Shown: in pieces, positions 1 through 64,000 of the stretch
How positions within the stretch are numbered: the first letter of the stretch is position 1
Layout: each line of letters opens with the position of its first letter
From: Agrobacterium rosae
GTDB lineage: Bacteria > Pseudomonadota > Alphaproteobacteria > Rhizobiales > Rhizobiaceae
Length of the DNA: 64,000 nt
NCBI RefSeq assembly: GCF_002915175.1
Contig: NZ_NXEJ01000013.1
Span: 1 to 64,000 of the forward strand
Reading direction: 5' to 3'
Notes under the pieces: generated by a model
What the model saw: only the letters and a program-made list of their open reading frames with translations
Told to the model about the DNA's origin: nothing
The model's database searches: none
Program-made: the position numbers and the translations under genes

Positions 1-194
1 GCCTGATGGGCCGCTTAAGACAGGATTGAGTGATGCTGACCGAAAGTCCGCTCACCGGACGCTAACAATGAAATCGAAAAGAAGAAAACAAAAATCCTAG
101 AGTAACCGACCCTCCCGATAATCGTGAACATCAGATGACAGCATTTCTTCCGACCGAAGTGGCTGTGTTGGTTATGAGCTTGGGGAGATGGGGA

Positions 195-932
195 ATGTTG
201 AAGGCAACAGGGCCGCTGTCGATTATCTTACTGGCCTCCACGTGCCCGTCGAGCGGTGCTGCCCCACTTTCATTTGCTGAGTTCAATAATTTTGCACGCG
301 AATGCGCTCCATCCGTTGCTCCATCTACGCTTGCAGCGATCGCTCAGGTCGAAAGTCGCTTTGATCCGCTTGCTGTGCATGACAATACCACCGGCGAAAC
401 GCTTCACTGGCAGAACCAGGCTCAAGCAACGCAAGTCGTGATGGACCGTCTCGAAGCACGGCATTCGCTGGATGTTGGGCTCATGCAGATCAATTCCCGG
501 AATTTTTCCGTGCTTGGTCTGACACCTGACGAAGCCCTTCAACCTTGCACGTCATTATCTGTCGCCGCAAACTTGCTTGGGAGCCGCTACGCTGGCGGCA
601 ACACGGCTGACGACGAGCAATTGTCGCTTCGTCGGGCAATCTCCGCCTATAACACCGGTGATTTCACGCACGGCTTCGCGAACGGCTACGTGCGAAAAGT
701 TGAAACGGCCGCTCAACAGCTCGTCCCCCCGTTAACCGCGCGTCCAAAAGATGATCGTGAGAAGCCGGGATCCGAGGAAACATGGGATGTTTGGGGGGCA
801 TATAAGCGTCGTTCCCCGGAGGGCGGAGCTGGCGGGTCATCCGGTCCGCCTCCGCCGCCAGACGAGGACAACCGCAAATCCGAAGACGACGATCAACTCT
901 TGTTCGACTTAAATCAAGGAGGTCCGCAATAA
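195..932 (+). CDS. virB1: VirB1 lytic transglycosylase of the T-DNA type IV secretion system
   Basis: First gene of the virB operon, 245 aa. VirB1 opens the peptidoglycan so the VirB channel can cross the periplasm; in Agrobacterium its processed C-terminal part (VirB1*) is secreted. The protein has a signal peptide (residues 1 to about 28, ending near SSGA), then an SLT domain with the QVESRF motif whose Glu is the expected catalytic residue, GLMQIN and the AYNTG motif. The C-terminal third is Pro/Gly/acid-rich, as in known VirB1. The ATG at 195 follows a GGGGAGATGGGG stretch and gives the family's usual N-terminus (MLKATGP); in-frame starts at 135 and 174 would add a non-conserved extension. 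The stop overlaps the virB2 start. Only 194 bases precede it, and I could not identify a clear vir box there. Confidence 0.95.
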   Translation: MLKATGPLSIILLASTCPSSGAAPLSFAEFNNFARECAPSVAPSTLAAIAQVESRFDPLAVHDNTTGETLHWQNQAQATQVVMDRLEARHSLDVGLMQINSRNFSVLGLTPDEALQPCTSLSVAANLLGSRYAGGNTADDEQLSLRRAISAYNTGDFTHGFANGYVRKVETAAQQLVPPLTARPKDDREKPGSEETWDVWGAYKRRSPEGGAGGSSGPPPPPDEDNRKSEDDDQLLFDLNQGGPQ

Positions 933-1297
933 TGCGATGCTTTGAAAGATACCGTGTACATCTGAATCGCCTCTCGCTCTCGAACGCGGTGATGCGCATG
1001 GTATCCGGCTATGCGCCGAGCGTGGTCGGTGCAATGGGGTGGAGCATTTTCTCCTCTGGGCCGGCCGCGGCCCAATCTGCAGGTGGCGGCACTGACCCAG
1101 CCACAATGGTTAACAACATATGCACGTTTATCCTTGGTCCGTTCGGCCAGTCACTCGCTGTTCTTGGCATCGTGGCCATCGGAATCTCCTGGATGTTCGG
1201 TCGCGCTTCACTCGGTCTCGTTGCCGGCGTCGTCGGCGGCATTGTCATCATGTTTGGAGCCAGCTTCCTGGGCAAAACGCTGACTGGAGGTGGCTAA
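932..1297 (+). CDS. virB2: VirB2 T-pilin precursor
   Basis: 121-aa pro-pilin. A 47-residue leader ends in Ala-rich PAAA; cleavage before QSAGGG leaves exactly 74 residues ending in LTGGG, the size of the mature T-pilin that Agrobacterium cyclises head to tail. Two hydrophobic helices (around residues 65-90 and 95-115) sit in the inner membrane before assembly of the extracellular pilus. The start overlaps the virB1 stop and the stop overlaps the virB3 start, so these are translationally coupled. Identification rests on recognising the mature pilin sequence and its length. Confidence 0.97.
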   Translation: MRCFERYRVHLNRLSLSNAVMRMVSGYAPSVVGAMGWSIFSSGPAAAQSAGGGTDPATMVNNICTFILGPFGQSLAVLGIVAIGISWMFGRASLGLVAGVVGGIVIMFGASFLGKTLTGGG

Positions 1298-1623
1298 TGA
1301 ATGATCGTCTGGAAGAAGCAACCCTTTACTTGGCGGCGACACGGCCCGCATTGTTTCTTGGCGTGCCGCTGACGTTGGCGGGGCTACTCGTGATGTTTGC
1401 CGGCTTTGTCATCGTCATCGTTCAGAACCCGCTGTACGAAGTCGTTCTCGTGCCCTTGTGGTTCGGAGCGCGGCTTGTGGTGGAACGAGACTATAACGCG
1501 GCCAGCGTCGTTCTACTTTTTTTGCAGACGGCGGGAAGGAGCGTTGATGGTCTGATTTGGGGCGGCGCAAGCGTTAGCCCAAATCCAATCAAGGTTCCCG
1601 CGCGAGGGAGAGGAATGGCGTAA
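1297..1623 (+). CDS. virB3: VirB3 inner-membrane component
   Basis: 108 aa, the standard VirB3 length. It has one or two hydrophobic segments (about residues 18-45 and 68-80) and sits in the inner membrane, where it works with the VirB4 ATPase in pilus assembly. The ATG at 1297 overlaps the virB2 TAA, and the TAA at 1621-1623 overlaps the virB4 ATG. A longer upstream reading frame exists from 1120 but lies entirely over virB2 and is not used. Confidence 0.95.
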   Translation: MNDRLEEATLYLAATRPALFLGVPLTLAGLLVMFAGFVIVIVQNPLYEVVLVPLWFGARLVVERDYNAASVVLLFLQTAGRSVDGLIWGGASVSPNPIKVPARGRGMA

Positions 1624-3992
1624 TGCTCGGAGCAAGTGGCACAACCGAAAGGTCTGGCGAGGTCTATCTACCCTACGTCGGGCACGTCAGCGACCATATT
1701 GTCCTTCTAGAAGATGGATCGATCATGACGATGGCGCACGTAAGTGGCATGGCCTTCGAACTCGAAGATGCCGAAATGCGCAATGCACGTTGCCGTGCAT
1801 TTAATACGCTCTTGCGCAATATCGCTGATGATCATGTGTCAATATATGCTCACCTCGTACGTCATGACGATGTGCCGCCGTCACCCGCGCGACATTTCCG
1901 CAGCGCTTTTTCCGCCAGTCTGAGCGAAGCTTTTGAGGAGCGCGTTCTCTCCGGCAAACTCCTTCGCAATGACCACTTCCTTACGCTGATCGTGTCTCCC
2001 CGGGCCGCGCTTGGCAAAGTGAGGAGAAGGTTCACCAAACGCTACAGACAAAAAGAAAACGATCTCACAGCTCAAACCAGGAACCTGGAAGATCTCTGGC
2101 ATCTTGTCGCTGGCGCTCTCGAAGCGTACGGCCTGCGTCGTCTTGGTATTCGTGAGAAGCAAGATGTGCTTTTTACGGAGGTTGGAGAAGCTCTGCGGCT
2201 GATAATGACTGGTCGATTCACGCCGGTTCCCGTCGTTAGCGGTTCGCTCGGCGCCTCGATCTATACCGACCGAGTTATTTGCGGCAAGCGGGGACTCGAG
2301 ATCCGAACACCAAAAGATAGTTATGTGGGATCTATTTACTCGTTTCGCGAATACCCCGCAACGACGCGACCGGGTATGCTCAACGTGCTACTGTCTCTCG
2401 ATTTTCCGCTTGTTCTGACGCAGAGCTTCTCGTTTCTGACTCGCTCGCAAGCCCACTCGAAGCTCAGCCTCAAGTCCAGCCAAATGTTGAGTTCTGGCGA
2501 CAAAGCCGTCACCCAAATCAGCAAGTTATCCGAGGCGGAGGACGCACTAGCGAGCAACGAATTCGTATTGGGGGCGCATCATGTGAGTCTTTGCATATAT
2601 GCAAATGATCTCAATAATCTTGCAGATAGAGGTGCCCGCGCCCGGACGCGATTGGCGGATGCGGGAGCTGTTGTTGTCCAAGAGGGCATCGGCATGGAGG
2701 CGGCTTATTGGTCGCAGCTGCCAGGCAACTATAAGTGGCGCACGCGTCCGGGAGCGATCACATCGCGCAACTTCGCTGGTTTAGTCTCATTCGAGAATTT
2801 TCCCGAGGGATCCGGCTCAGGTCACTGGGGCAACGCGATTGCGCGCTTTCGTACCAATGGTGGAACCCCTTTCGACTACATCCCGCACGAGCACGATGTC
2901 GGCATGACGGCGATATTCGGTCCCATCGGGAGGGGTAAAACGACGCTCATGACCTTTATCCTCGCGATGCTCGAGCAGAGCATGGTCGACCGCGCGGGTG
3001 CGGTTGTCCTCTTCGACAAGGACCGCGGCAGTGAGCTGCTGGTTCGCGCCACCGGGGGAACATATTTGGCGCTCCGTAGAGGAGCGCCGAGCGGATTGGC
3101 GCCATTGCGTGGCCTGGAAAATACAGCGGCTTCACATGATTTTCTGCGCGAATGGATCGTGGCGCTCATTGAGAGCGATGGCCGTGGAGGAATATCCCCC
3201 GAGGAAAATCGCCGTCTGGTGCGGGGTATCCATCGGCAGCTCTCGTTTGATCCCCACATGCGCTCAATCGCGGGGTTACGCGAATTTTTGTTGCATGGAC
3301 CCGCCGAAGGGGCGGGAGCGAGACTCCAACGCTGGTGCCGTGGCAATGCACTAGGCTGGGCGTTCGACGGCGAGCTCGACGAAGTAAAGTTGGATCCTTC
3401 GATTACTGGTTTCGACATGACGCATCTTCTCGAATATGAGGAAGTATGCGCTGCCGCCGCAGCATATCTTCTGCACCGCATTGGAGCCATGGTTGACGGC
3501 CGTCGGTTTGTGATGAGTTGCGATGAGTTTCGCGCCTATTTGCTAAATCCTAAATTTGCGGCGGTCGTCGACAAGTTCCTGCTTACTGTCCGCAAAAACA
3601 ATGGGATGCTGATACTGGCAACGCAGCAACCTGAGCATGTCCTGGAATCGCAGCTAGGCGCCAGTCTCGTCGCGCAATGTATGACGAAGATTTTCTATCC
3701 TTCACCCACGGCAGATCGATCGGCTTACATCGATGGACTGAAATGTACTGAAAAGGAATTTCAGGCGATCCGTGAAGACATGGCAGTAGGTAGCCGGAAG
3801 TTTCTGCTTAAACGAGAAAGCGGAAGCGTCGTCTGCGAATTCGATCTGCGGGAAATGCGCGAATATGTCGCCGTACTTTCGGGGCGCGCCAACACGGTGC
3901 GCTTCGCGGATCAGCTTCGCAAAGTACAGGGGGACAACCCATCAGCCTGGCTCAGCGAATTTATGGCTCGTTACCACGAGGCAAAAGATTGA
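1623..3992 (+). CDS. virB4: VirB4 ATPase of type IV secretion
   Basis: 789 aa, the usual VirB4 size. It is the largest energising ATPase of the channel, at the inner membrane, needed for pilus biogenesis and substrate transfer. The Walker A motif GPIGRGKTT lies at residues 433-441; a Walker B-type stretch (VMSCDEF) lies near residue 630, followed by the ATQQPE motif typical of the VirB4/TraC family. The N-terminal half is the family-specific domain contacting VirB3 and VirB8. The start is coupled to virB3. Confidence 0.96.
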   Translation: MLGASGTTERSGEVYLPYVGHVSDHIVLLEDGSIMTMAHVSGMAFELEDAEMRNARCRAFNTLLRNIADDHVSIYAHLVRHDDVPPSPARHFRSAFSASLSEAFEERVLSGKLLRNDHFLTLIVSPRAALGKVRRRFTKRYRQKENDLTAQTRNLEDLWHLVAGALEAYGLRRLGIREKQDVLFTEVGEALRLIMTGRFTPVPVVSGSLGASIYTDRVICGKRGLEIRTPKDSYVGSIYSFREYPATTRPGMLNVLLSLDFPLVLTQSFSFLTRSQAHSKLSLKSSQMLSSGDKAVTQISKLSEAEDALASNEFVLGAHHVSLCIYANDLNNLADRGARARTRLADAGAVVVQEGIGMEAAYWSQLPGNYKWRTRPGAITSRNFAGLVSFENFPEGSGSGHWGNAIARFRTNGGTPFDYIPHEHDVGMTAIFGPIGRGKTTLMTFILAMLEQSMVDRAGAVVLFDKDRGSELLVRATGGTYLALRRGAPSGLAPLRGLENTAASHDFLREWIVALIESDGRGGISPEENRRLVRGIHRQLSFDPHMRSIAGLREFLLHGPAEGAGARLQRWCRGNALGWAFDGELDEVKLDPSITGFDMTHLLEYEEVCAAAAAYLLHRIGAMVDGRRFVMSCDEFRAYLLNPKFAAVVDKFLLTVRKNNGMLILATQQPEHVLESQLGASLVAQCMTKIFYPSPTADRSAYIDGLKCTEKEFQAIREDMAVGSRKFLLKRESGSVVCEFDLREMREYVAVLSGRANTVRFADQLRKVQGDNPSAWLSEFMARYHEAKD

Positions 3993-4008
3993 TCAAAGGT
4001 GGGGAACT

Positions 4009-4671
4009 ATGAAGATCATGCAACTTGTTGCTGCGGCCATGGCCGTCAGCCTTCTTTCGGTCGGACCCGCGCGGGCGCAGTTCGTTGTCAGCGATCCGGC
4101 GACGGAAGCTGAGACGCTGGCGACGGCGCTCGAGACTGCGGCAAATCTCGAACAGACCATAACGATGGTGGCGATGTTAACCTCGGCTTATGGCGTCACC
4201 GGCCTACTAACTTCGCTCAACCAAAAAAATCAGTATCCCTCGACCAGGGACTTGGACACGGAAATGTTTTCGCCGCGAATGCCAATGTCGACCACGGCAC
4301 GTGCGATCACCACCGATACAGATCGCGCCGTAGTTGGTGGCGACGCTGAAGCGGATCTGTTGCGATCGCAGATCACCGGTTCCGCAAATAGCGCGGGCAT
4401 TGCGGCTGACAACCTGGAGACGATGGACAAACGCTTAACAGCGAATGCCGAGACCTCGACACAGCTTTCTCGCTCTCGCAATATCATGCAGGCAACCGTT
4501 ACCAACGGTTTGCTTCTCAAGCAGATCCATGACGCAATGATTCAAAATGTACAGGCGACCAGCTTGTTAACGATGACCACCGCGCAGGCTGGCCTTCATG
4601 AGGCGGAAGAGGCGGCCGCTCAACGTAAGGAGCATCAAAAGACTGCGGTCATCTTTGGGGCCGTCCCCTGA
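4009..4671 (+). CDS. virB5: VirB5 minor pilus-tip component
   Basis: 220 aa, exported. The signal peptide ends GPARA|QF (residues 1-23); the mature part is helical and matches the VirB5/TraC minor pilin that sits at the T-pilus tip and contributes to host contact. The ATG at 4009 is preceded by AGGTGGGG; an upstream in-frame start at 3865 overlaps virB4 and would bury the signal peptide, so it is rejected. Confidence 0.95.
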   Translation: MKIMQLVAAAMAVSLLSVGPARAQFVVSDPATEAETLATALETAANLEQTITMVAMLTSAYGVTGLLTSLNQKNQYPSTRDLDTEMFSPRMPMSTTARAITTDTDRAVVGGDAEADLLRSQITGSANSAGIAADNLETMDKRLTANAETSTQLSRSRNIMQATVTNGLLLKQIHDAMIQNVQATSLLTMTTAQAGLHEAEEAAAQRKEHQKTAVIFGAVP

Positions 4672-4771
4672 GACTGGGCGACTTATTCGTGCCGCCCATC
4701 TGCACATTTCAGGATGCGAGTTCATTGTATCCGACATTCTGCGACAAGCCAGTCAAGGTCAGGTCCAAACG

Positions 4772-5659
4772 ATGAATTTCACGATCCCGGCGCCGTTTAC
4801 GGCCATTCATACGATCTTCGATCTAGCCTTTACGACAAGCCTGGACACAATGCTTGGGACGATCCAAGAGGCGGTGAGCGCGCCATTGGTCGCCTGCGTC
4901 ACTCTTTGGATTATCGTTCAGGGTATTCTGGTCATGCGTGGCGAAATCGACACGCGCGGCGGTATCACTCGGGTGATCACGGTCACCGTCGTTGTTGCCC
5001 TTGTCGTCGGGCAGGCCAACTACCACGACTATGTGGTTTCAGTCTTTGAAGAGACGATTCCAAACTTTATTCAGCAGTTTAGTGGCAGCGGCCTGCCTCT
5101 GCAGACCATTCCCGCTCAGCTCGATACAATGTTCGCCCTAACCCAAGCTGCATTTCAGAGAATTGCATCTGAAATCGGCCCGATGAATGACCAGGATATC
5201 CTTGCTTTCCAGGGGGCTCAGTGGGTCTTTTACGGCACGCTCTGGTCTGCCTTCGGAATCTACGACGCCGTCGGAATTCTCACGAAAGTGCTTCTGGCGA
5301 TCGGCCCTTTGATCCTCACGGGATATATCTTTGATCGCACGCGCGACATCGCGGCAAAGTGGATCGGGCAACTTATCACGTATGGTCTCCTACTTCTCCT
5401 GCTAAACCTCGTGGCGACAATAGTCATCCTAACCGAAGCGACTGCACTCACGCTTATGCTTGGTGTAATCACCCTTGCCGGTACGACCGCGGCCAAGATC
5501 ATTGGTCTTTACGAACTCGACATGTTCTTTCTGACTGGTGACGCACTCATTGTCGCTTTGCCGGCAATCGCCGGCAACATCGGAGGCAGTTATTGGAGCG
5601 GCGCGACCCAATCTGCCAACAGCTTGTACCGTCGCTTCGCTCAGGTCGATCGTCGTTAG
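4772..5659 (+). CDS. virB6: VirB6 polytopic inner-membrane channel protein
   Basis: 295 aa, the expected length. Several transmembrane segments are visible (around residues 38-55, 65-82, 170-195, 200-225, 228-250) with a large periplasmic loop between the second and third, the region known to contact the translocating T-strand. The chosen ATG at 4772 starts MNFTIPAPF, the known family N-terminus; an upstream in-frame extension from 4598 overlaps virB5. A 100-bp spacer separates it from virB5. Confidence 0.95.
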   Translation: MNFTIPAPFTAIHTIFDLAFTTSLDTMLGTIQEAVSAPLVACVTLWIIVQGILVMRGEIDTRGGITRVITVTVVVALVVGQANYHDYVVSVFEETIPNFIQQFSGSGLPLQTIPAQLDTMFALTQAAFQRIASEIGPMNDQDILAFQGAQWVFYGTLWSAFGIYDAVGILTKVLLAIGPLILTGYIFDRTRDIAAKWIGQLITYGLLLLLLNLVATIVILTEATALTLMLGVITLAGTTAAKIIGLYELDMFFLTGDALIVALPAIAGNIGGSYWSGATQSANSLYRRFAQVDRR

Positions 5660-5694
5660 GTCCCGCAAAAAAATTCACGTCGGTGGAGAACTCT

Positions 5695-5862
5695 ATGAAA
5701 TATTGCCTGCTGTGCCTGGCTCTCGCTTTAGGCGGCTGCCAGACAAACGATAAATTGGCGAGCTGCAAAGGCCCAATATTCCCGCTGAATGTGGGGCGAT
5801 GGCAGCCTACGCCGTCAGATCTTCAGCTCAGCAACGTAGGTGGTCGCCATGAAGGGGTCTGA
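5695..5862 (+). CDS. virB7: VirB7 outer-membrane lipoprotein
   Basis: 55 aa. The lipobox LGGC places the lipidated Cys at residue 15; a second Cys at residue 24 is the one known to form a disulfide with VirB9, stabilising the outer-membrane core complex. A GGTGGAGAA ribosome site precedes the ATG at 5695. The 3' end overlaps the start of virB8 in another frame. Confidence 0.95.
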   Translation: MKYCLLCLALALGGCQTNDKLASCKGPIFPLNVGRWQPTPSDLQLSNVGGRHEGV

Positions 5863-6562
5863 ATACGCCTTGCTAGTAGCGCGGGAAACCCTGGCTGAGC
5901 ACTACAAGGAAGTGGAAGCTTTCCAAACTGCGCGTGCGAAATCAGCGCGGCGCCTCTCCAAGGTCATTGCAGCTGTCGCAACCATCGCGGTTTTGGGGAA
6001 TGTTGCGCAAGCCTTCACAATTGCCACCATGGTGCCGCTGATCAGGCTTGTGCCGGTATATCTTTGGATACGGCCGGATGGCACCGTTGACAGCGAGGTG
6101 TCCGTCTCCCGATTGCCTGCAACTCAAGAGGAGGCCGTCGTTAACGCCTCACTGTGGGAGTATGTTCGGCTGCGCGAGAGCTATGATGCCGATACCGCCC
6201 AGTACGCCTATGACCTGGTCTCGAACTTCAGCGCCCCAATGGTGCGCCAAAATTATCAGCAATTCTTCAATTATCCCAATCCAACTTCGCCTCAAGTCAT
6301 CCTCGGCAAACACGGCAGGCTAGAGGTCGAACACATCGCTTCGAATGATGTTACTCCGGGTGTGCAGCAAATTCGCTATAAGCGAACCCTCATCGTTGAC
6401 GGCAAAATGCCGATGGCGAGCACTTGGACTGCTACGGTTCGTTATGAAAAGGTGACCAGCTTGCCCGGCAGATTGAGACTGACCAACCCGGGAGGCTTGG
6501 TTGTCACCTCCTACCAGACATCGGAAGATACCGTTTCGAACGCAGGCCACAGCGAACCATGA
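5849..6562 (+). CDS. virB8: VirB8 bitopic inner-membrane assembly factor
   Basis: 237 aa. It has a short cytoplasmic N-terminus, one membrane segment (about residues 40-62) and a periplasmic NTF2-like domain that nucleates assembly of the VirB channel. The ATG at 5849 gives the standard N-terminus; a GTG nine bases upstream is an alternative. It overlaps virB7 by 14 bases and virB9 by 4. Confidence 0.95.
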   Translation: MKGSEYALLVARETLAEHYKEVEAFQTARAKSARRLSKVIAAVATIAVLGNVAQAFTIATMVPLIRLVPVYLWIRPDGTVDSEVSVSRLPATQEEAVVNASLWEYVRLRESYDADTAQYAYDLVSNFSAPMVRQNYQQFFNYPNPTSPQVILGKHGRLEVEHIASNDVTPGVQQIRYKRTLIVDGKMPMASTWTATVRYEKVTSLPGRLRLTNPGGLVVTSYQTSEDTVSNAGHSEP

Positions 6563-7440
6563 CGAAAAAAGCATTTCTCACTCTGGCATGTTTACTTTTT
6601 GCGGCGATTGGCGCGAGGGCTGAAGACACGCCAACGGCGGGCAGACTTGATCCGCGCATGCGTTATCTCGCTTACAATCCCGATCAAGTGGTGCGCCTTT
6701 CAACGGCGGTTGGAGCCACTTTGGTTGTTACTTTCGGGGCTAACGAAACGGTGACAGCTGTTGCCGTTTCCAATAGCAAAGATCTCGCGGCCCTTCCACG
6801 CGGAAATTATCTTTTCTTCAAGGCTAGCAAGGTTCTCCCACCCCAGCCAGTGGTCGTGCTAACTGCGAGTGACGCCGGTATGCGACGCTACGTTTTCAGC
6901 ATCTCTTCCAAGACGCTGCCGCACCTCGATAAAGAGCAGGCCGATCTCTACTATAGCGTACAATTCGCTTACCCTGCCGATGACGCAGCGGCTCGCCAGA
7001 AGGCGGCACAAGAGAAGGCTGTTGCAGACCGTATACGTGCGGAAGCGCAATATCAACAGAGAGCAGAGGGTTTATTGGAGCAGCCTGCCACGACCGTTGG
7101 TGCCGAGGACAAGAATTGGCACTATGTCGCTCAGGGCGATCGTTCGCTGTTGCCGCTCGAAGTCTTCGATGATGGATTTACGACGGTATTTCACTTCCCA
7201 GGTAATGTACGCATACCCTCCATCTACACGATAAATCCGGATGGAAAGGAAGCTGTCGCTAACTATTCAGTCAAAGGGAGCTATGTCGAGATTTCTTCGG
7301 TTTCCCGTGGTTGGCGTCTGAGGGATGGCCACACGGTATTATGCATTTGGAATACCGCCTACGATCCCGTCGGCCGCAGGCCGGAGACGGGCACTGTGAG
7401 GCCCGATGTGAAGCGCGTCCTAAAGGAGGTGAGAGGATGA
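6559..7440 (+). CDS. virB9: VirB9 outer-membrane core complex subunit
   Basis: 293 aa, exported: a signal peptide ends GARA|ED. The N-terminal domain (to about 120), a helical Ala/Gln-rich linker (about 155-180) and a C-terminal beta domain follow. The Cys at about residue 262 (TVLCIWN) is the partner of VirB7 Cys24. With VirB7 and VirB10 it forms the ring that spans the periplasm to the outer membrane. The ATG overlaps the virB8 stop. Confidence 0.95.
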
Positions 7441-8570
7441 ACGACGACAATCAGCAATCGGCGCATGATGTCGATGCGTCGGGGTCCCTGGTCTCCGACA
7501 CACATCACCGGCGCCTTTCGGGGGCTCAAAAGTTGATCGTAGGAGGTGTAGTTCTCGCGCTATCACTTAGCCTCATTTGGCTTGGCGGGCGTGAAAAGAA
7601 GGAAAACGGGGACGCACCCCCGTCAACCATGATCGCCACGAACACCAAGCCATTTCATCCGGCTCCGATTGACGTTACACTTGATCCTCCGGCTGCCCAG
7701 GAAGCTGTTCAGCCGACTGCTCCTCCGCCAGCACGAAGTGAGCCGGAACGGCATGAGCCGCGGCCGGAAGAAACACCGATTTTTGCGTACACCAGTGGTG
7801 ATCAAGGGACCAGCAAGCGCGTTCAACAAGGCGAAACGGACCGAAGACGCGAAGGCAATGGGGAAGACAGTCCTTTGCCGAAGGTCGAAGTGTCCGCCGA
7901 GAATGATCTCTCGATACGCATGAAGCCCACCGAGCTGCAGCCCACCAGGGCTACGCTCTTGCCTCATCCCGACTTCATGGTGACGGAGGGGACGATTATT
8001 CCATGTATCTTGCAAACGGCAATCGACACCAGTCTGGCAGGCTATGTAAAATGCGTGTTACCCTGGGATGTTCGTGGAACAACGAACAACGTTGTGCTTC
8101 TTGATCGCGGCACCACCGTTGTTGGCGAGATCCAGCGCGGTTTGCAACAGGGAGATGCGCGTGTTTTTGTGCTCTGGGATCGGGCGGAGACACCCGACCA
8201 TGCCATGATTTCGCTTGCGTCACCAAGCGCTGACGAACTCGGTCGCTCGGGATTGCCGGGCACCGTCGACAATCACTTCTGGCAGCGCTTTAGCGGGGCC
8301 ATGCTCTTGAGTGTCGTCCAAGGTGCCTTCCAGGCAGCGAGCACCTACGCTGGCAGCTCGGGTGGAGGGACGAGCTTCAACAGCGTCCAGAATAACGGTG
8401 AACAAACGGCAGACACAGCCCTCAAGGCCACGATCAACATACCGCCAACCCTGAAGAAGAATCAGGGCGACACGGTCTCCATTTTTGTCGCACGGGATCT
8501 CGATTTCTCAGGCATATACCAGCTTCGTATGGCTGGTCGCGCGGCGCGGGGGCGGGATCGCCGTCCATAA
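7437..8570 (+). CDS. virB10: VirB10 energy-transducing scaffold
   Basis: 377 aa. A cytoplasmic N-terminus, one membrane helix (about residues 32-49), a Pro-rich periplasmic linker (about 60-115) and a C-terminal beta-barrel domain with the antenna region make up VirB10, which links the inner-membrane ATPases to the outer-membrane pore. The ATG at 7437 sits after AGGAGGTGAG and overlaps the virB9 stop; the longer upstream frame from 7311 is inside virB9. Confidence 0.95.
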
Positions 8571-8610
8571 CGAATTCAACTTATCACTTACAGATGGAGA
8601 TACGATACAA

Positions 8611-9645
8611 ATGGAGGTGGATCCGCAATTACGAATCCTTCTCAAGCCGATTTTGGAATGGCTCGATGACCCGCGGACCGAAGAAGTTGCGATAAATCGA
8701 CCTGGGGAGGCATTTGTGCGCCAGGCCGGCGCCTTCCTCAAGTTCCCTTTGCCTGTCTCCTATGACGATCTCGAAGATATCGCTATTTTAGCAGGCGCGC
8801 TGAGAAAACAGGACGTTGGACCACGCAACCCACTTTGCGCAACTGAACTTCCAGACGGCGAGCGGCTGCAGATCTGTTTGCCGCCGACGGTACCATCGGG
8901 CACCGTCAGCTTGACGATTCGACGGCCAAGTTCCCGTGTTTCTAGTCTCAAAGAAGTCTCGTCCCGTTACGATGCTCCGAGGTGGAATCAGTGGAAGGAA
9001 CGAAAAAAACGGCATGATCAGCATGATGAAGCTATCCTTCGGTACTATGACAACGGGGATCTGGAGGCGTTTCTGCACGCATGTGTCGTTGGTCGGTTGA
9101 CGATGCTGCTTTGCGGACCCACCGGGAGTGGCAAGACAACGATGAGCAAGACCTTGATCAACGCTATCCCGCCGCAGGAAAGGCTGATTACCATCGAAGA
9201 TACGCTCGAACTCGTCATTCCACACGAGAACCACGTAAGGCTGCTTTATTCTAAGAATGGGGCTGGGCTGGGCGCAGTGACCGCTGAGCACCTGCTACAG
9301 GCTAGCCTGCGCATGCGACCGGACCGAATACTGCTCGGCGAGATACGCGACGATGCCGCGTGGGCTTATCTGAGTGAAGTCGTCTCAGGGCATCCGGGAT
9401 CGATTTCCACAATACATGGTGCCAATCCCGTCCAAGGTTTCAAAAAGCTATTTTCGCTCGTGAAAAGCAGCGCTCAGGGGGCTAGCTTGGAAGATCGCAC
9501 CCTGATTGACATGCTCGCAACCGCAGTTGATGTCATCGTACCCTTCCGTGCCCACGGTGACATTTACGAGGTGGGCGAAATCTGGCTCGCTGCCGATGCG
9601 CGCCGGCGCGGTGAGACAATAGGCGATCTTCTTAACCAGCAGTAG
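8611..9645 (+). CDS. virB11: VirB11 hexameric traffic ATPase
   Basis: 344 aa, last gene of the virB operon. The Walker A motif GPTGSGKTT is at residues 169-177, followed by the Asp box (TIEDTLEL), Walker B (ILLGEIRD) and His box (GHPGSISTIH) of the secretion-ATPase superfamily. It drives substrate transfer and pilus assembly at the cytoplasmic face. The start at 8611 (MEVDPQL) is the family start, preceded by GGAG 12 bases upstream; the frame is open further up into virB10. Confidence 0.96.
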   Translation: MEVDPQLRILLKPILEWLDDPRTEEVAINRPGEAFVRQAGAFLKFPLPVSYDDLEDIAILAGALRKQDVGPRNPLCATELPDGERLQICLPPTVPSGTVSLTIRRPSSRVSSLKEVSSRYDAPRWNQWKERKKRHDQHDEAILRYYDNGDLEAFLHACVVGRLTMLLCGPTGSGKTTMSKTLINAIPPQERLITIEDTLELVIPHENHVRLLYSKNGAGLGAVTAEHLLQASLRMRPDRILLGEIRDDAAWAYLSEVVSGHPGSISTIHGANPVQGFKKLFSLVKSSAQGASLEDRTLIDMLATAVDVIVPFRAHGDIYEVGEIWLAADARRRGETIGDLLNQQ

Positions 9646-9899
9646 TTGTGATCCATGTTTCTAAATGCCGCATGGCGCGTTGTAGAATTACGTTTGTAGC
9701 AATGCTCAGCAATCTTTGTCATCAAACGGAGACATCTAGTTTGCATTTCTGTCGTGCGCGGTTTGGTCGAAATCTTGCCGAAATGCCCGTGTAGTGAGAG
9801 AAAATTAAAGAGTGGAGTCTAACAAATACAACCTTTACGTGTATAAATTCTGTTGAGCTGCAAATGGCTGGCCAGGATCCTAGATTGAGAGGTGAACCG

Positions 9900-10625
9900 T
9901 TGAAACACGTTCTTGTCATCGATGACGATGTCGCTATGCGGCATCTTATAGTCGAGTATCTTACGATCCATGCCTTTAAGGTGACTGCGGTAGCCGACAG
10001 CAAGCAGTTCAATCGTGTACTCTGCTCCGAGACGGTCGATGTCGTGGTCGTCGATCTTAATTTGGGTCGCGAAGATGGGCTTGAAATTGTTCGTAGTCTG
10101 GCCACGAAGTCCGATGTTCCAATCATAATTATTAGCGGCGCTCGCCTCGAAGAGGCGGACAAAGTTATTGCGCTCGAGTTGGGAGCAACCGATTTTATTG
10201 CCAAGCCTTTTGGGACGCGGGAATTTCTGGCGCGCATCCGTGTTGCGTTACGCGTGCGGCCCAGTGTCGCGCGAACCAAAGATCGACGCTCATTTAGTTT
10301 CGCTGACTGGACACTTAATCTCAGGCGACGCCGCTTGATTTCGGAAGAGGGCAGTGAGGTGAAACTCACGGCAGGTGAGTTTAATCTCCTGGTTGCTTTC
10401 CTGGAGAAGCCGCGCGACGTCCTATCCCGGGAGCAGCTTCTGATCGCCAGTCGGGTACGCGAGGAGGAGGTGTATGACAGAAGTATTGATGTCCTCATTT
10501 TGCGGCTGCGCCGGAAGCTTGAGGGGGATCCGACGACCCCTCAGTTGATCAAGACTGCAAGAGGTGCTGGCTATTTCTTTGACGCTGACGTGGATGTTTC
10601 GTACGGGGGTGTGATGGCGGCCTGA
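9900..10625 (+). CDS. virG: VirG response regulator, TTG start
   Basis: OmpR/PhoB-type transcription factor that, once phosphorylated by VirA, binds vir boxes and induces the vir regulon. The receiver domain occupies residues 1-120, with acidic pocket residues at 8-10, the phosphorylated Asp at 52 and Asn54 (the site of the known constitutive N54D mutation, here wild type). A winged-helix domain follows (about 135-235). VirG is known to start at a UUG codon; the TTG at 9900 after GAGAGGTG gives the canonical KHVLVIDDD start and 241 aa. An ATG at 9864 would add 12 non-conserved residues. The 254 bases between virB11 and virG contain no vir box I could identify with confidence. Confidence 0.95.
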   Translation: MKHVLVIDDDVAMRHLIVEYLTIHAFKVTAVADSKQFNRVLCSETVDVVVVDLNLGREDGLEIVRSLATKSDVPIIIISGARLEEADKVIALELGATDFIAKPFGTREFLARIRVALRVRPSVARTKDRRSFSFADWTLNLRRRRLISEEGSEVKLTAGEFNLLVAFLEKPRDVLSREQLLIASRVREEEVYDRSIDVLILRLRRKLEGDPTTPQLIKTARGAGYFFDADVDVSYGGVMAA

Positions 10626-10647
10626 GGTAGAGGTGCATTTCGCCTTT

Positions 10648-10678
10648 AGCAATCTGTTCCCAACGTGAGCAGATTGCT
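10648..10678. terminator. 9-bp inverted repeat between converging virG and virC2
   Basis: AGCAATCTG (10648-10656) and CAGATTGCT (10670-10678) are perfect complements around a 13-base loop, lying between the convergent 3' ends of virG and virC2. No T-run follows on either side, so a factor-independent terminator is not certain; it may be a transcript-stabilising hairpin. Confidence 0.4.
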
Positions 10679-10766
10679 ATGCGGCTTGGCAAAGCTGCCT
10701 TTCCTCGGTACTATCCGAAAAACTCAGCACTGCGGAGTGATTGGATGGGTCCTATCTTTTGAGAGA

Positions 10767-11375
10767 TCAGCTGTTCGTTGCCTTCTCCCGAGCAAAGAAA
10801 CATGCAAGCGCTGCGGTAGCCAGCTTGTGGCCGAAAGCCCGGGCGGTCTCCAATCCCAATGGATCAAAGTGATTGCGAGCGGCTTCTATTAGCGAGACCG
10901 GGAACATGCGGGAGGTCTGAACGATGATTGATTTTTCGAAAGCTGTGTGAGGGATCGGATAACTCTTCGGAGCCGCACGAAACGATCCATCCGCCAGCAT
11001 GTTTTCAAAATCGCCAAGCGCACGGCGCAAGATCATTTGTAGCGACTTGGAAGGACTGTATTGCAGGATCAGGTTGTCATATATCTTCGATACTTCAGGC
11101 GCGGGCGGGCGCGCTGAAAGGAAGACCTGGATCTTTTCTGGCGCTGTCGTCGAACTCAAAGCATCCACGGTCAGCATCGATTGCTGATCAGAGCTGTGAC
11201 AACGCTTGGCGGTGGCTGGGGCAGGTCGTCGATCTTCCTCGTCGAGATTTTCAGGCGGCTGCGGCAGGGTCGAGTTTTGGGTGGCAACAGGCAAAGAAGG
11301 ATGGACGATTTCGGGTCGAGCGGCGGCAAGCCGCCTGGCCTCCCCGACAGACAAAGCGGGTTTGCGAATTCCCAT
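10767..11375 (-). CDS. virC2: VirC2 T-DNA border-processing accessory protein
   Basis: 202 aa. VirC2 is a ribbon-helix-helix DNA-binding protein that, with VirC1, stimulates relaxosome activity at the T-DNA right border and overdrive. The conserved C-terminal domain (about residues 82-200, from QVFLSARPPAPEVSK to the end) is the DNA-binding part; the N-terminus (MGIRKPALSVGEARRLA) matches the family. The chosen ATG at 11375 has GAGGGG 6 bases upstream; a GTG at 11381 in frame is an alternative. The gene is directly downstream of virC1. Confidence 0.95.
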   Translation of the reverse strand: MGIRKPALSVGEARRLAAARPEIVHPSLPVATQNSTLPQPPENLDEEDRRPAPATAKRCHSSDQQSMLTVDALSSTTAPEKIQVFLSARPPAPEVSKIYDNLILQYSPSKSLQMILRRALGDFENMLADGSFRAAPKSYPIPHTAFEKSIIVQTSRMFPVSLIEAARNHFDPLGLETARAFGHKLATAALACFFAREKATNS

Positions 11376-11377
11376 CT

Positions 11378-12073
11378 TCACCCCTCCAAGGCTTCGCTAA
11401 CCAATTTGGAGATAGTGACGAGTTCCTCCATGGCGATTCTGAGATTCCGTTCGAGGAGGCGCATTGTCGGATCGGTTCTCATATTCAGCAATGTGAGATG
11501 CAACATGCCACGTTCCTTCATCGCGGCAAATGCGTCTCTCTCGTGCATGGGAGACTGTACAACTGGAAGGCTTGCGAGCATGTCCGACATCGCGCGCTGC
11601 GATGTGGTCAATCGACCAACCGGCACGCGTTGGCGCAATACGGCTGTCGGAATTGCCAAGTTCTCGCTCAGCAGCAGTTCAATGACATAGCGGTAGGTCG
11701 ACAATGCTTCATCGATATCGAGCGGAGTTAACATGGTCGGGATCAGAAGCAGGTTTGAGCTGGCAATGATCGTGTTGTTGAGTTCGCTCGAACCACCATG
11801 CGTATCGGCCAGCGCATAATCAAATCCCTGGAGTTCGGCGTCCTCATAGGCCGCCTCAAGGAGTGCCATTTCCTCGGCGGCGTAGACTTCGCAGAAGGAG
11901 CCCCAGGTATTGCTGCGAAGGGCGTTTTCTTTCCATCGCGTTAGTGGTCGGTTTTCATCAGCGTCGAAGAGAGCCAATCGTTTGCCGTCACTTGCAAAGG
12001 CGGCGCAAAGACCCATGAGTGCCGTGGTTTTGCCGGCTCCTCCCTTGAAGGAGCAAAATGTCAGAAGTTTCAT
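11378..12073 (-). CDS. virC1: VirC1 ParA-like overdrive-binding ATPase
   Basis: 231 aa of the ParA/MinD family, with a deviant Walker A KGGAGKTT at residues 10-17 and the ADTHGG switch near residue 88. VirC1 binds overdrive next to the right border, recruits the relaxosome to cell poles and raises T-strand copy number. It heads the two-gene virC operon, divergent from virD1; both share the operator at 12176-12212. Confidence 0.96.
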
Positions 12074-12175
12074 GTCCTTATCCTGTCGATTTTGTGAAGC
12101 GGAAGTGCGTCTGTACTTTTATTTGTGTGTATGATTTTGCGATAATTCATGAGTAATGTAGTAATTACCTGATTT

Positions 12176-12200
12176 TATATTTCAATTTTATTGTAATATA
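12176..12200. promoter_or_regulatory. Ros box in the virC-virD intergenic region
   Basis: TATATTTCA at 12176-12184 and TGTAATATA at 12192-12200 form the 9-bp imperfect inverted repeat described as the Ros-repressor operator of the virC/virD promoters. Ros is a chromosomal zinc-finger repressor that keeps virC and virD low without VirG. The whole spacer (about 12074-12240) is very AT-rich. Confidence 0.8.
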
Positions 12201-12212
12201 ATTTCAATTGTA
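12201..12212 (-). promoter_or_regulatory. vir box (VirG binding site) for virC/virD
   Basis: ATTTCAATTGTA reads on the minus strand as TACAATTGAAAT, an exact fit to the vir box consensus TNCAATTGAAAY. It abuts the Ros box directly. A weaker copy (ATTTCAATTTTA at 12179-12190) lies inside the Ros box, so activator and repressor sites overlap physically. Confidence 0.8.
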
Positions 12213-12343
12213 ATAATATAAAAATAAATATCCCTTATGTGTTCTTGATTTCGTTTTGTATATGGCTAGATTCCCATCTGCCACGACGAGGAAATGCTAC
12301 GGCGGGGCAAGTTCAGATCTTTCCGTCTTCTATGGAGGAAGCT

Positions 12344-12787
12344 ATGTCGCAAGGCAGTAGGCCCACCTCAAGTGACATTGCCGTCAACCAGCGCGAATGC
12401 GTGAAGGTTGAAGGCTTCAAGGTCGTCAGTACCCGATTAAGATCGGCCGAATATGAGAGTTTTTCTCATCAGGCACGCTTGCTGGGCCTCTCCGACAGCA
12501 TGGCCATACGGGTTGCGGTGCGCCGCATTGGTGGCTTTCTTGAAATCGACGCAGAGACTCGTCATAGGATGGAGGCCATACTACAATCCATAGGAACACT
12601 CTCAAGCAACATTGCCGCGCTGCTATCTGCCTATGCCGAAAATCCGACAATGGATTTGGAGGCTTTGCGAGCTGAACGTATCGCCTTCGGTAAATCTTTC
12701 GCTGACCTCGACGGCTTGCTCCGTTCCATTTTGTCCGTATCACGGCGGCGGATCGACGGTTGCTCGCTGCTGAAAGACGCCTTGTAG
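12344..12787 (+). CDS. virD1: VirD1 relaxosome accessory protein
   Basis: 147 aa. VirD1 is a ribbon-helix-helix-type protein that, with VirD2, relaxes and nicks T-DNA borders in double-stranded DNA. The sequence matches the family from [11 protein letters not shown] to SLLKDAL. The ATG at 12344 has GGAGGAA just upstream; an in-frame ATG at 12332 is possible. First gene of the virD operon. Confidence 0.94.
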
Positions 12788-12820
12788 CACTGACGTAGCA
12801 CTTGGCGGGGAACATATTCG

Positions 12821-14164
12821 ATGCCCGATCGAGCTCAAGTTATCATTCGCATTGTGCCGGGAGGTGGCACCAAGACCCTTCAACAAATTATCAATCAGTT
12901 GGAGTATCTATCCCGGAAGGGCAGGCTGGAGCTGCAGCGTTCAGCCCGACATCTCGATATTCCCCTGCCACCGGATCAAATCCACGAACTTGCCCGAAGC
13001 TGGGTTCAAGAGACTGGAACTTATGACGAAAGTCAGCCAGACGAGGAAAGGCAACAGGAGTTGACCACCCATATTATTGTAAGCTTCCCCGCGGGTACAA
13101 GCCAGGTAGCGGCTTATGCGGCGAGCCGGGAGTGGGCAGCCGAGATGTTCGGGTCAGGCGCAGGGGGGGGCCGATACAACTATCTTACGGCCTTCCACAT
13201 CGATCGCGACCACCCACATCTGCATGTCGTCGTCAATCGGCGCGAACTTTTAGGACACGGCTGGCTGAAGATATCTCGGCGCCATCCCCAACTGAATTAC
13301 GACGCCCTGCGCATAAAGATGGCCGAGATTTCACTTCGTCATGGCATTGCCCTCGATGCGAGCCGACGAGCAGAACGTGGCATCACCGAGCGGCCGATCA
13401 CTTATGCCCAATATCGGCGCCTTGAGCGGGAGCAGGCTCGCCAAATCCGTTTCGAAGACGCGGATTTGGAACAGTCGTCGCCGCAAGGAGATCATCCAGA
13501 ATTCAGCCAACCTTTCGATACATCCCCATTTGAAGCATCCGCGGGCGGACCGGAGGACATGCCTCGGCCCAACAATCGGCAGAATGAGTCGCAAGTTCAT
13601 CTCCAGGAGCCAGCTGGTGTCAGCAACGAAGCCGGTGTCCTTGTGCGGGTTGCATTGGAGACGGAGCGCCTTGCTCAACCATTCGTTTCCGAAACCATTC
13701 TCGCGGACGACATAGGGAGCGGCTCTTCGCGTGTTGCCGAGGGCCGTGTGGAGAGCGCAAACCGCACTCCCGATATTCCTCGCGCAGCAACTGAAGCTGC
13801 CACGCACACGACACACGACCGGCAGCGGCGTGCAAAGCGTCCTCATGATGACGACGGAGGGCCGAGTGGAGCAAAACGTGTGACATTGGAAGGCATCGCG
13901 GTTGGGCCCCAGGCGAACGCCGGCGAACAGGATGGCAGTAGTGGCCCCTTAGTACGGCAAGCTGGAACGTCTCGGCCATCTCCACCGACGGCCACGACGC
14001 GGGCCAGCACCGCAACCGATTCATTGTCTGCTACAGCCCACCTCCAGCAACGGAGAGGTGTCCCTTCAAAGCGTCCGCGTGAAGATGATGATGGAGAACC
14101 GAGTGAACGCAAACGCGAGAGAGATGAGCGCAGCAAGGACGGGCGTGGGGGAAATAGGAGATAG
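12821..14164 (+). CDS. virD2: VirD2 border-nicking relaxase and T-strand pilot protein
   Basis: 447 aa. VirD2 cuts the bottom strand of border repeats, stays bound to the T-strand 5' end and guides it through the VirB channel into the plant nucleus. The catalytic Tyr is residue 29; the metal-binding HxDxxHxH motif ([10 protein letters not shown]) is near residue 127. The N-terminal half is the MOB-type relaxase; the rest is a variable linker. The C-terminus holds a bipartite nuclear signal (KRPRE ... ERKR, about residues 417-432), and ends in the Arg-rich DGRGGNRR (omega/export region). A second, similar KRP-acid-KR motif occurs near residue 339. Confidence 0.97.
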
Positions 14165-14178
14165 AGAAGGACCGAGTG

Positions 14179-16200
14179 ATGGCAAATGAAGAGTTCACCA
14201 GACACTATGCGTGGCCCGTTCCTGTGGCTTCGAATGATGAAGGGCGTGGGACCGCGCGGATCCCCATCCAGGCACAATCAATCGTTGCTGGAGAAGACGG
14301 TCGGGACACTTCGGTCCCAACGGCTTTGTCGCGACCGCCAATTGAAGATATGCCGCACGGCGTCCAAGAAACATCGGCGAGTGGCGGACGACTGGGAGCG
14401 GCCCGTCTGCGGGATCCCGTAATCCCGCCAGGAATATCCGAAGCCCGCACGGACCTATCCGCAATTTTGCGGAAAAAAAGCGGTTCTTTCCGCACCGGTA
14501 TGCAGTATCTGCGTGAGCTTGAACGGGAAAATCTTGATAAACAAGACAGGGAAGCCAGTGCGTTGCCAGATTTAAGTGCAAGGGGCATAAAGCGACCGCG
14601 CGAAATTGAGTATCCCGGCAATGCAAGCGGATTAACCATAAAGAGGCAAGACGGCTTAGGCATAGAGATCAATACTATCTCGGCATCTTCGCCCGTGAAC
14701 CGGGCCGCGCATTCGTCGAACTGGCAAGGCGCGCCGGAACCGGGCGTGTACAATGTTCAGCCATCGGCAGATAGAGCACAGAAATCTGCGCAGGAAAGTT
14801 CGACGTTTCCCGATGGCACTCCTGTTTCCGCTCTCTATTCAGGCCCACTCGCAGAATGGTTCGAGAGGGATACTGGCAGCGAGACGACCAGGAATTCAGG
14901 CAACACCATTTCGTCACCGCTCCGAGGGCTGGAGGAGTTCGGCGATTCCGCGGACAGCCGGTATCTTGGGCGCGAAGCTCAGAGTCTTTCAGTTACCGTA
15001 ACAACGCCTAATTCGAATGCTGAGGCAAGTTCTCATAGCGCACACACTGAAACTCTCGACGATGTCAGCAGTGACCGCTCGAGCGAACAGGGGAGGGGTG
15101 CCCTTGGCGCCGCAATCCTTGGATCCCATCATGACCTTTCACCGCGTGCGCAGAAGTTATCACAAACAAACCGCGATTCCCCTGAACTGACCGACGCCGA
15201 CCTGGCAAAAGTCGATGCGGTGTTCGAATCTCTCTCCAAGGGGCCCCCGGCCGGGGAGAGCGCCGCACCGGACTTTCGTGAGCGCGGACCAGGCGGCGCT
15301 TTCCAGAAAGAAGGCGTGTCCGACAGGGCGAACGGGGTGCCCACTAACTGGGAGGTACCTTTTGGTCGCGGTGGCGGGCATTCACCGCAAGCGCTGAGGT
15401 CCTCAGGAGTGGAGCTCGATGACTTCCCTGATTTCACCGAGGCCGAACTGGCAAAAATCGACGCACTAGTCGAATCTCACTCCAACAGATCTTTATCAGT
15501 GCGAAATATAGTACCAGATTTGCGCGGAGCGGGAGCAGACAACGTTTTCCGGAAAGAAGGCGTTGTCGAACGCGCGGAGAAGATGCCGATCGATAGTGTG
15601 AGTCTTACCAGACTGAATGGCGAGCGTTCACGTTCACCGAAGACATCGCAAGCAAGCCTTGACGATTTCCCCGATCTAACCGATGCCGATCTGGCCCATA
15701 TCGAAGAGTCGGAGCGGATCGCAAGAACTGCTGTTGAAAAGGGGAAGCAAAAAATCTCGACCGAAGCCGATACGCGGTTTGATTTGGGCAACTCTTCTGC
15801 ACCCCGGGTTAGCCCTCGATCGGTTACCCCGTTGGTTCCCAATGCCAATCAGCCGATTACATCGTGGTTCTACGAGGCACAAAAGACTTGTGACAAATTG
15901 GTAGAGAACACTTACGTGAAGCCGGCCGTTGACAGTTCTAGGGCGCGAAATGACGTCGAAAACACCGCTGCCAGGCTTGGTGACCCTGCTCCTGCTTTGG
16001 GGCATGACAATCTTGGTAGAACTCGCGCGTTAACGCCCGTTCGCGACGTGATGTCTAGACCCAGCGCGGACCGACAACTGGCTAGTCATGCGGCAGAACA
16101 TTCGGCAATAGACGACATTTGGAAACGGGATGACCGTGATCGCAGGACACACCCTTATAGAGGATTGGATTCGCGTTCACGTGAAGGTTACGGGCGGTAA
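14179..16200 (+). CDS. virD3: VirD3 (long nopaline-type form), function unknown
   Basis: 673 aa between virD2 and virD4, the position and size of virD3 in nopaline-type plasmids; the octopine version is much shorter. No catalytic domain is evident. The sequence is hydrophilic and probably largely disordered, with a repeated motif of the form [11 protein letters not shown] at about residues 336, 418 and 499, giving a period of about 82 residues. It contains basic patches (KRPRE near 138) and an Arg-rich tail (WKRDDRDRR ... REGYGR) resembling the translocation signals of known VirD4-dependent effectors. The ATG at 14179 is preceded by AGAAGGA; a GTG at 14176 adds one residue. Confidence 0.85.
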
Positions 16201-16273
16201 AGGCTGTGTTGTTCGCAGCAACACCCAAATCAAAAGCCCTATTTGCGATCGATCGAAGAATCTCGGTGAAGTG

Positions 16274-18280
16274 ATGAATTCGAGCAAGACCACGCCCCAG
16301 CGTTTAGCTGTCAGCATCGTATGTTCGCTGGCAGCCGGTTTTTGCGCGGCAAGTCTCTATGTAACATTTCGCCATGGTTTCAATGGCGAAGCGATGATGA
16401 CGTTTAGCGTCTTCGCCTTTTGGTACGAGACCCCGCTCTATATGGGTCATGCGACCCCCGTCTTCTATTGCGGTTTAGCCATTGTCGTCTCGACGTCTAT
16501 TGTTGTGCTGTTAAGCCAACTTATCATATCGTTTCGCAATCACGAGCATCATGGCACGGCTCGTTGGGCGGGATTTGGCGAAATGCGGCACGCCGGTTAC
16601 CTGCAGCGCTATAATGGTATCAAGGGGCCGATCTTTGGCAAGACGTGTGGCCCTCGTTGGTTCGGCAGCTATCTGACCAATGGCGAACAGCCTCACAGTC
16701 TTGTTGTCGCGCCAACGCGCGCCGGCAAAGGCGTTGGCGTCGTTATTCCGACGCTCCTAACCTTCAAGGGTTCGGTGATAGCCCTCGACGTCAAAGGCGA
16801 GCTTTTTGAGCTGACTTCCAGAGCACGCAAAGCGGGCGGCGACGCCGTTTTCAAGTTCTCACCTCTGGATCCAGAGCGACGGACTCATTGTTACAATCCC
16901 GTCCTCGATATTGCAGCTTTACCGCCCGAGCGGCAGTTTACCGAGACGCGCCGCCTCGCCGCAAACCTCATCACGGCCAAAGGCAAGGGAGCGGAAGGCT
17001 TTATCGACGGCGCGCGGGACCTTTTCGTTGCGGGCATCCTTACCTGTATTGAGCGCGGTACGCCAACAATTGGTGCGGTCTACGACTTATTTGCTCAACC
17101 TGGAGAGAAGTACAAACTTTTTGCGGACCTCGCGGAAGAAAGCCGAAATAAAGAGGCTCAGCGTATTTTCGACAATATGGCGGGTAACGACACGAAAATT
17201 TTGACTTCTTATACATCAGTGCTCGGCGACGGCGGACTTAACCTGTGGGCTGATCCATTGGTTAAAGCAGCGACAAGTCGATCAGATTTTTCCGTCTATG
17301 ATCTGCGTCGGAAGAGGACCTGCGTCTATCTTTGCGTCAGCCCCAACGACCTCGAGGTCGTGGCGCCATTGATGCGCCTCCTTTTTCAGCAGGTCGTGTC
17401 AATTCTGCAGCGATCACTGCCAGGTAAAGATGAGCGGCATGAAGTTTTGTTTCTCCTTGACGAATTTAAACACCTGGGGAAGCTTGAGGCAATCGAGACC
17501 GCGATTACAACCATCGCCGGTTACAAAGGCCGCTTCATGTTTATTATTCAGAGTCTCTCGGCCTTGACGGGCACCTACGATGACGCGGGCAAACAAAACT
17601 TTCTCAGTAACACTGGCGTGCAAGTATTTATGGCCACGGCCGACGACGAAACACCGACCTATATCTCAAAAGCTATCGGCGACTATACGTTCAAGGCGCG
17701 TTCGACCTCATACAGTCAAGCCCGAATGTTCGATCATAACATCCAGATTTCCGATCAGGGGGCGCCGCTTTTGCGCCCCGAACAAGTGCGCTTGCTTGAC
17801 GATAACAATGAAATCGTCCTTATTAAAGGGCATCCGCCTCTCAAACTACGAAAGGTGCGATATTATTCCGATCGTATGCTGAGGCGCCTTTTCGAATGCC
17901 AAATTGGCGCCCTCCCTGAGCCCGCATCTTTGATGCTTTCGGAAGGTGTCCATCGGGATGGGCAAGACCTCAGTCAACAAGCCGCCGTCACGGAGGCGCA
18001 GGGCTTAGGTGCCATCGATTCGATACCTAATAATATGGAAGCCGCTACACCGCAAAACAGTGAAATGGATGACGAGCAGGACAGCCTCCCAACTGGAATT
18101 GACGTCCCCCAGGGCCTTATTGAAAGCGATGAGGTGAAAGAAGACGCCGGTGGCGTGGTGCCAGATTTCGGTGTTTCAGCTGAAATGGCTCCAGCTATGA
18201 TTGCACAACAGCAGCTGCTGGAGCAGATCATTGCGCTTCAGCAACGATATGGACCCGCGTCCTCGCACTCGGTGAAATGA
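16274..18280 (+). CDS. virD4: VirD4 type IV coupling protein
   Basis: 668 aa TraG/VirD4-family ATPase that receives the VirD2-T-strand, VirE2, VirE3 and VirD5 and passes them to the VirB channel. It has two N-terminal membrane helices (about 12-35 and 65-90), Walker A (APTRAGKGVG, about 146-155) and Walker B (VLFLLDEFKHLG, about residue 395). The C-terminal tail (about 570-668) is acidic and variable. The ATG at 16274 matches the family start; the frame is open up to 16130 inside virD3. Confidence 0.96.
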   Translation: MNSSKTTPQRLAVSIVCSLAAGFCAASLYVTFRHGFNGEAMMTFSVFAFWYETPLYMGHATPVFYCGLAIVVSTSIVVLLSQLIISFRNHEHHGTARWAGFGEMRHAGYLQRYNGIKGPIFGKTCGPRWFGSYLTNGEQPHSLVVAPTRAGKGVGVVIPTLLTFKGSVIALDVKGELFELTSRARKAGGDAVFKFSPLDPERRTHCYNPVLDIAALPPERQFTETRRLAANLITAKGKGAEGFIDGARDLFVAGILTCIERGTPTIGAVYDLFAQPGEKYKLFADLAEESRNKEAQRIFDNMAGNDTKILTSYTSVLGDGGLNLWADPLVKAATSRSDFSVYDLRRKRTCVYLCVSPNDLEVVAPLMRLLFQQVVSILQRSLPGKDERHEVLFLLDEFKHLGKLEAIETAITTIAGYKGRFMFIIQSLSALTGTYDDAGKQNFLSNTGVQVFMATADDETPTYISKAIGDYTFKARSTSYSQARMFDHNIQISDQGAPLLRPEQVRLLDDNNEIVLIKGHPPLKLRKVRYYSDRMLRRLFECQIGALPEPASLMLSEGVHRDGQDLSQQAAVTEAQGLGAIDSIPNNMEAATPQNSEMDDEQDSLPTGIDVPQGLIESDEVKEDAGGVVPDFGVSAEMAPAMIAQQQLLEQIIALQQRYGPASSHSVK

Positions 18281-18391
18281 CTTCAAGCTGCCTTTCACAT
18301 TGGAATCATTCGATGCGGGGCGTCGTCAGATATTCCGGTTGTATCGAATGCGGAGCTAGACCCCGAGGTTGCCGATTAAGCAGATATCGCC

Positions 18392-20917
18392 ATGAGACCT
18401 TCAGGAAACCCGAACGTCGATCTTAGCGGTTCGACTGCATCGCTTGCCGAAGTTCCCGCCGGAGCTACCCCTGTCCTTAATCTAATCGAGCCCAGGAACC
18501 GTCCGGCTGACGACTCGCTTGAGGGCCAAACCGATCGCGGCGAGCATCCATCTGCATCATTTGACTATGATGGCATGAAGCTTGGCGCCGCGGAGCGTGA
18601 AGCATACGAGAACTGGTGTCCATCGAACCGGCCTACATGGAAAGATCTGGTACTCAGGGCGCGCCTTGATGCAATCGACAGTTCCGCTTGGCTCCCCGAT
18701 TTGGGCGAGGAGTCGCCTTTGATCTTCAGATATGAAGGGATTCCGCTGGGTGAGGGGGAACGGCAAGCCTACAAAGAATGGCAAGAGGAGGCTCAGCCCA
18801 CATGGGAAGACCTCGTTGTCAACGCACGAATGGCGGTACCTGATCCTTGTGCTGACGTTGCAGACGAGCACAATCCCCTCAAAGAAGGCGAGGAGTTTCG
18901 GTCTGAAGCGTCGAAACGCAAGCGGAAAAAACCGATCGACCAGGACGAGAATTCTCCTACATCGTTTTACTATGACGGGATGAGGCTCGGAGAACCCGAG
19001 CGCGAGGCATATGATAACTGGGGCAACGCGGAGCCGCCCACGTGGAAAGACCTGGTACTTAAGGCGCGCCTTGATGCAATTGACAGCTCCGCCTGGCTCT
19101 TTGCTTCAGAAGGGTCTTCCTCGACTTTTGAGTATGAGGGAATTCCACTGGGTGAGGGGGAACGGCAAGCCTACAAAGAATGGCAAGAGGACGCTCAGCC
19201 CACGTGGGAGGACCTCGTCATTAATGCACGCATGGCAGAACTCGACCATCCTTCTTGGATTACAGACGAGCACAATTCCCTTGAAGAAAACTTAGAGTTT
19301 CGGCCCGATGCAAGACAGGCCAGCCTGAAGGACTCGACCGACCAGCGGAAGAGTTCTTCCGCGTCATTTATCTATGATGGAATGAAGCTCGGGGAACCCG
19401 AGCATGCTGCATACGAGAACTGGAGCAAACCGGAACGACCGTCATGGGAAGCCCTCATCCTAGATGCGCGCCAGGCTTCCATAGCAAGCTCTTCGGTTTC
19501 GAATTCGTTACTTGCAAAGACATCCTCGCCAGTCTTTCTATACGAGGGAATGTCGCTAGGGGATGCGGAACGTCAAGCGTATGGAAGGTGGAGGCAGCCT
19601 GCCCAACCGCGATGGCAAAATCTTGTGGTGAACGCGCGCCTTGCGGATCTTGATCCGTTGGCCTGGATTCCCGATGAACATGATCCGTTTGCGGAAGCCG
19701 AGGCGCTTAGCCCCACTTCGCAATCGAGTGGCGCCAACAAGTCCAACCGCGCTTTGGGTAATCAATCAGATTCAGGCCGGCCCGCCTTCGCATATCTGGC
19801 AGCACAAGAGGCGAGTCACCTGCAATCACCGGCATGCTCACAATTGGAAACGAGGCGTGCATTAAATTTCGGGTCGCCTGGACCGGATGCAAATCCAACG
19901 GAAAGCATCGCCAAATGTAATCGTTTGGATGGCGTCAGTAAAATTAAGCGATTAGGCACCAAAGGCCGCCGGGCAGTAAACGCGACTATTCACGGCGGCA
20001 AGTTCGGTGCGCAAGGACTGTTGTCCGAAGATTGCGGACAAGCGGCTGAGCCCTCTCCGTCGGAACAAACTACTCGGCCGCGAACCGATAATATTGGTAC
20101 CTATGCAAGCCGGAAAAACGAACGAGCTCGGCTGGCTACAGAGACCGGGAAATACGAATCGGAGCACATTTTCGGATTTAAGGTCGTCCACGATACTTTG
20201 CGGGCGACCAAAGAAGGCCGTCGTCTCGAAAGGCCAATGCCGGCATACCTCGAATACAAGGAGCTTCATCGGCAACACGTAGGGACAGGAAGAGGACGGA
20301 CTGGACTGGTCGGGCGCGGATGGCCAGATGATGCGAGCTATCGCGCAGATCAAAGGGCAACCCTGTCGGACCCTGTTGCGTCCGCGGAAGGTGCAACAGC
20401 TTCAAATGGGTACCAGTTGAACCAGCTGGGCTACGCGCACCAGCTCGCCACCCATGGTCTCCAAAGTGAAACGCCCGATGGGGTTACCATGCCAATTCAA
20501 GTTGCGACAATTAGCTACAACTATACAGTGAGTCGTGATCCGGTCCTTTCACCACCCAGCAAAGAACAAGCGCCCCCATTGCTACACCTTGGGCCTCGTG
20601 GGCAAACGGAAGCTGTGCTTGCCCGCGAGACCGCATTGACCGGAAAATGGCCAACTCTCGAGCGTGAGTGTCAAGTGTATCAGCGGTTTTTGGCCCTGTA
20701 CGACGTAAAGAAGGATCTGGACGCCAAACAACTTGGTGTACGGCAGAAAAAGCAGGCACTCGTTGCGGCGTTGAACCGGACCGCCGGCTTAATTGGCGCG
20801 TCACCTTTGGAAGCTCAATCGTCGACCGCTAAGGTTGAATATACTACCGACGAGCCCGATGAACGACGGGTTTATGATCCGCGCGATCGAGGCAGAGACA
20901 AAGCGTTCAATCGCTGA
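18392..20917 (+). CDS. virD5: VirD5 translocated effector
   Basis: 841 aa. VirD5 is exported to plant cells, enters the nucleus and has been reported to compete with host F-box protein VBF for VIP1 and to affect Aurora kinases and chromosome segregation. The N-terminal half has six copies of a helical motif with core YDGMKLG...E..AY..W....PTW..L...AR, beginning near residues 57, 111, 191, 246, 326 and 382. They alternate in two subtypes, giving three ~135-residue superrepeats. The C-terminus is Arg-rich (ERRVYDPRDRGRDKAFNR), as expected for a VirD4 substrate. No promoter is evident in the 111-bp gap after virD4. Confidence 0.93.
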   Translation: MRPSGNPNVDLSGSTASLAEVPAGATPVLNLIEPRNRPADDSLEGQTDRGEHPSASFDYDGMKLGAAEREAYENWCPSNRPTWKDLVLRARLDAIDSSAWLPDLGEESPLIFRYEGIPLGEGERQAYKEWQEEAQPTWEDLVVNARMAVPDPCADVADEHNPLKEGEEFRSEASKRKRKKPIDQDENSPTSFYYDGMRLGEPEREAYDNWGNAEPPTWKDLVLKARLDAIDSSAWLFASEGSSSTFEYEGIPLGEGERQAYKEWQEDAQPTWEDLVINARMAELDHPSWITDEHNSLEENLEFRPDARQASLKDSTDQRKSSSASFIYDGMKLGEPEHAAYENWSKPERPSWEALILDARQASIASSSVSNSLLAKTSSPVFLYEGMSLGDAERQAYGRWRQPAQPRWQNLVVNARLADLDPLAWIPDEHDPFAEAEALSPTSQSSGANKSNRALGNQSDSGRPAFAYLAAQEASHLQSPACSQLETRRALNFGSPGPDANPTESIAKCNRLDGVSKIKRLGTKGRRAVNATIHGGKFGAQGLLSEDCGQAAEPSPSEQTTRPRTDNIGTYASRKNERARLATETGKYESEHIFGFKVVHDTLRATKEGRRLERPMPAYLEYKELHRQHVGTGRGRTGLVGRGWPDDASYRADQRATLSDPVASAEGATASNGYQLNQLGYAHQLATHGLQSETPDGVTMPIQVATISYNYTVSRDPVLSPPSKEQAPPLLHLGPRGQTEAVLARETALTGKWPTLERECQVYQRFLALYDVKKDLDAKQLGVRQKKQALVAALNRTAGLIGASPLEAQSSTAKVEYTTDEPDERRVYDPRDRGRDKAFNR

Positions 20918-21093
20918 CAAAGTCGCCTAGACAATGATTGTTACGGACTTCGCAATCGATTTCTTGACAGCAGTGCCATTCAACTTTTGATCCACCATCT
21001 GCTTGTCTCGTCCCTGGAAAATAATCGGCGGAGAAACGCACGACAGCTTCTATTGCCAAGCCCCGTGCGATCGATCTCATGGCATATTCCCGT

Positions 21094-21553
21094 TATGGTC
21101 GATTTTTCGAGGGGCCGCGCAACCTCTCTCAGCAAAGATGAAGTTCTCGCGGGTCCGCCATGGGTCTCCAGGAAAATCCTGGGCGTCACGGTCGGTAAAG
21201 AATTGAAGACTTTAAGCAAACGCGAGCTTGACGCTCAAAGATTACGCGCCGCGGAACGCGCCCTCGATAAACAAGTCTGGCAGAATCCTCCCGTTAACCC
21301 CTCCCGGTCGCAACGAGGAGATGCCAATAGTCATCTTCGAAACGAACGCGATGAGCGGCTAGAGTCGGAGATGACGATCGCGCATCAAGCCGCTTCCGTC
21401 TCCGTTGGCGAGGATCGCCAAGCTCTTGATGCCGCTCGATCGACCTTGAATGAACTGCACAACTCGCCATCGTCGGATGATAGGGCAAACTTGAGTTCGC
21501 CGAGAGCCGAAATTTGCGACCGTACAACGTATCCGCCGTCTCCATCCCATTGA
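21094..21553 (+). pseudogene. Truncated virE3-like fragment between virD5 and virE1
   Basis: The frame contains VSRKILGVTVGKELKTLS then ELDAQRLR, closely matching VSKKILGVTVRRKLTTLS and EHDAQKLR in the middle of the intact VirE3 of this window (near 25,255-25,340). It lacks the first ~300 residues of VirE3 and the C-terminal effector tail, ending instead in PPSPSH. The open frame extends back to a TTG at 20987, but 21094 is the first ATG. It may correspond to the short 'virE0' frame of nopaline plasmids; I cannot confirm that. Most likely a remnant of a virE3 duplication or an older virE cluster. Confidence 0.6.
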
Positions 21554-21618
21554 ATACGGATATTCCTGAGCATTGAGGTCCGTGCCAATACGTCTCCGGC
21601 AAGAGCTGGAGATTTGGC

Positions 21619-21747
21619 ATGGCGGATGATGAGGGATTTGCTGGGCGCTTTGAGATTGTCGAGGCGCGTCGAGGAATACTATCCCCCTCGACAAGCGAAG
21701 AGTCTGATCCGTGGGGTCGAGGCCGTGCAGAACACCGTAAACGCTAA
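21619..21747 (+). pseudogene. N-terminal remnant of an IS66-type tnpA
   Basis: A 42-codon frame begins MADDEGFAGRFEIVEARRG, which resembles the first residues of IS66-family TnpA (OrfA) proteins, then loses similarity and stops at 21745-21747. No further transposase sequence follows. It marks an old insertion or deletion end point between virD5 and virE. Confidence 0.4.
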
Positions 21748-22371
21748 CGGCGGGATCCCGAATGACCAGTCATTGTGGCATTCCGAAAGAATTACATTCA
21801 CACGGCACCGGTTACTCGATCACTATCTCCTGCGGCCTTATTCGATAAAGTCGTGCTAACTCCGTGACTTGGCAAGAATTACATATGAAACGCGATATTC
21901 GTTTAATGACGGAGGCTCGGATGGTAGATTCACCGAAGGCTCAATTCTATTAGGAGTCTTGATTGTGTCCGAAGAGTGACTGCCGCTGCAGCAGCCTAGA
22001 AAGCAATGCACGGTGATGATGTTGATCGGACGGCTTTCGTCCCGCCAGGCTACCGGCTGAAGCCGCTTACGTCGATAGTCAAGTTGACCTGGCGGCAAAC
22101 CGACAACCTCACTGTGTGACTTGTTTTGAGCGACTTTTGGTTCAAGAGAAAGATGAAAACCGTCGACGATTGTGGGCTTCCGGCAAAGCATGCGCCACGT
22201 CTGAAGAGAGTTGTGCAGGAGGCCCTACACTCGCACCGGGCCATTCGGGGCCATGAAGATGGAGCAAACCTTAATTTGCACCGATAATTTTCCGTTCGAT
22301 GGAGTTGGGCTGGGCAGGATCGGAGCGGAAGGCACTAGGAAAAGCGTAATTTCTGTAGGAGAAACAATGAT
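21748..22371. other. Non-coding stretch upstream of virE1
   Basis: 624 bases without a gene I can support. The virE promoter must lie at the right end, but I found no clean vir box; the closest match (TTAATTTGCACC near 22,271) is poor. A ribosome site AGGAG at 22357-22361 precedes virE1. Confidence 0.5.
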
Positions 22372-22563
22372 ATGGTGATCATCAAGCTAAATGCGAATAA
22401 AAACATGCCTGTCTTGGCGGTTGAGAAGCCGCAAGAAATTCACAAAGAGGAGTTGAGCGACCATCACCAGTCAAATGGCTTTACGAGTTTGGATCTCGAA
22501 ATGATTGAACTGGAGAATTTTGTCCTTCACTGCCCGCTCCCCGAAGAAAACCTAGCCGGCTAA
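22372..22563 (+). CDS. virE1: VirE1 secretion chaperone of VirE2
   Basis: 63 aa acidic protein. VirE1 binds VirE2 in the bacterium and prevents it from aggregating or binding DNA before export. The C-terminal half, DLEMIELENFVLHCPLPEEN, is the conserved VirE2-binding helix region. AGGAG lies 10 bases before the ATG. virE2 follows after 13 bases, with its own AAGGAG. Confidence 0.95.
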   Translation: MVIIKLNANKNMPVLAVEKPQEIHKEELSDHHQSNGFTSLDLEMIELENFVLHCPLPEENLAG

Positions 22564-22576
22564 AAGGAGTTAGACG

Positions 22577-24247
22577 ATGGATCCGAAGGCCGAAGGCAAT
22601 GGTGAAAATATCACTGAGACCGCAGCAGGCAATGTCGAAACTTCTGATTTCGTGAATTTGAAGCGCCAGAAGAGGGAGGGCGTAAATTCCACCGGGATGT
22701 CCGAAATTGATATGACGGGTAGCCAAGAAACTCCCGAACACAACATGCACGGAAGCCCGACTCACACGGATGATCTCGGCCCGCGGTTGGATGCGGACAT
22801 GCTCGATTCTCAGTCAAGTCATGTTTCTAGCAGCGCTCAAGGCAATCGGTCTGAGGTTGAAAATGAGCTATCCAACTTATTCGCGAAGATGGCTTTACCA
22901 GGCCATGATCGGCGTACCGACGAGTATATTCTTGTGCGGCAAACCGGACAAGACAAGTTCGCAGGTACTACTAAAGGTAACCTCGATCATCTGCCCACCA
23001 AGGCGGAATTCAATGCGAGCTGCCGGCTCTATAGGGATGGAGTCGGCAACTACTATCCCCCGCCCCTCGCATTCGAGAGGATCGATATCCCGGAGCAATT
23101 GGCTGCACAATTGCATAACCTGGAGCCAAGAGAACAGAGTAAACAGTGTTTTCAGTACAAGTTGGAAGTCTGGAATCGCGCTCACGCAGAGATGGGCATC
23201 ACTGGCACCGACATCTTCTATCAAACAGACAAGAATATTAAGCTCGACCGAAATTATAAATTGAGGCCTGAGGATAGATATATACAAACAGAGAAATACG
23301 GGCGCAGAGAAATTCAAAAACGCTATGAGCACCAGTTTCAAGCTGGTTCACTGCTGCCGGATATCTTAATCAAGACCCCGCAAAATGATATACATTTCTC
23401 GTACAGGTTTGCGGGCGACGCTTACGCTAACAAGCGATTTGAGGAATTCGAACGCGCAATCAAAACTAAATACGGTAGCGATACCGAGATCAAGCTCAAA
23501 TCCAAATCTGGGATTATGCATGACTCCAAATATTTGGAATCATGGGAGCGGGGCAGTGCGGATATCCGTTTCGCAGAGTTCGCCGGCGAGAATCGAGCTC
23601 ACAACAAGCAGTTTCCGGCTGCGACTGTGAATATGGGAAGGCAGCCAGATGGCCAGGGAGGCATGACTCGCGATCGCCATGTAAGCGTTGACTACCTATT
23701 GCAAAACCTACCCAACTCCCCTTGGACGCAAGCCTTGAAAGAGGGAAAGTTGTGGGATCGAGTTCAGGTCCTTGCTCGCGACGGAAACCGTTACATGTCA
23801 CCTTCAAGACTGGAATATTCCGACCCCGAACACTTTACCCAACTGATGGATAAAGTTGGTCTGCCCGTGTCGATGGGTCGGCAAAGTCATGCGAATAGTG
23901 TCAAGTTTGAGCAGTTTGACAGACAGGCAGCGGTTATTGTTGCGGATGGCCCGAACTTACGTGAGGTTCCAGATTTGTCCCCGGAAAAGTTGCAACAACT
24001 GTCTCAAAAAGATGTCCTGATAGCGGATCGCAATGAAAAGGGGCAAAGAACCGGCACTTACACTAATGTTGTGGAATATGAGCGCCTGATGATGAAATTA
24101 CCGAGCGACGCAGCGCAGCTTCTCGCTGAACCGTCCGATAGATATTCACGTGCTTTTGTCCGGCCGGAGCCAGCATTGCCCCCCATCAGTGACAGCCGGC
24201 GGACTTATGAAAGCCGACCGCGCGGCCCAACCGTAAACAGTCTGTAG
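22577..24247 (+). CDS. virE2: VirE2 single-stranded DNA-binding effector
   Basis: 556 aa. VirE2 is exported separately from the T-strand, coats it in the plant cell and helps nuclear import. The N-terminal ~110 residues are hydrophilic and variable with a KRQKR basic cluster; the two structured domains span about residues 115-535 (from DRRTDEYILVRQ onward). The C-terminal tail is Arg-rich (SDSRRTYESRPRG), the known VirD4/VirB export signal. The length is close to that of known VirE2 (533-556). Confidence 0.96.
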   Translation: MDPKAEGNGENITETAAGNVETSDFVNLKRQKREGVNSTGMSEIDMTGSQETPEHNMHGSPTHTDDLGPRLDADMLDSQSSHVSSSAQGNRSEVENELSNLFAKMALPGHDRRTDEYILVRQTGQDKFAGTTKGNLDHLPTKAEFNASCRLYRDGVGNYYPPPLAFERIDIPEQLAAQLHNLEPREQSKQCFQYKLEVWNRAHAEMGITGTDIFYQTDKNIKLDRNYKLRPEDRYIQTEKYGRREIQKRYEHQFQAGSLLPDILIKTPQNDIHFSYRFAGDAYANKRFEEFERAIKTKYGSDTEIKLKSKSGIMHDSKYLESWERGSADIRFAEFAGENRAHNKQFPAATVNMGRQPDGQGGMTRDRHVSVDYLLQNLPNSPWTQALKEGKLWDRVQVLARDGNRYMSPSRLEYSDPEHFTQLMDKVGLPVSMGRQSHANSVKFEQFDRQAAVIVADGPNLREVPDLSPEKLQQLSQKDVLIADRNEKGQRTGTYTNVVEYERLMMKLPSDAAQLLAEPSDRYSRAFVRPEPALPPISDSRRTYESRPRGPTVNSL

Positions 24248-24313
24248 ATTTCCTGATACCGCGTCAGTGACGAAGCCCTTTAGTTCAAAATATGCATTTG
24301 AAAGGATTCAACA

Positions 24314-26368
24314 ATGGTCGACACGACGAAGAAGAGTGTCGCGAAGTCGCTTACGGCTGACATGCGCCGTTCTGCTAAGCGGCTTTCTAAGCAAATGCGT
24401 AAAGCCTCGCTTACTGAAGAGGAGGCAACAAGGAATCTAGCCCGGCTCGAAACGCCGGACCAGAAGCGAAAATATGTCGCCGATATGCAGACAATCGACA
24501 AGCTGGAAGACGGCTTTCGAGGCGAAATAAGCTATAAAATGCTTGGAAATAAACAGCTTCGGGTCGACAGCCCAAAAGAATTAACGCGCGAGCATGGTAT
24601 AATAAGAAAAACAAGAAAGGTTCTGAAGCGTAACGCAGAGACTGGCAATGTTTACTTGGGTCTCCACGAAAAGAAGACCTGGAGGAGCGTTAGCAGCCAT
24701 CTTTATGCCGAGGACGGTACACTTCGCGCGAAGCATGTGAAATACAAAGACGGACGCTTTGAAGAAAAATGGGAACGAGACGAAAATGGCCTGCTGTTCC
24801 GCACGCAGTTTGTCAACCGAAATCGGCTATTTCAACCTATTTCCGAGAAGGTCAGCACACCCTACCGGAGCGGACCGGAAAACCGGCTCTTTCGTGAACT
24901 AACCCGTCGAAAAGGTTCCAAGCAGGAAACTTTTGAGCGGGACGAAAAAGGCAACCTCGAGCTCATCGGCAGCAAACGTCTCGGCTTTTCCAAGAATTCG
25001 ACGAAAGCCGTGGATCGTCAGACCTCTCAGACGACAATTCGAAAACTTGGTGGCGCATTCAGCAAATCTTATAGATCCCTGCTAGACACAGAGGGCAACG
25101 AACTTGGCCGAGATATATCGAGTCATCGACGGCTCTTCAACAAGCGATCGGCTGTCTACGATGAGGCTAGCGGGCAATTGACGAGCACCAAGCATACGTT
25201 CGGTAAGATCTACAAGAGTGAAACAGCGTATTTGAACGCTGATATCAAAAAAGTCTCAAAAAAGATACTCGGCGTGACGGTTCGTCGGAAACTGACGACG
25301 CTAAGTGAACAAGAACACGACGCTCAGAAGCTGCGAAATTCGGAATCCATTGAGCATAGGAAGGCTTGGCAAGAGCGCGCAGTTATCCCTAGATCGCCTC
25401 CACGGGAGACGGCAAATGTGGATTCGGCGCCGCAGTCGCATCTGGTCAACTCTCTTAGAGACGGCCGTCGTGATGAGGCTGAGCCTAGGGTTGTGCCTGC
25501 AAAAGACCGACGATTTGATGGCGTTATACAAAATTCACCCTTGTTTCGGCAACCGAACTCCGAGCGACGGGTCGGTTCCCAAACACTACCTCCATCGTCA
25601 AATGTGCGTGCCTCAGATCCAGTTTTTCCAAGGGAAGGCGCTAAGTCGGAAAAAGGGCCAGTGGCGGTCAATCTCCAGCGTGATAATGAAAGGGAAAAGC
25701 AAGAGGAAAAAAACCTCAGTGAGAGGCGGGGAAATCTCTTCCGGTCAAGCCGGTCAATAACAGAGATGTCGTTTCCCGGATCGCCGGAAAGAATAACGAT
25801 GTTAGGTTCGCGGCGGGCCTCGATAAACCCATCCGCCGATCCGCAATCGCCGGTCGGCAGAACGGATTCCCAAGCGCCGCCGATGTCCTTATTTCCGATC
25901 AATAATCATCAGTCGGATCCAAACGAGCAAGAGCTCTTGAGTTTCCTGCATAGCGTGCCAGTCCCGCCGCCTTTGGAAGTACATGGCGCACCAGGCGGGC
26001 GTGTTGAGGACAGCCTCCGTGGAGCTTCCGGAGACAGCCTGGTGCGAACGAGTTCAGTGTCGGAGAGTGTGTTCGATGAACATTCGCAAGGGCCTTTGGA
26101 ACGCGATCACTCGACCAATGCGACAAGTGAGCGCTTTGATCCGCAGGCTTTGTTTGGCGAACCGGGCTTGTCGCGCGTCTCAGAAACACGACCAGAACTC
26201 TCGATGCAAGGCGACCATTTGACAAATTCGGAACAGCAAGCGTTACTGAATGAACTGCTTAGTGTGCCATTACCGGGTCCTTTGCCGAAGGCGGATCATG
26301 AGCGACCGAGGGTTTTGGAAAGCTCACGGAGCCGAGAGCGCTCCATGTCAGGAGGGCTTTCACTTTAG
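24314..26368 (+). CDS. virE3: VirE3 translocated effector
   Basis: 684 aa. VirE3 is exported to plant cells, enters the nucleus, interacts with transcription factor pBrp and induces VBF, and can substitute for VIP1-like functions. The N-terminus is highly basic (KKSVAKSLTADMRRSAKRL), followed by a basic region with repeated charged motifs to about residue 370. The C-terminal 300 residues are polar, with a duplicated LLxxLxSVPxPxPL-type motif (LLSFLHSVPVPPPL near 540 and LLNELLSVPLPGPL near 645). It ends in an Arg/Ser tail (SSRSRERSMSGG), consistent with an export signal. It lies 66 bases after virE2. Confidence 0.93.
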   Translation: MVDTTKKSVAKSLTADMRRSAKRLSKQMRKASLTEEEATRNLARLETPDQKRKYVADMQTIDKLEDGFRGEISYKMLGNKQLRVDSPKELTREHGIIRKTRKVLKRNAETGNVYLGLHEKKTWRSVSSHLYAEDGTLRAKHVKYKDGRFEEKWERDENGLLFRTQFVNRNRLFQPISEKVSTPYRSGPENRLFRELTRRKGSKQETFERDEKGNLELIGSKRLGFSKNSTKAVDRQTSQTTIRKLGGAFSKSYRSLLDTEGNELGRDISSHRRLFNKRSAVYDEASGQLTSTKHTFGKIYKSETAYLNADIKKVSKKILGVTVRRKLTTLSEQEHDAQKLRNSESIEHRKAWQERAVIPRSPPRETANVDSAPQSHLVNSLRDGRRDEAEPRVVPAKDRRFDGVIQNSPLFRQPNSERRVGSQTLPPSSNVRASDPVFPREGAKSEKGPVAVNLQRDNEREKQEEKNLSERRGNLFRSSRSITEMSFPGSPERITMLGSRRASINPSADPQSPVGRTDSQAPPMSLFPINNHQSDPNEQELLSFLHSVPVPPPLEVHGAPGGRVEDSLRGASGDSLVRTSSVSESVFDEHSQGPLERDHSTNATSERFDPQALFGEPGLSRVSETRPELSMQGDHLTNSEQQALLNELLSVPLPGPLPKADHERPRVLESSRSRERSMSGGLSL

Positions 26369-26738
26369 AATGAAATTACCGATTCAAGTGTCCACCCAGT
26401 GGCTTGATTGAAACAGGCCAAGATGTGCGGAACACACCACTTCGAGGTGGTGCTCGAGGAATAGTTCAGAGTTGTGACATCCCGCTGCGCAGCCTCTACG
26501 CATATTAGATGACTCTGCGAGAACGTTTGTGTAGCTTGCAATGTAGCTATGTTGAACCGCCAGCCCATAGGAGCAATGCCGTGAGTGTCTCATCAAAGCC
26601 CACCTGCCGTGTCGTGCGGCCCCGCGATACCTATGCCGGAAAACAGGGCTTCAGCGTAACCGATGTCCTACCCCCCCGTTGTTCTCGCCGCCCTAATCTG
26701 TGATCGGCTTTCCATGGACGAGCAACGGGAGTTTCTCC
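26369..26738. other. Decayed stretch between virE3 and the IS66 remnant
   Basis: No intact gene. From about 26,580 to 26,670 on the plus strand the translation VRPRDTYAGKQGFSVTDV resembles the start of cupin-domain proteins, ended by unrelated sequence; I treat it as a possible fragment only. CACCAC (26435-26440) and GTGGTG (26447-26452) form a short hairpin without a T-run downstream of virE3. Confidence 0.35.
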
Positions 26739-27127
26739 ATGGAGAGTACATTGGAGTTTCTCACAACCAGGAAGTCTGGACGTGAGATTCACCGGCATTG
26801 GCCGGACGAGGTCAAGGCGCAGATCGTTTCGGAAAGCTTGAGACCTGGCGCGCGATGGTGAATGAGGGCGCCGAGCGCTATGGATTGCGGGCGAACCGCC
26901 TTTCGACTTGGCGAACGATGGCGCGGCAGGGCAAGCTTGTTCTACCTGCACCCGATGACCCAGTGGAGTTCGCAGCGGTAGTCATCGATCCACCCGTTGC
27001 GGAGCCGCTGATCAATAAAACTAGCCGCCCTGAGATCATCGTCGGCGCTGTCACCATCCGCCTGGAAGAAGGTGCGTCTGCCGCCCGCATTGCCGCTATT
27101 GCGCGTGCCTGCGCGGTTCCGGCATGA
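26739..27127 (+). pseudogene. tnpA: IS66-family tnpA (OrfA), frameshifted
   Basis: Starting at the ATG at 26739 the frame reads MESTLEFLTTRKSGREIHRH and WPDEVKAQIVSESLRPGAR, a typical IS66 TnpA N-terminus with a helix-turn-helix, then hits a TGA. One base out of frame the protein resumes as VNEGAERYGLRANRLSTWR and continues to ARACAVPA at 27127. A single-base change near 26,853 therefore breaks the gene. It is followed with a 4-base overlap by a tnpB fragment, the normal IS66 arrangement. Confidence 0.8.
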
Positions 27128-27230
27128 TCTTTCCGTCGAACCGCGTACGGATCATGGTCGCGACCAAGCCGGTCGACTTCCGTAAAGGTCATGATGGATT
27201 GGCGGCATTGGTCAAGAATGAGCTGCGCAA
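27124..27230 (+). pseudogene. tnpB: IS66-family tnpB (OrfB) 5' fragment
   Basis: MIFPSNRVRIMVATKPVDFR and then [17 protein letters not shown] is the conserved start of IS66 TnpB. Similarity stops at about 27,230, exactly where minus-strand traR homology begins. TnpB is normally about 115 aa, so about two thirds is missing, as is the tnpC transposase. The element cannot move itself. Confidence 0.8.
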
Positions 27231-27560
27231 AGATGCCGTAATCGGCCGCATGCGCATAGAAGGTGCGCTCTTCCTTCGACAGCCCCGGCCGTTCCTGCTC
27301 CCCGACCATGCGAAGACATGCTTCCTGGATCTTGCGCGTTTGACGACCGGATCGAGGGCGTCGAATTTCTTGTCGAAATAGGTTGATTGCCACTCGCGGT
27401 GATAGTTGGTCACCGCGATGATATGCTTGTGCTGGATGTGAAGGTAGGCAAAACCGGTGAAGCCGAAATGCTCGGCGAAGTCCGCGAGCCCGGTCTTCAG
27501 GATGCATTCATCGCCCTCGATTGCGGCAAGATCGGTCAACTTGTCCAGCCAGTGCTGCAT
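27231..27560 (-). pseudogene. traR: Truncated, frameshifted traR quorum-sensing regulator
   Basis: The ATG at 27560 starts [20 protein letters not shown], the TraR N-terminus, and continues through [14 protein letters not shown] and [20 protein letters not shown]. After VFAWSG the frame shifts by one base and resumes as [22 protein letters not shown], then is cut at the tnpB junction. About 109 of 234 residues remain: part of the acyl-homoserine-lactone-binding domain and no DNA-binding domain. An intact traR must be elsewhere if conjugation is still quorum-controlled. Confidence 0.85.
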
Positions 27561-27629
27561 TCCATACCCCCATCTGTGATTACAACTATCCTTGTCGTCG
27601 CGGTCCGCCTCGACAGTCGGCGACCGGGA

Positions 27630-28269
27630 GCCCCAAGGACCGGGGCCATGGCGCGCAACTGATCGCGGAAATCGAGGCCGCGATAGTTGGATTCCAGGTA
27701 GGCGTGGCTGAAGTCAATCAGGGCTACGACATCCGGATGATTGACGGCTTTCACCGTTGCGGCAACTTCGGCCGGAGTCTGACGATACTGGCCCGGCTCC
27801 GTTGTGAAAATATTCTCAAAGGCGATGCGAATACCGTACGCTTTGGCATGCTCGCCCAATTCGAGCAGCGCTTCGCATTGACGCTCGTCAGCGCCGGCGC
27901 GTTGAGCGATCTGATCGGCGCGCAGAAAGCCCGCGTGCTGGACGAGAACGCGGGCGTCGATGCTGTCGCAAAGCTCGACCAGTGCCTTTGCAGCATCGAC
28001 CTGGTGCCGGCGCGTTGCCGGGTCCATGAAGTTCGAGGACACGAGGCCGTGCACGGTATAGCGGAAGGAAAACGTCTCAAGAAGGGTTCTGAGCCGATCG
28101 GCACGCTCTTTGACGATGCGGCCACCCGCGATCAGATCGAGGCTGGAAAGGGCGAGTTCGACCGTGTCGACGCCGATTGCCTCAAGGCGGCGCAGCTCTC
28201 TCTCTCGAGGTTGTCAAGCTCGCCGTCCGTCGATGCCGTATTGAAGCCCGTTGCGATAATATCGTTCAT
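27630..28269 (-). pseudogene. Sugar-phosphate isomerase/epimerase-like gene, frameshifted and 3'-truncated
   Basis: From the ATG at 28269 the frame reads MNDIIATGFNTASTDGELDN, then LERE, where a GA-repeat tract at about 28,199-28,206 causes a two-base shift. The second frame continues as LRRLEAIGVDTVELALSSLD and runs through GLVSSNFMDPATRRHQVDAA, RIAFENIFTTE and [16 protein letters not shown]. This is a xylose-isomerase-like TIM-barrel (AP endonuclease family 2). Similarity ends near 27,640, short of the usual ~270 residues. It lies directly upstream of traR, like splA in the nopaline arc operon; that equivalence is an inference. Confidence 0.6.
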
Positions 28270-28292
28270 AATGATTTCCAGTTCTGAGGCGC

Positions 28293-28831
28293 TTAACCCG
28301 CTTTGGAGGCGACGGCGGCGGCCCGTTGGATTTCTCGTTCTTCGAGCCTCGCAAAGAGGCCGCGTAGCTCCGGCTCGCCGACCGCCGATGCCGCCAGACG
28401 GGGACTGAACCATTGAAGCTCGCGTTGATGGCGTTCCGGAAAGTCGTCTTCCATCCGCTGGACATCGAGAAGATGGACCTGGACCATTGCCGGAATGAAC
28501 TCGCCGTCACCAAGCCTCTTCACGTAGGTGTAATGACCCCAAGCCTTTTTTCGGACGCGTCCCCGGACACCAGCCTCCTCCCAGGCTTCCTGGCTTGCGA
28601 CCTCATGCGGCTTCTTTTTCGCCATTGGCCAACCTTTGGGTATACCCAGCGCCCGGTACCCCGGCTGGTAATAAGGAGAACCTCGATTGGGCCTGAACTG
28701 TCATCGGTTCGCCGATAGCAAATAGCGGCGTACTGGGTCCTGATTTCGCCGGTCCAGAGCTTGTCAGCTACCATTGCCAGTCGTGCTAAAGCTGTTTGTC
28801 CTGCAGGTTCACCGGGCATGGCGTGATCCAC
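28293..28831 (-). pseudogene. Nudix hydrolase gene with a frameshift at the Nudix box
   Basis: The first frame (ATG at 28831) contains QYAAICYRRTDDSSGPIEVL and TGRWVYPK; one base out of frame the protein resumes as GWPMAKKKPHEVASQEAW and EEAGVRGRV, which is the Nudix box (G...E...QEAWEEAGV). It ends at 28293. Nudix enzymes hydrolyse nucleoside diphosphates linked to other groups. The shift falls just before the catalytic helix, so no functional product is expected unless it is a sequencing error. It is co-oriented with its neighbours. Confidence 0.7.
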
Positions 28832-29022
28832 CCTCGAATTGAGAAAGCGTAGCGGTCATCCCTGGCGCGGGTGCCGACGCGTTCAACGAACTGAATATTC
28901 CTTTCCGATGCAGGATTCCTTCGAAACAAGAACCGCATCCGGCTTTTGAGCGGCGCCGCGGCCTGTAAAGGCGCTGCGCCACGATTGCGAAGAAGTGTTC
29001 AATCAAAGCGCCGGGGCTTCGA

Positions 29023-29799
29023 CTACGCGGCCGCTGAGACCTTTTCGATCAGTGGGCGCACCTTGCTGAGGAATTCCTCGCTTCCGCACGCAAAACGGAG
29101 CTTCGACGAGAGATCGATCCTGTCCCAGTCGATCGTATTGGAGATACCGAGATGGCCGAGTATCGGCAGTGCCGCCATCACATCCCAGGTCAAATCCCCG
29201 AGCGACACGTAGCCGTCGGTCTCGCCCATCGCCACTTCGATCATCGACAAGGTCGCGGCGCCGCAGAACCGGAAGCTGATCTTCAGATCATCCGAAATAA
29301 AGCGGCTGAAACCGGTCGAGGCACGCGACATATCAAGCGCTGGCAGCGGCTTGATCGGTTGACCGTTCAACCGTGTTGGAACGGTCTTGCCGCCGACCAG
29401 AATCAGATCTCGAACAGGTGCATAAATCACGCCGAATGACGGACGACGGTTCTCGTACAGACCAATCGAGATCGCCCAATTCTGGCCGCCGCGGACGAAG
29501 TTGAATGTTCCGTCGATCGGATCGATGACCCACACGCGCCCGGAGGCGCCAGGAATCTCGCCACTTTCTTCACCCATGATGCCATCATCGGGGAACGCCT
29601 CCCGCAAGCTGCCAATCAGGAATGCCTCAACGTCCTTGTCGGCCTCGGTAACGAGGTCGAGGTGTCCCTTTGTCTCGACGGGAAGGCTCGACAGGGAACG
29701 AAAGTGATCGAGGGCACGCTCGCCGGCTTTGCGGGCGATCTTCTCGACAATGGCAGCGGTATCCTGCTCGGCAGACTTTGGCATATTCTGATCAGCCAT
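29023..29799 (-). CDS. Inositol-monophosphatase-family phosphatase (possibly AccG-like arabinose phosphatase)
   Basis: 258 aa, intact. It has the family metal-binding motifs GEESGE (about residue 77), DPIDGT (about 96-101) and WDVMAALPI (about 205), so it should be a Mg-dependent, Li-sensitive sugar or inositol monophosphatase in the cytoplasm. The gene downstream in the same orientation is a Nudix relic; upstream and overlapping by 8 bases is a phosphodiesterase-like 3' end. In nopaline plasmids agrocinopine is split by AccF (phosphodiesterase) and AccG (a phosphatase of this family acting on arabinose-2-phosphate), so an accG origin is plausible. With the partner gene truncated its present role is uncertain. 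Confidence 0.75.
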   Translation of the reverse strand: MADQNMPKSAEQDTAAIVEKIARKAGERALDHFRSLSSLPVETKGHLDLVTEADKDVEAFLIGSLREAFPDDGIMGEESGEIPGASGRVWVIDPIDGTFNFVRGGQNWAISIGLYENRRPSFGVIYAPVRDLILVGGKTVPTRLNGQPIKPLPALDMSRASTGFSRFISDDLKISFRFCGAATLSMIEVAMGETDGYVSLGDLTWDVMAALPILGHLGISNTIDWDRIDLSSKLRFACGSEEFLSKVRPLIEKVSAAA

Positions 29800-30150
29800 T
29801 TGCTTCTTCTTTCAGCCTTGCAACCTGTGCGACATCATCTCCGAGAAACTGGTCGAGCTCCCCGTCGCGGGTTCCCTGGATAACCTGAGCTTCGACATTG
29901 ATGCCGTACTGCATCAGCTTTTCATGATGTCCGGCTGGCAGGTAGCAGAATGCCGCGAAGCCCTTGTCTCGAAGCTGGCGCGCCTCGCCGCTGGCGAAGT
30001 GGTATATCTCGATGTTCATCGCATCGAGGTCGGCCTGGCGGGCAATAGCGGCAGGGTCGATCAGCCGGGAATGCATCAGGCCGACAGTCGGAACTTCGGG
30101 TCCCCGACCTGTACCATTCGGTGAGCAATGGATAGGGGAGTTGATATCGT
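29792..30150 (-). pseudogene. 3' remnant of a phosphodiesterase-like gene (accF-like?)
   Basis: The frame starting at 30076 reads MHSRLIDPAAIARQADLDAM and continues to YGINVEAQVIQGTRDGELDQ, which resembles the C-terminal part of a glycerophosphodiester-phosphodiesterase-type TIM-barrel. Upstream the similarity seems to continue one base out of frame (MVQVGDPKFRLSA), then is lost. It overlaps the phosphatase start by 8 bases, implying a former operon. Assignment to accF is an inference from the neighbour and the weak motif. Confidence 0.4.
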
Positions 30151-30554
30151 CAACCGTTCACTTCTAAAGAAATAGCGCCACTCAGCTTCCTCAGCGGCTT
30201 TATCCAGCGATTTCCTATTATGTCGGCATAGTTCTCAAGATCGACAGCCTGTCACGGTTAAGCGAGAAATGAATAAGAAGGCTGATAATTCGGATCTCTG
30301 CGAGGGAGATGATATTTGATCACAGGCAGCAACGCTCTGTCATCGTTACAATCAACATGCTACCCTCCGCGAGATCATCCGTGTTTCAAACCCGGCAGCT
30401 TGGTTGCCGTTCTTCCGAATAGCATCGGTAACATGAGCAAAGTCTGCCGCCTTACAACGGCTCTCCCGCTGACGCCGTCCCGGACTGATGGGCTGCCTGT
30501 ATCGAGTGGTGATTTTGTGCCGAGCTGCCGGTCGGGGAGCTGTTGGCTGGCTGG
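30151..30554. other. Non-coding stretch outside the left border
   Basis: About 400 bases with no frame I can support. It joins the decayed acc/arc-like block to the left T-DNA border. GC content falls sharply just to the right of it. Confidence 0.5.
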
Positions 30555-30579
30555 TGGCAGGATATATTGTGGTGTAAAC
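30555..30579 (+). repeat. T-DNA left border (25-bp border repeat)
   Basis: Begins TGGCAGGATATATTG and ends GGTGTAAAC, identical as far as I recall to the nopaline-type left border. It fits the border consensus (TGRCAGGATATAT, six variable bases, GTMAAN). VirD1/VirD2 would nick the bottom strand between bases 3 and 4. The orientation, the same as the repeat at 49319-49343, makes this the left end of the T-DNA. Confidence 0.95.
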
Positions 30580-30966
30580 AAATTGACGCTTAGACAACTT
30601 AATAACACATTGCGGACGTTTTTAATGTACTGAATTCACATCCGTTTGATACTTGTCTAAAATTGGCTGATTTCGAGTGCATCTATGCATTAAAACAATC
30701 TAATGACAATTATTACCAAGCATCAATGAGATGATGTGTGTGTCTATGTGTAAATATTGCGCGGAGTCATTACAGTTATAATTATTTTACGAGTTATTTA
30801 AAGTTATAAATACATTTATATACCAAGATATATAGACTATTATAAAATATGAAACTTATATAAGTAATTCAATATTACAGAGAATAGATAGATAACATAA
30901 ATTGCTTCCTATGTCTGATATACAGGATTCTATAATAATATCACGGTACAGATTTTCCATCTTGCT
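30580..30966. other. AT-rich non-coding left end of the T-DNA
   Basis: 387 very AT-rich bases between the left border and the stop of the first T-DNA gene (minus strand). It should hold the 3' UTR and polyadenylation signals of that gene; several A/T-rich runs are present but no single signal stands out. Confidence 0.5.
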
Positions 30967-32544
30967 CTATAACGTCGGCTCTGAACGATCATTGAGGAGT
31001 CTCGAGCCAACGTGCATGAATAGTCTCCCCCAAAGTTTGGGAAAAAGGCTCAGGAAAAAGATCAGTACGAAGGCTATCCAGAAATGAATGTTGGCGAACC
31101 CAGCAAGAAAAGTTTTTTTCGTCAGAAGCCAGTAACTCGAATTGCCCAGCACGAATAAAGTGCTTGGAAAACTTACGCCGGCGGTTGCGGTGAAAAGGCG
31201 CAACAGATCGTGCGAGCTTTGCGAATTATCCATAACGTCAACAGCGGCCCGCGCAGCTAACGGCACAAGATTGGCCGCCGCAATAAGGCCTGAATAGGCA
31301 TCGGTTGGAAACGTAGAGAGGCATATCAGGCCAGCCATCGTCAGGATTGCTACTAGTATGCCTGCTTTGCCTCCCCGAGGATTGCGGTCTTTATCGTCGG
31401 CAATATGGCCGACCCACCGGAGAACCCTCAGGGCATCTTCATGGTCTTGTTTGTGGTAACCGATCTGAATACGGAGACGGTTACTCACCTCAAAGGTGTC
31501 GAGCCAGGAATAGATGATGGCGCTGGAATTCCTCAATCTTGTGTATTCAGAAGTGAAATCGGAACTCTGAGCTGTAGAAATCCTTTTCATCCGCAAGAAA
31601 GAGTATTTTAATAAATCCCGGATGTTCTTCCTGTTCTGCATCAGCATTTGCCACAGAATGCATAGTGACGCCTTCCATGCTACATCTTTGGCGGTGTGAA
31701 ATGTGGTTCCCTCATGTTGGGGCATAGCAATGGCGAATAAGCCAAAAATTAAAACTGGCAATCCTCCGAGGAAGACTTCGCAAGCCAGGTGAGCGGCGAG
31801 CCTCGTGTCCGCCCAAGGATAATCAAAAATCGCAAGCACCATAAGCTGTGTTTGCAGAGTAATAGGCCCAGAGCGCAAGACGGCAACTTCCGCTCCAAGT
31901 GAGGCAGATACTATGTCGGGCAGGACAACCGCCAACTGCATTATGACCAACCAAAGCCAGAACAGACCCCTCTCCGAAAGGGGTAGGTGGCATTTTAGTT
32001 GCCACCTCATTTCTTGCGTTTGAATGGATTGCGCGCTTCGACGCAGGTACTTTTTAACTTCTTTGGGCAGGCTGGGGAGTTCAAGAATAACTCGAAAGGC
32101 GTCGTCTCTTTCCTTGCGCGCTTGAGTGGCCCAAGCGTTTCGCGTGGATAGGGGCATGCGCATGAGGATATCCGTCAAGCTGTTCTCCGAACTGGCGAAT
32201 GGACGATAAGATTTGTCGGCAATATCTTCATCAGGAATGACGGCCGGTTCCGGTGCTGCTCTTAAAGCAAACGCATCTACATGGTCATGGGCCGCTGGCT
32301 GGTGCGTTGAACAAAAGATCTGCTGCATATGATGTGATACCATGCCTTCATCTTCTGGCAGTGGAGTGACGGAATGGCCTCGAATGCAGTCTGCTTCTTG
32401 GCCGACATCGGTTTCCTCAGTGATGTAAGAGTAAGGTCCTCCCAAGAAGGGTGAAGGGAGGATTTTTCTGACATGGAGGGAGTGAAGCCAGCTGCTTTTG
32501 AGCTTTCTTTCTATCGCCTCAACCGGAGTGTTCTGGTTCTCCAT
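30967..32544 (-). CDS. T-DNA-encoded multi-spanning membrane protein, function unknown
   Basis: About 525 aa from the ATG at 32544 (MENQNTPVEAIERK); the frame is open to a TTG at 32583, unsuitable for plant translation. I do not recognise the family; it is not a RolB-like (plast) protein. Residues 1 to about 190 are polar. Then come hydrophobic stretches: LFWLWLVIMQLAVVLPDIV, LACEVFLGGLPVLIFGLFAI, ILVAILTMAGLICLSTFP, a segment around SGLIAAANLVPLAARAAV, one at VSFPSTLFVLGNSSYWLL, and ANIHFWIAFVLIFFLSLFP near the end, so five or six membrane spans. It lies between the left border and the plast cluster, so it should be expressed in the plant. It may be the lettered 'c' gene of nopaline T-DNAs; I cannot confirm this. 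Confidence 0.7.
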   Translation of the reverse strand: MENQNTPVEAIERKLKSSWLHSLHVRKILPSPFLGGPYSYITEETDVGQEADCIRGHSVTPLPEDEGMVSHHMQQIFCSTHQPAAHDHVDAFALRAAPEPAVIPDEDIADKSYRPFASSENSLTDILMRMPLSTRNAWATQARKERDDAFRVILELPSLPKEVKKYLRRSAQSIQTQEMRWQLKCHLPLSERGLFWLWLVIMQLAVVLPDIVSASLGAEVAVLRSGPITLQTQLMVLAIFDYPWADTRLAAHLACEVFLGGLPVLIFGLFAIAMPQHEGTTFHTAKDVAWKASLCILWQMLMQNRKNIRDLLKYSFLRMKRISTAQSSDFTSEYTRLRNSSAIIYSWLDTFEVSNRLRIQIGYHKQDHEDALRVLRWVGHIADDKDRNPRGGKAGILVAILTMAGLICLSTFPTDAYSGLIAAANLVPLAARAAVDVMDNSQSSHDLLRLFTATAGVSFPSTLFVLGNSSYWLLTKKTFLAGFANIHFWIAFVLIFFLSLFPKLWGRLFMHVGSRLLNDRSEPTL

Positions 32545-33584
32545 TGATAACTTGGCACAGCTTGAGGCATCCAGGGAATGCAAAAGCTCCTTTATTAATT
32601 GTGCTCGAATCCACCGAATAAAAATGCACCGCGTGGGTCTCGGTCCTGTTTTGGCCTATAAGTCAAAGCAGCGGCGTCGACTAGACGATAGTCAGTTGTT
32701 TTTTTAAAGGAAAACGAGTTTTCTATTCGGAAAGAAAATGTGCCGTTCGCCTAATAATGATGCCAATGACTTAATCTGTACGACGGATCGTGTAATATTA
32801 TAGAGCCAAGTGCGATTCAATGAATTTCAATTGTTGGTATTTCAGCGAATTTGTATTTTTCCATTTGGAATGGTATAACAGCACGTTCATAACGTTAAAG
32901 GAAAGGGGAGGCATATACGCGGAATATTTAACTGTATCAATGAAATTGAAATATTCAATCTGGCACGCAGAACCCACATCAACAGTTTAACTCGACTCTC
33001 GGAAAGCCAGCTATCATTCGAAAATCTGTCGCTTCCTCTAGCGCCGCTGTGATTGTAGGGCGAAATGACAAACTGCGCGACGTTGCCTGAATGACTGGCT
33101 GTATGGCATGGGACGCGTTCTTGAAAGAGAGTCGCTAAGATAAACCTCTCCAACCCAACCGAAACATGGTTGCTTCCGTGTTTCGAACACAGCAGTTTCA
33201 CCTCATTGCGAGACTTGTTGAGAGATTTTCAAATTTGTCGGCAGGTTCGATTGCTGACTATTGATTTACACGAAAGTGTGAAAAACAAGTCCTTATCGTG
33301 GCAGTTGGTATGATGTTCAGGAGCAACGCAATTCAAAAGTGGACCCAGGCTGTTTCACGGGTCCCATCGCGGTGCCCAAATATCTGAGTAGCATCAAAGC
33401 TCTGGTGACGGTCAAATGAATTCGTCGGTGTTCTGGGAACAAGCGTTTGAAAATGTTGATATGCTCACTTCCCACTTTGACAAGTGCGGCACGAGCGAAA
33501 TAGTAACCTAAACTTTCTTTATTGCGATGTTTGACAATCACTGGGCAGGTGAGTGTTATAATAGAGGGCCACTAGCCTTCGGCC
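32545..33584. other. Intergenic T-DNA with divergent promoters
   Basis: About 1 kb between the divergent membrane-protein gene and the first plast gene. A TATAATAG box at 33557-33564 serves the plus-strand gene. For the minus-strand gene a possible TATA element lies near 32,656-32,665 (CTTATAGG on the minus strand). Short minus-strand frames (32887-33201, 33317-33541) carry no motif I recognise and look fortuitous or decayed. Confidence 0.5.
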
Positions 33585-34316
33585 ATGCACACCTCACTAA
33601 TGTCTTACAATCAAAATATGATACCCTCAGGGGATGATCGCCCCGTCTTTCCGACAATTGATTTGTTCGCAAACACCTCCCTGGAAGAACTTCAGCAGAG
33701 CCTATGCGCGGCGGTCGCAAATTATAGGGATTTCCTCACTCGAAAGATTCTCCCCTTCCAGCAATCTTGGGTTGTCCGAGTCCTGTCCGAATCCGGCCTA
33801 GACGAAGAGACTCTGCGCGCAATCAAAAGCTGTGTCTTCACGCCGTGTTGCAGCATTCCTGGCGCCGTCCAGCCAGATAGAATTTGCCAACATGACTCAC
33901 CAATCTACATCTACACCTCCCTGAATTTATTATCGCAATACGTCGAAGGAAAAACCCTATTGCGGTGCTATCGCAAATTTGTGCTGGCTTCATCACTCCC
34001 ACCATACCGAACGGATATTCCAGCAGAGGAGCTCAAGAACGTACTCAACAGTATCTTGCCAGGCGCCTATAGCATGCCGCATGCCGTAAGCTGCTTCGTG
34101 GCCATTTTGCCCAGTAAGAAATTCACGATCAGCATGTCCAAAATCACCACCCGTGGTGGCGCGGAGGAGCATTTTGTCGTTTTCAGTAGAGAAGAGAACG
34201 ACATAATCCCATACGACATCGTCGCAGTGGGGAAGACGCTGTTCTCCCAGTCGGACGAGGAATTTGGTTTGCCAAATCTCAGCTTCGATGAACTACAGAA
34301 CCTTATCAGCACTTAA
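33585..34316 (+). CDS. Plast (RolB-family) T-DNA protein
   Basis: 243 aa. It has the plast-family signatures: a central PIYIYTS motif (compare LMYVYCS, PLYIYCP and PIYVYCS in the other copies), the AILPSKKF motif (compare AFLPSKSF), and a C-terminal PYDIVAVGKTLF (compare VEIIAVGKALF). These proteins alter plant growth by mechanisms mostly unknown. A TATA box at 33557 is so close that transcripts may start past the first ATG; in-frame ATGs at 33600 and 33618 could then be used. AATAAA-type signals occur near 34,462. Probably one of the lettered left-T-DNA genes (d or e), symbol not assigned. Confidence 0.75.
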   Translation: MHTSLMSYNQNMIPSGDDRPVFPTIDLFANTSLEELQQSLCAAVANYRDFLTRKILPFQQSWVVRVLSESGLDEETLRAIKSCVFTPCCSIPGAVQPDRICQHDSPIYIYTSLNLLSQYVEGKTLLRCYRKFVLASSLPPYRTDIPAEELKNVLNSILPGAYSMPHAVSCFVAILPSKKFTISMSKITTRGGAEEHFVVFSREENDIIPYDIVAVGKTLFSQSDEEFGLPNLSFDELQNLIST

Positions 34317-35021
34317 TCTGTTTTCTATTCATGGATAGAAAACAACCCTAGTGTATGGGATCAATATAACCATGCTAGTGCCACTGTGTATCTCCCGATG
34401 AGACATGTAATGATATGGATGCATGTTTCATGCAAGGATAAGAATGTGATAAAAATAATTTAATAAAAATAAGTCCTTGATGCTTTTCTGAAACATCTTT
34501 GAGGAAGTATTATTTATTGAACAGATTTTACACAAATTGAAAATTCATCCTGGTGAAACAGCGTATTTTTTTGACAGAATCGTAATGATTCGTGAGACAA
34601 TGTGGGCCATCGTTTTCGGGCATCGAAAGCTGGCTTCGTCACGAGCCAAGCGAAGGCCCAAGCCTCAATTTTGCGATGAGCCAGGGAGGCACGCTACGTG
34701 TCTGTCAGCAATTATAGGACTATGGTGGATGCTTTTTGACAATGTGGCGATAAGGATCACCTCGATAAGCTCGAAACCTGCTTTATGTCATTCACATGTC
34801 AATTATCGAAAAAACGGCCCTACGCTCATCCAATAGTTAAGTAACGGGTCCTGTTTGTAGTTTAACAGACAGGAATGCTGTTTCCAGAAGGCATTTCAAC
34901 AGTATAAAGCCGTAAAATTACCATGATCACGTTCCCTGCACATGCGTTTTTCAGCTATAAAGCAAGATTCAATCTCTGGGGCTCCAAAGAGCTCCGGATG
35001 CTACACCCCTCATAAAGCTTA
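34317..35021. other. Intergenic T-DNA between two plast genes
   Basis: AT-rich, with a polyadenylation-type AATAAAA near 34,462 for the upstream gene and two TATAAAG boxes (about 34,902 and 34956-34962) for the downstream one. A 99-codon plus-strand frame at 34537-34836 has no recognisable motif; I do not count it as a gene. Confidence 0.5.
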
Positions 35022-35717
35022 ATGATGGTATATCAGCGTCCTGTTTTCAGGGTGATTAGCCTGCTGCGGATCCGGAACCGCGAAGAGGCCAAGCTCGTGC
35101 TGATCGGAGCAGTCGTGGTTTATCGCAATTTTGTGGAACAAACCTTGGCTGATGCCCAAAAAAATTGGGTCAAGTCACTCGTACTCTACGACGATCCGGG
35201 TGATGCTGTGACCGGAATCCTGACATGGTTCAGCAGGTGTGCATGCTTGCACGGACCGAGGTTGGGGCCGTTGGACACAATCGCCGTGAATGATAATCCG
35301 CTCTACATTTACTGTCCTCGCAGGAAGCTTGAGGAATATGCAAAAGAACGTATTGTGTCTTTTCATTCAGAGATCGGCTCGGTCGTGTGCTCCATGTCAC
35401 CCTTCGATGCAGGCGTGACGCGTGAGAAGGTCCGCTATGGGCATAACCTGATATCCCCAGGGTCTTGCCTCCTTCCGGATGCTTTGGAAGCCTATGTCGC
35501 CTTTCTCCCGAGCAAGTCGTTTCTGAAATTGCCATATAGCGTTTATGAGGTTCACAATGATCGTTATGTTCATAAGTTCTTTGCGCTGCTCCCAGGATCC
35601 CGCTTTCATTTTGAAGTCGTAGCGGTTGGTTTGGCCTATCCCGCTGCCAAAAAAAGGCCTTCTGGTCTTGGAATTCTGCGTTGTTGCTTCACCGGAAAGA
35701 CAAACACCTGCCTGTAA
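35022..35717 (+). CDS. Plast (RolB-family) T-DNA protein, gene 5-like N-terminus
   Basis: 231 aa. It begins MMVYQRPVFRVISLLRIRNR and resembles the gene-5-type protein at 39472 (MYHSRPIFNIIDSSNIQDRR) over its whole length, including the ITREKVR/ITKETMR-type segment, the PLYIYCP motif, AYVAFLPSKSF and the VVAVGLAY segment. The last 15 residues contain a Cys pair (RCCFTGKT). TATAAAG at 34956-34962 lies 66 bases before the ATG, a normal plant promoter distance. The two genes are likely duplicates. Confidence 0.75.
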   Translation: MMVYQRPVFRVISLLRIRNREEAKLVLIGAVVVYRNFVEQTLADAQKNWVKSLVLYDDPGDAVTGILTWFSRCACLHGPRLGPLDTIAVNDNPLYIYCPRRKLEEYAKERIVSFHSEIGSVVCSMSPFDAGVTREKVRYGHNLISPGSCLLPDALEAYVAFLPSKSFLKLPYSVYEVHNDRYVHKFFALLPGSRFHFEVVAVGLAYPAAKKRPSGLGILRCCFTGKTNTCL

Positions 35718-36195
35718 GAAACTAAGCGTTGGAATGAAGCCAGAAGGTCCGCATCGCCGTTTACCGGTTTATTGTGAAATATCTTTTAAGTTATGATAAT
35801 CTGCTGTTGCACGTCGGCAGCAGATCGTGGGCTATTGCCACTATGTACTACGTTCTGTTTTCAAGCACTGTAGCATCTTTCTAAGCGAAATAAATTATCT
35901 CGTTTGTTTGTGTTTTTGAAACAAATATTCATACAGAACAGTGCGATATGTCGTAAAATAGTAAACATGCTGTTCAAAGTTCTTATTCCCAGGCAATTAC
36001 CTCGGATACCTATAGTTTTAAAAGAATACCATACATATAACGACATATACGTTTTGATGCCACACAAAGTCAATGAATAGCGGGAAATAGTCGTAAGCGA
36101 AAGTTATCTTGTGTGTGACGAACTGTGTAATTGGATTCAGGGTCTATTTAAAGCCTTTTGAGCGGATGAGGTGAAGACCATTTCTGCAAATAGAT
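35718..36195. other. Intergenic T-DNA between two plast genes
   Basis: 478 AT-rich bases. A TATTTAAAG element starts near 36,145, about 50 bases before the next ATG, and is a plausible TATA box. No gene seen. Confidence 0.5.
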
Positions 36196-37140
36196 ATGAT
36201 GGTTCCACCACGTCCAGGCTTCGCTCCGCTTAGTCTTGAATCTATTAATGACAGAATGGAAATGCATCTATTTTTGACCAGTGCATGCATCCTATATCAT
36301 ATCTATATCCGCGATAATCTCCTGATTTATCAGGAGATTTGGACGAAATACTGGCGGGGACGATTGGCAGAGAGCGCGCTAAAAAACGAAATTTCCGCGT
36401 TATATCTTCGTCTCCCATTTCCTCGTCCGCCGACGCTTCAGTCCATCGCAGAGCAGGAGGTGATCTGTAAAGACGCGGCGCCAATCTATGTTTATTGTTC
36501 CCGGGAAGCTATGCTGAGTCATGTGCAGTCTAAGGATCTTTGCCAATTCGGAAGGGCGAACCTTCTCGCATGCACGTTAGCTCCTTACCGAACCGGAGTT
36601 ACAATCGAAATGGTGCGATGTTTGTTCAAGCGTTTACGCGATGGAAATCGCGTCGAAGCTGGAACCGGCGAAGAAGACTTGAGTCATTTTGTGGCCTTCC
36701 TTCCCACCACGGCTTTCCGGCGAGGGCCGCGGTTTTACCTGGGTGGCGAAAATGTCCAATTCTTTCTACGAGAAGGAGGGTTGGAACTCCCTTGCCACAT
36801 CATCGCGTTCGGTAGAGCGTTGTTCAGCGAAATACTAGCTGATGGCTCGTCCTGGGACTGGAAAAGCGTCGGGGAGAGTTCTCGTTTGAATCATGTTCGG
36901 GCCAGTGTCGAATTGTCACGCAACGTTCCAACGGCGGAGACAACTGATAATTGGGCCGAAGCGGCTTTAGGAGCCGACGCCGTGTACCCCGTGCGGCCTC
37001 CAAATCTGACCCCGACGCAAGATCATCCTTGCAAACCCTTGCTTTCGGGAAATCGAGTGCCGAATGAACGTCATAGACCTTGGAAGCGCTTCTTCAAGAA
37101 GCTCCGATCTGTTTCAAAGCATTTCTACTTTAATCGCTGA
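36196..37140 (+). CDS. Plast (RolB-family) T-DNA protein with a C-terminal extension
   Basis: 314 aa, longer than most family members (200-240). Residues 1 to about 215 are plast: PIYVYCSREAM, SHFVAFLPTTAF and CHIIAFGRALF mark the usual motifs. About 95 further residues follow: a polar, Pro-rich linker and a strongly basic tail (RPWKRFFKKLRSVSKHFYF). The tail could target membrane or nucleus; that is inference. The 3' end faces acs, 461 bases away. Confidence 0.75.
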   Translation: MMVPPRPGFAPLSLESINDRMEMHLFLTSACILYHIYIRDNLLIYQEIWTKYWRGRLAESALKNEISALYLRLPFPRPPTLQSIAEQEVICKDAAPIYVYCSREAMLSHVQSKDLCQFGRANLLACTLAPYRTGVTIEMVRCLFKRLRDGNRVEAGTGEEDLSHFVAFLPTTAFRRGPRFYLGGENVQFFLREGGLELPCHIIAFGRALFSEILADGSSWDWKSVGESSRLNHVRASVELSRNVPTAETTDNWAEAALGADAVYPVRPPNLTPTQDHPCKPLLSGNRVPNERHRPWKRFFKKLRSVSKHFYFNR

Positions 37141-37601
37141 ATCTGTATTAATTTGCTGTCTGGTTGTGCTTTCGCTTAAATAATTATCTATGTTCGAGTG
37201 CGGTCCTTGTGATGTTGTTGAAACAAATGTTTTATTGGCTGATATGGCCATCAATAAAAATTTTAAAATAGCGATCATGCTATATTGATAGAACATGGTT
37301 GTTTGCTACAGGTAATCAGATAGGTATTTAATAGGTATTATTTGTCGAACACAAACCCGATAATTTCGCAGTTCAATTATTGAATATCGAGAATCCGAGC
37401 GACTAAGTTTGAAGTGATTTCCCGAAATTATCGCATTTTTGAAAAAATCGTAAAGACAAATGGACGTGGCCAAGGGTCACCGAGTGCGGCGTGCCGCAAA
37501 AATAGAAACCTGGTCTCCAATTATGCCACTGCAATTTAGAATACGCGTGAACACATTGATATATCGAAATTAATAAACATATTGTTTCAATTACGAGACT
37601 T
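37141..37601. other. 3' region between converging plast gene and acs
   Basis: AT-rich, no gene seen. It carries the polyadenylation regions of both genes; AATAAA-type motifs occur on both strands (for example near 37,253 and 37,571). Confidence 0.5.
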
Positions 37602-38858
37602 TTATTTTGACGTTTCTATATTAAGATCCAAGTGTGGACTTAGATGAGAAACTTCACGATCGATTCCTTGATTTCGCCATTCCCAGATAGCCATTTCATC
37701 TTCAGGTCGATCTGAGATTACCCAGTCCGCAATTGTTGCCGAATTTCCTGGTGTTCCTTTTCTCCAACGTATGTGTTTCCGCTCGTCTGTCTCATGACGT
37801 CGGGCCCTGCCTGTTTTAATGTCGATGGAGAACTCACCCCGCTCGCCGGAATCCAGGAGGGCTGCGAAGTCATAGCATCTAGTGACCGCAGCAAACTTCA
37901 GGTGAGGGCGTTTAGCTCTAATCATCGTATCCTCCTTGAGGTAATACGCGAGTCTCACTGCGGCTTGATCTGAATCGAAAGCCAACAAGACATCTTTATC
38001 GACAACTTGGCCCAGCAAATTTCTGGTCACCCCGGAGAAAACAACATGTGCCGCCACGATCCTCATGTCTTGCATTAGCATGGAATCAAACCAGGCTTTG
38101 CCTGCCAAATACAAATCATCGACTGTGGGTTCAGTAACTTGACGCAGACGGGCCAGTCGGCACAGTTCTTCAGGAAAAAGAGCGGGCATCAGGGCGATTG
38201 ATTTCCTCCAAGCAGATGCGGGCTGGGCATTTAAAACTGCATCAACGAAGGCACCGCCGTGTGGGTATTCAAATGTATAGAAAAGTACAACAACTCTTTG
38301 ATGGTATTCCGGCCGGTGGCTAAGCCAAGCCACAATCACGTGAGCCTCGTAGTTCCTACCGTCTAGGAAAATGGTGGCATCTGGATTAGCCAAAAATACC
38401 TTGCTGAATATTTCAGTTAACAAAGGAATATGATCAATGGTTTCAAGATACTTGTCTTGTATTATCCCATTTGATACCTCTCGAATAATAACAGGTACAT
38501 CCTTGATTTTTGATGAGTGAATTTCATTGAAAAGCTTATCTCCCAACTTTTCAGACACTCGCCAAGTGTTAAGATCATGAGAAACGATAGCTACATTATC
38601 TGAAGTTAAACAGACGTCCAACTCGCTCAGATTGCGTCCTCCTTGCCCGAGCGCGGCCAACAATGAGCTCGCGGTGCATTCTTGAATTCGTTTCCCTAAA
38701 TTGAACATTCCTCTGTGCTCAATGACCTGTAAGGGCAGGTCTTCCTCGAGCCGCTCTAGAAGCCTTGGGACAGAATGGCGTGCGAGAACCTCGGGGGGAG
38801 TAACGTTTTCTGGTAGATCCCAATGGAGTGTCCAAGCCGGCCAAACGGTTCCTTCCAC
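37602..38858 (-). CDS. acs: Agrocinopine synthase
   Basis: 418 aa. Acs makes agrocinopine, a phosphodiester of sucrose and arabinose, in tumour cells. The protein belongs to the glycerophosphodiester-phosphodiesterase-like fold: HRGMFNLGKRIQE, SELDVCLTSDNVAIVSHDLN and the C-terminal WVISDRPEDE are recognisable. Odd: the first codon of the conserved N-terminus (EGTVWPAWTLHW) is GTG at 38858. The frame has no ATG between the upstream in-frame TAA (about 38,946) and residue 50, unusual for a gene translated in plants. Either initiation is non-AUG or a mutation affects it. Confidence 0.85.
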   Translation of the reverse strand: MEGTVWPAWTLHWDLPENVTPPEVLARHSVPRLLERLEEDLPLQVIEHRGMFNLGKRIQECTASSLLAALGQGGRNLSELDVCLTSDNVAIVSHDLNTWRVSEKLGDKLFNEIHSSKIKDVPVIIREVSNGIIQDKYLETIDHIPLLTEIFSKVFLANPDATIFLDGRNYEAHVIVAWLSHRPEYHQRVVVLFYTFEYPHGGAFVDAVLNAQPASAWRKSIALMPALFPEELCRLARLRQVTEPTVDDLYLAGKAWFDSMLMQDMRIVAAHVVFSGVTRNLLGQVVDKDVLLAFDSDQAAVRLAYYLKEDTMIRAKRPHLKFAAVTRCYDFAALLDSGERGEFSIDIKTGRARRHETDERKHIRWRKGTPGNSATIADWVISDRPEDEMAIWEWRNQGIDREVSHLSPHLDLNIETSK

Positions 38859-39471
38859 CTTGAGTGGCTTACGTTGACAAAGGACCTGCGCAAAAAAACG
38901 GGAGGTTACGACACGACATGGTGAGTAAAATATAAAGTACTCTTACATTCACAGCCATTTGCGAGCTAAAGCGAATTGCCGGGTGCACGGCGGGAATTGC
39001 AGCGATTTCGATCTAAAAGTGACAAGCAAAATTTGTCGTGGAGTATATAGATATTGCCAAATGGAGTACTTAAATAATGCACAAATGCTGACAGTTTTAG
39101 CTAATATTTTATTGTGGGGCATAACTTAGCTGGAATCACTCCACGGATAATCAGTCATTGTTATTTTCGGCGTCAATTTGTCGGCCACTATCCGATTAGT
39201 TGCGCAAATCTTCAAATTTTCGACCTAACATCACACCTTTGTCGGTGTTTTCAGCGAAAGGCAGGCCCCATTTTTGAAAAATCCTCCATCAAGATAAATA
39301 GTTTAATAGGGTAAAAGGACGAAATACTTCGGCGTTGAGATTCGACTCAATTAATTTCAAACCAATCCCGTGATTGATGCTATAGAGTCGCCCAATATAA
39401 GGGGCACTGAAGCGCGTTTAATTATTGACTGTGACTGAAATTTACATTCAAAAATAAGTAACTAGTTCGAT
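38859..39471. other. Divergent promoter region of acs and gene 5
   Basis: No gene. The plus-strand gene has TATAAGG at 39396-39402, 70 bases before its ATG. For acs the minus-strand stretch CTTTATATTTTA near 38,927-38,937 is the best TATA candidate. Confidence 0.5.
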
Positions 39472-40137
39472 ATGTATCACAGTCGACCGATATTCAACAT
39501 TATCGACAGCTCGAATATACAAGATCGGCGTGAACTTAAACTCGTCCTACGTCACACAGAGATTGCTTATCGCAGCTTTGCACAAGAGGATCTCATACCT
39601 GCTCAACGTTCCTGGATGAATTCCATCATTAATACTGATGTTCCCATTGATCCAGCTATAGATGAAGTGGTCAAGCGCTTTTGCGAAGTTGCTTGCTTGC
39701 CAGGCCCAGCAGGTATACCCCTGTATATTATACTCAATGATTCACTAATGTACGTTTATTGTTCGTTTCAAGCAATGCGAAAGTACGCACACAAGCGATT
39801 TTATGACGGCGTTTCCGACGAAGGCGTAGTCATCTCCACCGTTCCACCCTATGCGGAAGGAATAACAAAAGAAACTATGAGGTCGTGGCACAACAACGTC
39901 TGTCAGAATACAAGCAATGAAACACATGATTTGGATGCTTATATTGCTTTCCTTCCTACTTCGCTTCAAAATCCAAGTTTCTCGCATATGAAGATCGGCT
40001 GCGATAGCTTCTTAGCGCCATCCCGGGTTGATCCTTTCTGTGTTGAAATAATCGCGGTCGGCAAAGCCCTCTTTCATGATAACGGGCTGAAAAAGAACCC
40101 AAGGTGTGGTGGTCAATGGCTCCCACCTTCTTGTTGA
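39472..40137 (+). CDS. 5: T-DNA gene 5 (plast family)
   Basis: 221 aa. It lies between acs and iaaH, the position of gene 5 in nopaline and octopine T-DNAs; gene 5 of octopine T-DNA directs synthesis of indole-3-lactate, an auxin antagonist. Plast motifs: LMYVYCSFQAM, AYIAFLPTS, CVEIIAVGKALF. TATAAGG at 39396 and AATAAAA near 40,228 fit plant expression. Slightly shorter than my recollection of gene 5 elsewhere. The symbol rests on position and family and is moderately certain. Confidence 0.75.
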   Translation: MYHSRPIFNIIDSSNIQDRRELKLVLRHTEIAYRSFAQEDLIPAQRSWMNSIINTDVPIDPAIDEVVKRFCEVACLPGPAGIPLYIILNDSLMYVYCSFQAMRKYAHKRFYDGVSDEGVVISTVPPYAEGITKETMRSWHNNVCQNTSNETHDLDAYIAFLPTSLQNPSFSHMKIGCDSFLAPSRVDPFCVEIIAVGKALFHDNGLKKNPRCGGQWLPPSC

Positions 40138-40643
40138 AGCGCTTGGTCTAATGCGCAGAGGTGTGTCAGCGGGGATGAAGCAACAGTGTCCGATTGTAAC
40201 GAAATGTATCGATCCTATGTAATGATAATAAAATGCTGTAGCCAGCATTAAGATAATCAGCGTATTTCCCATATGTACTATGAATTCTATGTTGTATTGT
40301 TGCGTGCTTTATGAGTGATAAATTATTTGCTAAAGATATATATGGTTAATATTTTTGGCTTGGGGCCCCTGTCTAATCTTTGAGCCGTTCTGGCGCTCAA
40401 AACAAATTGTAGGTGCAGCCTACGAAATTCTCTACTTTAATTTTATTTGGGAATCTAATTCACTATTGAGTCAAAAGATAATGCGTATTCTGTTCCGTGG
40501 AGACGCAATAACTGTAGAATATATATATCAAGTAGCTGTTTTGATTTCGGGAACGACAAGCCTGTCTGAAGAAATTTCTATCACATTCAGATAATGCTAA
40601 CTGAAGTGCAGATTTATTAGACAATAAGTGGCGTGGCATACAG
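40138..40643. other. 3' region between converging gene 5 and iaaH
   Basis: 506 AT-rich bases with no gene seen, including the gene 5 polyadenylation signal near 40,228. Confidence 0.5.
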
Positions 40644-42047
40644 CTAATTAAAAGCATCGGGAAAGGAAGGAAAATTTATGGCTTTTTCTAATGCTGCCCC
40701 GATTGCTAACAGACGGTGGTCTGACCCCGCTAATCCGTCAATTTCCATTCCAACAGGCAAGCGATCAGGTGTAAGGCAGGCAGGAAGGCTCAACCCAGGT
40801 AGGCCTGCGTTGCTGCTTGGGTCCACATTTCGCACGTAGATCTTGAAAGTGTTCATCATTGAGCCATTGTGGATGACTGACGACTCCTGACCTATGGCTT
40901 TGGCCGCTAAGGGTGCAGTTGGGAAAAGGATTGCATCTAACTGATAGAGTCTGAAGTAATTCCGATAAGTGGCCTGGAGCCTTGGCCTGAAGGATTGACG
41001 CGCCAGTTCATATTCATCGTTGGAAATTTGATGCCCATCAATTTGCGCACTGACAATGTTCGCTACATCGGGGCTACGAATTCCTTTGATAACGTCAGAA
41101 AAAGAAACTGTTCCCACAAAATCGTCGAGATACTTTTTTAGAGCGTGTGGAAATTCGTAAAGCGCAATTGGCAAACTTGCCCCACTATTCAGTTCCTCTA
41201 GGTGGGGGATGTCGGCTTCAACAAAGGTTACGCCTCTGTTGGCTAGCAAGCGAATCGTCGTTTCAGCTGCGAAGGCCACATCAGCATCAAGGTCATCGTA
41301 AAAGTAGGTAGTGGGGAGGCCGATCCGAAGCCCCTTCAGCGGCATGGGTGAAATTTTCGCCGACCGTCCGGAAATCACCTGATCGAGGATTATAACATCG
41401 GCTACGCACTGCGCTATGATTCCGGCGGTGTCCCGGGTGGGGCTGACCGGTATTATCCGATCTCTTGGATATCGAGCAAGCGTCGGTCGAAATCCTACTA
41501 CGCCACACAGGGCTGCGGGTAGGCGAACAGATGCACCGGTATCGGTGCCTATGCCGCCTAACATCAATCGGCTTGCCACCGCAGCAGCCACACCACCGCT
41601 TGAGCCTCCTGGTATCAGACTTGGATTCCACGGGTTCCGCACCGCACCGGTGGCATAGTTGTTGCTCGTAATTCCAAACGATAACTCATGCATGTTTCCC
41701 GAGGCACCCGGCAGTGCTCCAGCTGAAAAAAGTCTTTCTGCGACGCGGGATGGTATCTTTGGCAAGTGGTTTATCAGCGCCGGAGTAGCAGCGCTTGTAG
41801 GAAATATGCCGGTCGCGATGTTCGCCTTAAAACAGAGTGGAATGCCGCAAAGACCTAATCCGGCGTTTCCATGACGATCAATTTTTTTGGCGCTTCGCCG
41901 CAAGCCATCCCAGTCTGTAGCCAGAAGGGCATTTAATGGTTTTGCAGCTTGGCAACGCGCTATCAGAGTTTCTACTAGTTCTAAGCAGGAGTAGTCTTTC
42001 CGTCTCAGGCGTTCTAGGGTTTGTGCTAACGAGGTAATGGGCACCAT
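40644..42047 (-). CDS. iaaH: Indole-3-acetamide hydrolase
   Basis: 467 aa. IaaH hydrolyses indole-3-acetamide to the auxin indole-3-acetic acid, the second step of the T-DNA auxin pathway. It is an amidase-signature enzyme: the catalytic Lys in LCFKANI (about residue 74), the GGSSGG motif (about 148-153) and the nucleophile Ser in [11 protein letters not shown] (about residue 172). The minus-strand TATATTTATT at 42086-42095 is a plausible TATA box. Divergent from iaaM, as in other Ti plasmids. Confidence 0.95.
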
Positions 42048-42386
42048 TTTTCTGGTTTGGGGATTTCAGGGCCATTTCAGATTAAATAAATATACCGCGC
42101 TTTGACCCAAATTGCGCGATTATTGGAGGGAATTCCGCAATCACGGCGTATGATACTAATCATTGGAGGCACTAAGGTCGCTTTTTCAAACGGAAACAGT
42201 ATTGTATCAATCAATATTCAACTTGATTGAGCGGCGAGGTGGACCTGCGTGAATATTGTATTAAAAAATGCCCAAATTGTCGCTTTCCATTGGGATGTCA
42301 ATGAACAGTATGTTCCCCGATTTGCAACTTAAATAGAAACGGTTGATGTCGTTAGTTATCTACACAAAGACCAATCTTTTCTAGCA
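42048..42386. other. Divergent promoter region of iaaH and iaaM
   Basis: 339 AT-rich bases with plant-type TATA candidates for both genes (42086-42095 for iaaH; CTTAAATAGA near 42,328 for iaaM). No gene. Confidence 0.55.
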
Positions 42387-44654
42387 ATGTCAGCTTCAGC
42401 TCTCCTTGATAACCAGTGCGATCATTTCTCTACCAAAATGGTGGATCTGATAATGGTCGATAAGGCTGATGAATTGGACCGCAGGGTTTCCGATGCCTTC
42501 TCAGAACGTGAAGCTTCTAGGGGAAGGAGGATTACTCAAATCTCCGGCGAGTGCAGCGCTGGGTTAGCTTGCAAAAGGCTGGCCGACGGTCGCTTTCCCG
42601 AGATCTCAGCTGGTGAGAAGGTAGCAGCCCTCTCCGCTTACATCTATGTTGGCAAGGAAATTCTGGGGCGGATACTTGAATCGGAACCTTGGGCGCGAGC
42701 AAGAGTGAGTGGTCTCGTTGCCATCGACCTTGCACCATTTTGTATGGATTTCTCCGAAGCACAACTTCTCCAAACCCTGTTTTTGCTGAGCGGTAAAAGA
42801 TGTGCATCCAGCGATCTTAGTCATTTCGTGGCCATTTCAATCTCTAAGACTGCCCGCTCCCGAACCCTGCAAATGCCGCCGTACGAGAAAGGCACGACGA
42901 AACGCGTTACCGGGTTTACCCTGACCCTTGAAGAGGCCGTACCATTTGACATGGTAGCTTATGGTCGAAACCTGATGCTGAAGGCTTCGGCAGGTTCCTT
43001 TCCAACAATTGACTTGCTCTATGACTACAGATCGTTTTTTGACCAATGTTCCGATAGTGGACGGATCGGCTTCTTTCCGGAAGATGTTCCTAAGCCAAAA
43101 GTGGCGATCATTGGCGCTGGCATTTCCGGACTCGTGGTGGCAAGCGAACTGCTTCATGCTGCTGTAGACGATGTTACAATATATGAAGCAAGTGATCGGG
43201 TTGGAGGCAAGCTTTGGTCACATGCTTTCAAGGACGCTCCCAGCGTGGTGGCCGAAATGGGGGCGATGCGATTTCCTCCTGCTGCATCGTGCTTGTTTTT
43301 CTTCCTCGAGCGGTACGGCCTGTCTTCGATGAGGCCGTTCCCAAATCCCGGCACAGTCGACACTAACTTGGTCTACCAAGGCCTCCGATACATGTGGAAA
43401 GCCGGGCAGCAGCCACCGAAGCTGTTCCATCGCGTTTACAGCGGTTGGCGTGCGTTCTTGAAGGACGGTTTCCATGAGGGAGATATTGTGTTGGCTTCGC
43501 CTGTTGCTATTACTCAAGCCTTGAAATCAGGAGACATTAGGCGGGCTCATGACTCCTGGCAAACTTGGCTGAACCGTTTCGGGAGGGAGTCCTTCTCTTC
43601 AGCGATAGAGAGGATCTTTCTGGGCACGCATCCTCCTGGTGGTGAAACATGGAGTTTCCCTCATGATTGGGACCTATTCAAGCTAATGGGAATAGGATCT
43701 GGCGGGTTTGGTCCAGTTTTTGAAAGCGGGTTTATTGAGATCCTTCGCTTGGTCATAAACGGATATGAAGAAAATCAGCGGATGTGCTCTGAAGGAATCT
43801 CAGAACTTCCACGTCGAATAGCCACTCAAGTGGTTAACGGTGTGTCTGTAAGCCAGCGTATACGCCATGTTCAAGTCAGGGCGATTGAGAAGGAAAAGAC
43901 AAAAATAAAGATAAGGCTTAAGAGCGGGATATCTGAACTTTATGATAAGGTGGTGGTTACATCTGGACTCGCAAATATCCAACTCAGGCATTGTCTGACA
44001 TGCGATACCACCATTTTTCGTGCACCAGTGAACCAAGCGGTTGATAACAGCCATATGACAGGCTCGTCAAAACTCTTCCTGCTGACTGAACGAAAATTTT
44101 GGTTAGACCATATCCTCCCGTCCTGTGTCCTCATGGACGGGATCGCAAAAGCAGTGTACTGCCTGGACTATGAGCCGCAGGATCCGAATGGTAAAGGTCT
44201 GGTGCTCATCAGTTATACATGGGAGGACGACTCCCACAAGCTGTTGGCGGTTCCCGACAAAAAAGAGCGATTCTGTCTGCTGCGGGACGCAATTTCGAGA
44301 TCTTTCCCGGAGTTTGCCCAGCATCTAGTTCCCGCCTGCGCTGATTACGACCAAAATGTTGTTCAACATGATTGGCTTACAGACGAGAATGCCGGGGGAG
44401 CTTTCAAACTCAACCGGCGTGGCGAGGATTTTTATTCTGAAGAACTTTTCTTTCAAGCGCTGGACATGACTAATGATACCGGAGTTTACTTGGCGGGTTG
44501 CAGTTGTTCCTTCACCGGTGGATGGGTGGAGGGCGCTATTCAGACCGCGTGTAACGCCGTCTGTGCAATTATCCACAATTGTGGAGGTATTTTGGCAAAG
44601 GACAATCCTCTCGAACACTCTTGGAAGAGATATAACTACCGCAATAGAAATTAA
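42387..44654 (+). CDS. iaaM: Tryptophan 2-monooxygenase
   Basis: 755 aa, the exact usual length. IaaM oxidises tryptophan to indole-3-acetamide, the first auxin step. The flavin-binding region starts near residue 236 (KVAIIGAGISGLVVASELL) with the amine-oxidase motif DRVGGKLWSH. The first ~230 residues are an N-terminal plast-like domain (SHFVAISISKT, PFDMVAYGRNLM), a fusion known for T-DNA iaaM but absent in bacterial tryptophan monooxygenases. The C-terminus has the FAD-contacting GGWVEGAIQTA motif. Confidence 0.96.
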   Translation: MSASALLDNQCDHFSTKMVDLIMVDKADELDRRVSDAFSEREASRGRRITQISGECSAGLACKRLADGRFPEISAGEKVAALSAYIYVGKEILGRILESEPWARARVSGLVAIDLAPFCMDFSEAQLLQTLFLLSGKRCASSDLSHFVAISISKTARSRTLQMPPYEKGTTKRVTGFTLTLEEAVPFDMVAYGRNLMLKASAGSFPTIDLLYDYRSFFDQCSDSGRIGFFPEDVPKPKVAIIGAGISGLVVASELLHAAVDDVTIYEASDRVGGKLWSHAFKDAPSVVAEMGAMRFPPAASCLFFFLERYGLSSMRPFPNPGTVDTNLVYQGLRYMWKAGQQPPKLFHRVYSGWRAFLKDGFHEGDIVLASPVAITQALKSGDIRRAHDSWQTWLNRFGRESFSSAIERIFLGTHPPGGETWSFPHDWDLFKLMGIGSGGFGPVFESGFIEILRLVINGYEENQRMCSEGISELPRRIATQVVNGVSVSQRIRHVQVRAIEKEKTKIKIRLKSGISELYDKVVVTSGLANIQLRHCLTCDTTIFRAPVNQAVDNSHMTGSSKLFLLTERKFWLDHILPSCVLMDGIAKAVYCLDYEPQDPNGKGLVLISYTWEDDSHKLLAVPDKKERFCLLRDAISRSFPEFAQHLVPACADYDQNVVQHDWLTDENAGGAFKLNRRGEDFYSEELFFQALDMTNDTGVYLAGCSCSFTGGWVEGAIQTACNAVCAIIHNCGGILAKDNPLEHSWKRYNYRNRN

Positions 44655-45350
44655 TCTACGGATCCTGTTACAAGTATTGCACGTTTTATAAATTGCATAT
44701 TAATGCAATCTTGATTTTCAACAACGAAGGTAATGGCGTAAAAGAAAAAATGTATGTTATTGTATTGATCTTTCATGATGTTGAAGCGTGCCATAATATG
44801 ATGATGAATAATTAAAATATTAACTGTCGCATTTATTGAAATGGCACTGTTATTTCAACCATATCTTTGATTCTGTTACAATGACAACGACTGCAAGAAG
44901 TAAATAATAGACGCCGTTGTTAAAGAATTGCTATCATATGTGCCTAACTAGAGGGAAATTTACGTCAATTGTGAAATAGTCGCCCTTATTTTGACGTCTC
45001 ACCTAATCAAATATTACAAAAGATCTCACTCTGTCGCCAGCAATGGTGTAATCAGCGCAGACAAATGGCAGTAAAGCGCGGAAAAACGTCCCCGAGTGGC
45101 ATGAATAGCTGCCTCTGTATTGCTGATTTAGTCAGCCTTATTTGACTTAAGGGTGCCCTCGTTAGTGACAAATTGCTTTCAAGGAGACAGCCATGCCCCA
45201 CACTTTGTTGAAAAACAAATTGCCCTTTGGGGAGACGGTAAAGCCAGTTGCTCTTCAATAAGGAATCTCGAGGAGGCAATATAACCGCCTCTGGTAGTAC
45301 ACTTCTCTAATCCAAAAATCAATTTGTATTCAAGATACCGCAAAAAACTT
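44655..45350. other. iaaM-ipt intergenic region with ipt promoter
   Basis: AT-rich, no gene. The ipt TATA box (CAATATAACC, TATAACC at 45280-45286) is 65 bases before the ipt ATG. Confidence 0.6.
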
Positions 45351-46073
45351 ATGGATCTGCGTCTAATTTTCGGTCCAACTTGCACAGGAAAGACGTCGAC
45401 CGCGGTAGCTCTTGCCCAGCAGACTGGGCTTCCAGTCCTTTCGCTCGATCGGGTCCAATGTTGTCCTCAGCTGTCAACCGGAAGCGGACGACCAACAGTG
45501 GAAGAACTGAAAGGAACGAGCCGTCTATACCTTGATGATCGGCCTCTGGTGAAGGGTATCATCGCAGCCAAGCAAGCTCATGAAAGGCTGATGGGGGAGG
45601 TGTATAATTATGAGGCCCACGGCGGGCTTATTCTTGAGGGAGGATCTATCTCGTTGCTCAAGTGCATGGCGCAAAGCAGTTATTGGAGTGCGGATTTTCG
45701 TTGGCATATTATTCGCCACGAGTTAGCAGACGAGGAGACCTTCATGAAAGTGGCCAAGGCCAGAGTTAAGCAGATGTTACGCCCCGCTGCAGGCCTTTCT
45801 ATTATCCAAGAGTTGGTTGATCTTTGGAAAGAGCCTCGGCTGAGGCCCATACTGAAAGAGATCGATGGATATCGATATGCCATGTTGTTTGCTAGCCAGA
45901 ACCAGATCACATCCGATATGCTATTGCAGCTTGACGCAGATATGGAGGATAAGTTGATTCATGGGATCGCTCAGGAGTATCTCATCCATGCACGCCGACA
46001 AGAACAGAAATTCCCTCGAGTTAACGCAGCCGCTTACGACGGATTCGAAGGTCATCCATTCGGAATGTATTAG
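45351..46073 (+). CDS. ipt: Isopentenyl transferase (cytokinin synthesis)
   Basis: 240 aa. Ipt transfers an isoprenoid group to AMP, making cytokinin precursors; the T-DNA type is known to act in the plastid and use HMBDP. The P-loop is GPTCTGKTS (residues 8-16), and the sequence is nearly identical to known Ti ipt through PFGMY. The ATG at 45351 gives the canonical MDLRLIF; an in-frame ATG at 45324 adds nine residues not found in the family. Confidence 0.97.
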
Positions 46074-46587
46074 TTTGCACCAGCTCCGCGTCACACCTGT
46101 CTTCATTTGAATAAGATGTTCGCAATTGTTTTTAGCTTTGTCTTGTTGTGGCAGGGCGGCAAGTGCTTCAGACATCATCCTGTTTTCAAAATTTATGCTG
46201 GCGAACAGCTTCTTAATTCCTTTGGAAATACTAGACTGCGTCTTAAAATTACGATGTCTGGATATAGATATGATTGTAAAATAACCTATTTAAGTGTTCA
46301 TTTAGAACATAAGTTTTATGAATGTTCTTCCATTTTCGTCATCGAACGAATAAGAGTAAATACACCTTTTTTAACATTATAAATAAGTTCTTATACGTTG
46401 TTTATACACCGGGAATCATTTCCATTATTCGCGCAAAAAGTCACGGATATTCGTGAAAGCGACAAAAACTGCGAAATTTGCGGGGAGTGTCTTCAGTTTG
46501 CCTATTAATATTTAGTTTGACACTAATTGTTACCATTGCAGCCAAGCTCAGCTGTTTCTTTTCTTAAAAACGCAGGATCGAAAGAGC
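46074..46587. other. ipt-6a intergenic region
   Basis: AT-rich, no gene seen. AATAAG and ATAAATAAG near 46,110 and 46,380 are candidate ipt polyadenylation signals; TATTAATATTTAG near 46,503 is a TATA candidate for gene 6a. Confidence 0.5.
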
Positions 46588-47148
46588 ATGACTCGGCAAG
46601 GTTGGCTTGTACCATGCCTTTCTCATGGCAAAGATGATCAACTGCAGGATGAACTCTCGGAGCTTTCAAAAGCTTATCGAAAAAAGTTCCAAACCGATCT
46701 GCACACTAAGTCTGGCGACATCATCGATCCTAGCGGGGAATTTCTGTACGTCTATCTCGATGAAGAGAATTATCGGATATGCCGGCAAAGCATGGTTCTA
46801 GTTTCAAATGCTCCTGATGGATTGATTGCCACGACGTTGGAGCCCTATTCTGACAGTTATACATTCCGGCAGGTGAGGGAGCAACTGCAAGCCTTCAGCG
46901 GAGACGGTGGTCGGATCAACTACAGCAGAAATGAACACTCGTCCTCGTACTTTCTAACAATTCAGGCCAGCAACGAGTTCAAGCACGTAGGAGCCGTCCG
47001 GAACACACTTGGTCAAAGCAAGGACATTTGGAAAAGGAGAATGCCAGACGCCAGCCAACCGTTGGATTATCACTTGATCGCTGTGGGCTGTTCAGCTTTC
47101 CTCCCTGAGGCTGCTCTTGATGACGTGGAGTCAGATGGTGCTGTCTAG
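46588..47148 (+). CDS. 6a: T-DNA gene 6a (plast family)
   Basis: 186 aa. It lies just after ipt, the position of gene 6a, which in octopine and nopaline tumours promotes opine secretion (ons). Plast motifs: FLYVYLDEENY, a TTLEPYSD segment, YFLTIQASNEF, and DYHLIAVGCSAFL near the C-terminus. The partner gene 6b, normally next and on the opposite strand, remains only as a 3' fragment. Confidence 0.85.
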   Translation: MTRQGWLVPCLSHGKDDQLQDELSELSKAYRKKFQTDLHTKSGDIIDPSGEFLYVYLDEENYRICRQSMVLVSNAPDGLIATTLEPYSDSYTFRQVREQLQAFSGDGGRINYSRNEHSSSYFLTIQASNEFKHVGAVRNTLGQSKDIWKRRMPDASQPLDYHLIAVGCSAFLPEAALDDVESDGAV

Positions 47149-47630
47149 TTTTAATGGCGCCGGGTTTCGAAGTCTATGTCATTCTAGTAGTTGCATCATA
47201 GAGGTGCTTATAAAATCTATTATTATGTCAAGGTGTGTCTGAGAACCTCGTTGTATTAAGTATTAAAGGAATAAGGCAATAGTATTGAACTTGTAGTTCT
47301 TGTCATATTCAATCGAACCCGGTAAAACTTAGAGATAATTATATTCTTATTTAAGAGTAATGATGTTAAGTTGTTCATTGAATTAATTTAAATCACAATC
47401 TCACGGTATGGTTAGAAATAGACGCCCGTTAGATTGTTACCAGGCTAGATTCGAAAACTGCAAGAAACACCCATGATGGGTGGTGATGTTTTCCGAAAAA
47501 ATTCCCTGCTTTTAGACGAAGATAACGTATTTATTTCGTTACTAGATGACATTGGAAACACGAAAAATAACAGAGATCCAAAGCACACTCTCATAGATTA
47601 TGCGACTTTATTAGGAGTCGTCGACGGGAA
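47149..47630. other. 3' region between 6a and the 6b remnant
   Basis: AT-rich spacer. A plus-strand frame at 47473-47673 (66 codons) overlaps the 6b remnant antisense and has no recognised motif, so it is not counted as a gene. Confidence 0.5.
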
Positions 47631-47805
47631 TTATGCCGAAAGATGGCATGACCCTAAAGCAATGATCGGATAATTGATAAGGTTACCTGTCTGAGAATCT
47701 CTTGTTTCCGCTCCGGCAGTCTCGTCTTCATCGTCCATCTCATCGTCGCCACCTCCCCCTTCCTCGGTGTAATTTCCGCCCCGGGCATAGAAAACACACG
47801 ACTAT
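47631..47805 (-). pseudogene. 6b: 3' remnant of oncogene 6b
   Basis: Minus-strand translation from about 47,805 reads CVFYARGGNYTEEG, an acidic run (GDDEMDDEDE), then TGNLINYPIIALGSCHLSA and a TAA at 47631-47633. This is the C-terminus of gene 6b, including its characteristic acidic stretch and final SCHLSA. Upstream there is an in-frame TAG (about 47,809-47,811) and no further 6b sequence; the first ~150 codons are gone. The 3' end of the opine synthase lies only 43 bases away, so a recombination junction lies in 47,805-47,849. Confidence 0.9.
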
Positions 47806-47848
47806 CTAAAGGTTCCCTTTAATCTCACACGCGATAATAGCTATGGGT

Positions 47849-48916
47849 TCAACACATCTTCAGGTATAAGGCTCCCCATTTTGCGGTCAGATGCTCCGGA
47901 GAAAGTTCACCCATGCCCAATTTCTCCAGAGTTATGCCTGTCTCGTTGAAGTCTTCATTCGCGAGCTCAGAGGCATTGTCGAGGACCCAATCAATTGCAC
48001 TGGTGTCGATGTCGAACATCAGGGCTAGTTCCTTGAAAAGAGGCAGGATGCGACAGTCTTCCGTGAGGTATCGGTGCTTCATGTCCTTCGGCACCCCTTT
48101 CGTGGCATTGTGCGACGGGGAGTTGCAAGCAAATGATTCAAGATCCGGCTCGTTCATCCCGTACCAGCGGTTGTCGAGATCAATGGTACGCAGAACCTGA
48201 AAACCGAAACGTTCCACGATTTTAATTCTGACCTCATCGAGTAATTCCATTTTATCGCAAACCTCTTTTGTCATTCCACCCTTGTAGAAATAGAAATCCT
48301 CCTGATTTCTGATCCTGTCGGCGTTCATGATGACGGTAGCAGGGTGGAATATAACGTTGGTGTTCAGAAGGGCTACATCAAGAATATTGGCGCGCCACTC
48401 AACACCCCGGGGAAACAAGGAGCTAACCTCGTCACGAGTCTCTTCAGAGAGGGGATTGAGCGACGCTATTTCAATTATATTTTTTATCGCTTTTACATAG
48501 ATAGCCCCGTCCTCCCATCTGCAGCCATATGGTGCTGTGGAGGCCTCGATGGTTGCAGCAGTTGCAATAGGGTTTCCTAACAGGCTCGACATGTGCCCGG
48601 GCAACCAGAAGAGCAGTTTCTCGGTTAGGTCATAGTGATTCAGATAAGAGCTCAGTTCTTCACGCGCTCCCGCTTTTGAAGGAATGGTTACAAATACAGA
48701 TCGAGCGCTTTTGAGTGCAGCACCAAGGTCACTGTGTACTGTAGGCCAGAAATGCCCAGAAACAGCGCCCTTGGCTTTCAGCCCTTGATCGCGGAGGTTG
48801 GCGCTGTTGCCGGAGTGATGAGGATGTGTCCACAACGAGACTTCGCGGTCTCGATTGCAAAGGTCAGCAGTTAAAGCACAGCCCAAGGTGCCAGCACCGA
48901 TGATGAGTACAGCCAT
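47849..48916 (-). CDS. sus: T-DNA opine synthase of the octopine/nopaline dehydrogenase family (probably succinamopine synthase)
   Basis: 355 aa. The N-terminal Rossmann motif is VLIIGAGTLGCALTADL. The C-terminal NAD/NADP octopine-nopaline dehydrogenase domain has SPSHNATKG, PKDMKHRYLTEDC and an NTNVIFHPATVIMN segment (compare SNTNPVAHPA in octopine synthase); the conserved His in NVIFHPA is likely catalytic. These enzymes reductively condense an amino acid with an alpha-keto acid. It sits at the right end, where nopaline plasmids have nos, with a strong plant TATA box (48993-49000). Its substrate is inferred: a nopaline-like T-DNA lacking nos fits succinamopine (asparagine plus 2-oxoglutarate). 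Leucinopine- or vitopine-type synthases are alternatives. Confidence 0.75.
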   Translation of the reverse strand: MAVLIIGAGTLGCALTADLCNRDREVSLWTHPHHSGNSANLRDQGLKAKGAVSGHFWPTVHSDLGAALKSARSVFVTIPSKAGAREELSSYLNHYDLTEKLLFWLPGHMSSLLGNPIATAATIEASTAPYGCRWEDGAIYVKAIKNIIEIASLNPLSEETRDEVSSLFPRGVEWRANILDVALLNTNVIFHPATVIMNADRIRNQEDFYFYKGGMTKEVCDKMELLDEVRIKIVERFGFQVLRTIDLDNRWYGMNEPDLESFACNSPSHNATKGVPKDMKHRYLTEDCRILPLFKELALMFDIDTSAIDWVLDNASELANEDFNETGITLEKLGMGELSPEHLTAKWGALYLKMC

Positions 48917-48992
48917 TTGGTGAAAATATTGGCAATTGTTGTGTTTGATCGTTTTTGATGATGGGATACTTCGACAACCAAAGCCAACTTCT

Positions 48993-49000
48993 TATTTATA
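48993..49000 (-). promoter_or_regulatory. Plant-type TATA box of the right-end opine synthase
   Basis: Minus-strand TATAAATA, a consensus plant TATA box, 77 bases before the ATG at 48916. Confidence 0.7.
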
Positions 49001-49318
49001 AATCGTGAGGTGCGACTACGGTTCGATCTGCAAAGTCAGGAATGGCTGCCAACTGACGCTAAAAGTCTAGGAGCATGGGCCTCAACCTTTGAAAATTGAG
49101 GTGAGCTTATCTTCAAATGTCGCAGAATGACGGGTGCATTTGTTTTATCAGGAAATCTTCAATTTTTGTGGTCCCGACCAAGCTTTAATTTTCTTTCGTG
49201 GGTCCGCGTATGTTTGTCGTACGTGGAAAAACTGCATCGGAAGAAACTCCAGTGATATAAGGAAAGATGTATGATGCCAATGAATTTGCCCCTATTGTCT
49301 AGCTTCATGATGGCCAGG

Positions 49319-49343
49319 TGACAGGATATATCAAGCTGTAGCG
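49319..49343 (+). repeat. T-DNA right border (25-bp border repeat)
   Basis: Starts TGACAGGATATATC, a perfect match to the conserved 13-base core, then CAAGCT and GTAGCG. The last three bases depart from the consensus GTMAAN seen at the left border. It is a direct repeat of 30555-30579, making the T-DNA 18,789 bp long. No other copy of the core was seen in the window. Confidence 0.9.
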
Positions 49344-49348
49344 TACGT

Positions 49349-49360
49349 CTGTGCATTTGT
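49349..49360 (+). promoter_or_regulatory. Possible overdrive next to the right border
   Basis: CTGTGCATTTGT, five bases outside the right border, resembles the overdrive core CTGTRTNTGTTTGT with one base missing. Overdrive, bound by VirC1 and VirC2, normally lies just right of the right border. A second partial match (GTATGTTTGT, 49208-49217) is inside the T-DNA. Confidence 0.4.
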
Positions 49361-49433
49361 ACGTCCATATGGTCGGTTATTCCTCTCTGGGTGAACTCGT
49401 TAATATGAACGCAATGTGCATTTGCGTTAGAAA

Positions 49434-50531
49434 CTACGTGTAGCTCGTTTGAGCAATTTTGCCTTTGGCGTTGTATCCGTTCGGAACCAGACACTGCACT
49501 GCCGCCATGGTGTCGAAATCCAGCTCTCCGAGTAAGTTGTTATCGCCGGAAAGGGACCGCCCATAACAAGCATTCAGAATTTCAACGCCGCTTCGGTGCA
49601 AGGGAACGTCAACATCCGCGAGTTCTGCAAGTTGAATCGCAGGAACAAGACCAAATGGAACATCCTCGAGGACATACCTTGTTTCAGTGTCTGCCGGTCC
49701 CAAAGGGTCGTTACCGCGTTCCACAAGAATGGCAGAGGCCTCCGCGACACTGTCAGCCGTGATCCCGAAAGATTTGGCGAAATGATCAAGAATAGACGGG
49801 ACCAACTTTCCATAGGCCGACGCAATTGCGAGACGTTCCCTATCAATGGCCTCCACGAGCCTGCCAACGGTGGGCGTTACGTTGGTTCTCTGGCCCCAGC
49901 TTTCTTTTCGCTCGATACGAGTGAGATTGCATAATGCCGTTGCGAGATGGCTTTCAGGATTGGTGTTGCTAAGAACGATTGTGAGAATGTCGTCCTTGAC
50001 GGCGAAGCGGTCGCCGAACAGTTGTGCACATGTCTCCTGAGAGGAGACGGAGCAAGATACTGGGACCGCCGCGATGTCGACTTTACCTCTTATCGCCCCG
50101 ATTTTAACCTCGGTCGGAGACTGGGCTTTCGATGTCAAAACGGTGGTGTTCCAGACGACGATCGGGATCACAGTTCCACGTTCCGCCAGTTTCTTCGACA
50201 GATAAAGGGCTGAAAACGATAGGTGTGCACTGATTATGATTGTGTGTCGTTGCTCCAGGTGAGGGATCAGGCTGTCTAGAACGAAGCGATGGCCGTAAGC
50301 AGGTAGGGCCAACACAATGACGTCGCCCTCCGCCAAGTCTTTTGCATTCCGGCAAACGCCTGGATGAAATTCTCCGGTAATCACACCGGTGACCTTTAAC
50401 GGGGCACCCTCGACAAGCGCTTTCGTCCGTTGGCCGGACGGAGACCAGACGCTGACGTCGTGGCCGCGCTGCAGCAGAAAGGCTGCATATCCCATTGCGA
50501 TTGCGCCTGCCCCTGCTATTGTTGCCTTCAT
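49434..50531 (-). CDS. Bacterial opine dehydrogenase homologue outside the right border
   Basis: 365 aa from the ATG at 50531 (MKATIAGAGAIAMGYAAFLL), preceded by GAAAGG. It is of the octopine/nopaline dehydrogenase type, with an N-terminal dinucleotide fold, a middle SNTNPESHLATALCN segment (compare NTNVIFHPATV in the T-DNA synthase), and a C-terminal domain. It is outside the T-DNA, last in the minus-strand opine operon, 100 bases after the transporter ATPase gene. It could run in the oxidative direction on an opine or cleave a product, or it may be the ancestor type of the T-DNA synthase. Longer in-frame starts (50645) overlap the transporter gene. Confidence 0.75.
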   Translation of the reverse strand: MKATIAGAGAIAMGYAAFLLQRGHDVSVWSPSGQRTKALVEGAPLKVTGVITGEFHPGVCRNAKDLAEGDVIVLALPAYGHRFVLDSLIPHLEQRHTIIISAHLSFSALYLSKKLAERGTVIPIVVWNTTVLTSKAQSPTEVKIGAIRGKVDIAAVPVSCSVSSQETCAQLFGDRFAVKDDILTIVLSNTNPESHLATALCNLTRIERKESWGQRTNVTPTVGRLVEAIDRERLAIASAYGKLVPSILDHFAKSFGITADSVAEASAILVERGNDPLGPADTETRYVLEDVPFGLVPAIQLAELADVDVPLHRSGVEILNACYGRSLSGDNNLLGELDFDTMAAVQCLVPNGYNAKGKIAQTSYT

Positions 50532-50631
50532 TGGCGATGGCCTTTCAAAAAGAGGCCGACCACGAGATGTCGCGGTCGGTGTAGGTTTATGATTTTCGTG
50601 ATGTTGCGCCCTGTCGTGGGCGTGCGGTGCA

Positions 50632-52494
50632 TCAGTTTGTCTCATCCATCCTGACTAGATGCCCTTCCGAAACTTCACGGTACTGTCTTGCAGGGGGCTC
50701 ATAGCCAATCGGCCGGACCGGGCTTTTCAGTTCGTCGCTTGCGATGCCCCGCCGGATCCTGCGTCGCGCAGGATCCGGCACAGGTACCGCCGCCATAAGC
50801 TTCTTGGTGTACGGATGCTGGGGATTTTCGAACACGGCGGCGCGAGGTCCGATTTCGACGATCTCGCCGAGATACATGACCGCCACGCGATGGCTCACCC
50901 GCTCCACGACCGCCATATCGTGAGAGATGAAGAGGAAGGCGAGGTCGAGGCTCTGTTGCAGATCAAGCAACAGGTTACAAACCTGCGCTTTGATCGATAC
51001 GTCAAGCGCGGAAACCGCCTCGTCGGCAACGATGATCTTTGGGTCGAGCATCAGCGCGCGGGCGATGGCGACGCGCTGCCGCTGACCACCGGAAAACTCG
51101 TGGGGAAAACGCCTCATCATCTCGGGCGATAGCCCAACTTTTTCCATCAGTGCGGCGGCCTTGTCGCGCGCTTGCGATGCCGTTCCAAGCCGATGCTGAA
51201 TAAATGGCTCGACAAGGGCGCTGCCGATGCTCAGTCGCGGATTGAGTGAAGCATATGGATCCTGAAACACCATCTGGATCGAGCGACGCATTTTACGAAG
51301 CGAGGAATGATCGAGCTTCATGACATCGTGACCATCAATGACGACGTTGCCGCTAGTCGGATTCAGGAGACGTGTGATTGATCGGCCGGTCGTCGATTTG
51401 CCACAACCCGATTCCCCGACGAGTGAGAGGGTTTCTCCTTGGAAGAGGTTGAAGGACACCTTCTCGACCGCGTGCACGGCGCCTGCTTTTCGGCTGAAAA
51501 AGCCGGAACGTATGTTGAACCGCATTGTCAGGTCTTTGACATCGAGGATCGGCGCCTTGTGCCGGGCGACAGTATCGTTCACCTCGGCGAGCGGCTGTTC
51601 TTCGCCAGTCTTGCTGTCGACGATCGGGAACCGCAATGGCAGTTTCCGGTCCGCCATGGAGCCAAGGCGCGGTACAGCCGAAAGCAGCGCACGCGTGTAC
51701 GGATGTCTACCCCGATGGAAGATGTCGTCAGTCGCTCCTGTTTCCACCGCATCCCCGCGAAACATGACGATCGTTCGGTCCGCCACTTCCGCCACGACAC
51801 CCATATCGTGGGTAATGAAAAGGACCGAAGTACCTTCCTCTTCCTGCAGGGTCTTGATGAGATCAAGAATCTGACCCTGGATGGTCACATCCAACGCTGT
51901 TGTGGGCTCGTCGGCGATCAGCAGCTTCGGTTTGGAGGCGAGCGCCATGGCGATCATGACGCGCTGACGCATGCCCCCAGAGAACTGATGCGGATATTCG
52001 TCGTACCGGCCCTTGGCGTTGGGAATCCGAACCTTTTCAAGCAATCTCAGGACTTCGCCCTTGGCTTCAGCTGCGGAAATTTCTGTATGAACGGTCAGCG
52101 CTTCAGCGATCTGCTTGCCGATCGGGATGATCGGATTGAGCGAGGTCATTGGCTCCTGAAAGATCATTGAGATCTCATTGCCGCGGACCTGACGCATTTC
52201 CTCTTCCGGGAGCGAAAGGAGATTTCTTCCGGCAAGAATGACCTTCCCTTCCACTTTGCTCGACCGTGCCGCCAGAAGCCGCATGATGGAAAGCGAAGTG
52301 ACGGATTTGCCGGAGCCGGACTCTCCGACGATCGCCACAGTCTCACCGGGCGCGATATCGAACGAGATATTACGAATGACCTCTTTCCAGCCGTTCTCGA
52401 TCTTGAATGAGGTCGTCAGATCCTGGACGGAGAGCACCGGGGCAAAGTGGGCCGGAGTTCGGCCGGCGACGCTTTCTTGAATTGGCACGGTCAT
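50632..52494 (-). CDS. ABC transporter ATPase with two fused nucleotide-binding domains (peptide/opine type)
   Basis: 620 aa. Two DppD/DppF-like ATPase domains are joined: Walker A GESGSGKS near residue 57 with FSGGMRQR near 170, and Walker A GESGCGKS near 360 with FSGGQRQR near 470, both with DEPTT/DEAVS Walker B regions. The fusion replaces the usual pair of ATPases energising a dipeptide/opine importer. The start overlaps the upstream permease stop by 4 bases; all genes up to 58199 are coupled. Confidence 0.9.
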   Translation of the reverse strand: MTVPIQESVAGRTPAHFAPVLSVQDLTTSFKIENGWKEVIRNISFDIAPGETVAIVGESGSGKSVTSLSIMRLLAARSSKVEGKVILAGRNLLSLPEEEMRQVRGNEISMIFQEPMTSLNPIIPIGKQIAEALTVHTEISAAEAKGEVLRLLEKVRIPNAKGRYDEYPHQFSGGMRQRVMIAMALASKPKLLIADEPTTALDVTIQGQILDLIKTLQEEEGTSVLFITHDMGVVAEVADRTIVMFRGDAVETGATDDIFHRGRHPYTRALLSAVPRLGSMADRKLPLRFPIVDSKTGEEQPLAEVNDTVARHKAPILDVKDLTMRFNIRSGFFSRKAGAVHAVEKVSFNLFQGETLSLVGESGCGKSTTGRSITRLLNPTSGNVVIDGHDVMKLDHSSLRKMRRSIQMVFQDPYASLNPRLSIGSALVEPFIQHRLGTASQARDKAAALMEKVGLSPEMMRRFPHEFSGGQRQRVAIARALMLDPKIIVADEAVSALDVSIKAQVCNLLLDLQQSLDLAFLFISHDMAVVERVSHRVAVMYLGEIVEIGPRAAVFENPQHPYTKKLMAAVPVPDPARRRIRRGIASDELKSPVRPIGYEPPARQYREVSEGHLVRMDETN

Positions 52495-53365
52495 TGCGCG
52501 CTCCTTGTTTTCGGATCGATCGCGTCACGGAGCGCGTCACCAAGTATGTTGAGGGCGAGTACGGTAAGGAGAATGGCAAGCGAAGGAAACACAACGAGCC
52601 ACCATCCGCTCAGGATGTTTTCGAAACCCTCACGGATCATGCCGCCCCACGTGGCGGTTGGCGGCAGAACGCCAAGGCCGATGAAGGCCAGCGATGCTTC
52701 CGTTCGAATGGCGGAGGCCATCCAGAGCGATGCGACGACCACAATGTCCGATAGAATGTTCGGGAGTATATGAACGCCCATGATCCGGAGTGGCGAGAAA
52801 CCCAGCGACCGTCCCGCCTCAACGAAATCACGCCGTTTCATAGCAATCGTTGGTGCCCGGGCGACGCGAGCGAACGGTGCGGTCTCTGTGATTGCAATCG
52901 CGATGATTAGGTTCTCGAAGCTGGCACCGAGCATAGCGGCAACCATCAAGCCCAACAGAAGGGTGGGAAAGGACAGCATGACATCGACGATACCCATCAC
53001 AATCTGATCGAATATGCCGCCGATGTAGCCTGCCAGAATCCCCAGCGCAGACCCGACCACCATCGCAATCATGACGGACAGAAATCCGATGGATAGCGAG
53101 ATGCGCGCTCCGTAAAGGAGGCGGGAAAGAACATCTCGGCCATAACTATCGGTTCCCAACCAGAATTGTGCGGAGGGCGGGGTCAGTCGATGAAGAATAT
53201 TCTGCTTCAAGGGGTCGTATGGCGCGATAAGCGGCGCGAAAACGGCGAGCAAAATAATCAAGGTCAGAAGGCCAATGCCGATCCACGAAAAGCGGTTTCG
53301 ACGGAATGCCTTCAGGACCGGGTTTGGTTGCCGCTCTGGCGCGGCTTGGGAGACAGCGACGTCGG

Positions 53366-53369
<4 letters not shown>
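52491..53369 (-). CDS. ABC transporter permease (DppC type)
   Basis: 292 aa with about six membrane segments. The N-terminal ATLIAPYDP-type OppC signature appears as APLIAPYDPLKQN (about residues 46-58), followed by the EAA loop region ARVARAPTIAMKRRDFVEAG. With the neighbouring DppB-type permease it forms the import channel. The ATG overlaps the previous gene. Confidence 0.9.
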
Positions 53370-54303
<934 letters not shown>

Positions 54304-54307
<4 letters not shown>

Positions 54308-55425
54308 GCGGCGGCCCTTTCGATAGAGACGCGACCTGGGCAGAAGGCGTCCAGATTGGAATTTGTCTGACCATGACAGATCAGATCGGCGATAACTCTT
54401 CCGACAGAGGGCACAAGTTGGAACCCATGCCCGGAGAAGCCGAAAACATGGATCAAGCCTTCGACTTTTTTCGACAATCCGATGACCGGACGGTGGTCTG
54501 ACGTCATGGCTTCCATGCCCGCCCAGGTTCTGACGATCCGGACGTTCTGCAGTTCAGGAAAGACCCGGACCGCCGCTTGTACCGACGCCGCCAACGCGAC
54601 GACATCGACCGCCGCCGACTGCCTGTCGGCGGCAAGCCTGCCTTGCGATCCGCCGCCGATCAGGAGGGTGCCTTGGGATGTCTGCTTCAATGAAAGCTTC
54701 TTGCCGAACGAGCTGACGACCGGGCTGATTTTCGGGACGCTACGTTCCGTCACGACCATCATTGAGGTTCGGATCGCATGCTGTAGCGGATCTCCCGCGA
54801 GAGCCGAGACGTGATCCGCCCACGCGCCTGCCGCGTTGACGACGAGTTCGACTTCGAATGCGCCGCACGTCGTCTCGACGCGCCAACCGTTTTCCGATCG
54901 GATCATGGAGATCACCAGGCATTCTTCGGCGATCTTCACTCCGGCCTTGATGGCTGCGTCCCGGAATGCCCGGACAGCGCGATGCGGATCGGCGGAGCCG
55001 TCGCTCGACACCCAGGCGCCGCCCAGACAGTGGGCAGACAGACCGGGCAGAAGGCGTTGCATTTCCTCAGGGCCGACAAGCTTCTCGTGATGATGTCCCA
55101 TGGCTTCCAGCCGCTTGATGCGCGCCTCGATCTCGTTCAGAGACTGTTCGTCTTCCGCAACCTGTAACTGGCCGCAGGCGACGAAACCGCAGTCGTCACC
55201 GACGAGAGCTTCCATGCCATGCCAGGCTTCGGCAGCCTCGATGCTTAGGGGCAGTTCCGCTACATCCCGACCAAGTGTTCGCACGCCTGCGGCGGTTGCG
55301 CCGGAAGCGTGGCTTCCGAGAAAATGTCGCTCGACGAGGTGTACAGATACACCTCGTTGCGCTGCTTGCAGAGCGGCCGAAATACCGTGAAGACCACCTC
55401 CTATGACCAGGACGTCCGCATTCAT
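54304..55425 (-). CDS. FAD-dependent opine oxidase subunit (OoxB/NoxB-like)
   Basis: 373 aa of the DadA/glycine-oxidase fold. The N-terminal FAD motif is VLVIGGGLHGISAALQAA; the C-terminal FAD signature is HVFGFSGHGFQLVP. In octopine and nopaline plasmids a protein of this kind is the catalytic subunit that oxidises the opine C-N bond to release amino acid and keto acid. It overlaps the OoxA-like gene, as expected for the complex. Confidence 0.85.
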
Positions 55426-56801
55426 GTCGCACCTGCCACATCTTCCAGAGACGCGATTTCGCCAAGCGTAATCGGCTTGAGCGGCGGACGGATATGGAAG
55501 AAGTTCACGTCCTTGATCGGGAGATCATGAACCTCGGCCAGTAGTGCCTGGACCGTATAGCCGCATTGGCGACCCTGACAGGGCCCCATTCCGCAGCGCG
55601 TAGCAGCTTTGACTGCGCTCGGATCGGCGGGGCTGTTACGGGCGGCAGCTCGGATGGCCCCCGCAGTGACTTCTTCGCATCGACATACGACGACATCGTC
55701 GTCGAGCCGGTTCCGTGGAGGCGGGTACATAGCATCGAGGAACGGACGCAATGCGAAGGCTCTTTTACGGCGCTGATCGAGCTTAGATGCGCGGCGAAGG
55801 TTCTCTGTTTCTGAAGAAATTCCAAGTCTGCTGGCAATTCCAAGCGCAGCGATTTCTCCGGAGATAGTCGCGGCAAGCCAGCCCCCAATTCCGCCCGCAT
55901 CACCTGCAACGAAAAGCCCTTCGCGACTGGTTTCTCCCCATCGATCTAGCTTCGCCGCCAGATATCCCTGCTCCTCGTTCCAGTGGTGATCACAGTTCAG
56001 CGCCAGGGTCTCATGGATACGCGGCACGATACCTTCATGGACCAACAGCACGTCCGCTTCAACGCGATGACGCTTTCCCTTCGCTTCCCATGTGAGATAC
56101 TTCAGACACTGGTCGCCGTCGGCTCGCAGGTCAGAGAAACCCCGAACCATCATGCCGCTACGTTTTATGTCGCGGAGCCAGCGCAGTCCTTTGAGCAGGC
56201 CGCCGAAGTCCCTCCAGGCTCGCGGCAATCGACTTACGGCAGACAATTTCGGGGATGCCGCAGTATCGAGATAGCCGGCTATACGTCCACCAAGATTCAG
56301 GAACTGGGTGGCATAGAGGAGTGGCAATGGTCCTGCACCGGCGATCCAGACCTTGCCTTCTGGCAACATTCCACCAGATTTCAGAAGGATCTGGGCGGCT
56401 CCCACCGTCATAACTCCTGGCAGCGTCCAACCTTCAAACGGTACAGGTCGTTCTTGTGCGCCGTTTGAGAGCAGCACCGCGCGAGCCGTGATACGACGCG
56501 CCTTGCCCTCCGATGTAAGGAAAAGGCTCCAGGAGTCTTCAATCTGCCAGACTTGAGTTGACGGGAGATATTCCACGCCGGATGCGCGAAAAGCCGCGGT
56601 AAGCGCCTGACCTTTCTGGTAGTCTGTGCCAAGAGCTTCAAAAACCGGGCTTTTTACGTTGCGCTCGACACCGCGGAATATCTGCCCTCCCGGCGATGGT
56701 TGTTCATCAATGACAACCACAGAGGCACCCAGCTCACGCAAACGTATCGCGGCGCTCATTCCGGCCGGCCCGGCCCCGACGATTGCGACGTCATAGTTCA
56801 T
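55422..56801 (-). CDS. FAD/NAD(P)-type opine oxidase subunit with [2Fe-2S] Cys motif (OoxA/NoxA-like)
   Basis: 459 aa. It starts with an FAD-binding motif (VAIVGAGPAGMSAAIRLREL), has a second dinucleotide-binding region (VWIAGAGPLPLLYA, about 152) and FVAGDAGGIGGWLAA (about 298). The C-terminal Cys cluster (VVCRCEEV then RCGMGPCQGRQC) is a BFD-type [2Fe-2S] domain. This architecture is that of OoxA/NoxA, the electron-accepting subunit of opine oxidase. Confidence 0.85.
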   Translation of the reverse strand: MNYDVAIVGAGPAGMSAAIRLRELGASVVVIDEQPSPGGQIFRGVERNVKSPVFEALGTDYQKGQALTAAFRASGVEYLPSTQVWQIEDSWSLFLTSEGKARRITARAVLLSNGAQERPVPFEGWTLPGVMTVGAAQILLKSGGMLPEGKVWIAGAGPLPLLYATQFLNLGGRIAGYLDTAASPKLSAVSRLPRAWRDFGGLLKGLRWLRDIKRSGMMVRGFSDLRADGDQCLKYLTWEAKGKRHRVEADVLLVHEGIVPRIHETLALNCDHHWNEEQGYLAAKLDRWGETSREGLFVAGDAGGIGGWLAATISGEIAALGIASRLGISSETENLRRASKLDQRRKRAFALRPFLDAMYPPPRNRLDDDVVVCRCEEVTAGAIRAAARNSPADPSAVKAATRCGMGPCQGRQCGYTVQALLAEVHDLPIKDVNFFHIRPPLKPITLGEIASLEDVAGAT

Positions 56802-57109
56802 CGTGAAATCTCCCGGGGTCCGCGCTGACTTTCAATACGCATCCCGTGGCGAACTGGGACGAGACACCCCTGTGTTGACGCAATGCCATCAACGATGGCG
56901 AGACACTCGAAACACACTCCCATTTGACAGTAAGGAAGCCGTGGTTTGCCGCTGACGGGAGAGCGACGTCCCGCTTCCGGAACGCGCAGCAGCACGCTGG
57001 CAACGGTTTCGCCTTCCCAAGCGATGGTCTCGACGCCATTGACTAGGATGGTCATGTCAGCCGTCTTGTCCGGCCGCTCAAGCACACTTTTGAACATCGA
57101 ATCTTCCAT
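56798..57109 (-). CDS. Small [2Fe-2S] ferredoxin-like subunit of the opine oxidase
   Basis: 103 aa. A thiol pattern YCQMGVCFECLAIVDG followed later by QGCLVP is a truncated plant-type ferredoxin ligand set, as in the small subunit of heterotrimeric hydroxyproline/opine-type dehydrogenases. It is encoded between two flavoprotein genes and overlaps both. An in-frame ATG at 57097 is an alternative start. Confidence 0.85.
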   Translation of the reverse strand: MEDSMFKSVLERPDKTADMTILVNGVETIAWEGETVASVLLRVPEAGRRSPVSGKPRLPYCQMGVCFECLAIVDGIASTQGCLVPVRHGMRIESQRGPREISR

Positions 57110-58199
57110 TTGAAAAAGCGGACAGGTCAGTAGACAACCGGCCTTCGATCATTGCAGGCGCCACGATAGCGGCATGGGCAGCGGCCAACGTCACGCCCGA
57201 GTGACAAGCGGCCGCAAAGAGGCCGGGATATTCCTCGGATTGAGCGTATATCGGCGTACCGTCGGGTGGCAGAACCCGGAAGCCGCTCCACTGGCGGACA
57301 AGACGCGCTGACGCCAGAGCAGGAATTATCCGCGTTGCGCGCAAGGCCAGCTTCGTTGCCGAAGCAACAGTAACACCGCGATCTGTGACATTTTCCTTCG
57401 TCGCACCGATCATTACAGTGCCATCGGACGTCTGCCTCAGTCCGCTTGCAGGATAGGGAAGGAGTGGTTCAATGCGTTCCGTAACAAGCAACTGACCACG
57501 ATCTGCTTTAAGCGGAATTTTGAAGCCAAGCGGGTCTGTAAGCGAAGGCGTCGCATGCCCGGCAGCGACGATAACACATGGTGCTTTATAGCTTCCAAGC
57601 GCTGCGGTGACGGTAAATCCGTCAGCGCCGGGAGTGATGGATTGTACGGTGTTGCGGAACAGAATTTTTCCACCGTGAGCAGTCACACCTCGTTGCATGG
57701 CGGCAAGAAGCTGTAATGGGTTCACGTGACCATCAGCCTTACAGTAACTTGCTCCGACGACCTCCGGCCCGAATGCGACTGCTGGCATCATTCGCTCTAG
57801 CTCAGAGCGATCGACCATCCTCAAATCGCTTGCAGACAGGTAATTGTGTGTCCGCTTATTGAGTGTTTCTCGATTTTCGTATTCGGTTTCGCTGAGACAG
57901 TAAACAAAGCCTCCTGGTCGGGAGTAGTCGATACCAACACCCGCCGATTCAGCCAACTCTTGAACAAAATCCGGCCACAGATCGGAACTTTCACCCGTTA
58001 ACTGCTGGTAAGCTGGGGCGTTTGCGCCCTTTCCCTGGGTCCAGACGAGCCCGAAATTCGCACGCGCGGCACGCATGTCCTGATCCTGTCCATCCAGGAC
58101 GATGACGCGTTTCCCGAGTTTGGCTATCCCGTAGGCCAGCGCGGAGCCAACAACGGCCCCGCCCACTACAATTACTTCTGCGTCCACCTTGATCTCCAT
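57078..58199 (-). CDS. Second FAD-dependent amine/opine oxidase-like protein
   Basis: 373 aa. FAD motif VIVVGGAVVGSALAYGIAKL at the N-terminus and SGVTLAAAHAAIVAPAM near the end place it with DadA/ThiO-type enzymes. It is the first gene of the minus-strand operon. The ATG at 58199 (MEIKVDAEV) gives the correct N-terminus; the reading frame is open up to 58517 but that part is antisense to the regulator gene. Its substrate may be a released amino acid or a different opine stereoisomer. Confidence 0.8.
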   Translation of the reverse strand: MEIKVDAEVIVVGGAVVGSALAYGIAKLGKRVIVLDGQDQDMRAARANFGLVWTQGKGANAPAYQQLTGESSDLWPDFVQELAESAGVGIDYSRPGGFVYCLSETEYENRETLNKRTHNYLSASDLRMVDRSELERMMPAVAFGPEVVGASYCKADGHVNPLQLLAAMQRGVTAHGGKILFRNTVQSITPGADGFTVTAALGSYKAPCVIVAAGHATPSLTDPLGFKIPLKADRGQLLVTERIEPLLPYPASGLRQTSDGTVMIGATKENVTDRGVTVASATKLALRATRIIPALASARLVRQWSGFRVLPPDGTPIYAQSEEYPGLFAAACHSGVTLAAAHAAIVAPAMIEGRLSTDLSAFSNGRFDVQKCA

Positions 58200-58281
58200 C
58201 AAATTGTTGCTGAGCTTAGGAAAGCGAGGTAGAAAGTCAAAGTCGTTTATTTCTGTGCGGTATTCGTAGAGGTTATAGCCA
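58200..58281. promoter_or_regulatory. Divergent promoter of the LysR regulator and the opine operon
   Basis: The 82-bp gap separates the LysR gene from the eight-gene minus-strand operon, the classic arrangement for LysR autoregulation plus activation. I did not find a clear T-N11-A palindrome. Confidence 0.5.
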
Positions 58282-59184
58282 ATGAGATATCCAAGTTTGC
58301 GGCAGCTCGAGGCACTCATGGCAGTGGTCGAGTCAGGCACGGTAAGCCGTGCCGCCGATGTCCTTCGGATTTCACAACCTGCCGCAAGCAAGCTCATCCA
58401 AGATCTGGAGGCAGATACAGGCTTGCAACTCTTCGAGCGCGAAAGTGGCCGGCTGGTACCGACAGGCCGCGGTATGCGCCTGTATGAGGAGGTCGAACGG
58501 ATATTTGGTGGCGTCAATCAACTCGCGCGCGCCGTGGATGCAATTCGTCGCGAGGAGCACGGGCATATCCTGATAGGCACCATGCCAGCCCTATCAGGGC
58601 CGTTTATCACCCGGGCGATTGCAGGCTTCAAGGCGCGGCATCCAGATGTTTTTGTCTCCATCGAGGCGCGTAGCTCGCAGTTTTTGACAGAAGCAGTGCT
58701 GCTTCGTCGGTTAGATGTGGCGCTTGTTGTGAGTGGATTAGAACACTCGTCGGTGCAGATTGATCGGGTGAAATGTCCGCCGTATGTCGTGGCGATGCCG
58801 CTAGGTCACAGGCTATCCGGCAAGTCAGAGCTGTCCCCAACCGATCTCCAGGATGAACCATTTATCGCGTTTGCGCCGAGAGGGATGACACGAAGCAATC
58901 TTGATGCTGTCTTCGAACGTTTCGGAGTGATTCCAAATATCGTGATTGAGGCGACTACTGCTCCAAATGTTACAGAGATGGTGGCAGCCGGATTGGGTGT
59001 GACTGTCGCCGATCCACTAGCCCTAGAGCATGTCGCCGGTCGGATCGAAGTCAGGCCTTTCAGGCCGGTCGTTGAGTCAGATTACGTGCTTATTCGCCCG
59101 CTTCGAGCAAGAAACAGCGTTTTGGTTGCCGACTTCGTGGAGGAAATTCACGTCGCTGCACAATCACCGAAAGTCTCGGTTTAA
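58282..59184 (+). CDS. LysR-type regulator of the opine locus
   Basis: 300 aa. The winged helix-turn-helix is at residues 4-62 (LRQLEALMAVVESGTVSRAA ... QPAASKLIQDLE), followed by the effector-binding domain (about 90-295). In Ti plasmids OccR and NocR, of the same family, activate opine operons in response to the opine. Divergent from the catabolic operon, so it probably controls it with the opine as signal. Confidence 0.85.
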   Translation: MRYPSLRQLEALMAVVESGTVSRAADVLRISQPAASKLIQDLEADTGLQLFERESGRLVPTGRGMRLYEEVERIFGGVNQLARAVDAIRREEHGHILIGTMPALSGPFITRAIAGFKARHPDVFVSIEARSSQFLTEAVLLRRLDVALVVSGLEHSSVQIDRVKCPPYVVAMPLGHRLSGKSELSPTDLQDEPFIAFAPRGMTRSNLDAVFERFGVIPNIVIEATTAPNVTEMVAAGLGVTVADPLALEHVAGRIEVRPFRPVVESDYVLIRPLRARNSVLVADFVEEIHVAAQSPKVSV

Positions 59185-59190
59185 AAAGCT

Positions 59191-59225
59191 CCCGGCATGG
59201 CAACTCTGTTGTTGCCAATGCCGGG
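59191..59225 (-). terminator. Intrinsic terminator after the binding-protein gene
   Basis: CCCGGCATGGCAAC and GTTGCCAATGCCGGG form a 14-bp stem with one bulged base; on the minus strand it is followed by GAGCTTTTT. It lies between the ends of the converging LysR and binding-protein genes. Confidence 0.8.
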
Positions 59226-59245
59226 ATTTAGTCGGGGAAGTGAGA

Positions 59246-60805
59246 TCAGCGGCTGATGGTTGTTTGTTCGGTGATAGGCGGCGAAAGGTTCAAGGAACCC
59301 GTGAGATCGTAGCCGTAGTTGAGAGCCTTGCTGCGAACCCAGACCTGCATCAGGCTGAAAAGAGGTACGCTGCATACCTGTTCGCTAATTTTCTTTTGGG
59401 CGGCAGACCAAAACTTCAACCGTTCCTCGTCGGTTGCGGCCTTTCGTGCTGCCGTGATATCGGCGTCACCGGCATCACAGTGAGCAAAATTGGTCACGGC
59501 AGTCGGCTTCCCGACTGATGCGTCGGAGTGATAAAACTGGCTGAGGTAGCTATCAGCTACTGGATAACGCGCAGCGCCATAAAAGACGATATCACTGAGG
59601 TCCTTTCGGATTTGCTCATGGTAGGTCGGATGATCTACGACTTTAAGTTCAAGAGCAATGCCAACTTCGGCCAGCTGCGCCTGAATAACTTCCATGATGG
59701 GTAACTGTGTCGTGTTCGACGATACGATTGCTGACAGCTTCAAGCTGTTACCAACGCCGGCCTCTTTAAGAAGCTTTTTCGATAGATCCGGATCATAGTT
59801 GTACGTCCATGCGCAATCTTCGCCAAGATAGCCGGACGGGACAACTGAGCAGCCTTTGACTGCCACGGAGGCTCCAACAAACTGGATGATCTGATCGACG
59901 TTCACGGCATGGGCGATTGCCTGGCGAATTTTCACATTGTCCAGTGGCTTGTGTTGGATATTCAAAAATACCGTACGGTATTCACCTGGGGCAAAAACAT
60001 CGACGACTGCGCCGTCCCACGTTTTTGCCTGATCGACCCAACGCTGCTCGCGTTTGCCGTAAATGAGATCGAGCTCGCCAGATCGGAATGCAAGCTCGCG
60101 GCTCGAATCCGATGGAATCAAATCGACCCGAATGTCGTCGATTTTCGGTTTCCCACGGAAGTATTCCGGAAATGCTTTCAGATATACCGACTGCTGCGTG
60201 ACGGCTTTGTCAAATGTGAATGGGCCGGTCCCGATCGGACTGCTCTTGAAATTAGCCCCCATTTTTTCAACGGCTTTTTTGCTCACAATATTGCCGCCGT
60301 GATAGTTCGCGATCAGGCCGAGAAAACCGGGAACTGGTTCGCTGAGAACGATGCGAACGGTCGCGGGATCGACGGCTTCGATCGTTTTGAACGCTGCATA
60401 GTCGCTCGCGTAAGCGGAAGTTTCCGGATTTTTAGCCCGTTCAAGTGAAAAGACGACGTCGTCAGCGGTAAGCGTACCGTAGTTACCGTGGAACTTCACA
60501 TCCTTGCGAAGCTTGAACGTCCAAGTGAGACCGTCGGCAGAGCTGGTCCAGCTCTCTGCAAGATCGGGTTCGATTTTTGATGGGTCGGCCGTACCTGGAG
60601 TGAACCGGACAAGGCCGTTGAACATCCAGGACACGACGGTCAGATCCTGGGTCGTGGTGGCACGCGCGGGATCCATATTGGTGATGTCCGGTGCTTGGAC
60701 ACCAACTCGCAGGGTTTCTGCGTACGCGCTAGATGTGAACGACGTTCCGGCCATCAAGCACGACGCCATCGCGATAACAGCTCCCGCTTTTACTATGTTG
60801 ATCAT
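59246..60805 (-). CDS. Periplasmic opine/peptide-binding protein of the ABC transporter
   Basis: 519 aa SBP family 5 (DppA/OppA type). A signal peptide (about residues 1-33, ending SSAYA|ET) is followed by LRVGVQAPDITNMDPARA and the family motif GLTWTFKLRKDVKFH. The ATG at 60805 has GGAG 8 bases upstream; the frame is open to 61000. It is not in the same transcript as the permeases (the LysR gene lies between) but is the matching binding protein. Confidence 0.88.
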   Translation of the reverse strand: MINIVKAGAVIAMASCLMAGTSFTSSAYAETLRVGVQAPDITNMDPARATTTQDLTVVSWMFNGLVRFTPGTADPSKIEPDLAESWTSSADGLTWTFKLRKDVKFHGNYGTLTADDVVFSLERAKNPETSAYASDYAAFKTIEAVDPATVRIVLSEPVPGFLGLIANYHGGNIVSKKAVEKMGANFKSSPIGTGPFTFDKAVTQQSVYLKAFPEYFRGKPKIDDIRVDLIPSDSSRELAFRSGELDLIYGKREQRWVDQAKTWDGAVVDVFAPGEYRTVFLNIQHKPLDNVKIRQAIAHAVNVDQIIQFVGASVAVKGCSVVPSGYLGEDCAWTYNYDPDLSKKLLKEAGVGNSLKLSAIVSSNTTQLPIMEVIQAQLAEVGIALELKVVDHPTYHEQIRKDLSDIVFYGAARYPVADSYLSQFYHSDASVGKPTAVTNFAHCDAGDADITAARKAATDEERLKFWSAAQKKISEQVCSVPLFSLMQVWVRSKALNYGYDLTGSLNLSPPITEQTTISR

Positions 60806-61433
60806 GTTCCACTCCATTTTTTTGATTTCGCACCGAATTATTTGAAAAATCACAATAAGTGTCAAAGTCGATATTTTGGGGGGTGTATCTGGAAAAGTTA
60901 TAGTTGGAGTGGACGGCGAAGCGCCAAATTGGTCGCATCGGACGAGTGTCGCGGAACGTGTCCACGAGTGGTGATCGCGATTAGTGGAGGTCCTTTGCAC
61001 AGGCGTTCAGGTCTTCCGAAGAACGACGGACACAAACATCTGCCGCGGATCATTCCAAGCATGCACGACGATGTGCCAAATTGGTCAGGAAATGGATTAT
61101 CGATCTGTTGGGTCGAGTTTCTTGATCAAAACGGATGCTCTTGATACGACGCTTTTTCCCTTACAAAATATTCCGAAGCTGAAATGGTTCGCACGCTAAG
61201 TCACTGAGACCATAACCATCTTGCATCCCTTTGGGAGCCATAGCCGCTCCTTCGTATCAGTCGGCTTCCAGCCAGATTGATTATAGAAATCACTAAATGT
61301 CGGCGATTCTCACCTTTACCTTCGGATGTAAGTGTCGAACTTTCGGCCAACTCCCCGTCAGATAGACGAGGCCATCGCTGAAGTTGGCCCGTTTGCAGCA
61401 ATGGCGGATGCGTTCACTTTGTAGGGAAGCCAG
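60806..61433. other. Divergent intergenic region, binding protein and hydantoinase genes
   Basis: 628 bases with no credible gene; short frames here lack motifs. It must contain the promoters of both divergent genes. An AGGGA ribosome site precedes the gene at 61434. Confidence 0.5.
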
Positions 61434-63548
61434 ATGCTTATAGAAACAACTCCTGAAGTACCAACCAGCGCTCCGCTACGGTCCTCAGAATCGACGCGCT
61501 CATCCAGGTATCTTCGTATTGGTGTAGATATTGGTGGCACATTCACCGATTTTTGCGGTTGGCGCGACGAGGCCGGAAGCGAAGTTGTCTCATTCAAAGT
61601 CCCTTCCACACCCCCCAATTTTGAAGAGGGGTTTCGGGCTGGATTTGAGCGGATTCTCGAATTGCTCGAACCGAAAGAAGACGAAATCGCTCTGGTGATG
61701 CACGGAACCACGGTCAGCACAAACGCGGTGATCGAACGCGCAGGTCCGAAAATTGCGCTGTTCGTGACCAAGGGCTACCGCGACATTCTCGAATTGCAGC
61801 GCATCAGAGTTCCCAATGCGCTCAACTTGTTCGAGCGCCGGACTGTGCCGTTGATTGAAAGAAATTTCGTCATCGAAGTTGATGAGCGCTTGCTGCGCGA
61901 AGGCGAACTCGACAAGCCGCTCGACAAGGAAGAGGTTTCGGAACTCGCCAAAAAGGCCGCGGCCGCAGGGGCAACCGGTTTTGCCGTGGCATTTCTCCAC
62001 AGCTACACCAACCCCGAGCATGAAATTCTCGCGCGTGACGCAATCCGTGAGGCACTTGGGGAAGATACCCGTGTCAGCCTGTCCAGCGAGATTTGGCCGC
62101 GGATGGGGGAATACGAGCGCACCATCGCCGCTGTTTTGAACGCTTTTGTAAAGCAGCGCATGGACGAATATCTGGGCGCTGTCGAAAGCTATGTGGCAAA
62201 GCGGCTGCCGGGCTCTCACCTGTTCATCACCCGCTCGAATGGTGGTGCGATGTCCGCAGCAGAAGCTCGCGCCTTTCCGATCCACACATTGTTATCCGGA
62301 CCGGCATCAGGCGTGACTGCTGCCGAATTTCTCGGCCGCTCGATCAAGGAAGATAACCTTCTGACCTTGGATATGGGTGGAACGAGTACCGACATTTCGC
62401 TCATTCGTGAAGGTCGAGGCCAGACATCGAATTCGGCAGAAGTCGGCAATTTCCCCGTGATTCTCCCGGTTTCTGAGATCGAAGCAATCGGTGCGGGAGG
62501 TGGTTCGATTATTGCCATGGACGGCTCCGCGTTGCGCGTTGGCCCCCGCAGTGCCGGTTCCTATCCAGGCCCCGCATGCTTCAGACGCGGTGGCGCCGAG
62601 CCGGCACTTACCGACGCCTATCTTCTGTCGGGCTATTTGCCGGAAGCGCTTTTGGGCGGCGCCATGAAGCTCGACCGGGATGCTTCGGTCCGTGCGCTCA
62701 CGCCTGTTGCCGAGCATCTAGGCATCGCTGTCGAAGCTGTCGCCGACATGGCGGTTACCATCGCAACATCAAACATGGTTGCTGGGGTCCTGCCATACCT
62801 AGCCCGTAAAGGCGTTGATGCCGAAGACCTGACACTGCTTGTTTATGGCGGCGGCGGCGCGATCCACGGGCCGCTCGTTGCTAGCGAAATCGGCATTAAT
62901 CGCATTCTTGTGCCTGCATCTCCCGCTGTCTTCTGCGCGCTCGGGGGGTTGGTGTCGGAACTCAGCGAAGATGTCTTGGCCAGCGTCCAAGGGCGCGTTC
63001 TGAGTGCGCAGGACGTGACTTCGACATTCGCTGACCTGGCCACGCAGGCGAAAGACTGGCTCTCTCGGCAGATTGAGTCGGAGAAGCTAGCGAGCGTTTC
63101 GATCGAGCACTGGGCCGAAATGCGTTATGCTGGTCAGTCATTCCAGATTGACGTTGAACTGCCTGAACAGGCGGTCCTGAATGCAGACTTTCTCGCCATG
63201 ATGGAGGCATTCCATACCGAGCATCTGCGGACTTTCAGCTACGCCAATCCTACGGGTGCCATTGAGTTTGTTGCCCTGCGTGTCCGAATTAACGGACGCC
63301 TGGCCGTTCCGCAAATGTCGATATCCACGAGGGAAGCAACTGGCACGGCTCATATTGCTACCCGGGACATGCGATTTAATGGCACCGTGTATCCGGCGAC
63401 AAAAGTCTATGAGCGTGACGCTCTGGGTCGCGACAGTCTCATCATCGGGCCGGCTGTCATCCAGCAGGTTACCGCGACGGTCGTGGTACCGCCCGACTAT
63501 TCTGCGCGCATCGATGCGTATGACAACATCATCATTTCCAAGGACTGA
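61434..63548 (+). CDS. Hydantoinase A/5-oxoprolinase-family ATPase, subunit A
   Basis: 704 aa. The ASKHA-type phosphate motifs RIGVDIGGTFTDFCG (about residue 26) and LLTLDMGGTSTDISLI (about 309) are typical of N-methylhydantoinase/5-oxoprolinase/acetone carboxylase alpha-type proteins, which open a lactam or hydantoin ring using ATP. The GPASGVTAAEFLG motif and the C-terminal region also match. It lies next to an opine transporter, so the substrate may be the pyroglutamate-like lactam form of an opine; that is an inference. Subunit B follows after 4 bases. Confidence 0.85.
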   Translation: MLIETTPEVPTSAPLRSSESTRSSRYLRIGVDIGGTFTDFCGWRDEAGSEVVSFKVPSTPPNFEEGFRAGFERILELLEPKEDEIALVMHGTTVSTNAVIERAGPKIALFVTKGYRDILELQRIRVPNALNLFERRTVPLIERNFVIEVDERLLREGELDKPLDKEEVSELAKKAAAAGATGFAVAFLHSYTNPEHEILARDAIREALGEDTRVSLSSEIWPRMGEYERTIAAVLNAFVKQRMDEYLGAVESYVAKRLPGSHLFITRSNGGAMSAAEARAFPIHTLLSGPASGVTAAEFLGRSIKEDNLLTLDMGGTSTDISLIREGRGQTSNSAEVGNFPVILPVSEIEAIGAGGGSIIAMDGSALRVGPRSAGSYPGPACFRRGGAEPALTDAYLLSGYLPEALLGGAMKLDRDASVRALTPVAEHLGIAVEAVADMAVTIATSNMVAGVLPYLARKGVDAEDLTLLVYGGGGAIHGPLVASEIGINRILVPASPAVFCALGGLVSELSEDVLASVQGRVLSAQDVTSTFADLATQAKDWLSRQIESEKLASVSIEHWAEMRYAGQSFQIDVELPEQAVLNADFLAMMEAFHTEHLRTFSYANPTGAIEFVALRVRINGRLAVPQMSISTREATGTAHIATRDMRFNGTVYPATKVYERDALGRDSLIIGPAVIQQVTATVVVPPDYSARIDAYDNIIISKD

Positions 63549-63552
63549 AAAC

Positions 63553-64000
63553 ATGCGCGCTATTCGTACTATGGTTATGAACAATCGCTTCAAGGCAATT
63601 GTCGAAGAAGCTTCTGCTTGTGTTTACCGCACGGCCCGCACAACCTTCGTCAAGATCGTGCAGGACTATCAATGCGCGGTTGCCACGGCCGATGGCGACA
63701 TGTTCGCGTTTCCGGATCAGTCGGGTGTTAAGCAGTTCATCGGCGTTCCAATGGCTGCAACGATCAACAAGATCGGAAAGGAGAACTTCAAGCCCGGTGA
63801 TATTTTCATCACCAACGATCCGTTCGCCACGGAAGGTTTGTTGACCCATCTGATGGACCTCACGATGATCCGGCCCATCTTCTACAAAGGCGAACTGATT
63901 GCCTTTGGCTGGGCCTTCATTCACGCAACCGATATCGGTGGGGCGGTTCCCGGTAGTATTTCGCCTGCCTTCACGGAGGTTTTCCAGGAAGGCCTTCGTG
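63553..64000 (+). CDS. Hydantoinase B/oxoprolinase-family subunit B (partial, runs off the window)
   Basis: At least 149 residues from the ATG at 63553; the family is about 550-650 residues, so most lies beyond the window. NNRFKAIVEEASACVYRTAR and GDIFITNDPFATEGLLTH are the HyuB N-terminal motifs. It forms the heteromeric enzyme with the preceding gene. No strong ribosome site is visible in the 4-base gap, so translation is probably coupled. Confidence 0.85.
   Translation, partial: MRAIRTMVMNNRFKAIVEEASACVYRTARTTFVKIVQDYQCAVATADGDMFAFPDQSGVKQFIGVPMAATINKIGKENFKPGDIFITNDPFATEGLLTHLMDLTMIRPIFYKGELIAFGWAFIHATDIGGAVPGSISPAFTEVFQEGLR

Follow-up and report, generated by a model that had tools for sequence, protein, structure and literature searches.

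A hydantoinase-family gene pair in the opine cluster of a pTiEU6-type Ti plasmid of Agrobacterium rosae as a candidate lactam-opine hydrolase

The window, by which we mean the whole stretch of 64,000 nucleotides that was analysed, opens a contig of 235 kb in the host genome. A DNA search with its positions 48500-64000 found 174 plasmid records; identity was 99% or more for 32, including NZ_KX388535 (pTiEU6), to which the match is full-length with 100.0% identity as printed. The host replicon is therefore a Ti plasmid of the pTiEU6 kind, the succinamopine type. To the left of the opine region lies a T-DNA with iaaH, ipt, RolB-family genes and an opine-synthase-family gene, and on the far side trb genes come after the MmgE/PrpD gene. 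The features are as follows, the last four being given in contig positions past the window end.

49434-50531, minus strand: octopine/nopaline-dehydrogenase-family protein, outside the T-DNA
50632-52494, minus strand: double ATPase of the opine ABC transporter
52491-54307, minus strand: two permeases of the opine ABC transporter
54304-55425, minus strand: second DAO-family flavoprotein
55422-56801, minus strand: OoxA/NoxA-like flavoprotein of the opine oxidase
56798-57097, minus strand: [2Fe-2S] protein of the opine oxidase
57078-58319, minus strand: DAO-family flavoprotein of the opine oxidase
58318-59184, plus strand: LysR-type regulator within the uptake/oxidase cluster
59246-60817, minus strand: solute-binding protein of the opine ABC transporter, divergent from hyuA
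61434-63548, plus strand: hyuA, ATP-binding subunit of the hydantoinase/oxoprolinase family, 704 amino acids
63571-64000, plus strand: 5' part of hyuB, metal-site subunit, cut by the window end and running to contig position 65538
contig 65833-66846: asparaginase, downstream of hyuB
contig 66924-67973: second LysR gene, on the strand opposite to hyuAB
contig 68085-71918: second ABC transporter, spermidine/putrescine-type
contig 72002-73324: MmgE/PrpD-family gene

The gap between the solute-binding gene and hyuA (60817-61433) is conserved in pTiCFBP4996 as two islands, one bordering each gene, and poorly so between them; the island next to hyuA contains TGATTATAGAAATCA, a LysR-like palindrome.

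An earlier note on this DNA had described a hydantoinase/5-oxoprolinase-type pair beside an opine transporter and oxidase, and both parts of that description hold. The hyuA reading frame is intact over 704 codons, 22 bases separate its end from the start of hyuB, which continues past the window, and the minus-strand neighbours include the transporter, OoxA/NoxA-like, [2Fe-2S] and DAO genes. Against Pfam models, HyuA reaches 286 bits for Hydantoinase_A, with further matches to Hydant_A_N and Hydant_A_C, and HyuB reaches 429 bits for Hydantoinase_B; the Hydant_A_N, Hydantoinase_A and Hydantoinase_B domains are all above the Pfam cut-offs. Among solved proteins, HyuA is nearest to N-methylhydantoinase and to the caprolactamase alpha subunit (listed as 5-oxoprolinase), followed by carboxylases, and HyuB gives the same ranking. 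An ATP-dependent carboxylase of the acetone or acetophenone carboxylase kind, as the distant similarity of HyuA to the acetophenone carboxylase gamma subunit (E 3.9e-76) might suggest, is nevertheless extremely improbable, since hydantoinase and caprolactamase outscore the carboxylases for both subunits and the carboxylase models remain far under their cut-offs (261 of 1500 and 196 of 1250 bits); this identity was rejected on the scores.

In caprolactamase, Asp11 and Asp295 of CapA were described as important and Asp41, His99, Asp102 and His124 of CapB as essential (PMC8453981). The ATP-site aspartates are present in HyuA, where Asp32 and Asp313 align with CapA Asp11 and Asp295, and the counterparts of the CapB metal ligands are HyuB Asp32, His93, Asp96 and His118, an Asp-His-Asp-His set conserved in all 43 aligned rows (42 loci, the window protein having been entered twice). 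The curated NCBIfam caprolactamase cut-off of 1000 bits for each subunit is not reached (455.8 bits for HyuA and 242.5 for HyuB), which we count against a role in lactam opening.

At E up to 1e-150, HyuA matched 116 plasmid records: 32 at 99% identity or more, one at 91%, 65 at 60-80% and 18 below 60%. Four records at 60-80% and four of lower identity were opened. The former comprise two nopaline regions, in which hyuAB is divergent from the oxidase and accompanied by arginase and ornithine cyclodeaminase, and two succinamopine-like clusters, on pAtCFBP4996a and in A. vitis CG957. The latter comprise pAvF25c and pRi2659, in which hyuAB adjoins histidine-degradation genes, a plasmid from Paraburkholderia where genes of this sort are found near hyuAB, and pAt2788b. 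Since the Pfam cucumopine-synthase C-terminal domain occurs in two proteins neighbouring hyuAB on pAvF25c, we read the pAvF25c and pRi2659 loci as cucumopine-type. These two proteins of A. vitis pAvF25c (L012, positions 8664-9611 and 10015-10977) lie beside hut genes and hyuAB with no T-DNA seen around them, and they may run the synthase reaction backwards, freeing histidine.

In a tree of 42 HyuA sequences, the window protein forms a clade at 100/99 with those of pTiCFBP4996, pAtCFBP4996a, four nopaline loci, genome G264 and pAt2788b, and a 98/94 clade further takes in the cucumopine-type pair and the Paraburkholderia protein, while three mannityl-type HyuA form a separate branch. The tree excludes CG957, which was found later, and stretch L010, which ends at the start of a hyuA already covered by L050. 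One HyuA clade thus spans succinamopine-type, nopaline and cucumopine-type loci, which differ in the amino-acid half of the opine and in the neighbouring degradation genes.

Several of these loci deserve separate description. In genome G264, a 16.5 kb contig (L055) holds hyuAB, both LysR genes, the oxidase, the dehydrogenase-family gene and a second ABC transporter, 73-83% identical to those of the window and adjoining a transposase gene; no asparaginase was seen in that stretch, and the contig ends where the MmgE/PrpD gene would be. A. leguminum CFBP4996 carries two succinamopine-like clusters, one on its pTi and one on its pAt (L009; L010/L050), both with hyuAB and an MmgE/PrpD gene, with differing second ABC transporters and with an asparaginase seen in one only. 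Finally, pAt2788b has a further opine-like locus at 138000-168000 (L099), with oxidase genes directly beside a 38% HyuA; an amidase, a further MmgE/PrpD gene and a fragmented second set of oxidase genes are also present.

In order to compare the surroundings of hyuA, we scored an oxidase as present where an OoxA/NoxA-like gene and a DAO gene, each at 40% identity or more, lay in the same stretch. This was so at eight of the nine loci of the 100/99 clade, in several gene orders, pAt2788b being the exception; for this count the oxidase of the window was taken from the window's own annotation, and the two neighbouring stretches of pAtCFBP4996a were read together. Neither of the two cucumopine-type loci had such an oxidase, nor did any of eight other loci at 39-51% identity. 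The controls were the 18 next-best Rhizobiaceae matches (36-39% identity) and two further hyuA of the own genome, leaving out two shorter own-genome matches on contig 22, and gave none in 20 at the 40% cut, or one in 20 if L071 is counted, in which an OoxA-like gene (39.9%) and a DAO gene (43%) lie 3.6-6.3 kb beyond hyuB. The lack of a nearby OoxA-type oxidase at pAt2788b and at the two cucumopine-type loci, clade members all, was also counted against the lactam role.

In the noc region, pAtCFBP4996a, G264 and CG957, a LysR gene adjoins hyuB as well, and the one beyond hyuB on the plasmid studied here shares 54-61% identity with these, but is distinct from the regulators next to oxidase or transport genes. 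A search at E up to 1e-70 found it on 99 plasmid records, against 98 records with HyuA at 60% or more, a comparison of totals and not record by record. By these similarities hyuAB has a LysR-type neighbour of its own, conserved across opine classes, which would be the candidate for its control, and the pair may respond to a separate signal, possibly the lactam. A regulatory link through shared DNA motifs was set aside, as just short common words and isolated palindromes appeared. This separate neighbour, the divergence of hyuAB from the oxidase operon and the spermidine/putrescine type of the second transporter could also mean that HyuAB, that transporter and the MmgE/PrpD protein serve a separate pathway for another tumour compound and are mere neighbours of the succinamopine genes. 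However, the oxidase lies near hyuA in eight of nine loci of the clade against one in 20 controls even when the one at about 40% identity is admitted, and nopaline regions carry hyuAB with neither the second transporter nor the MmgE/PrpD gene, so that we consider such a pathway very unlikely.

The association was also examined in the reverse direction, with 15 OoxA-like matches in 12 chosen plasmid records scored for a hyuA within 20 kb. Both succinamopine-type clusters and the single nopaline cluster have one, as do three of four remaining matches (CG957 and the two pAt2788b oxidase genes beside the 38% HyuA), the fourth being without. None of the four octopine clusters, recognised by annotated occ genes, has a hyuA in that range. 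Octopine is pyruvate-derived and unable to form this five-membered lactam, and the absence of hyuA near its clusters therefore fits a lactam role. The same absence was found at all four leucinopine-like clusters, namely pTi6.2 and three whose opine is inferred from similar genes, and a search of pTi6.2 with an E limit of 1e-20 found no hyuA. Tumours of pTi6.2 contain leucinopine (PMC10410297), and leucinopine can also cyclise (PMC4192606), so that this absence does not fit a simple rule. The rule that hyuAB goes with every alpha-ketoglutarate-derived opine was accordingly rejected on pTi6.2 and the three similar clusters. The earlier note had considered succinamopine and leucinopine together as opines whose lactams the pair might open; the succinamopine part is supported by family, residues, clade, octopine clusters and asparaginase, but leucinopine as a substrate class is not supported by the gene content of these plasmids.

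HyuAB could also hydrolyse a small breakdown product, such as free D- or L-pyroglutamate or a hydantoin arising after cleavage, rather than the lactam opine, given that its relatives act on small lactams and hydantoins. We regard this as unlikely. The genome carries three LamB_YcsF genes, which we take to be PxpA-type genes already serving free 5-oxoproline, and no hyuA lies within 20 kb of the octopine clusters, whose oxidase is of the same type. Moreover, opine cleavage by flavin oxidases of this kind gives alpha-ketoglutarate and an amino acid, as described for nopaline (PMC4192606), so that no pyroglutamate would arise.

Opening of lactam opines is consequently the best reading of the family, the retained catalytic residues, the clade shared with nopaline and cucumopine-type loci, the octopine clusters and the adjoining asparaginase, and it is from these that we infer the substrate of HyuAB, its direction and the mechanism in this enzyme. 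HyuAB is, in our estimation, probably an ATP-dependent hydrolase of succinamopine and succinopine lactams. The two subunits would together form a lactam hydrolase for ring-closed (pyroglutamate-type) succinamopine and its succinopine equivalent, in which HyuA would activate the lactam carbonyl with ATP and the metal site of HyuB would open the ring to give the open imino-diacid. The opine oxidase could then cleave the open form to alpha-ketoglutarate and asparagine or aspartate, and the adjoining asparaginase would handle the asparagine.

The idea is not new, having been printed in 2019 for the same gene pair: Shao et al. (PMC6733357) proposed lactam-opine opening for hyuA and hyuB of pTiEU6 (AgrTiEU6_30 and AgrTiEU6_31), and the same role was suggested for a rideopine region (PMC8554961). 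The pair does lie in an opine catabolic cluster, as that proposal leads one to expect. Shao et al. also state that tumours of such strains contain succinamopine and succinopine lactams; the earlier note had remarked that lactam opines have been reported in tumours. That note knew of no established role for the family in opine catabolism, but the role had been put forward in both papers. Our search of the open-licence literature found no biochemical or genetic test of the role proposed for hyuAB.

The published physiology of C58 bears on the nopaline member of the clade. C58 can live on pyronopaline as its only source of carbon and nitrogen, through the Noc pathway, NocT binds pyronopaline (0.6 uM) more tightly than nopaline (3.7 uM), and a nocT mutant does not grow and an ocd mutant grows poorly (Lang et al. 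2014, PMC4192606). That C58 has hyuAB in its nopaline region and grows on this lactam speaks for the lactam role. However, the scheme in the same paper, whose main text has no word beginning with "hydantoin", draws the conversion between nopaline and pyronopaline as spontaneous, and a ring-opening enzyme may therefore be dispensable.

Shao et al. (PMC6733357) likened the MmgE/PrpD neighbour to 2-methylcitrate dehydratase. The sole PrpD model that it matched gave 38.9 of 950 bits, under the curated cut-off, and all ten solved sequences related to it at E up to 0.001 are cis-aconitate decarboxylase/IRG1 or iminodisuccinate epimerase; on these scores the published label is poorly supported and probably wrong. 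At E up to 1e-25, members of the close subfamily turn up on 35 of 72,556 plasmid records, all of which also carry hyuA: 32 of the pTiEU6 type, pTiCFBP4996, CG957 and pAtCFBP4996a. Read by eye, the subfamily gene is within 9 kb of hyuA in 34 records; in the remaining one, NZ_KY000069, the distance is about 23 kb, counted across the record start. Among 394 Rhizobiaceae genomes, only the Agrobacterium rosae genome under study has it at E up to 1e-40. More distant members lie near hyuAB on pAvF25c, pRi2659 and pAt2788b, and one, annotated in two pieces, directly follows the mannityl-type hyuAB of pTi_CFBP1873, while pTiC58, the octopine Ti plasmid and pAoF64/95 gave no match at E up to 1e-6. A member is present in one of the 20 control stretches (L077), and genome G049, outside the control set, has one about 8 kb from a 37% hyuA.

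The catalytic residues of iminodisuccinate epimerase are His85, Asp88, His99, Tyr145, His150, Lys198 and Lys266 (PMC7347537, PMC12290011). In an alignment read by eye, the MmgE/PrpD protein keeps Asp88, His99 and Lys266, has Ile for His85, His for Tyr145 and Arg for His150, and aligns ambiguously at Lys198. Succinopine and iminodisuccinate are both imino-diacids, which makes it a fair guess that the protein epimerises or isomerises the opine or its lactam, though the specific idea of an opine epimerase is a bold one. It is conceivable, and we put it forward tentatively as rather less probable than not, that HyuAB and its LysR-type regulator make up a portable lactam-opine module, often joined by the second ABC transporter and by the MmgE/PrpD protein as a new proton-transfer enzyme, likeliest an opine or lactam epimerase or isomerase, which would ready the stereochemistry needed by HyuAB or the oxidase. 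Against such a module stand the nopaline regions without MmgE/PrpD, the control stretch that has one and the several differing active-site residues.

Opines are the private food by which Agrobacterium profits from its own tumours, and if part of an opine closes to the lactam in the plant, a strain able to open the ring could eat what others cannot. Compared by residues and scores with CapAB of Pseudomonas jessenii, a two-subunit ATP-dependent lactam hydrolase, HyuAB keeps the catalytic residues, but each subunit scores less than half of the NCBIfam cut-off. The mannityl-opine region of the octopine Ti plasmid, also an opine plasmid, likewise has a hydantoinase-family pair with an FAD oxidoreductase and ABC transporters as neighbours, although at 33-35% identity and on a separate branch of the tree; we take this pair to be agaF/agaG. 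The agaF and agaG genes of octopine-type plasmids are described as converting agropinic acid, a lactam, to mannopinic acid. The noc pair of pTiC58 (31704-35699 of its Ti plasmid) is closer, with a 62% identical HyuA, the same divergence from the oxidase genes and a LysR gene after hyuB, but the noc region has arginase and ornithine cyclodeaminase and lacks the asparaginase, the second transporter and the MmgE/PrpD gene. Lastly, hyuA and hyuB of pTiEU6 are the same locus as that of the window, with the same proposed role and no gene difference, and to that published proposal our data add a HyuA clade common to several opine classes, a LysR neighbour that is conserved, an MmgE/PrpD subfamily of confined distribution, and both the octopine control and the leucinopine exceptions; the comparison turns the published guess into a testable rule, with octopine clusters as its control and leucinopine clusters as its exceptions.
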